A DNA stretch of 64,000 bases, taken from positions 1 through 64,000 of the IMG/VR virus record IMGVR_UViG_3300006736_003672; one strand, written 5' to 3'. A program made the position numbers and the translations under genes. This stretch comes from a virus. Position 1 is the first letter of the stretch. Each line of letters starts with the position of its first letter. The notes beneath the pieces were generated by a model. That model ran no database searches and had not been told where the DNA came from. It saw only the letters and a list, made by a program, of their open reading frames with translations. Below, piece after piece: positions 1-64,000 of the stretch.

Positions 1-1
1 T

Positions 2-808
2 ATAAATGAACTTAAGCTTAGAAAGTATATTCGTAAAGCTATCCAAATTGTAAAAGAAAGAAGAACAAACAAACAATTTGACGAAGAAAAAAAATTAAGA
101 AATTTAATCCGCAAAGCAGTTCTTCAAGAGAAAGAAAGAGAGCCGCTATATCCTGAAACTGGCAAAAACTTCTTAGATTCTTTATTTTTGGACACAGGAT
201 TTTTAAAAAGACTTAAATTGGGATATAAAGAATTAAAATCAACGGAAGAGCAAAGAGAAACGTTCAGAGAACACATTGTTTATCATGTTTTAAGAACTCT
301 TGAAACTCAAAGCGCGATGCAGGCACCAGGAGACAATACCAAAGAGGTTTCCAAAGTTGATCTTGCTGAACAAGAAGAAGAAATTACCATTTCAGTTGAT
401 AAAGATGATCGTTTAATGGGGACAGAGCCTGAAAAAGAAACACCCGAGGAAAAAGAAGACAAGGAATTAGAATCATTTAAAGTTCCCGGAGTAGAATATG
501 GGGATGTTACAGGTATAAAACAAGCTTTTGACACTTTTAATTTAACCGAAGTGAAAGCTTCTTTATTGCGTTATTGGAATAGAATGGGGAACACTACAGA
601 TGAAGAAGTTTTTTATGATAACATGAAAGAACAATTAAATTTATATTTTGATACATGGGAAGAAGAAGTCCAAGCAGAGATTTCAGCTACTAGGGAAGAA
701 GAAACTGTAGAATTAGCGCCAGAAGAGGCCCCATTAGAAGAACCGGAAGCTCTAGAACTCGAGCCAGAAGTCCCGGGAGAAGAACTAGAATTGGAACCCA
801 TGGAATAA
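2..808 (+). CDS. Acidic, Glu/Pro-rich protein, 5' end outside the window
   Basis: The frame is open from base 2, so the gene begins left of the window; the TTG at 188 is internal. The visible N-terminal part is charged and helical, with clusters of Lys/Arg and Glu. The last 60 or so residues are almost all Glu, Pro, Leu and Ala in imperfect E-x-P-E type repeats. No enzymatic motif is visible. The mixture of basic helices and a long acidic tail recalls prohead core or scaffolding proteins of T4-like phages, but that is only a compositional resemblance. It precedes a virion-type beta-helix gene by 30 bases. Confidence 0.75.
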   Translation: MNELKLRKYIRKAIQIVKERRTNKQFDEEKKLRNLIRKAVLQEKEREPLYPETGKNFLDSLFLDTGFLKRLKLGYKELKSTEEQRETFREHIVYHVLRTLETQSAMQAPGDNTKEVSKVDLAEQEEEITISVDKDDRLMGTEPEKETPEEKEDKELESFKVPGVEYGDVTGIKQAFDTFNLTEVKASLLRYWNRMGNTTDEEVFYDNMKEQLNLYFDTWEEEVQAEISATREEETVELAPEEAPLEEPEALELEPEVPGEELELEPME

Positions 809-838
809 ATTTATAAAATAGAAACTAATTAAGTTATT

Positions 839-2422
839 ATGCCAACTACTTTAGGAAATAGCGAAACTTTTTATGATGATGTTGCGGCGCCAACTCACAC
901 TAAATATGTATCAAAAACCGGTCACGATACAAGCAACAATGGTGATTCATCGTCTGCGCCTTATCTTACAATAGCCAAGGCAATCGATGTATTAGATGCT
1001 GTTGATGACACTAATAATGAAACCGTAGGAACCGGTGTAAGGGTACTCATTCTTGTTGAGTCTGGTTCATACGAAGAACGTATAGCATGTGATAATATAA
1101 GAAACTTAACAGTAAGAGGTTGCGGCCCGAGCTTTGCAGATCCGTCTCCATACCGCCCAAGTATTGTTGGCGATGGATCTTCAAATTTGCAAAATACTTC
1201 AAACGGTGCTGATGGGTATGCAGCAGTCAACACAAACAATTACGCAGCCGGTGATGGCGGTGGATTAATAATTGAAAATTTACATTTTTCAAATTGGATC
1301 AAAACCAACGGACATTGTTATAAAACCAATACTCCCGGGTCAGCTAGATTTCTTAATTGCGAATTCAGTCAAAGCCATGGCGGATTATCACATGTAATAT
1401 TCAACCTGACCCCGGGTGAGAGCGCCGCTTGGCCAAGTAGAATAGATTGCTGTACGTTTCGCGGAGGGAGCCCGCAAGCGTCCGACGCCGGCGGTAAGGC
1501 CATCGCTGTTGGATCGGTCTCTCCAGCGCCAGCAGCAGACACCATATATATTACAAATAATGTAATATATGGCCATGCCACCGGCATCTCCGCCGGCGCC
1601 CAAAGAGTAAACATATACAACAATACAGTTGTAAGCTGCAGTTATGGAGGAATCTACGCGGTTGGACCGGCAAAAGTAGTAAATAATATTGTCGCAAGAT
1701 GTGGAGCAAATGCTACTTATGGTTATGGTCTGCAGATTAATGTTGACTCGGTGATCGTACGCTTAAATAACATACTAACTGGAAACATGCGTCATGAAGA
1801 TGGTAACGGCGAATTCTTCGACGCGGACAAAGCGTATGATGTGTTAGACTTTGGAGAAGCCGACCCTGCGTCATTAGCTGCAACTGAATTAAGGGTAAAT
1901 CCAGGCTTGAAACAAACTGGGACTATTGGCACCAATACTGAATTCAATCCAGTAACGTTTCCAAACGACGGAGGACCTTTTATGAACGAGACTCCAGATT
2001 TCCGTATTTCACAGTCTTCATCTCCAGCAGTTTCCAATGGATCTGATACCGTTCGGGATGATATTCGTAATAGTGGTTTTCGTAACTTCAAGCGCGGCCC
2101 CAATCGAGTGGAAGTCGGTGCATACGGATTTCATTATTGGCGATATCCTGTGGAAACTACAAATCCTCATATTAGCTCTGATTTTACGTTTAATAGTGCT
2201 TTCAATCATCCATCAGATGACAGAACTTTATTAGATATAGATGGCGCGGAACAGTCTGGGCAGGGCACGGCTGTAGCAGCCGGGGCAGAGTCTACACCTC
2301 CACCTTTTTCAGCTGGGGTCAAAGGAGTTTCGAGTTTACGCGGGCAACCGCGCGCATATAAACTAACTCCTGCCGGAGCTGGCGCAAGAGGGTCAGATAA
2401 AATAACGAAAGATGATAGTTAA
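839..2422 (+). CDS. Right-handed beta-helix protein, probable tail fibre/spike or surface enzyme
   Basis: 527 residues. Residues about 20-50 carry the YVSKTGHDTSNNG...APYLTIAKAI pattern typical of the DUF1565/pectate-lyase-like N-cap. It is followed by many short strand-turn repeats rich in Asn and Gly (for example ITNNVIYGHATGI, VNIYNNTVVSCSYGGIYAV, VNNIVARC). These are PbH1-type parallel beta-helix rungs covering residues about 70-330. The C-terminal 150 residues look unstructured and Gly/Pro-rich. Phage proteins of this type form trimeric spikes that bind or cleave surface polysaccharide; no catalytic residues could be assigned. The ATG at 839 has no good Shine-Dalgarno sequence. Likely a virion protein, though its partner genes lie outside the window. 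Confidence 0.75.
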   Translation: MPTTLGNSETFYDDVAAPTHTKYVSKTGHDTSNNGDSSSAPYLTIAKAIDVLDAVDDTNNETVGTGVRVLILVESGSYEERIACDNIRNLTVRGCGPSFADPSPYRPSIVGDGSSNLQNTSNGADGYAAVNTNNYAAGDGGGLIIENLHFSNWIKTNGHCYKTNTPGSARFLNCEFSQSHGGLSHVIFNLTPGESAAWPSRIDCCTFRGGSPQASDAGGKAIAVGSVSPAPAADTIYITNNVIYGHATGISAGAQRVNIYNNTVVSCSYGGIYAVGPAKVVNNIVARCGANATYGYGLQINVDSVIVRLNNILTGNMRHEDGNGEFFDADKAYDVLDFGEADPASLAATELRVNPGLKQTGTIGTNTEFNPVTFPNDGGPFMNETPDFRISQSSSPAVSNGSDTVRDDIRNSGFRNFKRGPNRVEVGAYGFHYWRYPVETTNPHISSDFTFNSAFNHPSDDRTLLDIDGAEQSGQGTAVAAGAESTPPPFSAGVKGVSSLRGQPRAYKLTPAGAGARGSDKITKDDS

Positions 2423-2447
2423 CAATTGCTAAAATCTGTGCTATAAT
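2419..2447 (+). promoter_or_regulatory. Sigma70-type promoter with extended -10, upstream of the HTH gene
   Basis: TTAACA at 2419-2424, a 17-base spacer, TATAAT at 2442-2447, and a TG at 2439-2440 giving an extended -10 (TGCTATAAT). It overlaps the stop codon of the beta-helix gene. A start near 2454 would leave a leader of about 25 bases before the ATG at 2480. This is a close match to the bacterial housekeeping consensus, so the host polymerase could use it without phage factors. Confidence 0.7.
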
Positions 2448-2479
2448 ATTTTTTAGATCTTTCTGAAGTAAATAATCAT

Positions 2480-2845
2480 ATGAATTGGAACAAAAAGAAG
2501 AAAATTCAAGGAAAAAATAGATATTATTCTATTTGTAATAAATTAAGAAAAGAAAATAAATCTCATGATGAATTTGAAGTTATGTTAAATAATTTAACTT
2601 TAGAAGAGATAATTGCTTTAAAATTAGAGTTAGCAGCTAAATCTGTAGGAGGTTATCTATATGGTATACCTATATTCTCAGCAATTCCTTATTTAGTTAG
2701 AGACGCTATATTAAAATATTCTCTTTCAGCCACTAGATCTAAGAAAGAAGCAGCCAGATTTTTAGGTATTAAGCTAGATCACTTCAAAAAATTAATAAAA
2801 AAGTACAATACAGAGAATTATTTTGAAGATCTTGACAATAAATAA
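2480..2845 (+). CDS. Small helix-turn-helix protein
   Basis: 121 residues, Lys-rich and mostly helical. Residues about 85-110 (ATRSKKEAARFLGI followed by a basic recognition-like helix) match the Fis/NtrC C-terminal HTH pattern in which a Lys-Lys-x-A-A-x-x-L-G-I helix packs before the DNA-contacting helix. That points to a DNA-binding regulator, but no sensor or enzymatic domain is visible. It has its own strong promoter (2419-2447), and the promoter of the tmRNA overlaps its last codons. It is therefore placed where it could regulate the tmRNA cassette. It could also be a homing-endonuclease-associated or nucleoid-type protein; function is inferred only from the HTH. Confidence 0.7.
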   Translation: MNWNKKKKIQGKNRYYSICNKLRKENKSHDEFEVMLNNLTLEEIIALKLELAAKSVGGYLYGIPIFSAIPYLVRDAILKYSLSATRSKKEAARFLGIKLDHFKKLIKKYNTENYFEDLDNK

Positions 2846-2860
2846 AAAATAGTGTATACT
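2832..2860 (+). promoter_or_regulatory. Near-consensus sigma70 promoter of the tmRNA gene
   Basis: TTGACA at 2832-2837 (perfect), a 17-base spacer at 2838-2854, and TATACT at 2855-2860 (one mismatch). Predicted transcription start is near 2867, about 16 bases before the mature tmRNA 5' end at 2883, which RNase P would generate. It sits across the stop codon of the HTH gene. Confidence 0.85.
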
Positions 2861-2882
2861 TACTTCAGTTCTTTTAAAATTT

Positions 2883-3199
2883 GGGGGTGTCCTGGTTTCG
2901 ACAGAGATTATGATGATATATCTGGCAAGACTGTGTGAATGTCACAGCATAAACATTCAATTTTTAACTGCCAACGATAATGTTGAAGTTGATTACGCCT
3001 TAGCTGCGTAATCTGAGGCTGCTAGTGGCCTTATTCCCCAAAACTAGCAAAAAGTTTCTTATTTCTTTTAAAAAATAAGTGGTGCGCACGTTTAATTGAG
3101 CTACTGAGCAGTTTGCTGGTTCAAAAACCAGATAATCTTGTGAATGACAGTATATTTGATGATTTTTGGACGTGGGTTCGATTCCCACCGCCTCCACCA
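2883..3199 (+). ncRNA. ssrA: Transfer-messenger RNA (tmRNA)
   Basis: One-piece tmRNA of 317 bases that rescues stalled ribosomes and tags nascent proteins. The 5' end GGGGGTGTCCTGGTTTCGAC holds the acceptor strand and the D-loop-like GGTTTCGAC. The 3' end holds the T-arm GTGGG-TTCGATT-CCCAC and the encoded CCA. The 5' GGGGGTG pairs with the 3' CGCCTCC (7 pairs including G-U) as the acceptor stem. An open tag frame with an Ala resume codon lies at 2970-3011, ending in YALAA and TAA. A clean hairpin CTGGTT-caaa-AACCAG lies in the 3' half as part of the pseudoknot domain. All functional parts appear intact, so this is not a truncated integration-site remnant. No SmpB gene is seen in the window, so host SmpB is presumably used. 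Confidence 0.96.
2970..3011 (+). other. tmRNA proteolysis-tag reading frame
   Basis: The resume codon GCC starts a 13-residue tag ANDNVEVDYALAA followed by TAA. The C-terminal ALAA is the classic ClpX/ClpA degron end. The Asn-Asp near the start resembles the SspB-contacting part of bacterial tags. The tag is therefore of the degradative kind, not altered to protect products. Confidence 0.93.
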
Positions 3200-3259
3200 G
3201 ATGAATGACCCTGAGGGTGGAACCGTTGGTTTGAGGGCTGGGCTAATCAACACTTTAAA

Positions 3260-3345
3260 GAGGTTAAAATGGTAACGAAACGTAAGAAAGTTGAAAGTAT
3301 AACACAACAAGAGGTTAAAATGGCAATAAAACATAAGAAAATTGA
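3260..3345 (+). repeat. 51-base tandem repeat duplicating a ribosome site and start codon
   Basis: A 35-base block, GAGGTTAAAATGG followed by a diverged AA-rich stretch ending in TTGA, occurs at 3260-3294 and again at 3311-3345 with a period of exactly 51 bases (17 codons, frame kept). Each copy contains a Shine-Dalgarno-like GAGGT and an ATG (3269 and 3320). The result is two equally good in-frame starts for the same protein. Confidence 0.8.
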
Positions 3346-3595
3346 TCAAACTGATCAAAATGCTAGTAAATCTTGGAAAAATATAGCATATTTCAACGAA
3401 TATCAAGATGCGGACAAGACAAGAGTTAAACTTTTGTCTGAAAACGATAAAATTCAGGTAAAAGTTAAACGTTGTGGCCCCGCAGGCCTAAAATATGTCG
3501 TAAAACTAAGAAAAAACCCAATTTTTGAGGAAAAAACAGAGAAAAAAGGCAAAAAACAGAGAAAAAAGGACAAAAATAAGAAGGTTCAACCATGA
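3269..3595 (+). CDS. Small basic protein between tmRNA and clpP
   Basis: 108 residues from the ATG at 3269, or 91 from the ATG at 3320; the two starts lie in a duplicated block. The middle (residues 35-85) is predicted as short beta strands around VKVKRCGPAGLKYVVKLRKNP. The C-terminal 20 residues are nearly all Lys (KKGKKQRKKDKNKK), suggesting RNA or DNA binding. I do not recognise the family. Its place next to a tmRNA and its basic tail invite comparison with SmpB, but it lacks the length and recognisable SmpB signatures, so that is not claimed. Its stop overlaps the clpP start (ATGA), implying translational coupling. Confidence 0.75.
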   Translation: MVTKRKKVESITQQEVKMAIKHKKIDQTDQNASKSWKNIAYFNEYQDADKTRVKLLSENDKIQVKVKRCGPAGLKYVVKLRKNPIFEEKTEKKGKKQRKKDKNKKVQP

Positions 3596-4206
3596 AAGAC
3601 ATATTTTGGGCTGGAAAAGACAACAAAGAAAAAGAAACTGCCCCAATTGTTGCTACTAGTGATAAAAACAACGTTGTTGAGACAACAAACAACAGAATTT
3701 ACTACTATTCAGAGGTTTCTAGGCAGAAAATCCTTGTTTTGAACAAGAGCTTAAGGAATTTGAATGATAATTTGCTTAATCAAGCGCAATTATTGGGTTT
3801 AGATAACCCTGCTAACATATATTTGCACGTAAACAGCTTTGGAGGCAGTGTTTTTGCGGGTTTATCGGCCGTAGATTACATAACATCATGTGAAGTGCCA
3901 GTTGTTACAGTAGTTGAGGGCTGCGCGGCCTCTGCAGCGACTCTTTTTAGCGTTGTTGGTGCCCACAGACAGATAAGAAGCAACTCTTTTATGCTAATTC
4001 ATCAAATTTCTTCCGGAATGTGGGGGAAATACGAAGAATTAAAGGATAGTATAGATAATTGTGACCTTTTTATGCGAATTATCAAGGATATTTACAACGA
4101 ACATACGAAAATACCTAAGAAAAAGCTTAATGAGATACTAAAACACGACCTATGGTTTGATGCTGAGACATGTCTTGAGTATGGGATTGTGGATGAGATA
4201 ATTTAG
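3592..4206 (+). CDS. clpP: ClpP-type serine protease
   Basis: 204 residues, the normal ClpP length. The fold landmarks are present in order: NSFGGSVFAG (oxyanion strand), nucleophile Ser114 in EGCAASAATLF, His137 in MLIHQISSG, and Asp186 in KHDLWFDAETCLEYG, closely matching the S111/H136/D185 spacing of the E. coli precursor. ClpP forms a two-ring chamber that degrades substrates fed by ClpX or ClpA. No AAA+ partner is encoded in this window, so host ClpX/ClpA would be needed. The gene is translationally coupled to the small basic gene downstream of the tmRNA. An alternative is that it acts as a prohead protease, since some phages use ClpP-fold enzymes for this; the neighbouring tmRNA whose tag ends ALAA favours the degradation role. 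Confidence 0.9.
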   Translation: MKDIFWAGKDNKEKETAPIVATSDKNNVVETTNNRIYYYSEVSRQKILVLNKSLRNLNDNLLNQAQLLGLDNPANIYLHVNSFGGSVFAGLSAVDYITSCEVPVVTVVEGCAASAATLFSVVGAHRQIRSNSFMLIHQISSGMWGKYEELKDSIDNCDLFMRIIKDIYNEHTKIPKKKLNEILKHDLWFDAETCLEYGIVDEII

Positions 4207-4212
4207 TAAATT

Positions 4213-4452
4213 ATGCCAATTTACGAATACAAGTGCCGATTATGCGGCTTTTCCTTCGAAATTATGCAAAAAGTCGAGGAAAGGGCGCCCAAATGCGATA
4301 ATATAGTGATTAGCGGCTCTTTAGAACGAAGATGTGGTGGAAGATGTAAAAAGCTTGTATCTAAAAGCTCGTTTGCATTAAAAGGCGGCGGATGGTACCA
4401 AGATGGGTATGTTAAACCAAATAAAAGCGATAACAATGATAACAAACAGTAA
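4213..4452 (+). CDS. FmdB-type zinc-ribbon protein
   Basis: 79 residues. It begins MPIYEYKCRLCGFSFEIMQ, the usual start of the FmdB/CxxC_CxxC_SSSS zinc-ribbon family. The first CxxC is followed by a second Cys cluster around C-GGRC about 30 residues later and a Ser/Lys patch. Such small proteins are predicted to bind zinc and nucleic acid; their exact role is not known. It follows clpP by six bases, so it is probably co-transcribed with it. A second, more diverged member lies at 31753. Confidence 0.8.
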   Translation: MPIYEYKCRLCGFSFEIMQKVEERAPKCDNIVISGSLERRCGGRCKKLVSKSSFALKGGGWYQDGYVKPNKSDNNDNKQ

Positions 4453-4459
4453 CATATCG

Positions 4460-5254
4460 TTAATAAGGCACATTTTCCTGTATATACTCTTTTAACTGTT
4501 TGTGAGTTGGAGAATATGTCAAAAATGGGAATCTTATATTAACTGAATGAATCATTCCGATTATATAGCCGTCTTTATTGAAAAGAGGAGATCCGGAACT
4601 TCCACCAATCGCCGGTACTGAATATATGGCAAATATTTGTTCCTTATCAGATGGATCTCTGGTTAAATATCCAGCGAAATAACCATCTAATTTGGGAATC
4701 ATGTTTTTATGAAACAGACCCATCGGCGCAGCTAAATTATATGTTTTATCACCTGGTTTTGGCGGATAGTGTGATATTAATGCTGGTTTTCGTTGAAGCT
4801 TTTTGACATAAATCAAACATATGTCTAATTTTTTATTATAATTTATGACATTGATATCATATTTTTTCATATCGATATCATAAGCATAAAATTTAATTTT
4901 TTTTATCGGAATTCCTTTGATGACTGACCGCACAAGAAGATCCATGTCGTCTTCACAAAAATGCGCTGCAGTTATTGCATATGAGCCGGCTTTTCCAGTA
5001 CTAACAACAAAAGCTGATGCAGAGGATATTACTCTTTCTATTCTACACTCAGTTTGTTGTTTTTGTTCGTTCTCTATACACTCTCGAGTAGAAAATTTAT
5101 TTTCAACTTTCAAAAATGATTCTCTAAAGCTTTTATTTCCTTCATTAAGGCCACCTGTAGTCAAATAAGATGAATTTAGGCCGCAGGAAAAAATTAATAG
5201 CGCTATTACAACAAAGATAACAGAAAGCAGTACGTATTTAATTATTTTGTTCAT
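4460..5254 (-). CDS. Membrane-anchored trypsin-like serine protease
   Basis: 264 residues, the only substantial minus-strand gene. Residues 5-23 are a strongly hydrophobic segment ending LLIFSC, so it is either a signal anchor or a lipoprotein with Cys24 (the Phe at -2 is atypical for a lipobox). The catalytic triad of the chymotrypsin/S1 fold is visible: His98 in AITAAHFC, Asp144 in KKLDICLIYV, Ser220 in GGSSGSPLF. The family cleaves peptide bonds in the periplasm or at the envelope. A good Shine-Dalgarno (AGAGAGGA on the coding strand) precedes the ATG. It converges on the zinc-ribbon gene with a gap of only 7 bases. Its opposite orientation and export signal suggest separate regulation and action on the host envelope. 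Confidence 0.85.
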   Translation of the reverse strand: MNKIIKYVLLSVIFVVIALLIFSCGLNSSYLTTGGLNEGNKSFRESFLKVENKFSTRECIENEQKQQTECRIERVISSASAFVVSTGKAGSYAITAAHFCEDDMDLLVRSVIKGIPIKKIKFYAYDIDMKKYDINVINYNKKLDICLIYVKKLQRKPALISHYPPKPGDKTYNLAAPMGLFHKNMIPKLDGYFAGYLTRDPSDKEQIFAIYSVPAIGGSSGSPLFNKDGYIIGMIHSVNIRFPFLTYSPTHKQLKEYIQENVPY

Positions 5255-5345
5255 TATGTTATGTCCTCTCTAATTATAACTAGGGAATAAATCTTAATTT
5301 CTTGCTATATACTTGTATTATAGAGAAAAAGGAGAAATCCAAGAC
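5255..5345. promoter_or_regulatory. Divergent intergenic region with promoter-like sequences on both strands
   Basis: This 91-base gap separates the minus-strand protease from the plus-strand lipoprotein, so each needs a start of transcription here. On the minus strand a TATAAT lies at plus coordinates 5278-5273, but the -35 position (GAAATT) is poor. On the plus strand TGCTATATA (5303-5311) resembles an extended -10. Both are weak matches; the divergent layout is the stronger argument. Confidence 0.4.
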
Positions 5346-5582
5346 ATGAAAGACATGAAAAAAATAATTTTTTTATTATTTAGTTTAATATTGTTCGGTT
5401 GCGTCGCCAGCGCCGTAGAAGTGAAAAATACGCCCATCCCATTGCCTGTTGAATTAGCTGAACAAGAATATGATGAAATGTTAGAATTGGCATACGAAAC
5501 GGATCAAGAAAGAGTTCGGGCAATTTATGTTGTTATTATTTCAGAACCGGAAGTAGTAACTGCTAAGCCACCTGAAAAATAG
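5346..5582 (+). CDS. Small lipoprotein
   Basis: 78 residues from the ATG at 5346, chosen because GGAG at 5331-5334 sits 11 bases upstream and a signal peptide follows at once. The frame is open a little further upstream from a TTG, which has no support. Residues 4-17 are hydrophobic and end in LFGC, a good lipobox, so the mature protein would start at Cys and be lipid-anchored in the envelope. The rest is acidic with no recognised domain. It stands next to the exported protease, and the two may act together at the host envelope (for example in lysis or superinfection exclusion); this is inference from position only. Confidence 0.7.
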   Translation: MKDMKKIIFLLFSLILFGCVASAVEVKNTPIPLPVELAEQEYDEMLELAYETDQERVRAIYVVIISEPEVVTAKPPEK

Positions 5583-6911
5583 TTGTTTGATGTGACTGTG
5601 AGAAAAAAAACATATGTTTTAGATACCAATGTTTACTTAACTGATGCAAATTCTATTTTTGCATTTGGAAAAAGTGATATACTGGTACCTTTAAAGGTTT
5701 TAGAAGAAATAGACAAACACAAGAAACGACAAGACAGTGTTGGTTTAAATGCTAGAAATACCATTAGAATTCTTGACTCTTTAAGGGAAAAAGGCAACCT
5801 TAAGAAAGGGGTAAGAATAGGCAAAGGTAAAGGCATAATTTTCATTAAAAACTGCGAAACGTCTTTATTACCAGAAGAATTGTCTTCTAAAGACCCCGAT
5901 AATATGATTATCGGCACAGTTCTTGCAGAAAAGCAAAATTTTCCCAATAAAAAGATAATTGTAGTTTCTCGAGACATTAATATGAGAATTAAGTGTGATT
6001 CTCTAGAACTCCCGGTACAAGACTACACAGTTGGGCAAGTTGTACAAAATAGTTCCTTATTATATACTGGTTTCACAAAACATTTAGTTGATGATGAAAT
6101 TGTTGATCAATTTTATGATGGAGAAGACATATTCCTTGACAAAGATGAAGTGAAGCTGCATCCTAACCAATTGGTTATGCTTGTATCTAATTCTAACGAC
6201 AAAAAGACAGGACTAGCTAGATTTGTTAACTATAATTCTAATCTCAAAAAAATTATCGACAAAGGCGATGTTTGGGGAGTCAGGTCCAGAAATAAAGAAC
6301 AAAAATTTGCTTTAGACTTGTTGCTTGACAAAAATGTGCCAGTTGTTACGCTTGTAGGTAAAGCAGGTAGCGGAAAGACGTTGTGCGCCATCGCTGCAGG
6401 CCTCCATCAGACTGTTGAGGATGGCCAGGAGTCGACTTATCGCCGTTTGATAATAACTAGGCCCATACAGCCTTTAGGGCGCGATATAGGCTATTTACCG
6501 GGCTCAATGGAAGAAAAAATGATACCATGGTTGAGTCCAATCAAGGATAATCTAGAATATTTGATGAGTGATAAAAAAACACTTGACATGTACGTAGATG
6601 ATGGTACAATAGAGATAGAAGCATTAACTTATATTAGAGGTCGATCTATTTCTAACGCATATATTGTTATTGATGAATGTCAACAATTATCACAACATGA
6701 AATAAAAACAATTTTGACAAGAGTGGGAGAAAATACTAAACTTGTTCTGACAGGAGATATTGAACAAATTGATAATGTGTATGTCGATGAGACATCAAAT
6801 GGTCTAACATATATCGTTGAAAAATTTAAAGAGCATGAAGTTGCTGGTCATATTACATTGACCAGAGGAGAGCGTTCAAAAGTCGCTACATTAGCGGCAA
6901 AAATTTTATAA
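5583..6911 (+). CDS. phoH: PIN-PhoH protein (PhoH2 type)
   Basis: 442 residues in two domains. The N-terminal PIN nuclease domain (1-150) has the acidic set Asp14 (YVLDTNVYL), Glu41/Asp44 (LEEIDKHK), Asp106 (DPDNMIIG) and Asp131 (SRDINMRIK). The C-terminal PhoH ATPase has Walker A VGKAGSGKT at 259-266 and Walker B YIVIDECQ around 364-365. PIN-PhoH proteins are ATP-dependent RNA-unwinding nucleases. Stand-alone or fused PhoH is among the commonest auxiliary genes of marine phages. The start is uncertain: TTG 5583 or GTG 5592/5598, all directly after the lipoprotein stop and lacking a strong ribosome site. Confidence 0.93.
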   Translation: MFDVTVRKKTYVLDTNVYLTDANSIFAFGKSDILVPLKVLEEIDKHKKRQDSVGLNARNTIRILDSLREKGNLKKGVRIGKGKGIIFIKNCETSLLPEELSSKDPDNMIIGTVLAEKQNFPNKKIIVVSRDINMRIKCDSLELPVQDYTVGQVVQNSSLLYTGFTKHLVDDEIVDQFYDGEDIFLDKDEVKLHPNQLVMLVSNSNDKKTGLARFVNYNSNLKKIIDKGDVWGVRSRNKEQKFALDLLLDKNVPVVTLVGKAGSGKTLCAIAAGLHQTVEDGQESTYRRLIITRPIQPLGRDIGYLPGSMEEKMIPWLSPIKDNLEYLMSDKKTLDMYVDDGTIEIEALTYIRGRSISNAYIVIDECQQLSQHEIKTILTRVGENTKLVLTGDIEQIDNVYVDETSNGLTYIVEKFKEHEVAGHITLTRGERSKVATLAAKIL

Positions 6912-6921
6912 GGAGTAAAAA

Positions 6922-7206
6922 ATGGAAATTGAATGGAAAAACACAGAAGAAGGAACAAACACAACTCTCGATGAAGTTGTCGGAAAAGACACTGAATTGA
7001 AAAGCTGGCTTGTTGATTATGTTGGAACCCAACATGACCCGGAAGATGGAAACGTTTCTGTTGAAATGATTGTTGAAACAGTTGCAAAAGAATTTCCGGA
7101 ATTTCTTTTAGTGGTTGCTGAAGAAAATTGGGTTAGAGGATATCAGCAGGCATTAGTGGATGTGGATGTTGGTAAGCAAGTGTCAGAAAATGACAACGAG
7201 GAATAA
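6922..7206 (+). CDS. Small acidic protein of unknown function
   Basis: 94 residues, acidic throughout, with a predicted helical middle (VSVEMIVETVAKEFPEFLLVVAEENWVRGY). AGGAGT lies seven bases before the ATG, one of the better ribosome sites in the window. No domain is recognised. Genes of this size and composition commonly sit beside PhoH in large marine phages. Its 3' end overlaps the start of the metallopeptidase gene by 17 bases. Confidence 0.7.
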   Translation: MEIEWKNTEEGTNTTLDEVVGKDTELKSWLVDYVGTQHDPEDGNVSVEMIVETVAKEFPEFLLVVAEENWVRGYQQALVDVDVGKQVSENDNEE

Positions 7207-7888
7207 TATAACTGAGTATATCAAAAGTTCTTCTCTTAGAACGCTAAAAGACAGAACTCACTACGAATTTTTCAATAACGTACAGGTTTACATAAAAGAT
7301 TCTTTACCAAAAGATTTTGATGTATTGTTTGTTCTTAAAAAAATTGAAAATTTGATTCCTTCGCATTTTGTATATAATCTAGATTCTATTTTTGTTGGTC
7401 AATTTGATGAACTTATAGAAAGAGAAGTGAACGCCCTGTATAGGGATGGCGCTCTATATATAACAAATGATCAGACGGACGAAAATGACATGATTGATGA
7501 TATTATACATGAAATTGCTCACGTTGTTGAGGAAATGGCAGAAGAAGAGATATATGGTGATAATAAAATTAAAAATGAATTTTTAGGCAAAAGAAAAAGA
7601 CTATATAGTATTCTCAAAAATGAAAATTTTTATATCGAAATGAAGGATTTTTTAAATCCAGAATATTCAGAAAGTTTTGATGACTTTCTTTATAAAGAAG
7701 TTGGATATCCTCTTCTGACTAGCTTAAGCATGGGCCTGCTTGTCTCGCCATATGCTGCTACATCTTTAAAGGAGTATTTTGCTAGCGGCTTTGAAGAGTA
7801 TCATCTTAAAGATAGAGAGTATTTAAAAAAAATAAGCCCTAATCTTTATTTTAAAATTGAAGAACTACTAGAATGGACGAGGTATTAA
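7190..7888 (+). CDS. Zinc metallopeptidase, gluzincin type resembling anthrax lethal-factor (ATLF) domains
   Basis: 232 residues from the ATG at 7190, chosen over the longer frame from 7160 because the upstream codons lie deep in the preceding gene. The zinc site is IIHEIAHVVEE: His107, Glu108, His111. The likely third ligand is Glu195 in LKEYFASGFEEY about 84 residues later, the HExxH...E(Y)FA arrangement of the ATLF/M34-like gluzincins. There is no signal peptide, so it should act in the cytoplasm, either maturing a phage protein or cleaving a host one. It could also be packaged and injected. Substrate unknown. Confidence 0.75.
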   Translation: MTTRNNITEYIKSSSLRTLKDRTHYEFFNNVQVYIKDSLPKDFDVLFVLKKIENLIPSHFVYNLDSIFVGQFDELIEREVNALYRDGALYITNDQTDENDMIDDIIHEIAHVVEEMAEEEIYGDNKIKNEFLGKRKRLYSILKNENFYIEMKDFLNPEYSESFDDFLYKEVGYPLLTSLSMGLLVSPYAATSLKEYFASGFEEYHLKDREYLKKISPNLYFKIEELLEWTRY

Positions 7889-8659
7889 GTGAGTCAAAAA
7901 CATGTTTCTTTTTCTGAATTAAAAAATTGGGACAAGTGCCCATATTATCATAATTTAGTTAATCTACAAAAAATTAAAATTTTCCAAGGAAACGAGTATA
8001 CTGCATTTGGAAACGCTGTTCATGATACATGTGAAAATATGTTATTGAATGAAGACGCAGAGTCAGATAAATATTTCGTGTCCAAATATAAGGAAGCCCT
8101 GAAGAAGTTATCAGGCGACAATTATGATTTCAATAAAAAACTAGCCTTGGAGATGAAAGATCAAGGCCTGCAATTATTAGATTATATAAAACCAGCTCTT
8201 AAAAAATATTTTGGAAAATATCAAATCGTTTGTACGGAAGAAGCTCTTTTTGAAGATATAGAGACCCACGATTTCAAATTTAAGGGTTATGTTGATTTGG
8301 TGCTGAAGACAAAAGATGGCAAATATCATGTTATCGACTGGAAAACCTGTTCTTGGGGATGGGACGCGAGAAGAAAGAACGATAAAATGACAACTTATCA
8401 GTTAACTTATTACAAATATTATTTTTCCAAAAAGCACAACGTTGAGCTAGATAATATTGAAACGCATTTTGCTCTTCTTAAAAGAACGGCTAAAAAGAAC
8501 AAGGTTGAATTATTCAAAGTTGCCAGCGGGAATAAAAAAATTAAAAATGCCCTTAAATTTCTTGAGAAAGCACTGTACAATATTAGTAACAAAAATTTTA
8601 TAAAGAATAGACTATCTTGTAGGTATTGCGAATTTTATAAAACAAAACATTGTCCATAA
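7889..8659 (+). CDS. PD-(D/E)XK nuclease of the Cas4/RecB family with Fe-S cluster
   Basis: 256 residues, GTG start directly after the metallopeptidase stop. The nuclease core is visible as GYVDLVL (metal-binding Asp), VIDWKT (the D-x-K motif) and a downstream QLTYYKYYF helix (the RecB motif Q/Y). One Cys at position 17 (WDKCPYY) plus three C-terminal Cys in CRYCEFYKTKHCP form the four-Cys iron-sulphur clamp of Cas4/AddB-type enzymes. The expected activity is a single-strand DNA exonuclease in recombination or host DNA breakdown. No CRISPR or other cas gene is nearby, so a CRISPR role is not supported. Confidence 0.88.
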   Translation: MSQKHVSFSELKNWDKCPYYHNLVNLQKIKIFQGNEYTAFGNAVHDTCENMLLNEDAESDKYFVSKYKEALKKLSGDNYDFNKKLALEMKDQGLQLLDYIKPALKKYFGKYQIVCTEEALFEDIETHDFKFKGYVDLVLKTKDGKYHVIDWKTCSWGWDARRKNDKMTTYQLTYYKYYFSKKHNVELDNIETHFALLKRTAKKNKVELFKVASGNKKIKNALKFLEKALYNISNKNFIKNRLSCRYCEFYKTKHCP

Positions 8660-8668
8660 GAGGTTACT

Positions 8669-9934
8669 TTGTCAGAAAAAATTAAGATCTTAACAATAAG
8701 CGATCATCCTTTATCTCAATCAGGGGTTGGATTGCAAACAAAAATGATGATTGAGGGTATGATTAAAACTGGTAAATATAAATTTATTAGTTTGGGTGGA
8801 GCAATCCAACATGCGGATTATACTCCAATTAAAGTTGGCGAATATGATGGCGATTGGATCATACTTCCAGTTGATGGGTATGGAAACCAAGATATGATTC
8901 GTTCAATGATCCATCGCGAGAGACCAGATATTTTATGGTTTATGACAGATCCTAGATTCTTTGACTGGCTATGGATGATAGAACATGAAATTCGACCATT
9001 GGTCCCAATGGTTTACTATCATGTTTGGGATAACTATCCTTATCCCAACTTCAACAAGCCCTTTTATGAATCAAATGATTTAGTTGTAGCAATATCAAAA
9101 GTAACGGACAGCATTGTTAAAGAAGTTGCTCCAAAAGTAGATAGTGTATACTTGCCACACGCCACAGAAACAGATATATTTAAAAAATACTCAGAAAACA
9201 AAGTTAAAGAGTTTAAATATCAAAGCTTTCCTGAAGATAAAAATATTGATAAGTTTATTGTTTTTTGGAATAGTCGAAATGCAAGAAGAAAACAAAGTGG
9301 TAGCTTAATCTATTGGTTTAAAACTTTTCTAGATAAAGTCGGTCATGATAAGGCGTCTCTTATTATGCATACAGATCCTAAAGACCCAAATGGGCAAGAT
9401 TTAGAAATAATCATTAAGGAATTGGAGCTTACAAGTGGTCAAGTGTTAATATCCAAAGAAAAATATCCTTCAGATATTATGGCTATGATGTACAATATGG
9501 CAGATTGCACAATTAGTGTATCAGATGCCGAAGGCTTTGGGTTATCTACATTTGAATCATTAGCATGTGAAACTCCAATAATTGTAACGATGACAGGGGG
9601 ACTACAAGAACAAGTTACCGATGGAAAAGAGTGGTTTGGCATCGGACTAGAACCAACATCAAAAGCTATTATTGGTTCTCAAATGGTGCCATATATTTAT
9701 GAAGATCGACTTTCCGAGAAGGTCGTTGTTGATGCGTTGGTAAAAATGTATAATTTGACAAAGGAAGAAAGAGAGGAATTAGGAAGAAAAGGCCGCGAGC
9801 ATGTTATGAAAAACTATAACTACGAAGAGTTTGTTAAGAAATGGGATGAAATTTTTACACAAATTTACAATGAGAAAGGATCTTGGAAAAATAGAAAAGA
9901 CCACCATGGTTGGCAATTAATAGAGGTAGCATGA
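8669..9934 (+). CDS. GT4-family glycosyltransferase
   Basis: 421 residues, TTG start with AGAGGT upstream. The N-terminus has the glycine loop SDHPLSQSGVGLQT. The donor-binding EX7E motif is AEGFGLSTFE with Glu288 and Glu296, characteristic of GT-B fold, retaining GT4 enzymes that use nucleotide sugars. It opens the long surface-sugar array and overlaps the next glycosyltransferase (ATGA). Its acceptor cannot be predicted; it may build host-like surface glycan or modify phage components. Confidence 0.88.
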   Translation: MSEKIKILTISDHPLSQSGVGLQTKMMIEGMIKTGKYKFISLGGAIQHADYTPIKVGEYDGDWIILPVDGYGNQDMIRSMIHRERPDILWFMTDPRFFDWLWMIEHEIRPLVPMVYYHVWDNYPYPNFNKPFYESNDLVVAISKVTDSIVKEVAPKVDSVYLPHATETDIFKKYSENKVKEFKYQSFPEDKNIDKFIVFWNSRNARRKQSGSLIYWFKTFLDKVGHDKASLIMHTDPKDPNGQDLEIIIKELELTSGQVLISKEKYPSDIMAMMYNMADCTISVSDAEGFGLSTFESLACETPIIVTMTGGLQEQVTDGKEWFGIGLEPTSKAIIGSQMVPYIYEDRLSEKVVVDALVKMYNLTKEEREELGRKGREHVMKNYNYEEFVKKWDEIFTQIYNEKGSWKNRKDHHGWQLIEVA

Positions 9935-11202
9935 AAAAGATAATAGTCAGAGGCCCGGCCCTCACAAGATCGGGATACGGAGAACAAACAAGATTTGCTT
10001 TAAGATCATTAAGAGCACATCAAGATAGGTTTGATATCTATCTTTTTCCTGTTGGGTGGGGACAAACAGGTTGGCTTTCAGATGACGATGAAGAGCGTCG
10101 TTGGATCGATTCAATTATAACAAAAACTGTTCATCATCAAAATAACGGAGGTGTATATGATATATCTTTGCAGGTGACGATACCTAATGAATGGGAGCGT
10201 ATGGCTCCAGTTAATATTGGGTATACTGCTGGAATTGAAACAACCAAAGTTTCTCCCGAGTGGATTCAGAAGTCAATGCTTATGGATAAAATTATTGTAG
10301 TATCAAATCACTCAAAAGACGTTTATCTCAACACTTCATACAGTGGCGTGGATCAAAATACTGGTCAAGAACTTAAAGATGTTAAATGTGTTACTCCCAT
10401 CGAGGTGGTTAACTATTCCGTTAGAAATATTGAACCCGAAAAGATTGATTTAAAATTAGATTATGATTTTAATTTTATATCAGTGGCACAGTGGAGTCCA
10501 AGAAAAAATTTAGAAGACACGATTAAGTGGTTTATACAAGAATTTATGGATGATGAAGTTGGACTAATTATCAAAGCTAGTATAAAAAATAATTCAATCA
10601 TTGACAAATATCAAACAGTTAAAGTGGTACACGAGCTTGTTACTGCCTGCTCTGCTGGTAAAGACAGAAAGTGTAAGATTTATTTATTGCACGGAGACAT
10701 GAGTGACGGCGAAATGACGTCTTTGTATCAAAACCCAAAAATTAAAGCTTTTATAAGTCTTTCTCATGGAGAAGGCTTCGGGCTTCCAATATTTGAAGCT
10801 TCTTACAACAGCCTTCCTGTGATCGCTCCTAATTGGAGCGGCCAGAATGATTTTCTTTATGCTCCCAAGAAAGATAAAAAGGGTAAAACAAAAATGAGGC
10901 CGCTTTTTGCTAATGTTGACTATGTTTTGAAACAAGTTCAACCAGAAGCAGTTTGGCCTGGTGTTATACAACAGGATTCCTTCTGGTGTTATCCACACCC
11001 GGGAGACTACAGAAAGAATCTCCGAGATGTTTATAAAAACTATGGTCAATATAAAAAGCAGGCCAAAGATCTTAAAAAATATATAATTGAAAATTTCACC
11101 GAAGAAACACAATACAAAAAGTTTGCTGATTTCATTTGCCCAGAAGAAGAATTTGAAATTGAAGATTGGTTAAGCAATTTAGATGTCAAAGAAATTGCTT
11201 AA
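9931..11202 (+). CDS. GT4-family glycosyltransferase
   Basis: 423 residues from the ATG at 9931, preferred over the upstream TTG at 9910 because AGAGGT lies just before it and it overlaps the previous stop as ATGA. It has GPALTRSGYGEQT at the N-terminus (glycine loop) and HGEGFGLPIFE with Glu281/Glu289 as the EX7E donor site. A conserved AQWSPRKNLE before it marks the second Rossmann domain. Distantly related to the preceding enzyme and probably acting on the same glycan. Confidence 0.87.
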   Translation: MKKIIVRGPALTRSGYGEQTRFALRSLRAHQDRFDIYLFPVGWGQTGWLSDDDEERRWIDSIITKTVHHQNNGGVYDISLQVTIPNEWERMAPVNIGYTAGIETTKVSPEWIQKSMLMDKIIVVSNHSKDVYLNTSYSGVDQNTGQELKDVKCVTPIEVVNYSVRNIEPEKIDLKLDYDFNFISVAQWSPRKNLEDTIKWFIQEFMDDEVGLIIKASIKNNSIIDKYQTVKVVHELVTACSAGKDRKCKIYLLHGDMSDGEMTSLYQNPKIKAFISLSHGEGFGLPIFEASYNSLPVIAPNWSGQNDFLYAPKKDKKGKTKMRPLFANVDYVLKQVQPEAVWPGVIQQDSFWCYPHPGDYRKNLRDVYKNYGQYKKQAKDLKKYIIENFTEETQYKKFADFICPEEEFEIEDWLSNLDVKEIA

Positions 11203-12044
11203 TGAAAATAGTCTTAATAGCAGATTTTTTTGTTGAAGACGGAATGCTCGGCGGCGGGGAATTAAATAACGATGAATTCGTTAAAATATTAACTTCACAA
11301 GATATAGAAGTTAAAAAAATAAATTCCAACATTGTTACACCAACGTTTATAAATGAAAATATTAAATCAAAATTTGTAATTGCTAATTTTGTAAGATTAC
11401 ATCAAGATTGTATAAACCTGTTGGTAGAAAAAGCAGATTATGTAATTTACGAACATGATCACAAGTACTTGACCACGAGAAATCCTTCAGATTTTGAGAA
11501 CTTTAAAGCCCCGAAAGATAAAATTATAAATTATGAATTTTATAAACACGCAAAGGCTGTTTTTGGTCAATCAAAATTTCATTGTGACATTATAAAGAAA
11601 AACCTAGGTTTACAAAATATACACAACTTAAGTGGCAATCTTTGGTCATTAGATAGTCTAGAAAAAATAAAGGAATTTTCGAAAAAAGAAAAAAAGAATC
11701 TTTATTCTATAATGCAATCAAATATACCTCATAAGAACACAACAGATGCTTTAAGATTTTGTAAATATAAACAATATCCTTATGAATTGATCCAAAGCGA
11801 CGTTTATTATAAGTTTCTAGAAAAACTGGGTACGAACAAATACCTAGTTTTTCTTCCAAAAACTCCAGAAACTCTTTCTAGAATAGTCGTAGAAGCAAGA
11901 ATGATGAACGTTTCAGTAATAACAAATAGTCTGGTTGGAGCGTCCTTTGAGCCATGGTTTGAATTAAAAGGCAAAGAATTAATTGATATAATGCTATTGA
12001 AGCGTGACAAAATTGTTAATAACATTATTAAGATTTTAAAATGA
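11202..12044 (+). CDS. Probable GT-B glycosyltransferase, small
   Basis: 280 residues from the ATG at 11202, which shares a base with the preceding TAA. It begins MKIVLIADFF followed by a GGGELNN loop, the usual acceptor-side start of GT-B enzymes. The C-terminal half carries a short P(K)TPETLSRIVVEARMM segment at the place of the EX7E motif, with the first Glu in ETLSRIVVE. It is shorter than typical GT4 enzymes (about 350-400), so the family call is moderate. Confidence 0.65.
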   Translation: MKIVLIADFFVEDGMLGGGELNNDEFVKILTSQDIEVKKINSNIVTPTFINENIKSKFVIANFVRLHQDCINLLVEKADYVIYEHDHKYLTTRNPSDFENFKAPKDKIINYEFYKHAKAVFGQSKFHCDIIKKNLGLQNIHNLSGNLWSLDSLEKIKEFSKKEKKNLYSIMQSNIPHKNTTDALRFCKYKQYPYELIQSDVYYKFLEKLGTNKYLVFLPKTPETLSRIVVEARMMNVSVITNSLVGASFEPWFELKGKELIDIMLLKRDKIVNNIIKILK

Positions 12045-12967
12045 AGATTTATATAGAAAAATCTAAAATTAATGGCGCCTGGATATGGATTAACAAAGGT
12101 TATAAATCTGCTTGGAACAACGAAGGTTTCGATGTTAAAGAATATACCAATATAGAAGAAATTAACGAACCAAATGGTTCGTATGATATCATGTCTTCTG
12201 ACTGGCATATAAAGACACAGAATGCAGTAGATGTTCTTGCTAAATCTAGACGTGCTTATTTGTTTGCACAGCCGAATAATTTTCCGGGGCCATGGAACCG
12301 ACACCCAAATTTCACGAGTGTCATATCAGGTGAACACACTGCGCAGATTAATGAATCTGAAAACATATATTTGTGGTCATGGGCAGAAGTTGACAATGAG
12401 TTAGGAAGAGATGTTTTTTCTAAATGGAAAGAGATTAATGTAGTCCCATTGGCGTTTGATTCAGTTAATTATTCTGAAATGTCAGACAAAAGATATGAAT
12501 ATGATGTTTGTTTTATTGGAGGATGGGCAAATAACGGATTTGACGAAAAACGTAAACTTATGTTAGAATATTTTCGCCCTTTTATGAAGTCTGGTTTAAA
12601 GTGTGGAATATTTGTTGGTAAAAACTTAACACACGAACAAGAGAATTTAGTGTTATGTAACAGTAAAGTTTCTATCAATGTACATGACGCGCACCATCAT
12701 CATACGCACTTTGACACTAATGAAAGGACATTCAAGTCGCTAGCATTAACTGGTCTTCTTGTTAGTGATGCCGGCGGCCAAAGGCAAATGAAGAAATATT
12801 TTGCAAATGTTCCCTTGTGTAAAAACCCAGAAGAAATGTTTGACGTTGTAGAAAGATATGTTAATATGCCAGAAGAAGAATTAAAACCAATGAAAGAAAA
12901 AAATAGAAAAGAAATAAAACAAAATCACACATACATTAATCGTGTTAGGCAGATGGCAAAACTATGA
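12041..12967 (+). CDS. CgeB-like glycosyltransferase
   Basis: 308 residues, starting ATGA on the previous stop. The region TNERTFKSLALTGLLVSD followed by a Gly and a Phe-Ala-N-V strand matches the C-terminal Glyco_trans_1_2/CgeB type domain. YDVCFIGGWANNGF marks the start of the C-terminal Rossmann domain. A His-rich loop (HDAHHHHTH, residues about 218-226) sits before it and is unusual. Likely part of the same glycan assembly; donor unknown. Confidence 0.72.
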   Translation: MKIYIEKSKINGAWIWINKGYKSAWNNEGFDVKEYTNIEEINEPNGSYDIMSSDWHIKTQNAVDVLAKSRRAYLFAQPNNFPGPWNRHPNFTSVISGEHTAQINESENIYLWSWAEVDNELGRDVFSKWKEINVVPLAFDSVNYSEMSDKRYEYDVCFIGGWANNGFDEKRKLMLEYFRPFMKSGLKCGIFVGKNLTHEQENLVLCNSKVSINVHDAHHHHTHFDTNERTFKSLALTGLLVSDAGGQRQMKKYFANVPLCKNPEEMFDVVERYVNMPEEELKPMKEKNRKEIKQNHTYINRVRQMAKL

Positions 12968-13698
12968 AAATTAGTGTAATAATACCGTGTTATAATGCCG
13001 AAAGGTGGATTGAAAAATGTGTTTTATCTGCAATAAATCAAGATTATGAAAATAAAGAAATTATAGTTGTTGACAACGAAAGTACAGATAATAGTTTAAA
13101 TCTTATTAAAAATTTAAAAGAGAAACATAATGATTTAATTGTAAGTTCCGCAGAAAATATTTATAAGTACTCATGGACAGAGCCAGTAGACGAAGGTCTT
13201 AGATTATCTTCTGGCGATTATATAACAATTGTTGGAGCAGACGATTTCTTAGACGCAACATATTTGTCTAATGTTATGAAATGTATAATGCTAGATCCGA
13301 AAAAAATATTAGCATTTCAAAGCCCAATTAGATCTGTCAACGGGGCAGAAGAAACATATGCTGGCGATATAGGTCACAGCTATAAGAGTTTGGATGACTT
13401 TAAAAATCAACTTTTCGAAAAATGCCCCGTTACAACTCCGAGTGTTTTTTATAGTAAAAAAATACATGAAAATGGGTTGTTAACGTGGAACTCTGAAAAA
13501 TATTTAGGAGCGTCAGATTATGATCTATATTTTAGATTAGCAGACAACAATATATTTATATATCCAGCTCCTAAGTGGCTTGGATATTATTATAGATGGC
13601 ACGACAAACAAGCTACTTGGGGGATGCACTCTGAAAAAGTCAGTTATGACAATATTATAAAAAAACACTGGAAAGAAAAATGGGACAAGTCAGAGTAG
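12964..13698 (+). CDS. GT2-family glycosyltransferase
   Basis: 244 residues. It begins MKISVIIPCYNAERWI, with VDNESTDNS as the nucleotide-binding strand and GADDFLD as the DxD metal site, the standard order of GT-A fold family 2 enzymes. It overlaps the previous gene (ATGA), and its own last codons contain the start of the ThDP enzyme gene. It is short and lacks a membrane segment, so it would be a cytoplasmic inverting transferase. Confidence 0.88.
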   Translation: MKISVIIPCYNAERWIEKCVLSAINQDYENKEIIVVDNESTDNSLNLIKNLKEKHNDLIVSSAENIYKYSWTEPVDEGLRLSSGDYITIVGADDFLDATYLSNVMKCIMLDPKKILAFQSPIRSVNGAEETYAGDIGHSYKSLDDFKNQLFEKCPVTTPSVFYSKKIHENGLLTWNSEKYLGASDYDLYFRLADNNIFIYPAPKWLGYYYRWHDKQATWGMHSEKVSYDNIIKKHWKEKWDKSE

Positions 13699-15479
13699 CA
13701 GATTATATAGTTGATAGAATTAGTCAACTAGGAGTAAAAGATATTTTCACCCTTACTGGTGGAGGAGCCATGTTTTTAAATGATGCTGTAGGAAAACATC
13801 CAAATATTCGTGCTGTATTTAACCATCACGAACAAGCGTGTGCCATGGCAGCAGTTGGATATGCTAAATACAATAATGATTTTGCCGTTGTGATGCCTAC
13901 AACGGGATGTGGGTGCACTAATACTATTACTGGATTATTAGAGGCGTGGCAAGACAATGTAAAGTGCTTGTTTATTTCAGGCCAAGTTAATAAATCTCAA
14001 ACAACGTATAATTGTGATTTACCACTCAGGCAGATAGGAGTGCAAGAAGCAAATGTTATTGAGATGGTTAAATCTATAACAAAATATTCTGTCATGATTA
14101 ATGATCCAGAACAAATAGCTTATCACCTTGATAAGGCAATATATTTAGCAGAGTCTGGTAGACCAGGGCCAGTTTGGCTAGACATTCCATTGGATGTACA
14201 GGGTGCCTATATAGACCCTCTAGAGGTTAGAAGGTTCGAACCTGAAGAAGAAAATACTTTCAAAGAAACCCCACTGAAAGAAGAATATGAAATTTTAGAA
14301 GATTACTTCAACGAGGCAAAAAGACCGGTGTTGCTGGTTGGCAACGGCGTAAGGATGGCTTCTGCTATAAATGAGCTTAAGCATTTTGTTGAAAAATTTA
14401 ATATCCCTACGGTCACAACTTTTCTAGGAATAGATTTGTTGCCTAGTCACCACCCATTAAACATAGGGCGCATTGGAATCAAGGGAAACCGAGCCGCAAA
14501 TTTTGCAGTTCAGAATTCTGATTTATTGTTGACAGTTGGAACCAGATTGGGAGTTCCAGTTGTTGGGTATAAGTATGAATTGTTTGCGAGAGAGGCAAAA
14601 ATAGTTGTTGTTGACATTGATCCTGAAGAGCATAAAAAAGATACCATTAAAATAGATTATTTTATTAATGCAGATGCAAAATTATTTTTAGAGGGATGCA
14701 ATTTCGAAAAACAATTTGATCAAACTTGGGCAAACACGTGTTTGGGATGGAAAAACAAGTGGAGAATTTGTCAGCCTGATTGGGAAGAAGACCGAGAAGG
14801 GATAAATCTTTATTATTTTACTGATAAGCTTTCGAAAAACAATAAAAGAGACTCTGTCGTTGTTTCTGATGCTGGTTCTTCCTATTATGTAACGTCACAA
14901 TTTTTAGACATATCACATGAGCAGAGACATATTACATCTGGTGCCCAAGCAGACATGGGCTTTACTATTCCTGCCGCCATAGGAGTCAGCGTAGCAAAAA
15001 ACAATGGTGATGTAATAGGTATTACAGGAGATGGGTCTTTTCAAACAAACATACAAGAACTACAAACAATTGTACAATACCAATTGCCAATCAAATTATT
15101 TGTTTGGAATAATCATGGTTATTTATCAATTAGAACCACACAAAAGAAATTTTTTAAAAACGATTTTGTAGGAGTTGATAATGAAAGTGGAATTTCTTTT
15201 CCAAATACAGAAAAAATTGCCAATGCTTATGGAATCAAATATTTCAATATTAAAAAATCAAAAGACATAGATAAAATTTTAAAAGAAGTCATTGATTACA
15301 GTGGTCCAGTTATATGTGAGGTTATGTGTCAGAAGTGGCAAGAAATAGTGCCCACTTTAGTTTCAACTAAGACAAAAGATGGTCGTGTTGTATCTAGGCC
15401 TTTTGAAGACATGTATCCTATTTTATCAAGAGAAGAGTTTTATGAGAATATGATTGTTAAACCGATTGAATATGATTAA
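13680..15479 (+). CDS. ThDP-dependent acetolactate-synthase-like enzyme (YerE-like candidate)
   Basis: 599 residues, full length for the IlvB/acetolactate synthase fold. The activating Glu51 lies in NHHEQACAMAAVGYA; the ThDP/Mg motif is GDGSFQTN...NNHGY in the C-terminal third. Homologues inside O-antigen loci often do not serve valine synthesis; the best known, YerE, adds a two-carbon unit from pyruvate to C4 of a 3,6-dideoxy-4-ketohexose to make yersiniose. An RfbH-type 3-dehydratase and a 4,6-dehydratase lie 3-6 kb downstream, which fits this. No IlvN regulatory subunit is present. The alternative is generation of a ketoacid for the adjacent PanB. Family call firm, substrate inferred. Confidence 0.85.
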   Translation: MGQVRVADYIVDRISQLGVKDIFTLTGGGAMFLNDAVGKHPNIRAVFNHHEQACAMAAVGYAKYNNDFAVVMPTTGCGCTNTITGLLEAWQDNVKCLFISGQVNKSQTTYNCDLPLRQIGVQEANVIEMVKSITKYSVMINDPEQIAYHLDKAIYLAESGRPGPVWLDIPLDVQGAYIDPLEVRRFEPEEENTFKETPLKEEYEILEDYFNEAKRPVLLVGNGVRMASAINELKHFVEKFNIPTVTTFLGIDLLPSHHPLNIGRIGIKGNRAANFAVQNSDLLLTVGTRLGVPVVGYKYELFAREAKIVVVDIDPEEHKKDTIKIDYFINADAKLFLEGCNFEKQFDQTWANTCLGWKNKWRICQPDWEEDREGINLYYFTDKLSKNNKRDSVVVSDAGSSYYVTSQFLDISHEQRHITSGAQADMGFTIPAAIGVSVAKNNGDVIGITGDGSFQTNIQELQTIVQYQLPIKLFVWNNHGYLSIRTTQKKFFKNDFVGVDNESGISFPNTEKIANAYGIKYFNIKKSKDIDKILKEVIDYSGPVICEVMCQKWQEIVPTLVSTKTKDGRVVSRPFEDMYPILSREEFYENMIVKPIEYD

Positions 15480-15483
15480 AAAA

Positions 15484-15523
15484 AATCTTAATAAAAAAAT
15501 AATTTTGTGTTATTATTAAGATT
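15484..15523 (+). promoter_or_regulatory. Perfect inverted repeat overlapping a possible promoter before panB
   Basis: AATCTTAATAA at 15484-15494 and its exact reverse complement TTATTAAGATT at 15513-15523 flank an 18-base AT-rich centre. Between and within the arms lie TTAATA (15488-15493), a 17-base spacer and TATTAT (15511-15516) with TG two bases before, so a weak sigma70 promoter coincides with the palindrome. It could be an operator, a mRNA stem-loop, or a weak terminator (no T-run follows). It lies in the largest gap of the sugar array. Confidence 0.5.
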
Positions 15524-15548
15524 GAACAACCACAACTCGGAGGAAAAA

Positions 15549-16472
15549 ATGGCTGCTAATGATAAAAATAAAGTTACGATTTTAAAATTAAGAAAACAAA
15601 AAAGGGAAGGGCAAAAAACTGTTTTGGCCACATCGTATGATTACCCGCAAGCGGTAATTACAGATGGCGCAGGAGTTGATGCTATTCTTGTGGGAGATTC
15701 TTTGGGAATGACAACTTTGGGTCACAAAACCACAATTCCTGTAACAATGGATGATATGGTTTTACACTGTGAAGCTGTTTCGAGAGGAGCAAAAAATGCT
15801 TTTCTTATTGGAGATATGCCCTATATGTCTTATCAAGTGTCTAACGAAGAAGCAGTTTACAACGCAGGAAGATTTATAAGGTCTGGCATGGATTGTGTTA
15901 AAGTAGAAGGAGCAATGACAGACAGAATTAAAGCTATTGCGGAGTCTGGGATATTGGTTATGAGCCATCTTGGCCTCACTCCTCATACGAGAGCTAAGCT
16001 TGGTGGTTATAGAGTGCAAGGTAAAACTGCTGAGCAAGCAGATATTATTTTAGAACAAGCTCTTAAATTACAAGAAGCTGGTTGCTCGTTCTTATTATTA
16101 GAAGCGATGCCGAAGGAACCAGCAGAACTAATTGCTAAGGAATTGTCAATACCAGTGTATGGAATCGGCGCCGGCGACAGAGTCGACGGACAGCTTGTTA
16201 TTTTTCATGATTTAATGGGCCTGTTTTGGGAATTTAAATCCAAGTTTGTTAAAAGGTATTGCGAAGCTGGCCAAATTATGCAAAAGGCAATGATAGAATA
16301 CGCGGATGAAGTTAGAAATGGTGTCTTTCCGTCCGAAGAGAATTTTTATGAAATTAAAGATGAAGAACTTGAAAAACTTCTTTCTGATAGCAAATGGAAA
16401 TATGAAACAGATCAAGGATTCCCTACTAATCACTGTTTAACGCCAAACACGGTTACAAGAAAAAATAAATAG
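15549..16472 (+). CDS. panB: PanB-type ketopantoate hydroxymethyltransferase
   Basis: 307 residues from the ATG at 15549, chosen because GGAGG stands 6-7 bases upstream; the longer frame from 15507 begins in the palindrome. The sequence follows PanB closely: TSYDYPQA, VGDSLGMTTLGH (Mg and substrate site), MPYMSYQ, VKVEG, MSHLGLTPH, LLLEAMP with the catalytic-type Glu, and IPVYGIGAGDRVDGQ. PanB transfers a hydroxymethyl group from methylene-tetrahydrofolate to alpha-ketoisovalerate in pantothenate synthesis. No panC, panD or panE is nearby, so in this context it may hydroxymethylate another ketoacid or sugar intermediate. Its separate ribosome site and upstream palindrome suggest some independent control. 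Confidence 0.9.
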   Translation: MAANDKNKVTILKLRKQKREGQKTVLATSYDYPQAVITDGAGVDAILVGDSLGMTTLGHKTTIPVTMDDMVLHCEAVSRGAKNAFLIGDMPYMSYQVSNEEAVYNAGRFIRSGMDCVKVEGAMTDRIKAIAESGILVMSHLGLTPHTRAKLGGYRVQGKTAEQADIILEQALKLQEAGCSFLLLEAMPKEPAELIAKELSIPVYGIGAGDRVDGQLVIFHDLMGLFWEFKSKFVKRYCEAGQIMQKAMIEYADEVRNGVFPSEENFYEIKDEELEKLLSDSKWKYETDQGFPTNHCLTPNTVTRKNK

Positions 16473-17324
16473 GTGAAGATATTAGTAACAGGGTGTAGTG
16501 GCTTTATTAGCCGCGAATTCGTTTCATATTTTAAAAACATAAATCATGCAATATATCTAACAAATAGAAATAATTTAAATGTTCTTAATGAGCAAGAAGT
16601 TGATAATTTCTTTAAAGATAATAAAATTGATGTAGTTGTTCATTCTGCCGCCAAAGGAGGTCGAAGAACATGTAAAGAATCTTATGAAGATTTTTTATGC
16701 AATATGAGAATGTATGATAACCTAAGCAAACATGCAGATGAGTTTAAGATGATGTTTCATTTTGGATCTGGCGCGGAGTTTGATAGACGAACGGACATAG
16801 ATGATGTTAAAGAAGAAGAAATATATGATTCCTTTCCTGTTGATTTTTATGGTTTCTCAAAAAAGATGATCGCGAAAAAAATTAAGAAACATAGTGACAA
16901 TATTATAAATTTGAGATTGTTTGGATGTTTTGGAATTCAGGAAAATGAAGATCGAATGATCAAGTCCAATATAAAAAGATATGTGAACAATGAACCTATC
17001 ATTATACACAAAAATAAAAAGATGGATTTTTTCTTCGCGGAAGATCTGTGTAGAGTAATAGAGTTTTATTTGCAAAATTGGAACCCGGGCACACCGCGAG
17101 ATGTTAATATGGTGTATCCCCAAAAAGAAACTTTAAAGGACATAGCCAACATGATAAATTTTCTATCAGAGAACAAGAGTAAAATTATTGTAGAACAGGA
17201 TGGCCTTGATAACTCATACTGTGGAAACGGAGAAAAGCTAAATAATTTAAATATTGACCTAGTTGGGCTTAGTTATGGACTGCGTAAGTTGTATAGTTCC
17301 TTGTTTAACAAAAAGAGATTCTAG
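16473..17324 (+). CDS. NAD-dependent sugar epimerase/dehydratase (extended SDR)
   Basis: 283 residues, GTG start immediately after the panB stop. TGCSGFIS is the Gly-rich NAD(P) site and Y-G-F-S-K (in VDFYGFSKK) is the catalytic YxxxK. HSAAKGGRR is similar to the HAAAKVGG strand of GDP-fucose synthase, suggesting a 4-keto reductase or epimerase acting on a nucleotide-4-keto-6-deoxysugar. It is short for the family (usually 310-330), lacking part of the C-terminal substrate lobe. It is a candidate for the reductase that must follow the ThDP enzyme or the 3-dehydratase; specificity is inferred. Confidence 0.78.
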   Translation: MKILVTGCSGFISREFVSYFKNINHAIYLTNRNNLNVLNEQEVDNFFKDNKIDVVVHSAAKGGRRTCKESYEDFLCNMRMYDNLSKHADEFKMMFHFGSGAEFDRRTDIDDVKEEEIYDSFPVDFYGFSKKMIAKKIKKHSDNIINLRLFGCFGIQENEDRMIKSNIKRYVNNEPIIIHKNKKMDFFFAEDLCRVIEFYLQNWNPGTPRDVNMVYPQKETLKDIANMINFLSENKSKIIVEQDGLDNSYCGNGEKLNNLNIDLVGLSYGLRKLYSSLFNKKRF

Positions 17325-17341
17325 TGTTATGATTGTGGAAC

Positions 17342-18304
17342 ATGCATGATGTTGTAATATTTATTATGAGTTCTGGACCAAATGTTGGTTTGAGCGGTAA
17401 GGCAAATTTGACTGAAACTGTGTATTCCATTTCTAAAAACATTGGAGATGTCGATTACAAATATTATATTGTGACAGATTCTCGTTCACAAGAAAAATTT
17501 GCTCATGAATTGTTTTCTCACGAATCTCTCAAACATGTAGTAAAACCAGAATCTTTATTAGAGGTGAAATATTCAGAAGATTCATGGGCAAGGGAATTTA
17601 ATTTGTTTTTTGATAACCACAAAGACAATACTAAATATGTTTTATTTTCACATGATGATTTGATAGTTAAGACTCCTGATTTTTTTACAAAGACTCTCGA
17701 AGAAATTAAAGATGCTAAAGATCCAATTGGGTGGATATCTTTTACAAATGATAGATATTATAAGTTCGATAAAAATCCAGTAGCTAATTCTTTTAAGGAT
17801 CCTTTTTGCCTAGACAGACACAACGATCCTAGAATTTACGAATGTCATAATTTTGAGCCTGATGAGAAAGTTACAGAACAAAATTATGATAAACTAGATT
17901 TTCCGAATAGAGCAGTTAAATGTCATGGGCCTTATGCTCATTTAAACTTGGTAAGCTCCGAAGCTCTTGAGAAAATAGGACCATGTGTTGAGTGGACAGA
18001 TTATACAATTTTAATTGATAATGACTGGGCTCTAGAATCTCTTAAATCAGGGTTCTTCAATGTTTGGATACCAGATGTTTTATATACACACCCAAATCCA
18101 AAATACCCGAGAACGCCTGGCACTGATTTGAGATTTGAAAGAGAGGCACATGAGAAATTTTATAAAAAATGGGGGTTCCCATTGTGGGAAATGCCCCTTA
18201 GTGACGATGTTATTGTTTACATTAGGCAGAAATTTAAAGATACCAATATACCATTGTCATCTTATAGGAATTCTTATGATTGGGATTATTTAAAAGATGA
18301 ATGA
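17342..18304 (+). CDS. Predicted GT-A glycosyltransferase-like protein
   Basis: 320 residues from the ATG at 17342; a TTG three codons earlier is possible and neither has a clear ribosome site. It begins VVIFIMSSGPN and contains YVLFSHDDLIVKTPDF, an aspartate pair at the position of the GT-A DxD motif. ILIDNDWALESLKSGFFNVWIPD in the C-terminal half resembles the acceptor part of rhamnosyltransferase-like GT2 proteins. No membrane segment. I take it as another cytoplasmic transferase of the array; not recognised to subfamily. Confidence 0.6.
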   Translation: MHDVVIFIMSSGPNVGLSGKANLTETVYSISKNIGDVDYKYYIVTDSRSQEKFAHELFSHESLKHVVKPESLLEVKYSEDSWAREFNLFFDNHKDNTKYVLFSHDDLIVKTPDFFTKTLEEIKDAKDPIGWISFTNDRYYKFDKNPVANSFKDPFCLDRHNDPRIYECHNFEPDEKVTEQNYDKLDFPNRAVKCHGPYAHLNLVSSEALEKIGPCVEWTDYTILIDNDWALESLKSGFFNVWIPDVLYTHPNPKYPRTPGTDLRFEREAHEKFYKKWGFPLWEMPLSDDVIVYIRQKFKDTNIPLSSYRNSYDWDYLKDE

Positions 18305-19646
18305 GTTAGATCAGATACTAAAGCCACTTTCCGAATATATAGAAAATAAAAAAAGAAGAGAAACGGTGTGGCACCCGGGAAAAGATTGGGTTTCATATTC
18401 AGGAGATGTGTTTTCAAAAGACGAATATCTTGCTGCAATTAAGTCTTTGATTGATGGGTGGTTGGTGTTTGGAAAAAAGAGTCGACAATTTGAAATAGAA
18501 TTCGCGCCACACTTAGGAATGGATAAGGGAATATTAACAAATTCTGGATCTTCTGCCAATTTGTTAATGGTGTCCGCGCTCAAATCTAAAAATCTTTATA
18601 ATTTTCCTGTGGGTACAAAAATTATTACTCCAATTGTGTGTTTTCCAACAACGGTAAATCCAATACTTCAGTGTGGCTTTGTTCCTGTTTTTGTTGACTC
18701 CACGTTGCCTGATTTAAATTTAGATCTGGGTCAGGTTGAAAAAATATTAGAAGAAGATACAAATAGAGAGATTAAGGCTATAATGTTCGCTCACGCCCTC
18801 GGAAATCCCCCAAATATGGATAAAGTTATGGAACTGGTACAAAGGTATGATCTGATTCTATTAGAAGACGCATGCGATGCTTTAGGATCAACTTACGATG
18901 GAAAGAAACTGGGCTCTTTTGGAGATATGTCATCTTGTTCTTTTTACCCTGCACATCACATGACGCTTGGTGAAGGAGGTTTCGTAGCCACAAATAAGGC
19001 AAGGAATCATAAAGTTTTATTAAGTTTACGTGACTGGGGAAGAGCTTGTTTTTGCAATACTAAAAAGCCTGGAGATGTGACGGGAGAAACTGCATGCGGT
19101 AATAGATTTAGAAAGTGGCTTCCCAAAAATAAAGATTTAATCTACGATCATCGATATGTGTATAATGAGATAGGTTTTAATTTGAGGCCATTAGAATTGC
19201 AAGCTGCGATTGGTTTAGAACAACTTAAGAAAGTAGAAAGTTTCCACTCTTCTCGTATTAAAAACTTTAATTATCTTTTAGATGTTTTCAAACCATACAA
19301 AAAATACTTTCACCTTCCAAGACCGACAGAAAAATCGAACCCTTCATGGTTTGCTTTTCTGTTAACTATCAGAGATAGCGCTTCTTTTAGCAGAGTTGAC
19401 TTTATAAAACATTTGGAAGATGCTAAAATACAAACTAGAAATTATTTTTCAGGCAACCTGTTATATCATCCTGCTTATTCGGAACTGGCAGAACAATATG
19501 AAGATTTAAAGGAAATGTTTCCTGTGGCGCATAAGGCTGCAACTAATTCTTTTTTCCTAGGAACATATCCTGGACTAACAAAGGAAAAATTAAGATATAT
19601 ACGTAAAGTTGTAAATGGTTTTTTTAAAGGGAGAATTACAAAATGA
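18297..19646 (+). CDS. rfbH: RfbH/E1-type NDP-4-keto-6-deoxyglucose 3-dehydratase
   Basis: 449 residues, DegT/DnrJ/EryC1 fold. The diagnostic feature is SFYPAHHMTLGEGG: the residue that binds PLP as Lys in aminotransferases is His220 here, exactly as in the CDP-6-deoxyglucose 3-dehydrase E1 (RfbH/AscC). Downstream, RACFCNTKK...ETACGNRF supplies the Cys set that in E1 holds a [2Fe-2S] cluster. The enzyme removes the C3 hydroxyl, giving 3,6-dideoxyhexoses such as abequose, paratose, tyvelose or yersiniose precursors, with an iron-sulphur flavoprotein reductase (E3) that is not in the window. Overlaps the preceding and following genes (ATGA), so tightly coupled with the dehydratase that follows. 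Confidence 0.88.
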   Translation: MNELDQILKPLSEYIENKKRRETVWHPGKDWVSYSGDVFSKDEYLAAIKSLIDGWLVFGKKSRQFEIEFAPHLGMDKGILTNSGSSANLLMVSALKSKNLYNFPVGTKIITPIVCFPTTVNPILQCGFVPVFVDSTLPDLNLDLGQVEKILEEDTNREIKAIMFAHALGNPPNMDKVMELVQRYDLILLEDACDALGSTYDGKKLGSFGDMSSCSFYPAHHMTLGEGGFVATNKARNHKVLLSLRDWGRACFCNTKKPGDVTGETACGNRFRKWLPKNKDLIYDHRYVYNEIGFNLRPLELQAAIGLEQLKKVESFHSSRIKNFNYLLDVFKPYKKYFHLPRPTEKSNPSWFAFLLTIRDSASFSRVDFIKHLEDAKIQTRNYFSGNLLYHPAYSELAEQYEDLKEMFPVAHKAATNSFFLGTYPGLTKEKLRYIRKVVNGFFKGRITK

Positions 19647-20590
19647 AAGTTGTTTATATAACAGGTTGTTTAGGGTTTATGGGTTCTTATGTAACACGCG
19701 CATGTTTAAAGAAAGGGTGGCATGTAAGAGGGGTAGATAAGATAACATACGCATCGAATGAAAATTTATTACAAGAGTTTAAAAAATATGAAAATTTTGT
19801 TTTTGAAAAAAAGGATATTAATGATTTAGATTGGTTATATGATTGCGATTATATTATAAATACGGCAGCCGAAACTCATGTTGATAATTCAATTGTTAAG
19901 AGTGGGGAGTTTGTTCATTCCAATATAAACGGAGTGCATAATTTGTTAGAATTAATTAAAACAAAAAAATATTTTAGAATGCCTATTTTTCTTCATTTTA
20001 GTACGGATGAAGTATATGGAGATATAATTGATGGAGATCACAAAGAAACTGACTTGTTAAAACCAAGTAATCCATATTCGGCCACAAAAGCTGCCGCCGA
20101 TCAACTAGTTTTGGCTTGGAGCAGGACTTATGATGTACCATATGTCATTGTTAGGCCGACTAATAATTATGGCGTAGGCCAATACGTAGAAAAGTTAATA
20201 CCAAAAGCTTGTAAATTTTTATCATTGGGAAAGAAAATTCCTTTGCACGACGGAGGAACGCCTGTTAGAATTTGGCTACATGCTAAAGATACTGCCTCTG
20301 CAATAATGAGAATCATAGAGTCAGGAAAAGTTAATGAAATTTATAATATAGCCGGCGGCTATGAACAAAAAAACCTTGACACTGTAAAGAAAATCTTAGA
20401 TTTATATTTTGAAGGGCAAAATATAGATTATAGTGATTATATAGATTTTGATTTTAAAAGAGTGGGTCAAGATTTAAGGTATTCTGTTGATGATTCTAAA
20501 TTGCAAAATTTAGGCTGGAAAACTGATTGTAATTTCGATCTAGAATTGCCAGAGATTGTAAAATACTATAAAAATAATTTTATTTGGTAA
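19643..20590 (+). CDS. RmlB-like NDP-glucose 4,6-dehydratase
   Basis: 315 residues. TGCLGFMGSY is the NAD site; HFSTDEVYG holds the catalytic Thr-Asp-Glu of 4,6-dehydratases; NPYSATKAAAD supplies YxxxK; RPTNNYGVGQ and RVGQDLRYSVDDSKLQNLGW match the RmlB substrate lobe. It would convert NDP-glucose to NDP-4-keto-6-deoxyglucose, the substrate for the RfbH-type enzyme it overlaps. Sequence looks more like dTDP-glucose than CDP-glucose dehydratase, so the nucleotide is uncertain. No matching nucleotidyltransferase (RmlA or RfbF) is in the window. Confidence 0.86.
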   Translation: MKVVYITGCLGFMGSYVTRACLKKGWHVRGVDKITYASNENLLQEFKKYENFVFEKKDINDLDWLYDCDYIINTAAETHVDNSIVKSGEFVHSNINGVHNLLELIKTKKYFRMPIFLHFSTDEVYGDIIDGDHKETDLLKPSNPYSATKAAADQLVLAWSRTYDVPYVIVRPTNNYGVGQYVEKLIPKACKFLSLGKKIPLHDGGTPVRIWLHAKDTASAIMRIIESGKVNEIYNIAGGYEQKNLDTVKKILDLYFEGQNIDYSDYIDFDFKRVGQDLRYSVDDSKLQNLGWKTDCNFDLELPEIVKYYKNNFIW

Positions 20591-20593
20591 AAA

Positions 20594-21529
20594 ATGCAAA
20601 TAGATTTTGAACAAATAATCGATAAACATAAAGGCACCGCCGCCGTCGTGACTGTCCATGGGCCAAGTTTAAACGAGAATAAAGAAAAGATTAAAGATTT
20701 ACAAAAGCAAAAAAAAATTATTAGAATTGACTGTAGTGATTGGCTTAATTTTTTTGAAGAACCTCCGGACTATTGGATAATCGCCAACGGAGAATTGGCC
20801 ATACAAGATTTGATAAATGATACCGGGATATGGAAACTAAGAAATTACTCAATTGACGTTAACAAATACGAAGATGCCACGATATTTTTTGCCGGGTCAG
20901 TAGATTTTTCAGATAGAGATTTTGTATCTGAAAACTTAAAACCTGATTATTTAATTTATGATCAGCGACATTTCAAGCATCACAAATGCCTAGATATTTT
21001 AAAAAATTTCCAGCGGCATTACAAAGAAAAACAAGAATTTAATTTTACTGAATATGGAAACAACTCTTCAATGTGGATGCCGCCAAGATATAAAGGTGGA
21101 GCCGGATTTTCAGGAGCGCTTCCACACGGCCCCACTGGGGGAGGGAAATGTTGTAACTGGATTAATCCAAATGTAGCAACGGTGCAGGAAAAGCTTCAAG
21201 AAGTTTCTGGATATTCAGAACATTATAGTACCGGTGACACTGTTGCAGTTCATATGATAGCGTTTGCCATAATTATGGGCTGCAATCCAGTTTACATTTC
21301 TGGATTAGATTTAGATTATAAATTAGGATTTGCTAATAAAAATGTATATTTGCCACAAGACAATGATGATTGGCAGAAATTAAGTAATAATTTAAAAAAT
21401 GATTTAAAAGTCCTTAATGAGAGTGCAAAAATTCGTGGCATACAAATTGTTAACTTACATAAAGATCCGTGGTATAATGAGTTTGAAAAAGGCGCCTTAA
21501 AAATACATCTAGGAGAGGATAATGAATAA
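20594..21529 (+). CDS. Maf/DUF115- or CST-like protein, candidate nonulosonic-acid transferase
   Basis: 311 residues. VVTVHGPSLNENKEKIKDL followed by IIRIDCS and PPDYWI fits the G-x-GPSL...I-K-L...I...D...PDY pattern of DUF115/MptE-like proteins, including Maf flagellin nonulosonate transferases. GCNPVYISGLDLDY is the later strand shared with Campylobacter CST-type sialyltransferases (GT42). Both families use CMP-sialic-acid-like donors, and NeuB and NeuA follow directly. A Gly-rich loop PTGGGKCC (residues about 180-187) is unusual. It could instead be a sugar-phosphate processing enzyme; the transferase role rests mostly on context. Confidence 0.6.
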   Translation: MQIDFEQIIDKHKGTAAVVTVHGPSLNENKEKIKDLQKQKKIIRIDCSDWLNFFEEPPDYWIIANGELAIQDLINDTGIWKLRNYSIDVNKYEDATIFFAGSVDFSDRDFVSENLKPDYLIYDQRHFKHHKCLDILKNFQRHYKEKQEFNFTEYGNNSSMWMPPRYKGGAGFSGALPHGPTGGGKCCNWINPNVATVQEKLQEVSGYSEHYSTGDTVAVHMIAFAIIMGCNPVYISGLDLDYKLGFANKNVYLPQDNDDWQKLSNNLKNDLKVLNESAKIRGIQIVNLHKDPWYNEFEKGALKIHLGEDNE

Positions 21530-22361
21530 GACTTTTATAATTGCTGAAATAGGAATTAATCACAATGGGGATTTAAAAATAGCTAAAAAACTAATTAATG
21601 GAGCAGCCAAAGCCGGCTGCGATGCTGTAAAGTTTCAAAAAAGAACGATTGATTTAGTATATGCTACAGAAGATTTAGATAGACCTCGTGAAAGTCCATG
21701 GGGAACCACGAATAGAGAACAAAAACAAGGCCTGGAATTCAATAAGAGACAATATGATTCTATCGACGCGCATTGTAAAAAGAAGGGAATTGAATGGCTT
21801 GCGTCTGCTTGGGATGTAGAAAGTCAAATATTTTTAAGACAGTATGATTTAAAATACAACAAAGTAGCATCAGCCATGCTTACACATCGCCAATTATTAG
21901 AGATGATAGCAGAAGAGGGAAAGCATACGTTTATATCCACTGGCATGAGCACTGTTGAACAAATTGGGAAAGCGGTGCAAATATTTGAAGATGCAGATTG
22001 CCCTTATGAATTAATGCATTGCAACAGCACGTATCCTATGCAAATTGAAAATGCTAATCTTAGAGCGATGGGAACTTTGAAAAATACATTTCAATGCGAC
22101 GTTGGCTATAGCGGCCACGAGTCTGGAATTATTGTTAGTTGTGCTGCAGCCGCTATTGGCGCCACATCAATTGAAAGACACATTACATTAGATCGGGCGA
22201 TGTACGGATCGGATCAGGCTGCATCGTTGGAATTAACAGGACTAAATAGGCTTGTTGAATACGTTAGAGACATTGAAACATCGTTGGGGAGTCCTGAAAA
22301 GCATGTGTATGAAAGTGAGAAATCGATTGCTAAAAAGCTGAGAACAGTTGACACGTTATAG
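21522..22361 (+). CDS. neuB: NeuB-type nonulosonic acid (sialic/legionaminic) synthase
   Basis: 279 residues with AGGAGAGG before the ATG. IAEIGINHNGD, AGCDAVKFQKR, ISTGMSTVEQI, ELMHCNSTYPM, VGYSGHESGI and SIERHITLDR are the successive active-site strands of the NeuB TIM barrel, with the metal-binding His in GYSGHE and ERHIT. It condenses phosphoenolpyruvate with an N-acylhexosamine to a nine-carbon acid. Usual NeuB proteins have about 340-350 residues because of a C-terminal antifreeze-like (SAF) domain. That domain is absent here: the protein ends after the barrel with KLRTVDTL. Confidence 0.92.
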   Translation: MNKTFIIAEIGINHNGDLKIAKKLINGAAKAGCDAVKFQKRTIDLVYATEDLDRPRESPWGTTNREQKQGLEFNKRQYDSIDAHCKKKGIEWLASAWDVESQIFLRQYDLKYNKVASAMLTHRQLLEMIAEEGKHTFISTGMSTVEQIGKAVQIFEDADCPYELMHCNSTYPMQIENANLRAMGTLKNTFQCDVGYSGHESGIIVSCAAAAIGATSIERHITLDRAMYGSDQAASLELTGLNRLVEYVRDIETSLGSPEKHVYESEKSIAKKLRTVDTL

Positions 22362-23085
22362 AATAGCAGCGCTTATACCAGCTCGCGGAGGAAGCAAAGG
22401 AATACCACGTAAAAATATAAAACAATTACATGGATTTCCCTTAATCGCTTATTCTATAGCAGTGTGCAAATTATCAAAATATATTGATGATATTTTTGTG
22501 TCTACTGAAGATTTGGAAATTGCACAAGTTGCTGAGAAATATGGAGCAACAATTCCTTTCATTAGACCATCTGAATATGCAACTGATAATTCAACAGATC
22601 ACGATGTTTTAAAACACTTTTTTAAAAACATAGATGTTGAAGATTTAATTTTTATTAGACCGACAACTCCTCTCAGGTGTCCAAATAGTTTGGATGAAAT
22701 TGTTGAAAAATATTATGAAAACAAAAAAGAGACAACCTCCATTCGTTCTGTGCATGAAATACCTGAATCGCCACATAAACTTTTTAAAATAGAAAATGGA
22801 TACTGTAAAGGGTTTTTTAAAGATTTTAAAGGAGATGAGAATTATACTAATTTGCCTAGACAAGTCTTTCCAAAAGCTTATCAGCCTAATGGATATGCGG
22901 ATATTTTAAAAAGAAGCATTGTTGAATCTGGGACTTCTTTTGGGGATAAAATAGTTCCGTATATAACTGATTTTGTAACGGAGATAGATGTTTCATATCA
23001 GTTTGAGATGTTAGAGAGAGAAATAAAATTTAACGGGCATAAATTATTAGATTTTTTAAATGAAAACTATACAAACAAAACATAG
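22348..23085 (+). CDS. neuA: NeuA-type CMP-nonulosonate cytidylyltransferase
   Basis: 245 residues, TTG start inside the last codons of neuB; no ATG is available before the conserved region. ALIPARGGSKGIPRKN is the CTP-binding signature. FVSTEDLEIAQVAEKYGA, FIRPTTPLR and GYADILKR are further hallmark positions of acylneuraminate cytidylyltransferases (NeuA/PseF/LegF/PtmB). It activates the NeuB product to the CMP-sugar. With NeuB it makes a minimal activation pathway; the precursor-making steps (NeuC or Leg/Pse enzymes) are not clearly present. Confidence 0.92.
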   Translation: MTRYRIAALIPARGGSKGIPRKNIKQLHGFPLIAYSIAVCKLSKYIDDIFVSTEDLEIAQVAEKYGATIPFIRPSEYATDNSTDHDVLKHFFKNIDVEDLIFIRPTTPLRCPNSLDEIVEKYYENKKETTSIRSVHEIPESPHKLFKIENGYCKGFFKDFKGDENYTNLPRQVFPKAYQPNGYADILKRSIVESGTSFGDKIVPYITDFVTEIDVSYQFEMLEREIKFNGHKLLDFLNENYTNKT

Positions 23086-24334
23086 AACAATCAAGTCTGA
23101 TTTCGTATTAAATGAAACTTCTTTAACACGCAAAAAACAAAAATATGAATCAATTGCTCTAAGTGATCAATTGCCTATAACTTGGAGCAGGGCAAAAAAC
23201 TTTAACATTTTTGATGACAGAGGAAACAAGTGGATTGACATGACGGCAGGAATCTTTGTGTGCAATGCGGGCCATTCAAATCCTAAAATAGTTAAAGCGA
23301 TAAAAAAACAATCTGATGAATTAATTTTTTCTTTCCTTTATAACACTGAAATTCGATATAAGTTTATTGAGAAGTTGCTTGAAATATCTCCTAATCATTT
23401 TGAAAAAGCTGTGTTATTGAGTACCGGATCTGAAGTTACTGATATTGCAAATAAGCTTATTAAATTCTGGGCCAAGAAAAATAATAAAAAATATATAATA
23501 TCATTTAGAGGAAGTTACCATGGTAGAGCTTTGGGATCTGATTTTTTGTGTGGAGACGAGAACAGTACAGACTGGTCTAACATAAAAGATGATGATATTC
23601 ATTTTGTTGATTTCCCTCACGCCGAAGACAAATTTGATTCATCTCATCTTCCAGATCCTGAAAAAATAGCAGCCTTTTTTCTAGAAACTTATCAAGGATG
23701 GGGAGCTTGGATGTATCCTGACGAATATATTAGGGACTTATATAGCTTTGCTAAAAAGCATGGAATTCTAGTATGTTTTGACGAGATACAGTCTGGTTTT
23801 TACAGAATGGGAAAATTGTATGGATATATGACATACGGCGATTATATAAAGCCTGATTTAGTATGTTTGGGAAAAGGAATATCATCGTCGCTTCCTATGG
23901 CGGCATTGTTAGGGACCAAAGAATTGATTGATGTGGACAAAAGCGCCATCGTCGGCGGAACTCATTCTGGTAATGCCGTATGTTGTGCCGCTTCGTTGGC
24001 AAATATAAGTTTTTTAACAGATGAAAAGTTTCAAAAGTCTTTACACAGGAAAAATAAAATATTTTATAAGCTGTCAAGAAGTTTGTTGCAATATAATTCT
24101 GTAACACACGTTAATGCGCGAGGGATGGTCACAGGAATAATTTTTGAGAACAAGGAAATAGCAACCAATGTTGTTAAAAAATGTATTTCTAAGGGTGTCC
24201 TTCCGGTGTGTACTTTCAAAAATGCAATAAAGCTTGGCCCTCCTTTGACAATAACAATTGGAGCGATCAAAGAGGCGATGAAGGTCATAGAAGAGTCAAT
24301 TGAGGAGGCTGAAAATGAGTCAATCTGCGCTTAA
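23060..24334 (+). CDS. Class III PLP-dependent aminotransferase
   Basis: 424 residues. The N-terminal half shows LSTGSEVTDIANKLIK and FRGSYHGRALGS (phosphate-binding region); CFDEIQSGFYRMGKLYGY is the aminotransferase class III Asp-Glu-x-Gln motif; LVCLGKGISSSLPMAALLG carries the Schiff-base Lys. Relatives are glutamate-1-semialdehyde and 4-aminobutyrate aminotransferases. In nonulosonate loci such enzymes put an amino group on a ketosugar or ketoacid. It overlaps neuA by 26 bases. Substrate unknown. Confidence 0.87.
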   Translation: MKTIQTKHRTIKSDFVLNETSLTRKKQKYESIALSDQLPITWSRAKNFNIFDDRGNKWIDMTAGIFVCNAGHSNPKIVKAIKKQSDELIFSFLYNTEIRYKFIEKLLEISPNHFEKAVLLSTGSEVTDIANKLIKFWAKKNNKKYIISFRGSYHGRALGSDFLCGDENSTDWSNIKDDDIHFVDFPHAEDKFDSSHLPDPEKIAAFFLETYQGWGAWMYPDEYIRDLYSFAKKHGILVCFDEIQSGFYRMGKLYGYMTYGDYIKPDLVCLGKGISSSLPMAALLGTKELIDVDKSAIVGGTHSGNAVCCAASLANISFLTDEKFQKSLHRKNKIFYKLSRSLLQYNSVTHVNARGMVTGIIFENKEIATNVVKKCISKGVLPVCTFKNAIKLGPPLTITIGAIKEAMKVIEESIEEAENESICA

Positions 24335-25028
24335 CAAGAAAGAATATTTGAAAATAACTTATTCCGAAGAACGCGCCCCTCGAAGTTCATATCCAGTTCA
24401 GTTGGGAGAGTATATATTTTCTAATTTTTATAAAAGAACTGGGAAAGTTTTAGATATTGGTTGTGGTCGCGGAGATTCTTTAAGAGCACTTTCGTCTCTA
24501 GGATTTGAAGCATGTGGGGTAGACATATCTCCAGAAGCGCCAAGTTATAGCAAAGGATTTAATATAAAAGTTTTAAATCTTGAAAAGGAAGAATTGTCCT
24601 ACGAAAATGAATTTGATTTTGTTTTTAGCAAATCTGTCGTTGAACATATGCACGATCCTATGGCTCTTATACAGGCAGCTCACAAAAGTCTAAAAGAAGG
24701 CGGTGTATCTGTAATTATGACACCAAGTTGGGAGCATAATTATAAGGCTGCTTTTTATATTGACCATACGCATGTCACTCCGTTTACTAGAGCATCACTA
24801 AAAGATATTATGGAGATGTCAGGGTTTAAAGATGTTGAAGTTTATTATTTTTATCAGCTTCCATATTTATGGAAATATCCACATTTGAAGATGTTTTCCA
24901 AATTAGTATCATTATTACCTATTCCGTATGCCCCTTTGAATCAGGTTCCATGGAAGGTGTCCAATAAATTAAATAAATTTGTTAGATTTTCAAAAGAAGT
25001 TATGCTGTTGGCGGTGGCAAAAAAATGA
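24315..25028 (+). CDS. Class I SAM-dependent methyltransferase
   Basis: 237 residues from the ATG at 24315, preceded by GAGGAGG; the longer TTG frame lacks support. VLDIGCGRGDSLRAL is motif I (SAM site), followed by CGVDISPEAP as motif II and FDFVFSKSVVEHMHDPMAL as motif IV/post-I. The C-terminal half is variable and would carry the acceptor site. In a sugar array it most likely O- or N-methylates a sugar; substrate not predictable. Confidence 0.85.
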   Translation: MSQSALNKKEYLKITYSEERAPRSSYPVQLGEYIFSNFYKRTGKVLDIGCGRGDSLRALSSLGFEACGVDISPEAPSYSKGFNIKVLNLEKEELSYENEFDFVFSKSVVEHMHDPMALIQAAHKSLKEGGVSVIMTPSWEHNYKAAFYIDHTHVTPFTRASLKDIMEMSGFKDVEVYYFYQLPYLWKYPHLKMFSKLVSLLPIPYAPLNQVPWKVSNKLNKFVRFSKEVMLLAVAKK

Positions 25029-25453
25029 TTAACATAAGGCATGTTGGAATTGTAGTTAGCGATATTGACAAATCTTTGTATTTTTACAAAGATTTGTTAG
25101 GGTTTGAAATTAAAAAAAACAATACTGAATCTGGAGAGTATATTGATACTTTTTTGGGACTGAACGATGTCATTGTGCAAACGGTTAAAATATCACTGAG
25201 TACCGGAGATATGATTGAACTGCTTCATTATAAAACAAACAAAGAAGAGGCGAAAGCAATAAAAATAAATCAAATAGGATGTACTCATATAGCGGTAACT
25301 GTGGATAATCTAGATGAAACTTATAAACGTTTAAAGGAGGAAGGAGTATCATTTATTAATCCTCCTTTTGTTTCTTCGAGTGGGTTCGCCAAAGTTGCGT
25401 TTTGTAAAGATCCGGATGGATTCTTTATTGAGATGGTAGAAGAGTTAAAATGA
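25025..25453 (+). CDS. VOC-family (glyoxalase-fold) protein
   Basis: 142 residues with two beta-alpha-beta-beta-beta modules. RHVGIVVSDIDKSLYFYKDLLGF begins the first and THIAVTVDNLDETYKRL the second; DPDGFFIEMVE is the C-terminal metal-binding Glu strand typical of glyoxalase, dioxygenase and epimerase members. Metal ligands look like His6, Glu in IELLHY, His in CTHIAV and the C-terminal Glu. It overlaps both neighbours as ATGA. Similar VOC proteins occur in nonulosonate and capsule loci, but the reaction is not known. Confidence 0.83.
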   Translation: MINIRHVGIVVSDIDKSLYFYKDLLGFEIKKNNTESGEYIDTFLGLNDVIVQTVKISLSTGDMIELLHYKTNKEEAKAIKINQIGCTHIAVTVDNLDETYKRLKEEGVSFINPPFVSSSGFAKVAFCKDPDGFFIEMVEELK

Positions 25454-26214
25454 ATATTGGAATAATACAGGGAAGATTGTCTCCACCAAATGAAGGATTT
25501 CAAGAATGTCCGGACGACTGGGAGAGGGAATTTAGACTGTTAGAAAAGCTAGGGTTGTCTCACGTTGATTGGGTTGTGACTAAAGATTCATTTAAAAATA
25601 ATCCAATTTTTTTTGAAGACTTGAGTGATTATTCGATAAGTTCTATTTGTGCAGATAATTTGGTTGACCAATGTATTTTTGGAGAGCTTGCTAGCAATTT
25701 GGTGCCCATATGTGGCGCAGCCATTAGAAACAACATTAAAAACATAACAATTCCTCTTCTAGAAGACAGCAGTGTACAAGATGAGAAAGACAGAGAAATT
25801 TTTATTAAATTAATGTTGCCAATAGCTGATCTATATAAAAATTTGAATTTTTCTTTTGAAGCTGAACTGGAGGCAGAAAAGCTTTTAGAAATTGTTAGTT
25901 TGCGTGATAATTTTTTTGTCACCTATGACACAGGAAATATAACTTCTTGCGGCTTTGATCATCAAAAATATATTAATTTGGTAAAATATAAAATTGATAA
26001 CGTACATTTGAAAGATAGAACTTTTGATGCGAAAACGGTTGAACCATTAACAGGAGACACAAATTTTGAATTAATATTTAAAATTTTACAAGGGATAGGC
26101 TATAATGGTGTGTACACATTACAAACTATGCGTGGCGAATCTGGAAATGAAGTAAGTGTTATTTCTAGACATAAAAAACTATTCGAGGAGATTATGAATG
26201 AACAATCCATTTGA
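25450..26214 (+). CDS. Sugar phosphate isomerase/epimerase-like TIM barrel (AP-endonuclease family 2 fold)
   Basis: 254 residues. MNIGIIQGRLSPP is the first strand typical of xylose-isomerase-like proteins in capsule and sialic-acid loci. FEAELEAEKLLE gives the first metal Glu, FVTYDTGNITSCG the Asp, VHLKDRT the Lys-Asp strand and YTLQTMRGE the last Glu-bearing strand. Such enzymes interconvert ketoses and aldoses or epimerise at C2/C3. Coupled (ATGA) to the VOC gene and overlapping the SDR, so these probably act in one sequence of reactions. Confidence 0.8.
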   Translation: MNIGIIQGRLSPPNEGFQECPDDWEREFRLLEKLGLSHVDWVVTKDSFKNNPIFFEDLSDYSISSICADNLVDQCIFGELASNLVPICGAAIRNNIKNITIPLLEDSSVQDEKDREIFIKLMLPIADLYKNLNFSFEAELEAEKLLEIVSLRDNFFVTYDTGNITSCGFDHQKYINLVKYKIDNVHLKDRTFDAKTVEPLTGDTNFELIFKILQGIGYNGVYTLQTMRGESGNEVSVISRHKKLFEEIMNEQSI

Positions 26215-27013
26215 TTTAACAGGAAAGACAGTTATGATAACTGGGGCAGGAGGCTTGCTTGGACCTAAGCATGCTGAAGCTGTTATTGAATTCGGCGCCC
26301 GGGCAATCATAACAGATCGTCACGAAGACCGCGCCCACGAAAAGGCAAAAGAACTGAATGATAAATATGGGAACGAATGTGCAATTCCTTTTTATATGGA
26401 CGTAACAAAGAAAGAATCAATTCAAAATGTTGTTAACAAATTGGATAGAATTGACGTTTTAATTAATAATGCAGCCAAAGATCCAAAGGTGAAAAAAGAA
26501 GCTGGTCTAACTCCAGATAGTAGATTCGAAACCATGACAGAGGATTACTGGTTTGAAGGAATTGATGCCGCCTTGAATGGTACTTTTTTCTGCTCACAGG
26601 CTGTTGGAAATAAAATGTTAGAACAAGGGAGCGGAGTTATACTAAACATCTCTTCAGATTTAGGAGTTATAGCACCAGATCAAAGACTTTATAGAAAAGA
26701 CGGTGTCCCGGAAAGTTTACAGAATGTAAAACCGATAACCTATTCAGCAGCAAAATGGGCTATAATTGGAATGACAAAGTATCTTGCTGTTTATTTTGCA
26801 AAAAAGAATATTAGAGTTAACTGTTTAAGTCCAACAGGAGTTTATAATAATCATCCGGAAGATTTTGTAAGTAAACTGTCAAATATTATTCCAATGGGAA
26901 GAATGGCTGATATTGATGAATATAAAGGGGCAATTGTTTTTCTCTGTTCCGATGCTAGTACATACATGACTGGTGAAAATCTTGTTATTGATGGTGGAAA
27001 AAGCGTATGGTAA
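26198..27013 (+). CDS. Short-chain dehydrogenase/reductase (PtmA-like)
   Basis: 271 residues, classical SDR. TGAGGLLGPKHA is the TGxxxGxG cofactor motif; LINNAAKDP the NNAG strand; ILNISSDLG the catalytic Ser; YSAAKWAIIG the YxxxK; RVNCLSPTGVYN the PG-like turn. An inserted loop (residues about 160-180) before the Tyr is typical of the PtmA-like SDRs found with PtmB cytidylyltransferases in legionaminic acid loci of Campylobacter. This fits the neighbouring neuA/neuB genes. Cofactor and substrate not determined. Confidence 0.85.
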   Translation: MNNPFDLTGKTVMITGAGGLLGPKHAEAVIEFGARAIITDRHEDRAHEKAKELNDKYGNECAIPFYMDVTKKESIQNVVNKLDRIDVLINNAAKDPKVKKEAGLTPDSRFETMTEDYWFEGIDAALNGTFFCSQAVGNKMLEQGSGVILNISSDLGVIAPDQRLYRKDGVPESLQNVKPITYSAAKWAIIGMTKYLAVYFAKKNIRVNCLSPTGVYNNHPEDFVSKLSNIIPMGRMADIDEYKGAIVFLCSDASTYMTGENLVIDGGKSVW

Positions 27014-27366
27014 ATGAGTTGCCTATAAAGCATGTTGACAAAGGTTGGGGATATGAAAAGTGGATTGTAAATAAGTCTGAATACTGTGGAAAACTTTTAT
27101 TTTTTAACAAGGGAAAAAGATGTTCGTGGCATTTCCACAAATTGAAAGATGAGGTTTTTTATTTACAATCTGGAAAGCTCCTTGTGAAATACTCCGATCA
27201 AAATAACGTTGAAGAGGCGGAAGAGGTGGTTCTTAATGCTGGTGAAAATTTTCATGTATACAGAGGGTTGAGACATCAAATGATCGCACTGGAAAATTCA
27301 GAGTTATTTGAATTCTCTACAGAACATTTTGATAGTGACAGCTATAGGATTCAAAAGGGAGATTAA
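27007..27366 (+). CDS. Cupin-domain protein
   Basis: 119 residues, a single cupin. CSWHFHKLKDEVFYLQSGKL is motif 1 (G-x5-H-x-H-x3-4-E) with His, His and Glu; the second motif is NAGENFHVYRGLRHQMIAL with the fourth His. This is the metal set of small sugar isomerase/epimerase-like cupins. GWGYEKWIVN near the start resembles the W-G-x-E-x-W opening of type II phosphomannose isomerases. Probably a sugar isomerase or epimerase accessory in the array. Confidence 0.82.
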   Translation: MVNELPIKHVDKGWGYEKWIVNKSEYCGKLLFFNKGKRCSWHFHKLKDEVFYLQSGKLLVKYSDQNNVEEAEEVVLNAGENFHVYRGLRHQMIALENSELFEFSTEHFDSDSYRIQKGD

Positions 27367-27368
27367 AT

Positions 27369-27710
27369 TTGACTATAGAGTCTGATACAATGGTTATATA
27401 TGTCGACGTAGACGAGACAATATGTGATATGCCAGAAGAGTCTTCTGCGACTCGAGATTATAATAAGGCTGTTCCGATGATGGAAAGAATTAACAAAATA
27501 AATAATTTATATGATGAAGGGCATACAATAGTTTATTGGACTGCTCGCGGAAGTTTAACAGGAATAGATTGGCGAAAACTAACAGAAAAACAATTAAAAG
27601 AATGGGGCGCCAAATATCATGATCTTAAATTAGACAAGCCTTATTACGATCTTTTTATCGATGACAAAAATATAAATTCTAATAACTATTTTAATGGATT
27701 TATAGCATGA
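27369..27710 (+). CDS. Small HAD-like phosphatase
   Basis: 113 residues from a TTG at 27369; the ATG at 27390 is a possible alternative start. YVDVDETIC is HAD motif I with the Asp-x-Asp pair, YWTARGS gives motif II Thr, and LFIDDKNI the motif IV Asp-Asp. A Lys in LKLDKPYYD may serve as motif III. This is a cap-less HAD of the size seen in capsule loci and may dephosphorylate a sugar or nonulosonate phosphate. It starts two bases after the cupin stop and overlaps the next gene as ATGA. Confidence 0.75.
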   Translation: MTIESDTMVIYVDVDETICDMPEESSATRDYNKAVPMMERINKINNLYDEGHTIVYWTARGSLTGIDWRKLTEKQLKEWGAKYHDLKLDKPYYDLFIDDKNINSNNYFNGFIA

Positions 27711-28786
27711 CGATAGTCCGCAACAATGGTCAATCAGATGGTCACAACCGCGATGCAAATGGCCGCATTCTTACTCATTCCAAGAACGAACCAATATACC
27801 TATTAGCCTACCCACGTTCAGGGAGTAATTGGTTTCGTTATTGTTTTGAGTTTATCACAAAAAGAACCGCCCACTCGAGACGAGCTGAATGGCCAACGGG
27901 CGCCTCGAATCCGATGCTCTTGTTCCATACACACGATCCAAACGATCATGGGTTATACGCAGCTGCTAATTTAATAGAGCCAGATCTCGGAGGTGCTGCA
28001 GAATTGTCGGCTGATTATGATCCCGCTAGGCCTATAAAAAATATTTTGTTGGTGAGGAACTACAATGAAGCAATCGCAAGTCAATTGTATAATTATAGGG
28101 CCGAGCTAGCTTCCACAATAGCAGTAGGAAAGCAGTCCTTTGGGTTAACTCCCGACAAACCTGTTCCCTTTGAAAACCAAGCCCCTCTAAATCCCAGTGA
28201 AATCGCAGGCCACGACCATGGCCCGATGCACAAAGAACCATCGGAGTTAATAAGCTACATTAGGCTAATAGAAACTCACGACAAGTTTTCAAAGCGAGAT
28301 CAAAAAACTAGTCTTTTAGTTTATTATGAAGACTTTATTACAGATCCGCGTCCTGTGTTGACAAAAGTTATAGATTATTTAGAGAAAAACTTCCCCGAAG
28401 GCAGTTCCATCCGAATGCACGATTCCGCATGTTCATCTACATATGAGATCTTTGGCAAACATACATGCGCAACTTCTGACTCCTTGGCACTTCTGGGCTT
28501 TCCGACGTATTCCGCTGAATGTTACGATAAAATTATTATTCCTTCCCCAAAAGATATGAAAAACAACTTAGATAAATTGTTGGAAAACCTTGATCATCAT
28601 AAAAACACTTGCCTAAGGGCTTACAAAGCAGAATCTGGATTGGGGTTGTCTACAACAGAAAAATCTTCAAATCTATCTTTCTATTCGTCATTGGTGAGTA
28701 AAGAGTTTTTATTAGAAATGGATAAGTGCATTAAAGAATACTCAGAACTTTTTAACAAGTATTTGTCACACTATGAGGGGGCTTAA
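27707..28786 (+). CDS. Sulfotransferase-like protein, first of a tandem pair
   Basis: 359 residues. YLLAYPRSGSNWFRYCFEF is the 5'-phosphosulfate (PAPS) loop; ILLVRNYNEAIASQL is the 3'-phosphate site with Arg; LLVYYEDFITDP and KVIDYLEKNF are the later conserved segments of carbohydrate sulfotransferases. Compared with its neighbour it carries extra segments at residues about 1-28, 135-165 and 215-250. The opening 500 bases use more GC-rich codons than adjacent genes, hinting at a different origin. It would add sulfate to a glycan using PAPS from the host. Confidence 0.75.
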   Translation: MTIVRNNGQSDGHNRDANGRILTHSKNEPIYLLAYPRSGSNWFRYCFEFITKRTAHSRRAEWPTGASNPMLLFHTHDPNDHGLYAAANLIEPDLGGAAELSADYDPARPIKNILLVRNYNEAIASQLYNYRAELASTIAVGKQSFGLTPDKPVPFENQAPLNPSEIAGHDHGPMHKEPSELISYIRLIETHDKFSKRDQKTSLLVYYEDFITDPRPVLTKVIDYLEKNFPEGSSIRMHDSACSSTYEIFGKHTCATSDSLALLGFPTYSAECYDKIIIPSPKDMKNNLDKLLENLDHHKNTCLRAYKAESGLGLSTTEKSSNLSFYSSLVSKEFLLEMDKCIKEYSELFNKYLSHYEGA

Positions 28787-29646
28787 TGAACCATCCATCA
28801 AAAGATGTAATATATTTATTGGCTTATCCACGCTCCGGAGCAAATTGGTTTCGCTACTGTTTTGAGTTTGTTACAAAGAAAGCAACCGGCCAAATGCCGA
28901 AATTCACCAGAAAGAAGGAAACAACAACTTCCACAAAATCTCCGTATTTGCTGTGGGAAACTTTAGCAACTGGTCCTCAATTTTTGTACCATACACATCG
29001 CCCTTTCGATGCCTCATGGGAACAAGCGCTCGATTCCGGAACACCGATAAAAAATATTTTATTGCTAAGAAACTATAAGGAGGCGGTCATAAGTAATCTT
29101 GTAAATTTAGGACCAGACAATCCTGCATCAGAACTTGCATTTGCTTTTGAGCATGGTGCTGTGATGAATGAACTCAGCGCGCACTATTTTGTTACAAGCC
29201 TGTATGACAAATTTTTAGAACATGATCACGAAGGCGGTCTTTTAATTTATTATGAAGATTTTATTGAAGATCCAGCTTCTACATTAATGAAAGTTATAGA
29301 TTATTTGGAGAAGAATTTTGACAAAACTATTATTCTTTCCTCAGATGAAATGAAAATTAATTTAAACACATTACTAGAAAACTTTGATCATCATAGAAAC
29401 ATATCTTTAAACAGTTACAGGGCAGACAAAACACAAATTAACTTGGCACTAACTTCGTATGACCTAAATAAAAAGAAAGAAAAATCTTCAGATTTGCTTT
29501 ATTATTCTTCGCGCCTTCATAAATACAATTTATTAGATATGGACAAAACTATAAAAGAACTTGATATCGTCCTGTTTTACAAGTATTTATCACGTTATGA
29601 CTCTAAAGATGGTCTTGCGGATGTTTTAGGAGATCTGCATGAATAA
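28786..29646 (+). CDS. Sulfotransferase-like protein, second of a tandem pair
   Basis: 286 residues, sharing a base with the preceding TAA. The same landmarks recur: YLLAYPRSGANWFRYCFEF (PAPS loop), ILLLRNYKEAVISNL (3'-phosphate site), LLIYYEDFIEDP and MKVIDYLEKNF, plus a C-terminal LENFDHHRN-S-NSYRA. Clearly paralogous to the upstream gene, from a tandem duplication followed by divergence; this copy is shorter and nearer the domain's usual size. Two copies suggest two acceptor positions or alternating surface modification. Confidence 0.75.
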   Translation: MNHPSKDVIYLLAYPRSGANWFRYCFEFVTKKATGQMPKFTRKKETTTSTKSPYLLWETLATGPQFLYHTHRPFDASWEQALDSGTPIKNILLLRNYKEAVISNLVNLGPDNPASELAFAFEHGAVMNELSAHYFVTSLYDKFLEHDHEGGLLIYYEDFIEDPASTLMKVIDYLEKNFDKTIILSSDEMKINLNTLLENFDHHRNISLNSYRADKTQINLALTSYDLNKKKEKSSDLLYYSSRLHKYNLLDMDKTIKELDIVLFYKYLSRYDSKDGLADVLGDLHE

Positions 29647-30565
29647 CGTTCTTGTTACAGGTGGCAGTGGAATGGTCGGCAAAGCAATCGAAAAGATATT
29701 GCCAGAAGCCATGTATATCTCTTCCAAAGAATACGATTTAAGATCGCAGAATAAGTGTGAAGCATTATTTGAAACATATCAGCCAGAATATGTTGTTCAT
29801 GCAGCCGCGAAAGTTGGAGGAATAAAAGGCAACATGGATAACTTGGGCACCTATTTTTATGATAATATTGCTATGAATATTAATGTTTTAGAAATGTCCA
29901 GAAAATTTAAAGTTAAGAAAGTAATATCTCTTTTGAGCACCTGCATATATCCAGTCGATATAGATTATCCTTTGGTCGAAGAACAAATTCATTCCGGCCC
30001 TCCTCATTTTTCAAACTATTCATATGCATATGCGAAAAGAATGCTTGATGTTCAATCAAAAGCATACCGCCAACAATATGGTTGTAATTTCATTACAGTT
30101 ACACCAAATAATCTATTTGGAGAAAATGATAATTTTGATTTAGAGAATTCTCATGTTATTCCAGCAATCATTAGAAAGATCTATGAAGCAGGGCAAAATA
30201 ATAAAGACGTCACTTTGTGGGGAGATGGTTCTCCCTTAAGAGAATTTACTTATTCTGATGACGCAGCCAAAATATTATTATTTTTACTTGAAAAATATGA
30301 TAAACCTTCAACAATCAATATTGGGAACACGGAAGAATATTCTATTGAGTATGTTGCGAATACAATAGCAGATATTTTCGATTTTAACGGAAGGATAATA
30401 TGGGACACAACAAAGCCAAAGGGTCAGTTTAGAAAGCCTTCTGATAATTCTAAGTTACTTTCTTTAGGATGGGACAAAGCCAATTATTCAGACTTTAAGA
30501 ATTCTCTGGTTAAAACTTGTAATTGGTTCATAGAAAATTATCCAAACGTTAGAGGTGTAAATTGA
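29639..30565 (+). CDS. fcl: GDP-L-fucose synthase
   Basis: 308 residues. [12 protein letters not shown] is the NADP loop; [23 protein letters not shown] (Ser and Cys), and [13 protein letters not shown] (YxxxK) are the signature segments of GDP-fucose synthase (WcaG/Fcl). [18 protein letters not shown] is the substrate lobe. It epimerises and reduces GDP-4-keto-6-deoxymannose to GDP-fucose, using the product of the following gene. The pair fcl-gmd is a recurrent auxiliary module of large T4-like marine phages. Confidence 0.92.
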
Positions 30566-31539
30566 CAAAAACAGCGTTAATAACAGGAATAACAGGGCAA
30601 GACGGTTCATATTTAGCAGAATTGTTATTGAGCAAGGGGTATTATGTTGTTGGTGTGAAGAGACGTACTTCGTTGTTATGCACTGACAGAATTGATCATT
30701 TTTTCTCTCACCCTAACTTGAAGTTAGAATATGGGAACATGCATGACGCCGGCTGTTTTTGGAGATTGCTGAATAAATATAAGCCAGATGAAATTTATAA
30801 TATTGCAGCTCAATCTCATGTAAGAGTGTCTTTTGAGGTTCCAGAAGAAACAGTGGATACAATTGTTATGGGAACTCTTAGATTATTGAACGCTTATAAA
30901 GAGCTTTGTCCAGAATCTAAATTTTATCAAGCATCATCATCAGAAATGTTTGGTGATAATCCAGAGCCTCCTTTTAATGAAGAGTCAAATTTTATGCCTG
31001 CTTCACCATACGCATGCGCAAAAGTATTTGCTCACAATTTAGTCAGAAATTACAGGGAATCATATGGATTGTTTGCCTGCAGTGGCATTTTATTTAATCA
31101 TGAATCACCTAGAAGAGGAGAGACATTTGTAACACGAAAAATAACAATGGCCGCCGCCAATATACTTGCGGGGAACCAAGACAAACTTTATCTAGGAAAC
31201 TTAGACGCTTATAGAGATTGGGGTCATGCGGAGGATTATGTGGAAGCAATATGGATGATGTTGCAGCAGGATGAGCCAGATGATTATGTGATAGCTACTG
31301 GAGAGGCTCATACAGTAAAAGAATTTTTGTATCATGTATTTGAATATTCTGGCTTAGGAGACCCTATGAAATATGTTGAAATTAATCCTAATCTGTACAG
31401 ACCTCATGAAGTGCCGGTACTTATGGGAGATGTTACAAAAGCTAAAACAAAATTGGGATGGCAACCGAAAGTTACTTTTAAAAAATTAGCAGAAATGATG
31501 TTTGATGCTGACTATCAATTAACAATAAAGGAGAAATAA
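30562..31539 (+). CDS. gmd: GDP-mannose 4,6-dehydratase
   Basis: 325 residues, TTG start on the previous stop. [15 protein letters not shown] is the NADP motif unique to Gmd; [22 protein letters not shown] (catalytic Ser/Thr-Glu region), [11 protein letters not shown] (YxxxK), [16 protein letters not shown] and [19 protein letters not shown]-like segments all match. Converts GDP-mannose to GDP-4-keto-6-deoxymannose. It closes the sugar array. Confidence 0.95.
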
Positions 31540-31540
31540 T

Positions 31541-31750
31541 ATGAAATTATCAAACCAAGCAATGGGAGCATTAATGATGGCTTTACAAAAGTCGCTTATG
31601 GATCAAAGCGACATTGTTGAGACATTAAGAGAATTTGATTTTGTGGTGAATACAGATGAACAACTAGTTGTAGAAAATCCACCAGTTCTTAGATTTGTCG
31701 AAGAAGAAGACAAAGAAGAGAAAATCATGCCTCGAGAAGAAGATTTTTAA
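31541..31750 (+). CDS. Small conserved phage protein of unknown function
   Basis: 69 residues with AAGGAG before the ATG. The start MKLSNQAMGALMMALQKSLM is a helical segment that I recall from small proteins of T4-like marine phages, usually beside late-transcription genes; the second half is acidic. No enzymatic motif. Encoded just upstream of a zinc ribbon, a membrane protein and a sigma-like factor, an order that looks conserved, but I cannot verify that here. Confidence 0.7.
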   Translation: MKLSNQAMGALMMALQKSLMDQSDIVETLREFDFVVNTDEQLVVENPPVLRFVEEEDKEEKIMPREEDF

Positions 31751-31752
31751 CA

Positions 31753-32010
31753 ATGCCTAAATATCTTTACAAATGTGGGTCTTGCGAAGAGATGTACTTA
31801 GTACGTCATCTAATGAAAGAGGTCGTGAATGTGTGTGAAAAATGTGGAGAAAAAGATTGTTTAAGGAAATTGCCTTTTTTCCCTGTGAACTTGAAGAAGG
31901 GCAAAAGGGAAAAAAAAGTTGGCGAAGTTGTAAAATCCCATATTGAAGAAACGAGAGAGGAAGTTGAAAAAGAGAAAGAAAAAATGAGACAAAAAGAATA
32001 TAAGCCATGA
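31753..32010 (+). CDS. Zinc-ribbon protein with charged coiled-coil tail
   Basis: 85 residues. MPKYLYKCGSCEEMY and CEKCGEKDC provide two CxxC pairs, related to the FmdB-like ribbon at 4213. The remaining 45 residues are an alternating Lys/Glu helix (EETREEVEKEKEKMRQ), probably a coiled coil. It may bind nucleic acid or RNA polymerase; its place next to the gp55-like sigma gene makes a link to late transcription plausible but unproven. Confidence 0.75.
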   Translation: MPKYLYKCGSCEEMYLVRHLMKEVVNVCEKCGEKDCLRKLPFFPVNLKKGKREKKVGEVVKSHIEETREEVEKEKEKMRQKEYKP

Positions 32011-32363
32011 TTTATTTTTTTCTAACATTATCTGTGGTAATTAATTTATTATTGTTGTGGTACATCAAAGGTATATTAACAAAATTACTTTTTATTTCTG
32101 AAAATAGCGATGATTTGTTGTATGCTCTCGAGAATTTTTCGAATCATCTTGAAGCCATTCATGAAATGGAAACATTTTATGGTGAACCGGTTTTGCAAAA
32201 TTTAATTCAACATTCACGACATATTGTAGACGAAGTTAAAAATTATGGTGAAATATATATTTTAACTGACGAACCAGAAGAACCAGAAGAACAAGACGAG
32301 CCAGAAGAACAAGATGTTCTGGAATACGAGAAGAGAGAAGATAGCGAGGATATGTTCCTGTGA
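32007..32363 (+). CDS. Small membrane protein with acidic tail
   Basis: 118 residues. Residues 2-20 form one hydrophobic membrane segment (FFLTLSVVINLLLLWYI). Residues 25-85 look like an amphipathic helical domain (SDDLLYALENFSNHLEAIHEMETFYG). The tail is a repeated EPEEPEEQDEPEEQD. No enzymatic motif. Overlaps both neighbours by four bases. Type I or II orientation cannot be decided. Confidence 0.72.
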   Translation: MIYFFLTLSVVINLLLLWYIKGILTKLLFISENSDDLLYALENFSNHLEAIHEMETFYGEPVLQNLIQHSRHIVDEVKNYGEIYILTDEPEEPEEQDEPEEQDVLEYEKREDSEDMFL

Positions 32364-33043
32364 GAAAAAGTAAAACAAAAAAGTATTATTTTACAAAAGT
32401 ACATGAGGATGCAATAATTCGCTATGCTCTGTCTAACAATTTAAACGAAAGAACAGAATTATATGTAGTATATATACAGCCGGCCTTTAATGAAATGGTA
32501 GATAAAATTGTTTATACATATAAATTTTCCACTCTTCCAAATATAGATATTCTTCGCGAAGAGTGCAAAATATGGTTAACAACAATTTTGGATAAATACG
32601 ATTCCACCAAAGGTTCAAAAGCTTTTTCATATTTTAGTGTTATAACGAAAAATTGGTTTATTCATAAAGTTAAGAAGAACCAACAAAAACACAAAAGAGA
32701 AATCCAATTTGATGATTTGTCAAAAAATCTAGAACATACCTATGTTACTACTGAAGAAAAGTATATCAGGGATCGGGAGGAAAAAGAATTTTGGTTTCAT
32801 CTTTTACAACACATCGATTCTTGGAATCAAGAAAATCTAAGAGTAAATGAAAGAAAAGTATTAGATGCAATAAAGATTCTTTTAGAAAATTCTAATGATA
32901 TCGAAATTTTCAATAAAAAGGCAATTTATCTCTATTTAAGAGAGTTGACTGGGTTAAATACAAAGCAAGTTGTTAACAACTTAAATAAGATGAGAGTTCG
33001 CTATCGTAAATTTAAGCTAAACTGGAATAAAGGAAAAATATAA
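32360..33043 (+). CDS. gp55-like late sigma factor
   Basis: 227 residues, GTG start on the previous stop. Residues about 65-110 (LREECKIWLTTILDKYDSTKG-KAFSYFSVITKNWFIHKVKK) match the region 2 helices of small sigma factors, including T4 gp55: a 'Y/F-D...A-F-S/A-Y' segment followed by a basic helix that melts the -10 element. A C-terminal helical part (residues 160-225) is not the usual sigma region 4. It would direct RNA polymerase to late promoters for the virion genes that follow. Sigma-like identity is inferred from region 2 only. Confidence 0.68.
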   Translation: MRKSKTKKYYFTKVHEDAIIRYALSNNLNERTELYVVYIQPAFNEMVDKIVYTYKFSTLPNIDILREECKIWLTTILDKYDSTKGSKAFSYFSVITKNWFIHKVKKNQQKHKREIQFDDLSKNLEHTYVTTEEKYIRDREEKEFWFHLLQHIDSWNQENLRVNERKVLDAIKILLENSNDIEIFNKKAIYLYLRELTGLNTKQVVNNLNKMRVRYRKFKLNWNKGKI

Positions 33044-33075
33044 AATAATTCTATTTATATGTAAAGGAGAATATC

Positions 33076-34176
33076 ATGTCCGAAGAAGAAATTGATCAAC
33101 AGCCAGCAACGGAAGACGACCTTGCAGATGATTTTGCAGATGATTTTGATTTTGTAGAACACTATGGAGAATCAGCTGAAGTAAAACACGAAGAGCAGCT
33201 GCCTGATAATACTGCAAAATCATCTTTAAACTGTGCTTTTGTTGGTGTCGGCGGAGGTGGAGGTAAAATGGCAAAAGCCTTTTTAGATTTAGGATTTAAT
33301 AAAACTATTTTAGTTAACACGACTGAAAAGGACCAACCGGCCGGAATTGATTCTAAGCATTTGGTGCTTATTCCTGATGCAGACGGCGTTGCGAAAGATG
33401 TTTCTTATGGTAAAACTGTTTTTGAAAATAATGGAGCAGTTGTTGAAGATGCATTAAGAACTAAGCTTGGTAAAGTTGATTGGTTATTTGTGTTGGCTGG
33501 CGGTGGCGGAGGAACTGGAAGCGCATGCGCTTCCATGCATGAAGTTTTCGAAAGATACTTGGCTTCTGTTCAAGCGGAAGGGAGAGTTGTATATGTTGTT
33601 TCCTGGCCATCTGCACAAGAATTGCTAAATCCAACAATTGCGAAAAACGCTCTATCTTTGTTAAATGATGTATGTTCTTATCCTCACATTGTTTTGGACA
33701 ACGAAAGGCAAGTCGAATTGCTTCGCGGAAAAGTTGGAATGTTAAACATGTTCCCAGTCGCAAATAAAACTTTTGCTAAATTATTTAATCAAGTTTTGAA
33801 GTTGTCTTCTGAAAATTCTCCCATTCAGACTTTTGATTCGAAAGATCTTGAAAGGACTTTAAAACAAAATGGAAGAATTTTTATTGGTTCTACAATTGTT
33901 AGAGATCCAAAGGATCCAAATCTTGGAGCACAAATTTTTCAAAATTGCCTTCAACGATCCCCGTGTGCTCCCCCAAAGGGAAAGCCGAAAACAGGTACAA
34001 TGTTGTTAATTATGACCGAAGAGCTTGCATCAGATCCTGAGATTAGTAAACACTTGGATGCTGCAATGTCTTATGTTGGAGGAAGAACAGAGACGTTGTT
34101 CACAGGAGTATACATTAAAAGGAATGTTCCTGGCCTGGTAACAATATTGACCATGACAGGAATGGAAGAAGAGTGA
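33076..34176 (+). CDS. Tubulin/FtsZ-like GTPase
   Basis: 366 residues with AAGGAG upstream. An acidic, disordered-looking extension fills residues 1-50. VGVGGGGGKMAKAF (56-69) is the T1 nucleotide loop and AGGGGGTGSACAS (141-153) the tubulin signature T4 loop. FDSKDLERTLKQNG (253-266) aligns with the FtsZ T7 loop, keeping the two acidic residues (Asp254 and Asp257) that complete GTP hydrolysis in the neighbouring subunit. The C-terminal domain ends in strands like those of FtsZ (TLFTGVYIKRNVPGLVTILTMTG). It should form filaments. Known phage tubulins (PhuZ, TubZ) centre a phage nucleus or partition plasmid prophages; which this resembles needs a tree. Confidence 0.85.
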   Translation: MSEEEIDQQPATEDDLADDFADDFDFVEHYGESAEVKHEEQLPDNTAKSSLNCAFVGVGGGGGKMAKAFLDLGFNKTILVNTTEKDQPAGIDSKHLVLIPDADGVAKDVSYGKTVFENNGAVVEDALRTKLGKVDWLFVLAGGGGGTGSACASMHEVFERYLASVQAEGRVVYVVSWPSAQELLNPTIAKNALSLLNDVCSYPHIVLDNERQVELLRGKVGMLNMFPVANKTFAKLFNQVLKLSSENSPIQTFDSKDLERTLKQNGRIFIGSTIVRDPKDPNLGAQIFQNCLQRSPCAPPKGKPKTGTMLLIMTEELASDPEISKHLDAAMSYVGGRTETLFTGVYIKRNVPGLVTILTMTGMEEE

Positions 34177-34457
34177 AAGAAGTTGATAAATATTTGCAAG
34201 AGTCGATTGAAAACATTAGAAGTGATCGCGACGTAACAAATAGTCTTTTAAAAGATGTGATGATTTATCTTTCTGGAGATGAAACAAGGCATGAGAAAGT
34301 AGGACAAGTTGCAGCTAAATATCTTGAAACTTTACAGCGTTCGAACGAACAATTGGTTAAGGTAGTTGGTCTGCTCCACAAAAGACAGACAAGTACAGGT
34401 GAATTAACCGATGAGGATAAAAACGAGCTATTTGAGCTAATAAAGGAAAGTTCTTAG
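34173..34457 (+). CDS. Small helical protein coupled to the tubulin-like gene
   Basis: 94 residues, GTG start overlapping the stop of the GTPase gene (GTGA). All-helical, charged, with a heptad-like middle (AAKYLETLQRSNEQLVKVVGLLHKR). No recognised family. Strict coupling suggests it may be a partner or regulator of the filament protein, but it may equally belong with the hub proteins that follow two bases later. Confidence 0.7.
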   Translation: MKEVDKYLQESIENIRSDRDVTNSLLKDVMIYLSGDETRHEKVGQVAAKYLETLQRSNEQLVKVVGLLHKRQTSTGELTDEDKNELFELIKESS

Positions 34458-34458
34458 T

Positions 34459-35952
34459 GTGGCAGAGCGAATACAGCATGGAATAAATGGACCCGAGCCA
34501 CCATTATTTTCTAGAAACGTACACCCAACTACAACGCCTTTTAAATATATTCGTGACTTTGCCACTAGTCATAACAAAACAAGTATTTTAAAAGAGGCCG
34601 GCCCTTATATAGCGGAAGTTATAAGAGTATATGATAAATATACTTTAGGACAATCGACTGGAAAAGTTCCTTTGGATTACTGGAATCATTTTGAAGGCGA
34701 CGAATCGGGAGAGATAGTTATTATAAGGGCGAGAATACCAGAAATCGATACTTTTGGCATCCCGCAGAAGCTTCCAGTAAATGATGAGGATTTTGTAAAT
34801 TTAAGCTCAGAAGACAAACATCGTGTTGAACGCTACCCAAAATGCATTGCAAAGTGGTTAAACATGCCTAGACCAGCCGTTGGGCAGGCAGTTTGGGTAG
34901 ATTTCAGAGATCCAAAAAATAGATCAGGTAGGATGTATTTGGGAATTGTCAACAGTACTCAACCTAATGCTTATTCTAGTGGTGCAGGATCTAAAGATGG
35001 TTTCGACAACCCTTTAACTCCAAATTATTTCCCGCCGACAGAGCCTCCAAAGCCATATACTGGGCCAGTTGTTTTTGCAGATGGATACAATTGGGCCTTC
35101 CCGGAAGGCGAAGTGGCGTTAACAATTGGGCCTGGGGAAATTGCAACTTTGGCCATGGTCGGCGGCAACCCGCGTATAAGAGCCTTTATGAGAATGATTA
35201 CGCTTCATGAAGGCGGGGCGCGCCACCAAGGTCCGGACAATGGCGTGATAGCTAGTCCATATCAATTGCTTGTAGGGGGGAAGGTAACTACCGACCCACA
35301 AAAACGCGCAGGCCGCATTACAAAGGGTCATATAGTATCTTCTGGAAATTTTTTTGGAGGAGGTTATGTGGGCCATCCGGGCATTGTGGTCAAGTGGAAC
35401 CCGGATGCATATGGGTCTTCTGCTTGTGGCAGATTTCAATTCTTGGGAAGTACCTGGAAGAACTGGGCCGCCCGCACTCGAAAACGCCCGGGCCACCCTG
35501 ATCGATCAATGGAAGAAGCTCGAGCCGATTTTTCCCCGGCGAATCAGGATTATGCGACTTATCAATTTATGATGAAACACAAAGGCGCCCCCGAGTTCGG
35601 TGGAGTTAAGGCAAGTCTACTTGAATTATTAGTTAAAATGGGCGACACTCCTGTTGAAGCTACTCCCGACAATAAAAAGATATGGAAATTAATTATGAAA
35701 ACTGCCGGCCCAGGAGCTGGGCCAAAAGGGCCTAGGCATCACACTCCGGGCCCTGGAAAAGGAATTGGTGGAACATGGGCTAGTTTACCTTACGCGTGCT
35801 ATAAGAATCAAAGTTGTATAAAACTGCTCGCCGACGGCGGCCTTCTCCGCGACCAAAAAAGATATAACGAAGGGATAGAATTATATTCAGCTTTGTTAGA
35901 CGAAGAAAATATCATAGCGGAATATAACGCGGATCTGACACCTGTGGGATAA
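34459..35952 (+). CDS. Baseplate hub protein with lambda-R-like lysozyme domain
   Basis: 497 residues, GTG start. Residues about 50-175 form the OB-fold-like hub module shared with the next gene (gp5 N-terminal type: VPLDYWNHFEG, PRPAVGQAVWVDFRDPKNR, GRMYLGIVN). Residues about 235-450 match the lambda endolysin R transglycosylase: catalytic Glu251 in LHEGGARHQ, then PYQLLVGGK, SSACGRFQFLGSTW, DFSPANQDYA and TWASLPYACY. It would puncture peptidoglycan at infection, as T4 gp5 lysozyme does, but with a different enzyme family. No beta-helix spike follows; the spike-like protein is encoded separately at 37912. Confidence 0.82.
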   Translation: MAERIQHGINGPEPPLFSRNVHPTTTPFKYIRDFATSHNKTSILKEAGPYIAEVIRVYDKYTLGQSTGKVPLDYWNHFEGDESGEIVIIRARIPEIDTFGIPQKLPVNDEDFVNLSSEDKHRVERYPKCIAKWLNMPRPAVGQAVWVDFRDPKNRSGRMYLGIVNSTQPNAYSSGAGSKDGFDNPLTPNYFPPTEPPKPYTGPVVFADGYNWAFPEGEVALTIGPGEIATLAMVGGNPRIRAFMRMITLHEGGARHQGPDNGVIASPYQLLVGGKVTTDPQKRAGRITKGHIVSSGNFFGGGYVGHPGIVVKWNPDAYGSSACGRFQFLGSTWKNWAARTRKRPGHPDRSMEEARADFSPANQDYATYQFMMKHKGAPEFGGVKASLLELLVKMGDTPVEATPDNKKIWKLIMKTAGPGAGPKGPRHHTPGPGKGIGGTWASLPYACYKNQSCIKLLADGGLLRDQKRYNEGIELYSALLDEENIIAEYNADLTPVG

Positions 35953-36470
35953 GGAGTAAAATTTAAATGGCTAACGAACGAATACAACATGGAATAAATG
36001 GGCCCGAACCACCATTATTTTCTAGAAATGTACACTCAGCCACAACGCCCTTTAAGTATGTAAGAGACGCCGCCACTAGTCATAACAAAACAAGTATTTT
36101 AAAAGAGGCCGGCCCTTATATAGCGGAAGTTATAAGGGTATTCGAGACTTACACTTTAGGACAATCGACTGGAAAAGTTCCTTTGGACTATTGGAACCAC
36201 TTTGAAGGTGAGGAATCAGGCGATATAGTTGTTATGAGAGTCCGCATACCAGAAATTGACACTTTTGGAATACCACAGCAGCTTCCAGTAAATGATGAGG
36301 ATTTTGCAAATTTAAGCCCGGGAGACAAGCACCTTGTTGAGCGTTATCCAAAGTGCATTGCAAAGTGGTTAAACATGCCTCGCCCTGCAGTTGGGCAGGC
36401 AGTTTGGGTAGATTTCAGAGATCCGAAAAATAGATCAGGTAGGATGTATTTGGGAATTGTTAATACTGCG
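34465..36470 (+). repeat. Recent duplication of the hub N-terminal coding segment
   Basis: About 495 bases at 34465-34960 recur at 35975-36470 with high nucleotide identity, including identical stretches such as the segment around 34566-34630 / 36078-36140 and the GGGCAGGCAGTTTGGGTAGA block near 34883 / 36393. Synonymous positions are largely conserved, implying recent duplication or gene conversion. Sequence 3' of the repeats is unrelated. Confidence 0.9.
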
Positions 36471-37820
36471 CAAGCATCACTTGATTCTGGTGACTCCGGC
36501 TCCGGCGATGGTGACTCATCCACAAAAGATGATTTTGATCAAGGGACCGATGCTGACAAGGCTCTCGCCACCCAGCGCAGCAGAAATGCGCTCAAGAGGG
36601 GCATCAAAATTCCTGAAGCTGATAAAGGCGATATTGCATTATTGGTCGGTGATAGCCAGATGAAGGGGAGGCTTGGAGAGGCTCTGGCCAAGCGACTTAC
36701 AACTTTAGGATGGCAACTACTCCCAAAGGGGGCCGTCAAGGGGCAAACCCAAAGAGCTGCAACAGCTCGTACAGGCTCGTCCATTAAACCATGGCTTTTA
36801 CAAGTTTGTGCGATACAAGACGGTAAGCCAGAATGGGGAAAAGCTGGTTTTAAATGTATAAATAAATATTTGACAAGAACACAACCACCAAAGGTTGTAT
36901 ATATATGTCTATCAGGAAATGGTGGCACTGGAAAACAAGCCGTAAAATTTATTAATATGATTAGAGATGCCACAGGAGAGGCAACACAGATTGTGTGGTT
37001 TTTAGCGCCAAAATCACATGATGCCCCCGGTGGCAAACAAAGGGCCTACATGAACCAAGGTACCGCTAATGGCACGTGCCAGGCGCCTAAAACAGGAAGT
37101 AATTGCGGCCGCCTCGCGAGAAATTTAGAGATCCAGATGGCTATAGCAGAATTAGACAAAGTAATGATTATTGATCCGCAAATAGAACTGCCAGATTACA
37201 AACCAGATGAGACAAATGCCCACGACGGGCTTCATCTAGGTAAAAAAGCTGCAGAAAGGCTTATTAATAATATATCTAGAGGGTTACTTACAGCTGAACA
37301 AAGACAAAAACAGCTCCAGGAAAACCTCCTCGTCGGCGGCTGTTTCGTTGCAGGAACTAAGATTGCTGTCGTCGATGAACTTGGCAACAAACATGAAAAG
37401 AACATTCAAGATGTGCATGTTGGAGATACTGTGTTGAGTTATAACTTTGCACTTGGTGCGCTTGAGAATAAGCGTGTCACGTCAACTTTCAATCCAATAC
37501 ACAATGATCTTACAAAGTTCACGTTCGACAATAACACGTCGACAATTCACACTTATGATCACCCATATTATGTAATAAATAAGGGCTGGGCATCATTAAG
37601 TCCGGATTTTACAAAACATCGCTATGCTGAACATTCGTCAGAATTATTGGATACAAAACTTATTAATGTCGGTGATCAATGTTTGCTTGATGATGGAATA
37701 ACTTATACAACACTAATTGATGTACAGGTTGTTCATGGCAATAATGTTATGACGTATAATATAAGAGTTGAGGACAATAACAATTATTTTGCTGACGGAA
37801 TTCTGGTACACAATAAGTAA
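35967..37820 (+). CDS. Baseplate hub protein with SGNH hydrolase and C-terminal Hint domain
   Basis: 617 residues with AAGGAG upstream. Residues 1-175 are the same hub module as the preceding gene. Residues about 222-440 are an SGNH/GDSL hydrolase: Ser230 in LVGDSQMKG (block I), the Asn in LSGNGGTG (block III), and Asp420/His423 in HDGLHLGKKAAERL (block V). Such enzymes de-acetylate or de-esterify polysaccharide or peptidoglycan. Residues 459-617 are a complete Hint (hedgehog/intein) domain. It starts at Cys459 in GGCFVAGTKIAV, with TYDHPYYV as block B, and ends YNIRVEDNNNYFADGILVHNK, where His615-Asn616 is the intein-type end followed by one Lys and the stop. There is no C-extein, so cleavage or ester formation, not splicing, is expected. 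Confidence 0.85.
   Translation: MANERIQHGINGPEPPLFSRNVHSATTPFKYVRDAATSHNKTSILKEAGPYIAEVIRVFETYTLGQSTGKVPLDYWNHFEGEESGDIVVMRVRIPEIDTFGIPQQLPVNDEDFANLSPGDKHLVERYPKCIAKWLNMPRPAVGQAVWVDFRDPKNRSGRMYLGIVNTAQASLDSGDSGSGDGDSSTKDDFDQGTDADKALATQRSRNALKRGIKIPEADKGDIALLVGDSQMKGRLGEALAKRLTTLGWQLLPKGAVKGQTQRAATARTGSSIKPWLLQVCAIQDGKPEWGKAGFKCINKYLTRTQPPKVVYICLSGNGGTGKQAVKFINMIRDATGEATQIVWFLAPKSHDAPGGKQRAYMNQGTANGTCQAPKTGSNCGRLARNLEIQMAIAELDKVMIIDPQIELPDYKPDETNAHDGLHLGKKAAERLINNISRGLLTAEQRQKQLQENLLVGGCFVAGTKIAVVDELGNKHEKNIQDVHVGDTVLSYNFALGALENKRVTSTFNPIHNDLTKFTFDNNTSTIHTYDHPYYVINKGWASLSPDFTKHRYAEHSSELLDTKLINVGDQCLLDDGITYTTLIDVQVVHGNNVMTYNIRVEDNNNYFADGILVHNK
37341..37817 (+). other. Hint (intein-like) domain coding segment
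   Basis: 159 codons encoding Cys459 to Lys617 of the second hub protein. N-terminal nucleophile Cys, block B Thr-x-Asp-His and block F ending in His-Asn are all present. There is no homing endonuclease insertion (the domain is minimal) and no extein after it. Confidence 0.88.
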
Positions 37821-37911
37821 GCGAAAAAGTATTTTTTATTAAACTATTTACTCTTGTTATAAAAATACATAATACGTTGCCCTATGTAAGCATAAAGGAA
37901 GTAGTGTGTAA
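37821..37911 (+). promoter_or_regulatory. Intergenic gap with a possible late-type -10 element
   Basis: Ninety-one AT-rich bases. TGTTATAAAAATA at 37855-37867 gives an extended -10-like or T4-late-like element with no good -35. AAAGGAAG lies about 12 bases before the ATG at 37912. No stem-loop terminator is visible. Confidence 0.3.
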
Positions 37912-39018
37912 ATGTCGAATAAAAAATTAATAGAATATCCTAAATGTATTAGCGCGGAGAGAGCTAAAAAATTAAGCACACTTTCAGATAAAGATAGAGA
38001 AAGAGCGCTCTCTGGAGTGGGACAAGGGATAAAGTTTGAGTGCGCACCAGCATATGAAGCTGGGGACTGTGAAACCTGGTTTAGAAGTAAAGGAGGAAAT
38101 GCTTTTCTAATCTTGGGAAGAGATCGTCCAAATGGTTTACATAGTGGATACGGTGGGTCTGATGGGGAAAAGGGTGATCATCCAGCAGCATCAGCTGTAA
38201 GGCTTACAGCAGGAATGGGAGGACGTTCACCGAAAGAAATAGTTAACGTGCACGGTGTCGAACTTGTTAATACTTTAGATCCTAACAATCAAGAAGATGC
38301 TGCAACAATTTATTTAAGCCAAAAAACAGATATTGATGATAAGCAACGAGGCTTTAATTTAGCTAAAGGCACAATTGGTAGAGTAGAAGCGCGCTCCGCT
38401 GCCGCCATAAAAGCAGATTCTGTAAGAATTATAAGTAGAGATGGTGGCATAAAATTAATTGCCGGCGGCTCCACGAAGAATTCGCAAGGAGGAAAAATAG
38501 ACACTTATCCTGATATTAATTTTATTGCGGGAAACGACGACTCTGGTCGACTCTTGCAACCATTAGTTAAGGGCGATAATATGAAAAAAGCTATTATCAA
38601 ACTTTACAAATATTTAGATGAGATTCTTATAACCGTTAATAGTATTTTAATTGAACAGGATCTTTTAAATAAAATTTTATCGACTCACCAACATCTGTTA
38701 CCCCCAATCACCTTGCCGCCGATGAAGATTCAAGGCTACGGCGTTGGCGGAAACTCCGGCGGCATCGTCAAATCAACGCTCCTTGCTAGTACAGTTCCGC
38801 CGTCTCCCTTCCCCATGGGGTTGGGAACTCCTTCCCCGGGGTGGACACTGTTTAGCCCGGAGGTGATGACTCAGGCGAACGTATGTTCTATGAATCAAAT
38901 GAGCATTAGTATGGACAAGATTGTGAAATTAAAAGCTAATATGCTTGGATCAAAAGCCAATGCAATTTACCCAACTTCACCTAATTATATAATGAGCAAA
39001 AATGTTTTTACAACTTAA
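37912..39018 (+). CDS. Probable baseplate spike/hub-associated protein
   Basis: 368 residues. After a helical N-terminus, residues 45-215 contain short strands and Gly turns (FRSKGGNAFLILGRDRP, AVRLTAGMGGRSP, DSVRIISRDGGIKLIAGG), the pattern of phage spike or gp5-C-like beta-structure that carries repeated 'I-x-a-G/D' rungs. Residues 225-260 are helical. The C-terminus is Pro/Met-rich. It follows two hub proteins that lack a spike of their own, so a separate membrane-piercing spike is plausible. I do not recognise a named family. Confidence 0.6.
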   Translation: MSNKKLIEYPKCISAERAKKLSTLSDKDRERALSGVGQGIKFECAPAYEAGDCETWFRSKGGNAFLILGRDRPNGLHSGYGGSDGEKGDHPAASAVRLTAGMGGRSPKEIVNVHGVELVNTLDPNNQEDAATIYLSQKTDIDDKQRGFNLAKGTIGRVEARSAAAIKADSVRIISRDGGIKLIAGGSTKNSQGGKIDTYPDINFIAGNDDSGRLLQPLVKGDNMKKAIIKLYKYLDEILITVNSILIEQDLLNKILSTHQHLLPPITLPPMKIQGYGVGGNSGGIVKSTLLASTVPPSPFPMGLGTPSPGWTLFSPEVMTQANVCSMNQMSISMDKIVKLKANMLGSKANAIYPTSPNYIMSKNVFTT

Positions 39019-39037
39019 GGGCCATAGGTAGGGATAT

Positions 39038-42000
39038 ATGCCAAAAGTACTAATAGAAAATCTTGAGCTTGAGTCACTAATAGAGCCGCCTTTTACTAGA
39101 GATGAAGACACGTATGAGGTCGTCGTGTCAATTTGGGGAGTTCCCGGCACTGGCGACTTGGACACCCAATACAAAATAGGGTCGAGTGCTGATAATTGGG
39201 TGTTCGAGACTTCGGACGCAATAGGAGATTGCACCGCCACGGCAAATCAGCAACAGCTCATCGAATTCGCAGACGAGCACACCGATTGTGTTGTCGATAA
39301 ACTCATGCTCCATGTACAAAATCGTGGAGTGTATGTTATATTAAAAAAGCTTCTTGGTACCGGTATGGACAAGTTTGCCGCCGAAACCCCGGATGACGAA
39401 AACTACTCAATGGATGAGAACGGTTATCAAGTGCACGAAGGCTTCGGTACGAAAACCCGCGATCTTATAGCTATGAAAAATTACATGACTCACCTGCTAG
39501 AGGTAGTCGAAAACGATATCATAATTGGCACGTTTGTGGGCTATGAAGGCGATCCTGATGCCGATCCTCCCATCCCTCCGGTAGAAATTTGGAGATCCCC
39601 TCGTCCTTCAGATCCTCATCCACGCCGAGTAGTCGTCGGGCTTAGTATTGGCAAGGAAAATATAGAGAAGTTAAGAGGTCTAAATCCCGCCGAAGCAGTA
39701 GGGGAGATCTCAGAATTCGATGAAAAAGCCGGCGCCCCGGTGGTGACTCGCTCGGAGCCTAAATTTCGTCAAACGTTTCAGAATGTTTTTGAATTTAGAG
39801 ACTTAATCGACAAAGTGTCTAAAGGATTAAAAAACTATCATGGCAAGTTATCAGATTCATATTTTGCTTATCATGTTCCTCCGCCCGGCTTACCTCAGGG
39901 TCTTTTGGGTCCGATTTATGACTCGGACGATGTAGAGGATTGGCCTGAGCTTGATTTTAAACAACAGGCTGCATATTTGAAGGAGGCTGGTGACAAGATT
40001 ATAGATTTTTTGAAAAGTTCTGGACATAATATGGGCGCACCTTTTGAAATTGGCTTTCGTAATTATCATAAAATAGATGAGGAAGGACTGACTACAGCTG
40101 AGTTAAGAGACGAAGTAAAAACAGGAACGGTTCCCGGGATAACGTATGTTGGATACCCGATAGAGTACGAAAAAGTGCGTTTATATACTTTATATGTCTT
40201 GAAAACTCCAAAGCCGCCCCCGGCCAGCGCGCCGGCACTTGATTATGGTTTAAATAAACCCCCGGTCCCATGGCCAACTTTATATCCCGACACAAGTCCA
40301 GACGGTGATCCTAGAATATTGTATGGGGATCCTGCTGCCTATGAAGTTGATTCACCATTTGACAAAGAACCGTTTACGTTTGGTACTGTTAGATGGTTTT
40401 TGGCCAACTTGAGAGATATTGGTTATAAACACATCGGCGGCAAACCAACTCCAGAAGAACTCAAGGCGCAAACAGAAGCAGCTGCAGTTGTTGCAACGTC
40501 AGAAGCAATGGAAAATCCTTGTGCCATGTCTGCTCCTGCTATGGCTAGTAAAGAATCCATGCCGGTCGACGACTTTATTGAATTGTATGTTTACCCAAAC
40601 CCCGAGACAATTTTTAAAACCAGTTCTATTTTGGATTTAGCTAAAAAATTAGCTGGATGGCACTCTGGAGAAGAGTCTGCTGAAAATAAAGCACTTGAAC
40701 GTAAGTTAACCAAAGAAGACGTATTACAATCTGTAGTTAATAATAGCCATGTTAACGCTTCCGATTATGTTGGAGACTTAGTATATAAAAACTTACCAGT
40801 ATCTCCGAATAAAATTCGATCAATTCATGATGCATATGCATATATTTTAAGAAGACTTGATATCCCAACTATAATAGTAAAACTATTAGAATGTCTTGGG
40901 TTGAGAGTAAGTTTAGACGACTTAATTGAGTGGATTTGTGATGACATTATTAAAGCTGTTGACGAAAAAACCGATGGAGGTATTACAAAACTTGTTGAAT
41001 TTTTGGAGAGTGGAGAATTTCAGATCCCGGGCGAATTCCTGGCACAGGATCCTCCCATTCAAGTGACCGACATTATAGGAGTTATACATGCCCACTCGGA
41101 CATTGATACTGGTTCTGCAGCGGTAGATCAGATGCTCAACACTTGGGATCGCAACCAAAAATTATTTATTTGCGCTGCAATTGCTGCCGGCCCATTCGCC
41201 GCAGTAGCCGGCTTGATTTGGCTAATTAACTATCTTCTTACTAGAGACGGGTCGTTGGACAAGCAGCCGGGAAAGAAGAAGTGTGATATTGAATTTTCAT
41301 TTCCAGATGAGTGGCCAATCTTAGATGCTCTTTGGGATTGGATATTAAGAGAAGCTTTAAAAAGACTTGAAGAAGAAGCTATGAGATTACTAGAGGAAGA
41401 AATTATCAAGCCTCTAAATCTGCTATTACAACAACTGTTAGACTTTTGCGATAAAGAAGAAGAAAGTTTTGGAGAAATTTCGTCCGAAGATTTAGACCCA
41501 GATCTTGCTTCAAAAGCTGCTCCGCTATTTGTAGGGCCAAAATCAAACAAATTTTTAAAAAAGTTGTTGTCTGCTTTAACTCCTAGTGAACTATGCGGGC
41601 TTCTAAGAGGGACCCTTTTATTTGAGGCCCCTGAAACCAAAAAAATTACAAGTTTTATTTACGAGTTTGCTTTAGACGAATACAATGGAGCACCTGCAGG
41701 AACAGTAGAACATGGAGGAAAACCCGGGCCTCTTGGTAACGGAAAAAATATACTTCAATTTTTTAAAAATCTTGGCAAGAAAGTAAATATGAGCGTGTGC
41801 GATGAACGAGAATTGCCAGAAAAGCCTATATCAGACTTTTGTGATGATCTTGGTGTAGATTATGAAAGTAATTTAAGAACCGCTTTAACTAACCAGGGAC
41901 TCTCTGATGAACAAATTGAAGGTCAAGTTATAGCAAAGCGAAACGCCAAGAAAGAAATAGTTAGCTCCGCTATACAAAATCTACTTAGAGGTAGCAATTT

Positions 42001-45000
42001 AACTGAAAAAGTAAAGGAAGACACAAAAAAAACAGTACAAAAGATTATAGTTGAAGCACTGCAAGGGACGAGCGCCGGCGCTATTAAGCACGTCATTAAT
42101 AGTGCGGCAATTCCGATGACAGCTGATATGGCAAACTTTTCTTTAGCTTTTTCAAATACTTCATTTGTAAAAAGACTTATTGCGGGAGTTGAGCTTGTAA
42201 AGACAGAGCCAATTTTTGATTGGCTTCCCACTGCGGAACTCAGTCAGTTCCATCGTTTTAGATTTAATATTTTTGATGGTAAATATTTAGAAAAAAAAGC
42301 TTTACAGGCCGAATTCGGATCGTCTGCTCCTGATGTTAATATGTGTGATGAGATCACTCGCCATATTGCTCTTATGGAAGATCTCAAACAGGAGATGGCA
42401 ATGGATCTTCATGAAGCCCGATGGAAATATTGGGATGGAGATCTTTATGAGGACCTTGAAACAGGCCCGGGCCCTGCTTTTATCACTCTCGCCGACGCAT
42501 CGATCGAGAGTTTCGCTGAATACAATAAAGCCCGAGCTGAAGAGGTTGGAGGAGACCCGACAGGAAAAGATTTGTCTGCATATGATTTATATCAATTGGG
42601 CTATGATCAATTCTCCGGGATGAGCAGATTCCACGCTAAGGAAGTACAAAGAAAAGTAGTGGAAGCATCTTGGTTTAATTTGCCACATAAAAATCTTATT
42701 AAAAGATACGAGAGGTTAACACCTTTAGAGTTTGATGACTTAGCAGTAATTGCATTTAGGTATTATAGTAGACATGTGCATGATTACACCAACACCTCGG
42801 CCGGCGATGAAGCTGAACTCAAGTTATTCTCCGAGGCGAATCATTATGGATCATTTTATTACGATCCGTTGACAGAAGAGGGTGGTCATTATGCCTGGGG
42901 CCCTCTTCTCAGTTCGGTTAATTTTAGAATGGGCTCCTCCCGGCCTTGGGCCGAATCTCCGCCAGGTCCTGATCAATATCCTTCAAAAAAACCTGATTGG
43001 GTGGATGTAGGATTTTACGATTTGGTGAGTAGGCTAGATCGTGCTTCTGGGACTGATCAAAACAATTATAAACTTTTTACGAACGAACCTCGTGTCACGG
43101 CAGTCATTCACCCCCACACTAAGGAGGTGAGAACTCATCTCGTTGCTACAGAAGACTTTCTTCAACGTGCTGGAAATTGGACACCACGGAATCCAATTTG
43201 GTCAGGTACTGATGTTAAAACAGCGCTAGTTCAGCTTCTTTTATTTGTTTGGGATTTCGGCGCTGACGAGTTGTCAGATTTTCCATATGAAGCCGGCGTC
43301 GGAGCATCTATTAATACCCATCAAGGAACCGAAGATGGTTGGAAAGCAAATTTTTGGGGAGGACACTTATTAAGAGCTTTGAAGTATTATCAACATGGCT
43401 TGAACACAGTTCCCTCTTTTGCTATAGATTTTGACAAATCCAGCTTTGCGACGGTGGAGAAATCCGTCTACACCCACCCAGTAGGCGAGCCTTACCCCAC
43501 GTATGAGAAAGTCGTCGAGGTCGAGAAGAGCCTGAAAGAAGCAGATTTAGTTGATTCCGGGGATACAATAACTTTAATAGAGGCTGTCTGGGGACAGGGC
43601 GAGTGCGGCGAGGTCTACCGTTACTATGATTATGCAGGATGGACCCCGGCCTGCCCATCCCAAGATCCTGAAACGTTTGAAGTGATTCCGTCTAAAACAA
43701 TGGTTGTGAACAAAGAAGCGTGGCTAGCGGGAAATGCTGAGTCTAAACTATTGAGAGCAGATCCCATTGATGATTCTGCAGAATTAATGGTAATCGATCC
43801 CGAGACCGGCCTTCGTGCACCATTTATTCCCGCTATGAAACCAACTCCTTTAAGTCTATTTTGCGCCCCGGGCTTAAAGAGAAGACCTCCGCCTCCGGAT
43901 CCAGAAAAAACTTGGGAAGCTGTTTATACATTAGTTCCTCCTGGCAAAGGCAAAGACAAAGAAGGAAAATTAAAATTATTGGATGAAATCTCGAGGTGTA
44001 TAACAGATGACTACACAATTTCAGTTAAGGAGCCCGGGTACGGCGTCGCCATCTTCGGCACGGCGCCTGCAGTGATATTAGACTATCGTAGTAAAGAAAT
44101 ATTAAAATTATGGGATGACATAGGCGATGACACTACAAACAATGAGCCTGGTTTTTCTATGAATAAAACAATCGATGTACTTGCCGCTTCTATGGGTACT
44201 GGACTTGGATGGAATACATACGATGTAGATGAACCAATAGCTCCACAATTTCTCGAAAAAATGATTCTGAGACACATTGATGATAAGTTTCCACATTTTG
44301 ATGATCAAATCATCCAAGATATGGTCGCCACCGGCGTCGGGGACTTTAATTCAGACTTCTCGATACACTATGCTCTTACTAAGGTGCTCAGAACCCACAA
44401 ACAAGGAAGACTAAACCTATATGGAACTATTTTTCGGGACTGTATAAGAAACATGGCTAACTTATCATTGAAATATGGAGTCGCTCAAAAAGCATCCGGA
44501 GACTATGATAGTTTGCAAGAAAAAATAATTGCTGCTGTTGGAGTACTGATGAATGATCTTGCTAGATCTAATGCTCTGACTGATTTGACTGATTTAGCAA
44601 CCGATGCTGCAAACAAACACACAGACGCAATGGAAAATGCTGATTTGGCGGATATAAATTCTATTCCTTCAATTGGAAAAACATTAATATCTTATCCACC
44701 AAATCCCCCTTTTCAGCTGGATCATAGTTACGATCCGCCGATGAAGGTATTTGAAAAGGTTGATTGGAAGAAGGGGCCTGCTTTATTTAGGCTATTAATT
44801 AGAGTAGTAATTATGGAAAAAGTGTTTAAGACGCTCATGACATCTTCCACTTATTCAACTTCTGGTATTTTTTCTAGCATTCCAATGAAAATGATAATTG
44901 CGAGTTCCATCCGATCCCAGCTCTCGACCAACATTCGGGATAAAATTAAAATATTGGCATCGGATCTGGGAATTATTGGGGAAGGCGCGTCATTTTCTTC

Positions 45001-48000
45001 ATGTGTCTTGCCCATAATAGAAGAAGAAATTGAAGCAACATCTGGCAAAGTCAGCGACCTGTTGGGTAACACAATACCGCAATTGACAGAGTTCTTAAAA
45101 GACAATGTCTATGATCTGGCTACGTCTCATCCAGAGTGTAATATATATTCTACGTGGACGGATATGGATCGTTACGTTCCCACGCAAACCGAAGCTGCCC
45201 TCGTCGCGCATCACGGCGAGCAGGATCCCGAAGGCTACGGAGGAGGACTCCAACTCCCGGACGAGTCTGCAGATCCCACGGCAGGTGAGAAGTATTGGGA
45301 CGCGGTTATCGCTTTGAATGAAAACAAATTAGGCCTTAACGAGATTGTCGAACACCAAGAAGGTCCCAAGATAGCCAGCGATAATATATTTAGTTTGACA
45401 AATAATTTTCATTCAACATTAAGATTTATTGATGAAGATGGAATCCAAAAATACTCTGGCTTTATTTTAGAAAAATATATAAAAGTTAAGTTCAAAAATA
45501 ATTTAATAAAAAAAATAGAAGATAAAGATCAAGGAGAACAGTTTTTAGAGGCATGGCAAGCTCTTCCAATTGAATGGCGAGGCAGCGCGCAAGATAAAAT
45601 GAAGCCAGATGGATTCAAATATGCAACTTGTTTAAGCCCCGGAGAGTTTACATCTGCGATTGGTGACTTTTTTACTTATTTTGGCAACATGACTCCTGAA
45701 GGTTGGGGTCAATCAGTGTTTGATTGGGCTCAACTTTTTGATCCTTATCAATTTAGTGAAAAGCTACAAGAACTCTCTGACAAAGTGTATGAGGAAGGAA
45801 AGCAAAACCCAGGAGACAAACACGGGCACGACAGCGTTCTGAATATTGATCGAAGCGAGAGAGATTTATGGTCTAACGGGCCCGCCGGCCAGGCTATCTT
45901 CAGTGCAAATCCCCTGACCGCAGGCGCTAGCGCCCAATACAGTGATCATAATGTGGTTTCTAGATCTGCCGAAGTGCAGAGACATATTGCTCTCATGGAA
46001 AGGATTCTTGCATACCAGCTGAAAAATAACAGCGGCGGCCCCTCCGAAGGGTATGTTCATCCAGGTTCTGATCCCAGTTCGTACTACGAAGGCGATGAGG
46101 ATAGTGCTAGACCTTTTAATTCTCCAGCCGGCTCGAGGATCCCATTCGGATCCACCGGTGTTAATGCCGGCTGGAACGACAACACTGGATTGGGAATAGA
46201 AGGTACCGCTGAGAACATACAATCTTTATGGCATAGCCTTACTAATCAAGATAAACGTGATTTAGAGACAATTGCTTTTAGATTTTATTCTAGATATTAT
46301 TTTGGAGACTTGAGATCATTTTACTTCGATCCTCATGATTCTGTATATCCCAAACACGCCGGCGGCTCTAACGTTGGACTTAAAGATTTTGTGGGAAGAA
46401 AAGGGTTTCTTGATTCGACTATGGATTTTCGTACTGGTCTCCGACGACCAGGAATGATGTTCATGAACGCCGTTAACCAGAAAGAGTGCACCGAGGAACC
46501 ACCTTTCTGGAAAAAAGCCGCCGTCGCCATCGGTGGTGCCCTCCTCTCCGGCCTTGTTTCTCTCATTCCCGGCGGGCTTATTATTGATCTAGTTGGATCA
46601 TTCGCGGGACAGGGATTCAAGGCCGCCGGAGAATACTACCTCCACAAAGACGACAAATGCTGGTATGTCTCGGGCAGGTACGTTGTACCTCAACCAAACG
46701 ATCCAACGTTGTGTCTTCATATGCCAACGTCGCTTATGGATATGATAAAAATGATACAAATGCAAACTTATGAAACTGACAGCGGTTGGTGGAGCGAAAA
46801 TGTTGGTAGTGCCGCCGCCGTCCATTACACCAATGGCGCAGATGGACCTGGCACATCGCAAGATGATCATTTAGACGCAAAAATAAGTTATAGGACACCC
46901 CTTATACAAAGAGGCGCCAGAACGTCACAGCCGTCATATAGGATTCCCGATATCGTGGAGGAACCTGGCCACGCGGGCTACGGCGCGCGACTGGGCATGA
47001 GTTTGCAAGACAGAGACCCTGATGAAAATGAGATCTTGGGCGCCATGGCCAAGCTTCTTCTTTTTCCATATGAAATTGGAGATTTTCAAACAAATTCATA
47101 CAGCGATGAAGGATTAGATGAGTTTTGTGGTGATGATGACCAATGTGACGAAACAGTTATCAGAAGGTATTCAATCCCCGGCTCTCAGCAATGGGGAGGT
47201 GCACTCGAAGACGACTTTGACGTTGATTTTTCCTCTGGTGGTCTTTATACATCTGCAAAGATAGGAGAAGAGTGGACCGCGATATTTGGCGGGCACTTAT
47301 ACTGGGCCTTGCAATATTACAAAAAGGGATTATGGGAAACACACGCTGAATTTATAAGTGGCGAGACTGGAACAGTTATAACGTCACCCTCACCTTTGGG
47401 TATTTTTACTAAAGACTCTGAAGGAACCAGCAATGTTATAAAAATTAAGGGATCAATACCTGAAGATTTGAAATCTATAAGTGATATGGATTTGACAGGA
47501 GATGATGGATTTGCTGATGTGTCTTATGGTTTACGTTTGTCGTATCTTGTTCCTCCTAATGTTGCGTCCGAAGATCCAAGAGATTATCCACTTTCACCGG
47601 GAAAAGACCAGCTACAGACCAGCGATGAGCGGTCCGCGACATTCTGGCCAGCCGTCGAAAAAGCGACCACCCCGATGTTTTCGAGTAAACCATTTTTCCA
47701 TGACACGGGAGAATACCGCACCAAATCCACGGAGTTGATATCTCACGTAATGGACGGGTGGGATTCGATGAAACGTGAAAAATCGATTTTTATAAGCGAA
47801 GTTCCTGAGGCTGTCCCATCAATTAATTTATCCGATCAGGACGAACGCCCACAATCAGCTGGCTTCGACCCCTTCGGCAACCTCCTCGTCGAGCACTCGC
47901 GGTCGAAATACAATATTGGCAAACCAATTGTTATATTACCAATAATGGAATATGAAGATCCTGTAGGTCCCGGGAAAAAATGGAATGATATCATATATAC

Positions 48001-48331
48001 TGAGGAAATATTCACTAGCCTTTACGAAGGATTAAAGGTAATGCCTGATTTTAAACTTTTCTTTGAGTATGTTATTCCACTTAAAAGAGTCGTGATGATG
48101 TTGGCGATCCGTGACATGTTAAATTTTGAATCATCTCTTTCCGAGCTTCCATATAAGACGGCGTTATTTGAGGCTAGTAGGGGAGATATATTTAATTTGG
48201 TTAGATATGCCTTTGACGCAAGTAAAGATCCAAGAATTGTCTCGCCCCCCGCCCAATCCATTATCGCGCTTCAAGGATTCAAAGACCAGTTTGATAGCCT
48301 GAACCTCATCGATACATCCGGCGATAGCTAG
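39038..48331 (+). CDS. Giant virion protein (3097 residues) with internal duplication
   Basis: A single uninterrupted frame starting MPKVLIENLELE, with GGTAGGGAT upstream. It lies between the spike-like gene and gp25, so it is most likely a baseplate or tail component. Two diverged copies of a module occur at residues about 1085-1460 and 2300-2770: RHIALMEDL / RHIALMERI, LAVIAFRYYSRH / LETIAFRFYSRY, FRMGSSRP / FRTGLRRP, LVQLLLFVWDFG / AMAKLLLFPYEIG, GGHLLRALKYYQHGL / GGHLYWALQYYKKGL. Hydrophobic stretches lie at about 710-735 (FAAVAGLIWLINYLL) and 2492-2527 (GALLSGLVSLIPGGLIIDLVG) and could enter membrane. A tape-measure role was considered because of size and membrane segments, but the abundance of Pro/Gly and the baseplate position argue against it. 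Confidence 0.85.
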   Translation: MPKVLIENLELESLIEPPFTRDEDTYEVVVSIWGVPGTGDLDTQYKIGSSADNWVFETSDAIGDCTATANQQQLIEFADEHTDCVVDKLMLHVQNRGVYVILKKLLGTGMDKFAAETPDDENYSMDENGYQVHEGFGTKTRDLIAMKNYMTHLLEVVENDIIIGTFVGYEGDPDADPPIPPVEIWRSPRPSDPHPRRVVVGLSIGKENIEKLRGLNPAEAVGEISEFDEKAGAPVVTRSEPKFRQTFQNVFEFRDLIDKVSKGLKNYHGKLSDSYFAYHVPPPGLPQGLLGPIYDSDDVEDWPELDFKQQAAYLKEAGDKIIDFLKSSGHNMGAPFEIGFRNYHKIDEEGLTTAELRDEVKTGTVPGITYVGYPIEYEKVRLYTLYVLKTPKPPPASAPALDYGLNKPPVPWPTLYPDTSPDGDPRILYGDPAAYEVDSPFDKEPFTFGTVRWFLANLRDIGYKHIGGKPTPEELKAQTEAAAVVATSEAMENPCAMSAPAMASKESMPVDDFIELYVYPNPETIFKTSSILDLAKKLAGWHSGEESAENKALERKLTKEDVLQSVVNNSHVNASDYVGDLVYKNLPVSPNKIRSIHDAYAYILRRLDIPTIIVKLLECLGLRVSLDDLIEWICDDIIKAVDEKTDGGITKLVEFLESGEFQIPGEFLAQDPPIQVTDIIGVIHAHSDIDTGSAAVDQMLNTWDRNQKLFICAAIAAGPFAAVAGLIWLINYLLTRDGSLDKQPGKKKCDIEFSFPDEWPILDALWDWILREALKRLEEEAMRLLEEEIIKPLNLLLQQLLDFCDKEEESFGEISSEDLDPDLASKAAPLFVGPKSNKFLKKLLSALTPSELCGLLRGTLLFEAPETKKITSFIYEFALDEYNGAPAGTVEHGGKPGPLGNGKNILQFFKNLGKKVNMSVCDERELPEKPISDFCDDLGVDYESNLRTALTNQGLSDEQIEGQVIAKRNAKKEIVSSAIQNLLRGSNLTEKVKEDTKKTVQKIIVEALQGTSAGAIKHVINSAAIPMTADMANFSLAFSNTSFVKRLIAGVELVKTEPIFDWLPTAELSQFHRFRFNIFDGKYLEKKALQAEFGSSAPDVNMCDEITRHIALMEDLKQEMAMDLHEARWKYWDGDLYEDLETGPGPAFITLADASIESFAEYNKARAEEVGGDPTGKDLSAYDLYQLGYDQFSGMSRFHAKEVQRKVVEASWFNLPHKNLIKRYERLTPLEFDDLAVIAFRYYSRHVHDYTNTSAGDEAELKLFSEANHYGSFYYDPLTEEGGHYAWGPLLSSVNFRMGSSRPWAESPPGPDQYPSKKPDWVDVGFYDLVSRLDRASGTDQNNYKLFTNEPRVTAVIHPHTKEVRTHLVATEDFLQRAGNWTPRNPIWSGTDVKTALVQLLLFVWDFGADELSDFPYEAGVGASINTHQGTEDGWKANFWGGHLLRALKYYQHGLNTVPSFAIDFDKSSFATVEKSVYTHPVGEPYPTYEKVVEVEKSLKEADLVDSGDTITLIEAVWGQGECGEVYRYYDYAGWTPACPSQDPETFEVIPSKTMVVNKEAWLAGNAESKLLRADPIDDSAELMVIDPETGLRAPFIPAMKPTPLSLFCAPGLKRRPPPPDPEKTWEAVYTLVPPGKGKDKEGKLKLLDEISRCITDDYTISVKEPGYGVAIFGTAPAVILDYRSKEILKLWDDIGDDTTNNEPGFSMNKTIDVLAASMGTGLGWNTYDVDEPIAPQFLEKMILRHIDDKFPHFDDQIIQDMVATGVGDFNSDFSIHYALTKVLRTHKQGRLNLYGTIFRDCIRNMANLSLKYGVAQKASGDYDSLQEKIIAAVGVLMNDLARSNALTDLTDLATDAANKHTDAMENADLADINSIPSIGKTLISYPPNPPFQLDHSYDPPMKVFEKVDWKKGPALFRLLIRVVIMEKVFKTLMTSSTYSTSGIFSSIPMKMIIASSIRSQLSTNIRDKIKILASDLGIIGEGASFSSCVLPIIEEEIEATSGKVSDLLGNTIPQLTEFLKDNVYDLATSHPECNIYSTWTDMDRYVPTQTEAALVAHHGEQDPEGYGGGLQLPDESADPTAGEKYWDAVIALNENKLGLNEIVEHQEGPKIASDNIFSLTNNFHSTLRFIDEDGIQKYSGFILEKYIKVKFKNNLIKKIEDKDQGEQFLEAWQALPIEWRGSAQDKMKPDGFKYATCLSPGEFTSAIGDFFTYFGNMTPEGWGQSVFDWAQLFDPYQFSEKLQELSDKVYEEGKQNPGDKHGHDSVLNIDRSERDLWSNGPAGQAIFSANPLTAGASAQYSDHNVVSRSAEVQRHIALMERILAYQLKNNSGGPSEGYVHPGSDPSSYYEGDEDSARPFNSPAGSRIPFGSTGVNAGWNDNTGLGIEGTAENIQSLWHSLTNQDKRDLETIAFRFYSRYYFGDLRSFYFDPHDSVYPKHAGGSNVGLKDFVGRKGFLDSTMDFRTGLRRPGMMFMNAVNQKECTEEPPFWKKAAVAIGGALLSGLVSLIPGGLIIDLVGSFAGQGFKAAGEYYLHKDDKCWYVSGRYVVPQPNDPTLCLHMPTSLMDMIKMIQMQTYETDSGWWSENVGSAAAVHYTNGADGPGTSQDDHLDAKISYRTPLIQRGARTSQPSYRIPDIVEEPGHAGYGARLGMSLQDRDPDENEILGAMAKLLLFPYEIGDFQTNSYSDEGLDEFCGDDDQCDETVIRRYSIPGSQQWGGALEDDFDVDFSSGGLYTSAKIGEEWTAIFGGHLYWALQYYKKGLWETHAEFISGETGTVITSPSPLGIFTKDSEGTSNVIKIKGSIPEDLKSISDMDLTGDDGFADVSYGLRLSYLVPPNVASEDPRDYPLSPGKDQLQTSDERSATFWPAVEKATTPMFSSKPFFHDTGEYRTKSTELISHVMDGWDSMKREKSIFISEVPEAVPSINLSDQDERPQSAGFDPFGNLLVEHSRSKYNIGKPIVILPIMEYEDPVGPGKKWNDIIYTEEIFTSLYEGLKVMPDFKLFFEYVIPLKRVVMMLAIRDMLNFESSLSELPYKTALFEASRGDIFNLVRYAFDASKDPRIVSPPAQSIIALQGFKDQFDSLNLIDTSGDS
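42290..47347 (+). repeat. Two diverged module copies inside the 3097-residue protein
   Basis: Copy A is coded by about 42290-43417 and copy B by about 45930-47347. They share at least five motif pairs in the same order (see the gene entry) but little nucleotide identity, so the duplication is old. Copy B is longer because of an insertion holding a hydrophobic segment near 46512-46616. Confidence 0.78.
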
Positions 48332-48404
48332 AAATAACAAAGTTAATTTATGATCATTTTCGAATTTTAAAGACATAAAAACTATATAATAATAGAGGTT
48401 TAAG
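48332..48404 (+). promoter_or_regulatory. Short gap before gp25 with TATAAT-like element
   Basis: AT-rich. TATAAT at 48385-48390 has no -35 partner, and a start after it would run into the AGAGG ribosome site at 48393-48398. It is at best a weak or leaderless-type late element. Confidence 0.25.
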
Positions 48405-48791
48405 ATGGCCGGATTATCACCAAAATTACCACTACTTTTAGATAGTGAATATGGAACATATAAAGTTAATAAGACTTATATTGACATGATTAAGCAGAAT
48501 TTTAAACATCTGCTATTAACTATACCTGGTGAAAAAGTTATGGACCCGTACTTTGGAGTCGGACTAATAAAATATTTGTTTGAGCAAGATACTGTTGCTG
48601 TAAGAGGAGGCATTTCTGATAGAATTGAAAAACAACTAGATGTATACATGCCTTTTATAGAATTGCTTGAAATTAATTTTATTGGCTTTGAAGACCACGT
48701 AGAGGCTGAACCTGGCATTTTAAGTATGGAGATAAAATATAGAGTACCAGATCTTAATGTTGTAGATCTTCTAGAAATATCTGTTGTTTGA
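48405..48791 (+). CDS. gp25-like baseplate wedge protein
   Basis: 128 residues, the normal gp25/GPW size. YGTYKVNKTYIDMIKQNFKHLLLTIPGEKVMDPYFGVGL is the characteristic opening of the family (one helix, then 'T-x-P-G-E-x-x-x-x-P-x-x-G'), followed by the central helix RIEKQLDVYMPFIELLEINF and the C-terminal strands. In contractile tails it forms the inner baseplate wedge ring with gp6 and gp53 and starts sheath assembly. It precedes the gp6-type gene by 30 bases. Confidence 0.93.
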   Translation: MAGLSPKLPLLLDSEYGTYKVNKTYIDMIKQNFKHLLLTIPGEKVMDPYFGVGLIKYLFEQDTVAVRGGISDRIEKQLDVYMPFIELLEINFIGFEDHVEAEPGILSMEIKYRVPDLNVVDLLEISVV

Positions 48792-48821
48792 TACTAATTA
48801 TTTCAAAAAGGATCGGTATAA

Positions 48822-50639
48822 ATGGCTAAAAAAATATCAAGAGCTGACAAGTCCAGACAATTAACTTCAATTAAATATACTAGTAGAGATTATACAAGCA
48901 TTAAAAACGATCTAGTGGAGTACGCTAAAAGGTATTATTCAGATAGTTTTAAGGATTTTAATGATGCCTCATTTGGCGCGCTGATGCTTGATACTGTGGC
49001 TTATGTTGGAGATATCTTATCGTTTTATTTAGATTATCAAACAAACGAATCTTTTATTGATACATCGCTTGAATATAATAACATCATAAGACATGGTAAA
49101 AATTTGGGCTATAAATTTCAAAGAAATTTTTCAGCCACTGGTATTGTAAGTTTTTATTTGATGGTCCCGGCGACTTCCGTTGGTCTTAGCCCCGATATTG
49201 ATTATATGCCAATATTAAAAAGGGGCGCCGAGTTAGCTTCAAAAGAAGGTACAATATTCACGTTAACCGGAGACATTGATTTTAGTAACCCAAACAATGA
49301 AATAGTCGTGGCAAGAGTTAATGCCACAACCGGTGCTCCAACATTTTACGCTATTAAAGCTCAGGGACAAGTAGTTTCTGGAAGGCTGCAGCAAGAAATA
49401 GTAACCGTTGGACAATATCAGAAATTTTTAAGACTTAAACTATCAGATGCAAATATAACCGAAGTTGTTTCTATATTTGATTCAGAAGGGCACTCGTATT
49501 ATGAAGTTGATTATTTATCTCAAAATATGATCTATGTTCCAGTTGTTAATCGCGGCGATCGAGAACAAGCGGACAACATTCTTAAACCAGTTCCAGTTCC
49601 AAGAAGATTTATAGTTGAACATGAACTAGATGGATCTTATGTGCAATTTGGTTATGGTTCAGACTCAGAAATATTTAATGATTCTGTCGCAGATCCAAGC
49701 GAGTTAATATTAAAAGTACATGGCAGAAATCATATCACAGATAATTCTCTCGATCCTAGTAATTTAATAGCAACGGATAAATTTGGAATTGCCCCTTCTA
49801 ATACTGTGTTGACTGTCGTGTACAGAACCAACACCAACGACACTGTTAACACTTCAGTAAATTCATTAAACTCTGTGGTAACTAAAGAGCTAAATTTCGA
49901 AAACAGAGCATCTTTAGATTCTGGTAAAGTTTTTGAGGTCATTGATAGTTTAGAGGTGACAAATGAGGAAAGAGTGATCGGCGCAGTTACGTTGCCAGAT
50001 GTAGAGGATTTGAGACAAAGGGTTAAAGATTCCTTTTCAGCGCAAAGCCGCGCTGTGACAAAGCAAGACTACATAACCGCCGCCTATTCAATGCCTTCTT
50101 CGTTTGGGGCAGTTAAAAGATGTTCAATTGTTAAAGACCATGATTCTTTCAAAAGAAATTTGAACATGTACGTTGTATCTCAAAACATAAAAAACAAGTT
50201 AGTTCAAACAAACTCTGTAGTAAAAGAAAATTTAAAAACTTGGTTAAATGGGTATAAAATGATAAATGACACGATTGACATTCTAGATGCAAAAATTGTT
50301 AATTTTGGAGTTGAATTTAGAATATTGGGAGATCCAAACACTAACAAGTTTGATATTCTCTCTGTTGCCTCTGAGAGGTTAAGAAGCGTTCTAGATGCAG
50401 AATATGATATCGGAGAGCCTATAAACATTATAAATCTATTTCAAGCGTTAAACAGCACGGTAGGAGTTATAGACACTTTGGATGTTAAAATAGTAAATAA
50501 AAGCGGAGGTTTATATTCTGGCTTTGGGTATAACATTGAAAAGAACACAACTGCAGACGGAAGATTATTGCAAGCCGATGAAGACATAATATTTGAAATG
50601 AAATATCCCAACAATGATATTAGAGGAACTGTAAAATAA
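48822..50639 (+). CDS. gp6/baseplate J-like wedge protein
   Basis: 605 residues. TSRDYTSIKNDLVEYAKRYYSDSFKDFNDASFGALMLDTVAYVGDILSFYLDYQ is the conserved N-terminal arm domain of T4 gp6 and J-type wedges, read here at residues about 18-72. The C-terminal part has RQRVKDSFSAQSRAVTKQDYITAAYSMPSSFGAVKR, the segment that in gp6 begins the dimerisation core, and a final strand-rich domain. It clamps the baseplate ring with gp25 and gp7. Its stop shares a base with the next ATG. Confidence 0.92.
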   Translation: MAKKISRADKSRQLTSIKYTSRDYTSIKNDLVEYAKRYYSDSFKDFNDASFGALMLDTVAYVGDILSFYLDYQTNESFIDTSLEYNNIIRHGKNLGYKFQRNFSATGIVSFYLMVPATSVGLSPDIDYMPILKRGAELASKEGTIFTLTGDIDFSNPNNEIVVARVNATTGAPTFYAIKAQGQVVSGRLQQEIVTVGQYQKFLRLKLSDANITEVVSIFDSEGHSYYEVDYLSQNMIYVPVVNRGDREQADNILKPVPVPRRFIVEHELDGSYVQFGYGSDSEIFNDSVADPSELILKVHGRNHITDNSLDPSNLIATDKFGIAPSNTVLTVVYRTNTNDTVNTSVNSLNSVVTKELNFENRASLDSGKVFEVIDSLEVTNEERVIGAVTLPDVEDLRQRVKDSFSAQSRAVTKQDYITAAYSMPSSFGAVKRCSIVKDHDSFKRNLNMYVVSQNIKNKLVQTNSVVKENLKTWLNGYKMINDTIDILDAKIVNFGVEFRILGDPNTNKFDILSVASERLRSVLDAEYDIGEPINIINLFQALNSTVGVIDTLDVKIVNKSGGLYSGFGYNIEKNTTADGRLLQADEDIIFEMKYPNNDIRGTVK

Positions 50640-52678
50640 TGGGAATTAAAAGATTCACAGCAGATGCAGATACTACAATTACAAATGCCTTTGGCTCGGC
50701 TCTCACAGAAGCCACTAGAGGAACCGGCTCAAACATGGGAGCCTCTGACGTCTTAGAAACGTTTTCAATTTATGGCCAGGGATCTTCAGGTCAATATTCA
50801 CATGCGTCATCTGCCTCTGTCGAACTATCAAGAACTCTAATTAAATTTCCAGTTTCTGATATTTCTTCTTCTCGTGCAAGTGGCGAACTTCCAGTTAGCG
50901 GAAGTGTGAGTTTTTATATGAGAATGTTTAATGCAAAACATGCTTTTACATTGCCGCAAAGTTCAATATTAACGATACTGTCTGTTTCGAAATCGTGGCA
51001 AGAGGGCACCGGTCTTGATATGGAGGGCTATACTGATATAACTAGAGACTTTGAAGGTGCTAATTGGGTAAACGCTTCAAGTGCATCTTCTGGTATTACT
51101 ACGTGGGCTGCAGCGGCCACAGCAACAATAACTGTTCTCAATGAAGGATTCATCGAAACCGGCGATACAATCACTTTGACAGCTACTGACGGAACAGAGG
51201 TCGTAGCTACTGCTCATGCATCTGACAACACCGCTGCTGCCGCAACCACTGCGGTGACATTTTCTCATAATGGCGCTAATACTACCGCTCAAGCGACATT
51301 AATTGCGACGGCTATAAATTATAGCTCGTATTTTTCGGCAGAATCCGATGGAGCTGTGGTAACCATAACACAGGCTACCGCCGGATCCGCCGGAAACACC
51401 ACTGTTACGTGTGTTGATGGAGGCGGTGCTGGACCATGGTTTTCAAACACAAACTTCACCGGCGGCCATAGTCAAGGCGGAGCCCATCACTTGTCTCCTG
51501 CTTATACCGGTAGTTTTTCTAACGGTGACGAAGATTTAGAAGTAGATATAACTGGACTAGTAGAACATTGGCTGATTGGAGGGGCAAATCATAACAATGA
51601 TGGAAAACATAATTATGGAATATCAGTACATTTCACATCTAGTCAGGAGGGATACTCTTCCATTTCGTTGGGTTCATCCGCACCGGCTTCAATATTAAGA
51701 AATCTTAATGGTGCTAAAAAATCTTATTATACCAAAAAATTCTTTTCTAGAACATCAGAATATTTCTTTAAAAGACCATGTATCGAAGCAAGGTGGGACT
51801 CTACAGTTAAAGATGAAAGAGGAAGTTGTTATGTAAGCAGCTCTCTTGTTAATGCATCTGGAAATTTGAATACAATATATTTGTATAATTATATTCGCGG
51901 ACAACTTAGAAATATACCAGATGTAGGCCAGGCCGGCCCTATTATATTTGTACAATTTTATACGTCAGCTTCTCATGGAGAATTGATGAATACGGATGCT
52001 CCGTATAATTTAAGACAACACAGCACTCTCACTGACAACCCTCCAGGGACTTCACAAGCGGTTACAGGAGGGTACGTATCAACTGGAATATATTCAGCAA
52101 GTTTTGCCCTCAACTCAAGTGCTAGTGTTGTTTATGATCGATGGTTTAGTAGTTCTATTGACGGCGCCGCCATTGACGCTTCAGAACATGCTAACGGCGC
52201 GAACACTAAAATATATCATACTGGATCTATAAAGATGAAACAGTTTTCTTCATCTGCTGAAACTTTTAATCCAAACCCTTCATATGTTACTAAGATCACC
52301 AACCTTAAAACAACATATTTTAGAGATGAAACTGCCCGTTTCAGAGTGTTTGTCCGCGAAAAAAATTGGAATCCAAATGTTTATAAAACTGTTGTAACAA
52401 CTGTGGATCCTTCTATTGTTGAAAAAGCATATTATAAAATTTTTAGAGTGACAGATGATCTTAATATAATCACATATGGAACCGGAAGTAGCACTGGAAG
52501 TTTTCCACCTCCCAGTAATTTACCTTATACTCAGCTTTCATATGATTCAAATGGAAATTATTTTGACTTAAGTATGAAAATACTAGAACCTGATTATGCA
52601 TATGGAATAAAATTTGCATATTATACGAACGGCGCCTACCATGAACAACCAGAAATATTTAAATTTAGAGTTGAGTAA
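50639..52678 (+). CDS. DNRLRE-like virion protein with inserted FTGG-type domain
   Basis: 679 residues. The N-terminal 140 residues and 290-330 together form a jelly-roll like the DNRLRE domain: LSRTLIKFPVSDI, VSKSWQEGTGLDMEG, ANWVNAS, then DLEVDITGLVEHWL and YGISVHFTS. It is interrupted by an inserted domain (residues about 160-280): TITLTATDGTEVVATAH...TLIATAINYSSYFSAESDGAVVTITQATAGSAGNTTV...FTGG. The same inserted domain is found in the next protein. Placed after gp6, so a baseplate wedge or fibre-attachment component; it is not recognisably T4 gp7 or gp8. Confidence 0.78.
   Translation: MGIKRFTADADTTITNAFGSALTEATRGTGSNMGASDVLETFSIYGQGSSGQYSHASSASVELSRTLIKFPVSDISSSRASGELPVSGSVSFYMRMFNAKHAFTLPQSSILTILSVSKSWQEGTGLDMEGYTDITRDFEGANWVNASSASSGITTWAAAATATITVLNEGFIETGDTITLTATDGTEVVATAHASDNTAAAATTAVTFSHNGANTTAQATLIATAINYSSYFSAESDGAVVTITQATAGSAGNTTVTCVDGGGAGPWFSNTNFTGGHSQGGAHHLSPAYTGSFSNGDEDLEVDITGLVEHWLIGGANHNNDGKHNYGISVHFTSSQEGYSSISLGSSAPASILRNLNGAKKSYYTKKFFSRTSEYFFKRPCIEARWDSTVKDERGSCYVSSSLVNASGNLNTIYLYNYIRGQLRNIPDVGQAGPIIFVQFYTSASHGELMNTDAPYNLRQHSTLTDNPPGTSQAVTGGYVSTGIYSASFALNSSASVVYDRWFSSSIDGAAIDASEHANGANTKIYHTGSIKMKQFSSSAETFNPNPSYVTKITNLKTTYFRDETARFRVFVREKNWNPNVYKTVVTTVDPSIVEKAYYKIFRVTDDLNIITYGTGSSTGSFPPPSNLPYTQLSYDSNGNYFDLSMKILEPDYAYGIKFAYYTNGAYHEQPEIFKFRVE
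51115..51475 (+). other. Shared inserted domain, copy 1
   Basis: Codes for a domain of about 120 residues interrupting the DNRLRE-like fold. Hallmarks are T-I-T-L-T-x-x-D-G, a Leu/Ile-A-x-A-I-N helix, a VTITQATAGSAGN segment and a final FTGG. Higher GC codon use than its surroundings. Confidence 0.7.
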
Positions 52679-52681
52679 ACT

Positions 52682-55600
52682 ATGAGTACCAAAGACTATT
52701 TCAATAAAGACCAATCTATTATTAGGGTCGCCGCATCTGCTTCCATGGGCGATCTTGGAAATGAAGTAGAATCGGCTGAATTTATACAAGAGAAAATAAA
52801 AGATACAGATCGTTTTGTACCTTTTGTAGATTTTTCGAAACCAGAAAATTTTGTTAGATTTGGATCCGCTGAAGAATACTATGCTGAATCTATTAAAAGA
52901 GTATATAGAACATATCCATATGACGGATCTTTAAAAGAAAAGACCCAGTGGCACAATAGTTCTTCCTTTTTGGATCGATATATTTTTGATAAGGTTTATC
53001 CTCGTTCAACAGGGTACGCTATTTTTTCTTCCAATGGTTGGGGGTCTGTTTCAGCGACCAAAGGCGCCATGGCGACCGAAAATGAATATGGTCTTTCAGC
53101 AACGCCAGAGTATATTTTAATCAAGGGGGGCCCGCATAAAGATCCTAGCTATTCGTCAATGTCAAAACTGTTCCCATCGGCTGATGGGAAATCTAATATT
53201 TATGACTATGATAAAAATAGAGAATCAAATTTAAAATTTGGAGGCAATGATGGAAATACAGTTGAATTCTGGTTGTGGAAACATGATTTTGATCCATCTA
53301 AGACAAAAAAAGAAGTTATTTTCGATGCAACTACGACAGATTATGTGTCTTCTAGTACATTCTATGGTCGCTTAAGAATTGAATTATCTGCTACAACAAG
53401 ACAAGATGAATCTCCGTTTTACGTAACATATTTATCTGGCAATGCCGGCGATGTTGACTCTCGTTCAACTGCCGCTTACAATGGCGGCGGGTTTTATAGC
53501 GCTTCAATAGGAGATAATTTAACTACCGCTTCTATTGCTGATAGAAGCTGGCATCATTATGCATTTACGTTTAGCACTTCGGGCAGCGGCACCGGCCCGG
53601 GCGGAACTCGCGTCAGATTATATGTAGATGGAGACCTGAACACAGAAACAATTGTTGGAACTAGTGCCAGTTATGTAAGTGGGAATATTAATGCAGCTAT
53701 TGGTGCGTTAATCACCGAGCAGTCTGGTGCTGAAAATATAGATTGGTCTGATGCCACAGGCTATGGTAAAATGTCTGCTTCAGTAGATGAATTTAGGTTC
53801 TGGAAGGTGGAAAGAACTCCAAAAGAAATCGGGCGCAATTGGTTTACTCAAGTTTATGGTGGGACAAATACGGACGACGCAAATACTCAACTAGGAGTAT
53901 ATTATAAATTTAATGAGGGGGTCTCCGCGACATCCAGTTATGATTCGAAAGTCTTGGATTACTCCGGAAGAATCTCTTCAGGATCTTGGGAAGGATATCT
54001 ATCGACTTCTCGTAATACAGGATCGGCAATATTATCTGCCAGTGCCGCAGTATATGAATTTGAGGATCCCATTCTTTATTCATTCCACACCAACGTCACT
54101 AGCGCTTTAGATAGTTACTCAAAATTAGGAAAGAACTTTGATTATCAAAATAATGCTTCGATTTATAATAGTATCCCAGAATGGATAATATCAGAAGATA
54201 GATATGTTGGCTCTAATTTATTAAAATTGACACAAATTATGTCAAGCTATTTTGACACACTGGCCTATCAAATTAAAGCACTACCATCAATAAAGAATAT
54301 ATCTTATACACCATTTACATCTTCTTTTATTAGTACGGGTTCGGGCCCCACAGGCAGTGGTGAGTACAAGCCTCTTCCTTTTGCCAATAGACTTCTAGAA
54401 TCCGCCGGATTAACTACGCCAGAAATATTTCTTGATGCTGATGTAATTTCTAAATTTACCTCGAGAGATGAAAAAATTCTCTTTAAAGATAATCTTTATG
54501 ATACAAAAAATTTAATTTACCAAAATATATATAATAATTTAATCTACATTTATAAGTCAAAAGGGACCGAAAAGGCTTTTAGAAACGCCATTAGGTGTTT
54601 TGGCATAGATGATGAATTAATTAAGATAAATGTATACGCCAATAATATAACTTACGAACTTAAAGATAGTTACAATTATACAGTCCAAAAAAAGAATTTT
54701 GTAGACTTTCATATTCCAGATCACAACACCGCTGTAATATACCAAGCGACTAGTAGCAACTCAAATACAGTGTCTTTTATTTCCGGCAGCGAGGAATTTT
54801 ACAGCGGTTCGGCAAGAACACTAGAGGCTGAAATTATATTCCCTCGCAGAGAAACTTATGAAAAACCAGGACAATATATAATAGCTCCCGGGCTCACTTC
54901 TTCTTTGTTTGGCACCAAGGGCGCCTATTCTATCAATACTGAATTACAATCGGATCTAAATGATCATAGATATACAACATGGCAGCAACAAGATCATGGT
55001 GACTTAAGAGTTATGGCTGTAAAAGATACGCATGATATTTTATCGACAAACGCATACTTTAAGTTAACATCCAGCACAATGGCCATCAATTTAACTTCCG
55101 CTGTCTTTTATGATGTTTATGAAGGCGAAAAGTGGAATTTTGCAGTTAGAATTCGACCTTCGACATACCCAATGGCCAATAAGGTTTCTGGTTCTCGCGA
55201 TGCTTATGCTCATGGTTCCGGAACTGTTGAGTTTTGCGGGGTAAATGCTTCAAACAACGCCATAAGAAATGAATTTTATTTGACTGCCTCTTCTCCTTTT
55301 CCTGGTTCCGATATTGGCGCGTCTCGTGTCAACCACTGGATAGGGTCACCTAAAAGAGTATACGCTGGTGCCTTGAGAGCAAACTTTACAGGAACATTGC
55401 AGGTTTATTCAGATGTTAAAGTATCATCTGTAAGATATTGGTTTGATTATTTGCCAGATGAGGCTATCAAAGCCCATGCTAAGGATTCTGGCAACGCCGG
55501 CGTCGTTCACCCATATGATTATGCTTATTTATTTAATGCTCCTACTGCCAGCCTTTGTTATATTCCCAAGATTGAAACGTTGGCGCTTAATTGGGACTTC

Positions 55601-58600
55601 GACAGGGTTACTGGCTCAGACTCAACAGGAGGGTTCGTTGTAGAAGATATTTCTTCTGGGTCAGCAGCACTTACAGGAAAATACGGACCACTTGGAAACA
55701 TTCTAAATGCACAACATACTGGTGTTGGTTATGGCTTTAAAGCTAGTAGCGCAAAAGTTGTTGATAAAAATTATTTACCAGTAGCCAGGCAAAGATTACC
55801 AGAATCAGTAGCTAGCAGCGACATGATCGAGATCAGAAATAGAGATGATATAAACTTTACAAGAGAAACGAGACCAATAACACATTTTATTGCTGTTGAA
55901 AAAAGCATGTACCAAACAATATCAGAAGAAATGATGAAAATGTTTGCGACAATTAAAGATTTTAATTCTCTTATTGGAGAACCGGTTAATAGATATCGTC
56001 AATCATATAAGAGAATGGAAAAATTAAGACAACTATTCTTTGAAAGAGTTGAAAATGTTTCCGATCTAGACAGATATATAGAATTTTATAAATGGTTAGA
56101 TTCTTCAATTGATAAGATAATTGAACAGTTTTTTCCAATTTCGTCTGATGCTTCTGACTCTATTAGAAATATGGTCGAGAGCCATGTACTAGAGAGAAAT
56201 AAATATTGGACTAAGTTCCCAACACTTGAAATGAAGCACGATCCTCCAACAGGGCAAATTCTTGCTATTAATGAATTGTTATATCCATGGAAACAGGGTC
56301 ATGCTCCTCTTCCTGATAATGCCGCAACTGCAGTAGACTGTATTGATACAACTGATTACATAGCCAGCAGCGCGGACGCTTCGTTTACAATAGCGATTCC
56401 TACGTCGGCCAACGGCTTAGGCGGCACAGCTGTTACATTTTTACTTGATCAAGACAAAGATGACGTTAGCCAAGCAACGGCTGCAGCTAACACAATCACA
56501 ATCGGGACCAAAGACGGTACCGACGCGCTAGTGGCATCATTTCTTATCAATGCTATTAATGGAGTAACAGCTGGTCGCTTTATATATGCATCAGAAGGAA
56601 ATGGTCAGGCAGGTCATGACTTGGGCATTACTGCGGAACAAGGCTCAAGTGATACCCAGATTACACTTACGATGGATACAATTGGCAACGTTGGTAATAT
56701 TATTAATGCGCTAGCTAGCGCCTCTGGTGTTAATATAATTGACGTGACAGGCTTTACTGGCGGTACTCTTCTTCCGGAAAACTGCCTTTGGTGGAAAGAT
56801 CGTCTCGGAAGAGATGGGACAACGCCTCTTGGCTCTCAAGATGGTGCCACCGATAGAAGCAAAGAAGCAATTAGAAGAATTGCCACAACAATTGTTTCAA
56901 GTTCTGGTCCCACATACCAATCTAACCCATACGTATATAGAAAATTAACTAGACCATATAAGTTTTCAACCGATGTGAGCGTTGAACTTCATGGTGGGAT
57001 CAATTTTGCTCCCAGCAAAAGATTAGATTTTTACAAAAACTTATTAACTTTTGGAAGAAACAATCATATTCAAATAGATTTGAATGATTTTGAAAATCCT
57101 GCATGCACAGACTTGCTCGATCTTAAGAAAAAATCAAGACAGCCGTTTAAGGTTACTTTTTCTACCGATGCGCAGAGCAAAGGAGAGATTTATGCTCCAT
57201 TTAGTATTTTCAGTTCTTCGGAGGGGGCATCAGATGTTACAGCTGGAATAACAAGTATTCATACTGATGCATACGGATATTGCAAAGAAGTTCCTATGCA
57301 AGGGCCGTTTACAGAACAATATGTTGGAGGTATGCCTCATAGGCATGCCGCTATTTTTACTTCCGCCAAAAATGGACCAAAAAGTATTGCATTTAATGGC
57401 GTGGATAATCAGTCTCAACTAGACGTGCCACATGCTGATAATCTCAGCTTTGGCGATGCATCTGAGGATTCGCCTCTTTCGTTCGCTGCTTGGGTAAAAG
57501 TAGATAGCGATTGGCCAGAAATATTTAGGATTGTTGCGAAAACAAAGTCCTCCGCGAGCACTGTTGAGTATTACTGGAGTATTCTAAATGACCGAAGTAA
57601 TTCTGATTTTGATTATAGAATGATTGCTGTGCTCGTAGACGAAAACACGAGCAATGCCTACATAGGTCAAAAATCAAACGCTACAGATGCAATGAAAGCC
57701 TATGAAGACACATGGATTCATGTTTGTGTTACATATGCCGCCACAGAAGCTTCTAGCGGTATTATAATGTATGTTAATGGTGAAGTGCATGCAACTGCTG
57801 CATATGAGGCTGGTTCCTATACTGCAATGCACAATTACGGAGCCGGTAGCGATCTCGCCATCGGCAGGGGCCAATCTTATAATGGGATTGATGTTGCTAA
57901 AGGGGCCATCGATGAGCTAGTAATATTTAATAAAGCATTGTCCCCTGCAGAAATCACAACTCTTTACAACAACGGTGGGACTTGGATGTTAACTGATTCC
58001 TGGTCTGCCCAAAGTAATATAGTTTCTTGGTGGAGAATGGGCGATGGACAGAGCATAACGTTCGACAACGCCGGCGTTCGCAACGACGCCACCTTCGCAG
58101 TCAAAAATTTTACTATTTTAGATCAAGTTTCCTCCAACGATGCTACGATGTCCAGTTTCCAAGGCACTGCAACTAGCGGCATTACTCCATACGCAGTTGA
58201 CCGCCAATCGCTTGTATCCAATAGACCGGAAGCCTGGAGCGTAGTATTGCCTGCTTATAGCAACGGAAAACCAACTCAGATTAGACTTGTCGAAGTCGAT
58301 TCAGATGAGCCAAGATCCTGGGTCGCCCGGGAGGGATATGCTAAAAGGCCAGTTAATATTAAAAATATTCAGCAGCTTACTGGAAATGAAATAACTGAGC
58401 GCACGATTATTGGAAATTATACCAAAAATTATCAAGTTGTACAAACATCCGGTCGCTATACCAATCCTAGATATTTTGCCGAAACAAAAGGAGCTATATC
58501 AGAATCAGTTGCATCAACAACTGTTTCAGGCGTATATGACTTCGCATTGCCAGATAGAGGAAGACACGCTTCTGTATTTGTAGAAAAGTTTTCTTCTCCT

Positions 58601-61600
58601 GGTGGTCCAGAAGTTATGTCTAGAGGCTTCTTAGATATCGTCGCAGAAGAATTTTCAGTATATAATAGTTTAAACAATAGAAATCTTAGTGTAAGACAAC
58701 CATTACAGACGTTGTTAACAAGGCACGCTAACTCTGGCGGATATGCTAGCTTCACTCCAGATTATCTTTTAACTCACCCGCCAAGCGCTTCGTATCATAA
58801 GACTTATAGAAATCGCAGGGGCAAAATAATGTTTAGCTCAAGCGCGGGCACTAGTGAAACTAATATCCTCCCCGTCGGCGGAAATGTTTTCGCAAACGCC
58901 CCCGGATCATTCCACGCCGTTACGGGGTCTTCTTTTGATAACTGGTATGTCATGCGCACGATACCAAGAAGCGATGTGCAATATGCATGGATTGCACACT
59001 CTGTTCATCATGTTACAGGAGTCGCGGCCGAGCCTGCTAATTTATACGCCCGAGAATATAAAGCTGTCGGAGGATCAACACGTTCTGATTTTACAATTCT
59101 TGGATATCAAAAGCCCGCTTACATGAGAAGTGGCTCAGAAGAGCATGATGCATATAACGCCTGGAACGCTTCAACAGACATTGTATTTGTGTCTTCTAGT
59201 GATTTTGTTTCTTTTTTCGCGACAGGATATGCCACTCCTCAACGAGCTTTTGGAATGTCTGTATTGTCTAATTACCACGCATCGGCGGGACAGTATGGCT
59301 TTATTCATACGGATTTTGTAGGCATGAACACTATTATTCAAGAACCTATTTCGTCGTCTTTTAATACTTTAGGTCACGATCTTAATATAGGAGTCACGCA
59401 CACAACAGCAGCGGATGAACGGTTGTATCTTAATTATGGTTCGGCAGCTCGGCTTCCAGACCATCCCGGAGGCATTATTACAGCTACGAATACGAATTCC
59501 ACCACTGGTACCCCCGGGATCAAGAAGGGAATATGGGCAGATGCAGCTTTATTGAATAGCCTCCTCCTTAATCGTAATGGCCCATATCATTACCCATCTT
59601 GGAAACAAGTTAGAACAGGAGAACACCCTGTCGCGCGACATCAGAGAAGAAACAATATACTTGACTTTACAATTGGTCCGATTGCTTCTTTACGGATTCC
59701 AACCACAGTTAAGCAGCTCTCTGCCGATCTCAAACATGCCGGCCGGTATACTGAATTACGATACGGAAGAGAAATATTTACAGCCGATATAATTAAAGAA
59801 TTAGATGCAAAAGGTGTAAAATTTCCAGTAAGAAAAGAAACTATCACACCTGTTACTAGTAAGTATAAGCCATTAGAGCATACTATAGTCGACTCAGATA
59901 CAGAAATTAAAGTTGTTGGCGTTCACAACATCTTTACTTTAAGAAATACGCTTGGCAATAACATGAATTATTTTCCAATTGGACAGGGCGTACTGGACCA
60001 ACAATTAGGAATTACTCCTGATTTTAATAATGTCGTATATGATGAAATAACAAATGAACTTAATTCTCCTGTTACGCTCATGCTAGAAGGAGAGAGAAAA
60101 TCATACGATTTGGTAAACTTATCTTATAGAGAAATTATTTTTCCGAAAGAAGAAAATACTTACTTGGCTAAAATTCGCGGGAGGCAACATTACTCAGAAT
60201 CTGCAGGATTGACTCATGAAGGTTATGATCGTAGAGATTATCGAACATTTTGGAGAAATCGGGCAGAAGATAGGTTAAGAACAGATAGTGTTGCTTTAAA
60301 CTCAATGGGGATTCCAATTAAAGAAAGCATGTGGAACGGGGACACAACCGGATATGCGGTTAAGCTAAGGCAGTTTGATCGTTTGGTGGATACAAACGAC
60401 GGCGTAGCGGATTTTAGCGATGGCTTGGAAATGATTCCAACGTGTTTAAGTGTTTGGCCACTGGATTCAACTTCAGCTTCCGGCTCTGTGTGCGGCGAAC
60501 TGTTTTCGAATCCATACATGTCAATGACAGCTAGTTATATCACAGCTTCGGCAACATTATATGACACTGCCGGCCCTGAAGTGATGGTTGTTCCGACTGC
60601 ATCGCAAACATACTTATTTCAAAATCTATATCATGCTCTTTCCCCTAATTCACACTACATTACTAATGTTCCTCCAAAATATGTTTCTGTATGCGGCGAC
60701 GACGTCGTCGGCGGCAGGGGTTTTTCTGGCTCTCATTTCAAACCTCAATGGAGTTCTAGTTTTTTGTCAGGTAAATCTCCTTTTTATGATTCATATGAAG
60801 ACTGGGCCTTAGATGTGAGAACGATGGGTCAAGGATATTCAATTGTTCCCGAATTTAAGATCTCTGATCACATGGATTATTATATCGATAATGGATACGA
60901 AGAAACAAATAAAAAATTCTTGTCTCTTATAGGCGCGCTACACACAGCTAGTTCAGACACACCGACCTCTACTGGAAATCAAACATTTTATAAACTGTAT
61001 TCTCATTCTGACTTTATGAAATTTTCTCAGCTTATTAATTCAGATTATTTGGGCACATCGCTTTATGATTATGATGCGAAAGGAAGAACAAAAGACTTTA
61101 CTTTAAGGTGTAAGGCAATTAAGAAGTTGTTGCCGTATAATGGTTTTTATCCGGTGAATCGATGTATACAATTAGGAACTATGTTTTCACAAAGTTACGG
61201 ACCATATTTGACGGCTTCAACTTTTGTACACCCTTATGAACAATTGCAATCAGTGTTACAGCCGTTTTTCGCCCCAGGTATTATGTACAATACAATTAAG
61301 TCAGGTGTCGCTGTAGATTGGGCAGCATATACAGGATCGGCTCCATCTGCAGGTGGCCATAATTCTTTAAGCGCGCTCTCTCAAACCGCCAGCGCCGGCG
61401 CCATGTCGGTAACGCCCGTCGCGGTAGATGGCGGATCCACTGATAATTATCACAATTTTAGATATCCATTTGAGTCTCTTATTGAGCCTCACGCATATAT
61501 GCCAAGTGAAAATCAAGGGAAGAGACCTGAACAATACATGATGTTACCCGCCGGAACTCCACAGCAAGGTGGTTCAAATACCATTGGGGTCGATGACGGC

Positions 61601-63556
61601 GCCGCCAATAAACATGCAATATGGACTGGAGAATATGAACAAAATTACAGTATGGCAATGCATAATTTTTTGGGGGAGATACCAAGATTTTTCTTAGATG
61701 ACGGTAAATTTCAAAGTTTTAAATCTAGGCCCGGAACCTTCCATTTAATATCTGGGACAACATATTTTATGGACGTTCTGATGTATAAATCGGGTTATAA
61801 TTATAGCAAGAGCGGCAGCGCGGTAGACGATCCAGCTCGCCAAGAAAGATCCCAAAATGATATGATTATGTTTGAAGGACCTGATTATCCGTTCGAATCT
61901 AATGACGCGTCGGTATGGTATGCAGATATGTATAGACAAAATATGCAGTCAGGTTCAGCTAGAGGTATTCATTACGGACCAGCCTGTCAAACTTCAAACA
62001 ACTGGTGGGGTCACGAAAATGTCGGAAGTTCCGATGTACATTCTGGAACGATTGCTCATCATATGCAAGATCCGGCATTTGCTCCATATACACCACCATA
62101 TTTTTACGGCAAATCAGTAGCCAGACTAGCGTTTTCACCACACAAATCCAAACTGTTGCTTTCAGCAGTCGACCTTAATGCTTCTTATGGAGAAGTGGGA
62201 GAGTTTACAGTAGAAGAAATTCTAAAAGGCGCCCAATTAGAAACACAATATGATCCTGATCCTGAAGAAACATGGAATAGACTTTCAGATTATGGATCTG
62301 GATCATACAAGATATGGACTATAGATAATGACAACCAGAACGGAGCTACTGACGGCTCTGGCGGCAGCGACAGTCTTGCTTTGAAATCTAAAATGACAAT
62401 TGGGTCGTCATTAAATCTATTTGGCAAGACAATTGTACCAGAGATTACATATAATCCAATTACTGGCCAGGCAGTAGAAGCAAAGGCGTCGTTGAGTGAT
62501 GAATCTCTTCAATCTTGGGTCATTTCGCCAAAATTCGAAACACCAATATTAAACTTTTCTGGCAACATTGATGCAAATTTGGGCTATTCTACACGTGGAA
62601 TGTGGTATGGTTATGGAGTTGAGCCAACTGGTTCTCAAGGAATTTATATGGGTTTGAGAGAATCACACCCAACAACTATATTAAAAGCAATGCTCGGAGG
62701 TGCAGGTGAAAACGCGCTACATGGAATAGGAACTCAGCCTGCAGACGAAACCAGGCTAGGTCATCGTCAAACTGGTTCGCTATATCAAGTATTAGGCTTT
62801 CCGCAAAGTACTAGTCTTGTTGGCCCGACAAGAAAATTAGGTCAAATAGCACAAAACAAAACAATATCAGAAGCTGTCATCGCTGTGCCTATAAAAGCAA
62901 ATTTTGATCAAGGTAAAAGTCCATTTTTCCCAATTTCTCGAGATAAAATTCACGCTGCCAAGCTTCGTATAGAAGAAGGTAAGGGCGCCGAAGATATCTT
63001 TTTGGAACGAAAAGGAGTTGCCGCTCCAAGTCAAACAGTATATGATATGGTTACAAAGTTGAGAAAATATTATTTACCACCTCACATGGATTTTGTTGCA
63101 AATCCGACTATAGAACCATTTGCTGCAATTGTTTTTGAGTTTCATCATTGTTTACAAAAGCAAGATCTTATCGATATTTGGCAAAATCTTATGCCAAAAA
63201 TTGCCATGGAAGCAGAAAAAGATGAATCAGTTGTTACAATTACCGCCGCCGGCGCGAGAGACTTTTTAGATATTGAGAATTTGCCTAAAGATACTAGATG
63301 GATGGTCTTCAAAGTTAAGCAGAAGGCAGAGAAAAGCTATTACAGCGTGACAGAGGATGTTAGAGATGATCATAGATTTAGGTTTGATATTGGGGAAGAT
63401 AAATATAAAAATCCAAAGTATAATTACAACTGGCCTTATGATTTCTTCTCTTTAATTGAGTTGGTACAATTAGAGTCGGAGCTTCAAATTTATGGACGAG
63501 GTCAAGCGGCTGTTGATGCTGCTGAAGAAGAGGGGCCACCGGAGGGCTTTTTCTAA
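52682..63556 (+). CDS. Giant virion protein (3624 residues) with two LamG domains
   Basis: An uninterrupted frame of 10.9 kb starting four bases after the previous gene. Residues about 192-385 form a LamG/concanavalin-like lectin domain (VEFWLWKHDF, SWHHYAFTF, VRLYVDGDLN, VDEFRFWKVERTPKEIG). A second lies at about 1570-1766 (SFAAWVKVDSD, WIHVCVTYA, IIMYVNGEVHA, IDELVIFNKALSPAEI). Residues about 1217-1365 hold the FTGG-type inserted domain also present upstream. The rest is Ser/Tyr/Asn-rich beta-like sequence with a helical region at 1110-1170. The lectin domains suggest glycan binding at the tail tip, so it may be a huge baseplate-linked adsorption protein. The position after gp6 suggests it may replace gp7/gp10-type proteins. 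Function inferred. Confidence 0.83.
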   Translation: MSTKDYFNKDQSIIRVAASASMGDLGNEVESAEFIQEKIKDTDRFVPFVDFSKPENFVRFGSAEEYYAESIKRVYRTYPYDGSLKEKTQWHNSSSFLDRYIFDKVYPRSTGYAIFSSNGWGSVSATKGAMATENEYGLSATPEYILIKGGPHKDPSYSSMSKLFPSADGKSNIYDYDKNRESNLKFGGNDGNTVEFWLWKHDFDPSKTKKEVIFDATTTDYVSSSTFYGRLRIELSATTRQDESPFYVTYLSGNAGDVDSRSTAAYNGGGFYSASIGDNLTTASIADRSWHHYAFTFSTSGSGTGPGGTRVRLYVDGDLNTETIVGTSASYVSGNINAAIGALITEQSGAENIDWSDATGYGKMSASVDEFRFWKVERTPKEIGRNWFTQVYGGTNTDDANTQLGVYYKFNEGVSATSSYDSKVLDYSGRISSGSWEGYLSTSRNTGSAILSASAAVYEFEDPILYSFHTNVTSALDSYSKLGKNFDYQNNASIYNSIPEWIISEDRYVGSNLLKLTQIMSSYFDTLAYQIKALPSIKNISYTPFTSSFISTGSGPTGSGEYKPLPFANRLLESAGLTTPEIFLDADVISKFTSRDEKILFKDNLYDTKNLIYQNIYNNLIYIYKSKGTEKAFRNAIRCFGIDDELIKINVYANNITYELKDSYNYTVQKKNFVDFHIPDHNTAVIYQATSSNSNTVSFISGSEEFYSGSARTLEAEIIFPRRETYEKPGQYIIAPGLTSSLFGTKGAYSINTELQSDLNDHRYTTWQQQDHGDLRVMAVKDTHDILSTNAYFKLTSSTMAINLTSAVFYDVYEGEKWNFAVRIRPSTYPMANKVSGSRDAYAHGSGTVEFCGVNASNNAIRNEFYLTASSPFPGSDIGASRVNHWIGSPKRVYAGALRANFTGTLQVYSDVKVSSVRYWFDYLPDEAIKAHAKDSGNAGVVHPYDYAYLFNAPTASLCYIPKIETLALNWDFDRVTGSDSTGGFVVEDISSGSAALTGKYGPLGNILNAQHTGVGYGFKASSAKVVDKNYLPVARQRLPESVASSDMIEIRNRDDINFTRETRPITHFIAVEKSMYQTISEEMMKMFATIKDFNSLIGEPVNRYRQSYKRMEKLRQLFFERVENVSDLDRYIEFYKWLDSSIDKIIEQFFPISSDASDSIRNMVESHVLERNKYWTKFPTLEMKHDPPTGQILAINELLYPWKQGHAPLPDNAATAVDCIDTTDYIASSADASFTIAIPTSANGLGGTAVTFLLDQDKDDVSQATAAANTITIGTKDGTDALVASFLINAINGVTAGRFIYASEGNGQAGHDLGITAEQGSSDTQITLTMDTIGNVGNIINALASASGVNIIDVTGFTGGTLLPENCLWWKDRLGRDGTTPLGSQDGATDRSKEAIRRIATTIVSSSGPTYQSNPYVYRKLTRPYKFSTDVSVELHGGINFAPSKRLDFYKNLLTFGRNNHIQIDLNDFENPACTDLLDLKKKSRQPFKVTFSTDAQSKGEIYAPFSIFSSSEGASDVTAGITSIHTDAYGYCKEVPMQGPFTEQYVGGMPHRHAAIFTSAKNGPKSIAFNGVDNQSQLDVPHADNLSFGDASEDSPLSFAAWVKVDSDWPEIFRIVAKTKSSASTVEYYWSILNDRSNSDFDYRMIAVLVDENTSNAYIGQKSNATDAMKAYEDTWIHVCVTYAATEASSGIIMYVNGEVHATAAYEAGSYTAMHNYGAGSDLAIGRGQSYNGIDVAKGAIDELVIFNKALSPAEITTLYNNGGTWMLTDSWSAQSNIVSWWRMGDGQSITFDNAGVRNDATFAVKNFTILDQVSSNDATMSSFQGTATSGITPYAVDRQSLVSNRPEAWSVVLPAYSNGKPTQIRLVEVDSDEPRSWVAREGYAKRPVNIKNIQQLTGNEITERTIIGNYTKNYQVVQTSGRYTNPRYFAETKGAISESVASTTVSGVYDFALPDRGRHASVFVEKFSSPGGPEVMSRGFLDIVAEEFSVYNSLNNRNLSVRQPLQTLLTRHANSGGYASFTPDYLLTHPPSASYHKTYRNRRGKIMFSSSAGTSETNILPVGGNVFANAPGSFHAVTGSSFDNWYVMRTIPRSDVQYAWIAHSVHHVTGVAAEPANLYAREYKAVGGSTRSDFTILGYQKPAYMRSGSEEHDAYNAWNASTDIVFVSSSDFVSFFATGYATPQRAFGMSVLSNYHASAGQYGFIHTDFVGMNTIIQEPISSSFNTLGHDLNIGVTHTTAADERLYLNYGSAARLPDHPGGIITATNTNSTTGTPGIKKGIWADAALLNSLLLNRNGPYHYPSWKQVRTGEHPVARHQRRNNILDFTIGPIASLRIPTTVKQLSADLKHAGRYTELRYGREIFTADIIKELDAKGVKFPVRKETITPVTSKYKPLEHTIVDSDTEIKVVGVHNIFTLRNTLGNNMNYFPIGQGVLDQQLGITPDFNNVVYDEITNELNSPVTLMLEGERKSYDLVNLSYREIIFPKEENTYLAKIRGRQHYSESAGLTHEGYDRRDYRTFWRNRAEDRLRTDSVALNSMGIPIKESMWNGDTTGYAVKLRQFDRLVDTNDGVADFSDGLEMIPTCLSVWPLDSTSASGSVCGELFSNPYMSMTASYITASATLYDTAGPEVMVVPTASQTYLFQNLYHALSPNSHYITNVPPKYVSVCGDDVVGGRGFSGSHFKPQWSSSFLSGKSPFYDSYEDWALDVRTMGQGYSIVPEFKISDHMDYYIDNGYEETNKKFLSLIGALHTASSDTPTSTGNQTFYKLYSHSDFMKFSQLINSDYLGTSLYDYDAKGRTKDFTLRCKAIKKLLPYNGFYPVNRCIQLGTMFSQSYGPYLTASTFVHPYEQLQSVLQPFFAPGIMYNTIKSGVAVDWAAYTGSAPSAGGHNSLSALSQTASAGAMSVTPVAVDGGSTDNYHNFRYPFESLIEPHAYMPSENQGKRPEQYMMLPAGTPQQGGSNTIGVDDGAANKHAIWTGEYEQNYSMAMHNFLGEIPRFFLDDGKFQSFKSRPGTFHLISGTTYFMDVLMYKSGYNYSKSGSAVDDPARQERSQNDMIMFEGPDYPFESNDASVWYADMYRQNMQSGSARGIHYGPACQTSNNWWGHENVGSSDVHSGTIAHHMQDPAFAPYTPPYFYGKSVARLAFSPHKSKLLLSAVDLNASYGEVGEFTVEEILKGAQLETQYDPDPEETWNRLSDYGSGSYKIWTIDNDNQNGATDGSGGSDSLALKSKMTIGSSLNLFGKTIVPEITYNPITGQAVEAKASLSDESLQSWVISPKFETPILNFSGNIDANLGYSTRGMWYGYGVEPTGSQGIYMGLRESHPTTILKAMLGGAGENALHGIGTQPADETRLGHRQTGSLYQVLGFPQSTSLVGPTRKLGQIAQNKTISEAVIAVPIKANFDQGKSPFFPISRDKIHAAKLRIEEGKGAEDIFLERKGVAAPSQTVYDMVTKLRKYYLPPHMDFVANPTIEPFAAIVFEFHHCLQKQDLIDIWQNLMPKIAMEAEKDESVVTITAAGARDFLDIENLPKDTRWMVFKVKQKAEKSYYSVTEDVRDDHRFRFDIGEDKYKNPKYNYNWPYDFFSLIELVQLESELQIYGRGQAAVDAAEEEGPPEGFF
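56330..56775 (+). other. Shared inserted domain, copy 2
   Basis: The same domain inside the 3624-residue protein: TITIGTKDGTDALVASFLINAIN, GITAEQGSSDTQITLTMDTIGNVGN and a final GFTGG. Flanking sequence resumes the host protein fold directly after it. Confidence 0.68.
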
Positions 63557-63618
63557 AGTTGAAATGAAGTTTATTTATTTAAGATGAGTAATTACTATGA
63601 GGACAAAAATTATATAAA
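63557..63618 (+). other. Short intergenic gap
   Basis: Sixty-two AT-rich bases. The sequence GAGGACAAAAATTATATAAA precedes the next ATG; GAGGA is about 14 bases upstream and a weak ribosome site. No terminator hairpin is seen. Confidence 0.4.
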
Positions 63619-64000
63619 ATGACATTTTTTAATAAAAAAGAAGACGTAATTGAAATTCAACTTACTCAATATGGCAAACATTTGTTATCATTGGGGAAGT
63701 TTAAACCGTCTCAATATGCTTTTTTTGATGCCGATATTTTATATGATTCTTTATATGCTGATATTTCCGAAGCACAAAGTGACACAGAATTAAGAATTAA
63801 GAATACGGTAAGGTCTAAAACTCAATATGTTTTTAGTCCCGGCCCCGAAACGGAAGTAACTACAGCAAACAAACATATACTTGAAAATAAGCAAAAACTC
63901 GCACAAGAAGCTCTAAATATGGGTCCAGAATTTGATGATACCGAAGTAGAGGTTGGGCAAAATCCGGTATTGACGGAAGAAGATATGATTAGGTTTCAAA
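63619..64000 (+). CDS. Conserved virion-region protein, 3' end outside the window
   Basis: Open from the ATG at 63619 to the window end (127 codons visible). It begins MTFFNKKEDVIEIQLTQYG and continues KHLLSLGKFKPSQYAFFDADILYDSLY, then an acidic segment. The opening looks like a conserved short beta-alpha module, and the gene sits after the giant tail protein, so it is likely a virion protein. I do not recognise a family. Confidence 0.75.
   Translation, partial: MTFFNKKEDVIEIQLTQYGKHLLSLGKFKPSQYAFFDADILYDSLYADISEAQSDTELRIKNTVRSKTQYVFSPGPETEVTTANKHILENKQKLAQEALNMGPEFDDTEVEVGQNPVLTEEDMIRFQ

Follow-up and report, generated by a model that had tools for sequence, protein, structure and literature searches.

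A tmRNA gene upstream of a ClpP gene lacking the Clp-ATPase docking pocket in an uncultured T4-like marine phage

On one strand of its genome, a T4-like marine phage known only from uncultivated sequence carries a complete tmRNA gene that looks functional, followed by a clpP gene whose predicted product retains the catalytic triad and has lost the pocket in which Clp ATPases dock. Comparison of related virus genomes indicates that the linkage of the two genes is real but lineage-specific, and the same gene order appears in two further, unrelated phage lineages. We lean towards a reading in which an early tmRNA would use the host's SmpB, while ClpP would be an accessory, co-transcribed peptidase acting without canonical ClpX docking.

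The 64-kb stretch of DNA analyzed here (the window) is part of a 75,875-base uncultivated virus record. It encodes a gp25-type baseplate protein, and relatives with near-full-length records carry gp23 and an S77 protease, which together assign the source to a T4-like lineage. The phage has no close isolate, since the protein of one gene near the tmRNA (o2, below) had no match among 50,697 isolate records and the best isolate match of the window's baseplate protein was only 32% identical. The tail region holds two giant open reading frames (ORFs) of 3097 and 3624 codons (39038–48331 and 52682–63556), and by-eye judgement places a block of sugar-nucleotide, glycosyltransferase and sialic-acid-type genes (NeuB-like, CMP-sugar-like) at 13680–31539. 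A Tubulin/FtsZ-like GTPase gene at 33076–34176 (PF00091, E 5.6e-7, just below the Pfam cut-off) has homologs of 60–67% identity in several relatives and lies directly after the tmRNA in L009, L168 and L195.

Both ARAGORN and Rfam RF00023 called a one-piece tmRNA (ssrA) at 2883–3199 (+ strand). The covariance score of 122.5 bits (E 2.2e-47) exceeds the 47-bit cut-off and the match spans the complete model (positions 1–374), which agrees with the first-pass annotation that an intact tmRNA is present, with the amendment that the mature RNA starts at 2883, not 2867, downstream of a promoter-like site. A tag reading frame at 2970–3011 encodes ANDNVEVDYALAA, followed by a stop; the peptide has a hydrophobic C-terminus ending in ALAA. 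The acceptor stem is of the alanine type with CCA, its G3.U70 pair is invariant in 10 of 10 aligned related phage tmRNAs, and compensatory changes occur at 21 of the 54 predicted pairs in the same ten-sequence alignment. The retention of G3.U70 together with these compensatory changes shows that the window tmRNA is under structural selection and is no decayed insert. Neither ARAGORN nor Rfam detected another tmRNA or any tRNA in the window, and a blastn search of the tmRNA against isolate phages returned only a 37-base match. No SmpB gene was found among the 17 phage records searched, with control genomes positive. The tag was too thin a clue to name a host: a pattern search of a genome collection found only four MAGs with ANDNVEYALAA, three of them titled Myxococcales.

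Directly before the tmRNA is a sigma70-type promoter-like site (TTGACA-17-TATACT, 2832–2860, + strand; an 11/12 match in a motif scan). Counting both strands, the window contains only three sites this good, and two of them directly precede o2 and the tmRNA. The same hexamers are found at the same place before the tmRNA in L002, L004, L005 and L007, with changed spacers, and L208 also has an 11/12 promoter-like site. As the site is sigma70-like, that is, of host type, transcription of the tmRNA is probably early; no T4 late promoter, TATAAATA, was present near the tmRNA–clpP cassette. Downstream and on the same strand are o3 (3269–3595), which encodes a small basic protein without a Pfam or PHROG match and has homologs beside clpP in close relatives only; clpP (3592–4206); and an FmdB-type zinc-ribbon gene (4213–4452; PF09723, E 3.8e-9), which also follows clpP in close relatives. 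These identities confirm the first-pass gene assignments, and the tmRNA-to-clpP gap, estimated there at 400 bases, is 392. The o3 stop overlaps the clpP start (ATGA, 3592–3595), six bases separate the end of clpP from the zinc-ribbon gene, and no terminator-like site was seen between the tmRNA and o3/clpP, making it plausible that tmRNA, o3 and clpP form one transcription unit.

Upstream of the tmRNA, o2 (2480–2845, + strand) encodes a 121-aa helix-turn-helix protein with a weak HTH_28 match and is a conserved neighbor of the tmRNA. The backbone of the neighborhood on the other side consists of a gene for a trypsin-like serine protease with an N-terminal hydrophobic segment (4460–5254, − strand; PF13365, 2.7e-12), whose position is kept in relatives, and a gene for a PIN-PhoH (PhoH2-type) protein (5583–6911, + strand; PF02562, 3.1e-49; PF13638, 3.8e-27), found near the tmRNA in many phage loci. 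An ORF at 7160–7888 contains an HExxH zinc-protease motif and, with the trypsin-like gene, brackets PhoH; three different proteases (ClpP, the trypsin-like protein and the HExxH ORF) are thus clustered around PhoH, an arrangement conserved in relatives.

The window ClpP matches PF00574 (E 1.2e-29), and the alignment shows an intact Ser-His-Asp triad in it and in all phage members that cover these positions. In an AlphaFold monomer model the best PDB matches were all ClpP, with TM-scores of only 0.45–0.57; a long helix is placed differently in the model and in these matches, and the handle helix, predicted at residues 137–171, is long. G005, G007 and G024 (L206, L205 and L207) encode a second, very different ClpP paralog with Asn in place of the catalytic Asp.

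ClpX, ClpA and ClpC bind ClpP by inserting an IGF/LGF loop into a hydrophobic pocket. The key pocket residues, numbered as in E. coli, are Tyr60, Tyr62 and Phe82, and they are as a rule conserved (PMC12383707, PMC11005422). When Tyr62 or Phe82 of B. subtilis ClpP is mutated, casein degradation and ADEP binding both fall sharply (PMC11005422). Judged from its sequence, the window ClpP has no such hydrophobic pocket. In the phage ClpPs of its type (type A), position 62 is His or Arg in 53 of 53 and position 82 is mostly Ser, Ala, Asn or Lys; among 36 bacterial control ClpPs, all from one phylum, 33 have Tyr62 and 33 have Tyr or Phe82. Position 60 did not discriminate between phage and bacterial proteins. 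Positions 90, 92, 112, 114 and 189 are also members of the pocket in the E. coli complex. Position 92 is Glu or Asp in 54 of 54 type-A proteins and non-acidic in 36/36 controls, and Leu114 occurs in 0 of 55 and 36/36, respectively. These replacements indicate that type-A phage ClpPs have lost the Clp-ATPase docking pocket. With its triad intact, the phage enzyme probably cleaves peptides, but it probably does not dock the host's Clp ATPases canonically. Tyr62 and Leu114 are retained in phage ClpPs encoded beside a phage ClpX.

A ClpX/ClpA-type ATPase was not found in the window's record or its close relatives. A ClpX-type ATPase occurred in only one of 16 records, G007, in which no tmRNA was detected, and we therefore set aside a phage Clp ATPase as the partner of ClpP; o3 was likewise dropped as an obligate partner because most clpP genes lack it as a conserved neighbor. 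The G007 ClpX is full-length (L205:324-1577, minus strand) and has an MGF loop. Across 80 viral ClpX loci the loop read IGF in 59 (E. coli counted in), MGF in 17, VGF in five and LGF in one.

In the window's own group, the tmRNA precedes clpP by about 0.4 kb or less in six of seven close loci (the window, L002, L003, whose contig begins inside the tmRNA, L004, L005 and L007). In the seventh, L009, the two genes are 2.0 kb apart, with a tRNA-Ala gene and the tubulin-like gene between them. The adjacency suggested by the first-pass annotation thus holds for close relatives, as it does for two further unrelated lineages described below, but not for distant type-A clpP loci: among 45 with at least 2.5 kb of upstream sequence, none had a tmRNA within 2.5 kb, and in two the tmRNA was 5.7–5.9 kb away. 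Type-A clpP sits directly beside tRNA-Arg(TCT) in L018, L020-L022, L024, L026, L055 and L062, often with tRNA-Leu, -Ile and -Met genes around it.

The o2 gene is a far steadier companion. All 20 survey loci holding an o2 homolog had it upstream of the tmRNA and in the same orientation, within 3 kb in 19 and within 1 kb or slightly above in 18. Type-A clpP, by comparison, was absent from seven of the eight records of the o2–tmRNA group tested for it (L168, L195, L194, L097, L117, L141 and L176), some of the eight being fragments and the stretch of L168 examined showing no o2 match; the eighth, L156, has one distant type-A clpP about 60 kb off. In G024, o2, the tmRNA, the trypsin-like gene and PhoH stand together without clpP, which is about 70 kb away. 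The constancy of the o2–tmRNA pair and the records without clpP, including G024, place the tmRNA of this group with o2 and PhoH, clpP being a later neighbor. The proposal that tmRNA and ClpP form a phage-controlled rescue unit is accordingly only partly sustained: strand and the terminator-free interval fit it, but the constant neighbors of the tmRNA are o2 and PhoH.

We scanned viral contigs for the tmRNA 3′ end and obtained 273 loci, 200 of them with an ARAGORN tmRNA. ClpP was encoded within 3 kb in eight of the 200 and beyond 3 kb in one; in all eight near loci, which represent only two clades, the tmRNA was upstream on the same strand. PhoH was a commoner neighbor of viral tmRNAs than ClpP (26 survey loci), and in most of these 26 it was on the same strand within about 5 kb, in one-piece and permuted groups alike. 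In clade B the tmRNA is permuted, with tags such as ANDSVYALAA; a Cpn10 gene lies between it and clpP in many loci, gp32 lies downstream, and of the 45 loci long enough to judge, 42 keep the linkage, over an interval of 1.0–2.9 kb. In the T4-like phages L349-L428, tmRNA, Cpn10 (GroES-type), a cell-wall hydrolase, ClpP and gp32 share one stretch, possibly a proteostasis neighborhood. Clade C, comprising two genera, has a permuted tmRNA 0.06–0.6 kb upstream of clpP with the tag ANDAFYGEMRLAA; a 60%-identical relative has another tag. ClpPs of lineages A, B and C share only 27–33% identity between lineages. The triad is intact in types B and C, and the docking residues are altered in both, at 62, 82 and 114 in type B and at 62, 82, 92 and 114 in type C. 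With lineages B and C in hand we dropped the view of the linkage as a one-clade oddity.

An S14 protease was absent from 24 of 33 long tmRNA-bearing virus records; in three of the nine positive records it was within 2.5 kb of the tmRNA, two of these belonging to one clade, against roughly 0.5 event expected for nine such records (a rough figure, 5 kb divided by the length of each record and then summed), an excess that is suggestive, not conclusive. The recurrence consists of three events only, one of which was found by ascertainment, with clpP near the tmRNA in only two clades of the 200-locus survey. Even so, the same order recurring with unrelated tmRNAs and unrelated ClpPs makes chance alone a poor account, given a small survey.

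The reading towards which we lean can be set out as follows. The tmRNA, with its own sigma70-like promoter in a conserved HTH-gene/tmRNA/PhoH neighborhood, would be served by the host's SmpB, EF-Tu and alanyl-tRNA synthetase, adding ribosome-rescue capacity during infection, and disposal of proteins bearing its ALAA-ending tag would fall to host proteases. Downstream, clpP would be an accessory insertion, probably transcribed together with o3 and the zinc-ribbon gene. Its product would assemble into an active ring that functions without docking ClpX canonically and would either remove peptides and unfolded fragments on its own, independently of ATP, or act in concert with some partner. The recurrence in three lineages suggests that co-expression is useful, whether for host takeover, amino-acid recovery or cleaning up rescue products.

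Of the competing explanations, one that we regard as unlikely, while giving it real weight, is that the adjacency is functionally meaningless, the region from the HTH gene to PhoH being variable and simply collecting tRNAs, a tmRNA and accessory proteases. G024, with its clpP far from an otherwise complete stretch, is as this explanation predicts; so are the tRNA genes that lie within 1.5 kb of clpP in 18 of the 45 distant type-A loci in place of a tmRNA, and the occupation of the slot in L009 by a tubulin-like gene and tRNA-Ala. Hitch-hiking fits less well with independent recurrence among unrelated tmRNA and ClpP types, always with the tmRNA first and both genes in one orientation, or with the persistence of the linkage in lineage B while the interval varies. 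We consider it improbable that the two genes are instead coupled as one unit, with ClpP breaking down rescue products either independently of ClpX or through a loader specific to the phage or its host, such as o3 or another AAA+ protein. The three-lineage order would suit such coupling, as would the o3–clpP overlap, a MoxR-like AAA+ ORF in G002 and the conservation of His/Arg62 with Asp/Glu92, as if a charged surface had supplanted the old pocket; yet o3 is missing beside most type-A clpP genes, most of which also have no tmRNA nearby. Somewhat more doubtful still is the bolder proposal that several unrelated lineages independently built a tmRNA–clpP module as a private rescue-and-recycle pathway, in which the dockless ClpP would degrade rescue products independently of ClpX.

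The first-pass model, in which phage ClpP joins host ClpX or ClpA to degrade proteins tagged by the phage tmRNA, we judge to be decidedly unlikely. The intact triad, the ALAA-ending tag and the order shared by three lineages all accord with it, but the docking residues are replaced in types A and C and altered in B, the host's ClpP already does this job, and most tmRNA-bearing phages lack clpP. The lost pocket makes a simple "tag and destroy" story unlikely as written. Lastly, a role for ClpP in prohead (head maturation) proteolysis, suggested by the name of its best PHROG match, phrog_94, is extremely improbable and we reject it, because five relatives (G002, G005, G007, G014 and G024) encode a separate S77 (gp21-type) protease close to gp23 and 30–150 kb from clpP (in G002, S77 at 44.5 kb, gp23 at 38–39.5 kb and clpP at 137 kb), so that clpP is not the protease gene of a capsid operon and "head maturation protease", the name given in the database, is a misnomer for the type-A clade. 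The linkage thereby withstands the part of the first-pass refutation test that concerns a prohead protease in the capsid operon.

Phage tmRNAs, detected in 2.3% of the phage genomes of one study, and their position behind early promoters (PMC9004378) are already known, as are phage ClpPs (PMC7824862). The Methylophilales phage Melnitz, likewise marine and of T4 type, has a tmRNA gene that directly follows an early promoter, whereas its tmRNA is two-piece, has a glutamine riboswitch and lies beside a transcription coactivator, with no ClpP linkage reported; its authors proposed that tmRNA tags host proteins for recycling (PMC9004378). The tmRNA/SmpB sets of huge phages are similarly phage-encoded and part of a translation takeover, but some of those phages encode SmpB, and ClpP is unmentioned in the main text (PMC7162821). 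The jumbo-phage ClpP of Escherichia phage 121Q (gp464) is, like that of the window, an S14 ClpP outside a simple head operon (PMC7824862) and within 8 kb of PhoH, although it keeps Tyr62 and Met92 and has neither tmRNA nor tRNA genes within 8 kb. With the bacterial ClpP/ClpXP–ssrA pathway, the window shares the fold, the triad and a tag ending in ALAA; the ATPase docking pocket of bacterial ClpP is replaced in the phage protein. In the open-access literature we found no study of a tmRNA–ClpP linkage or of the docking pocket of phage ClpPs, and, as far as we searched, the recurrent tmRNA-then-clpP order and the lost dock are undescribed there. The three-lineage recurrence makes a possible joint, non-canonical action of tmRNA and ClpP worth testing. 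The recurrent order and the dockless ClpP offer a handle on whether phages run their own disposal of the products of stalled ribosomes.
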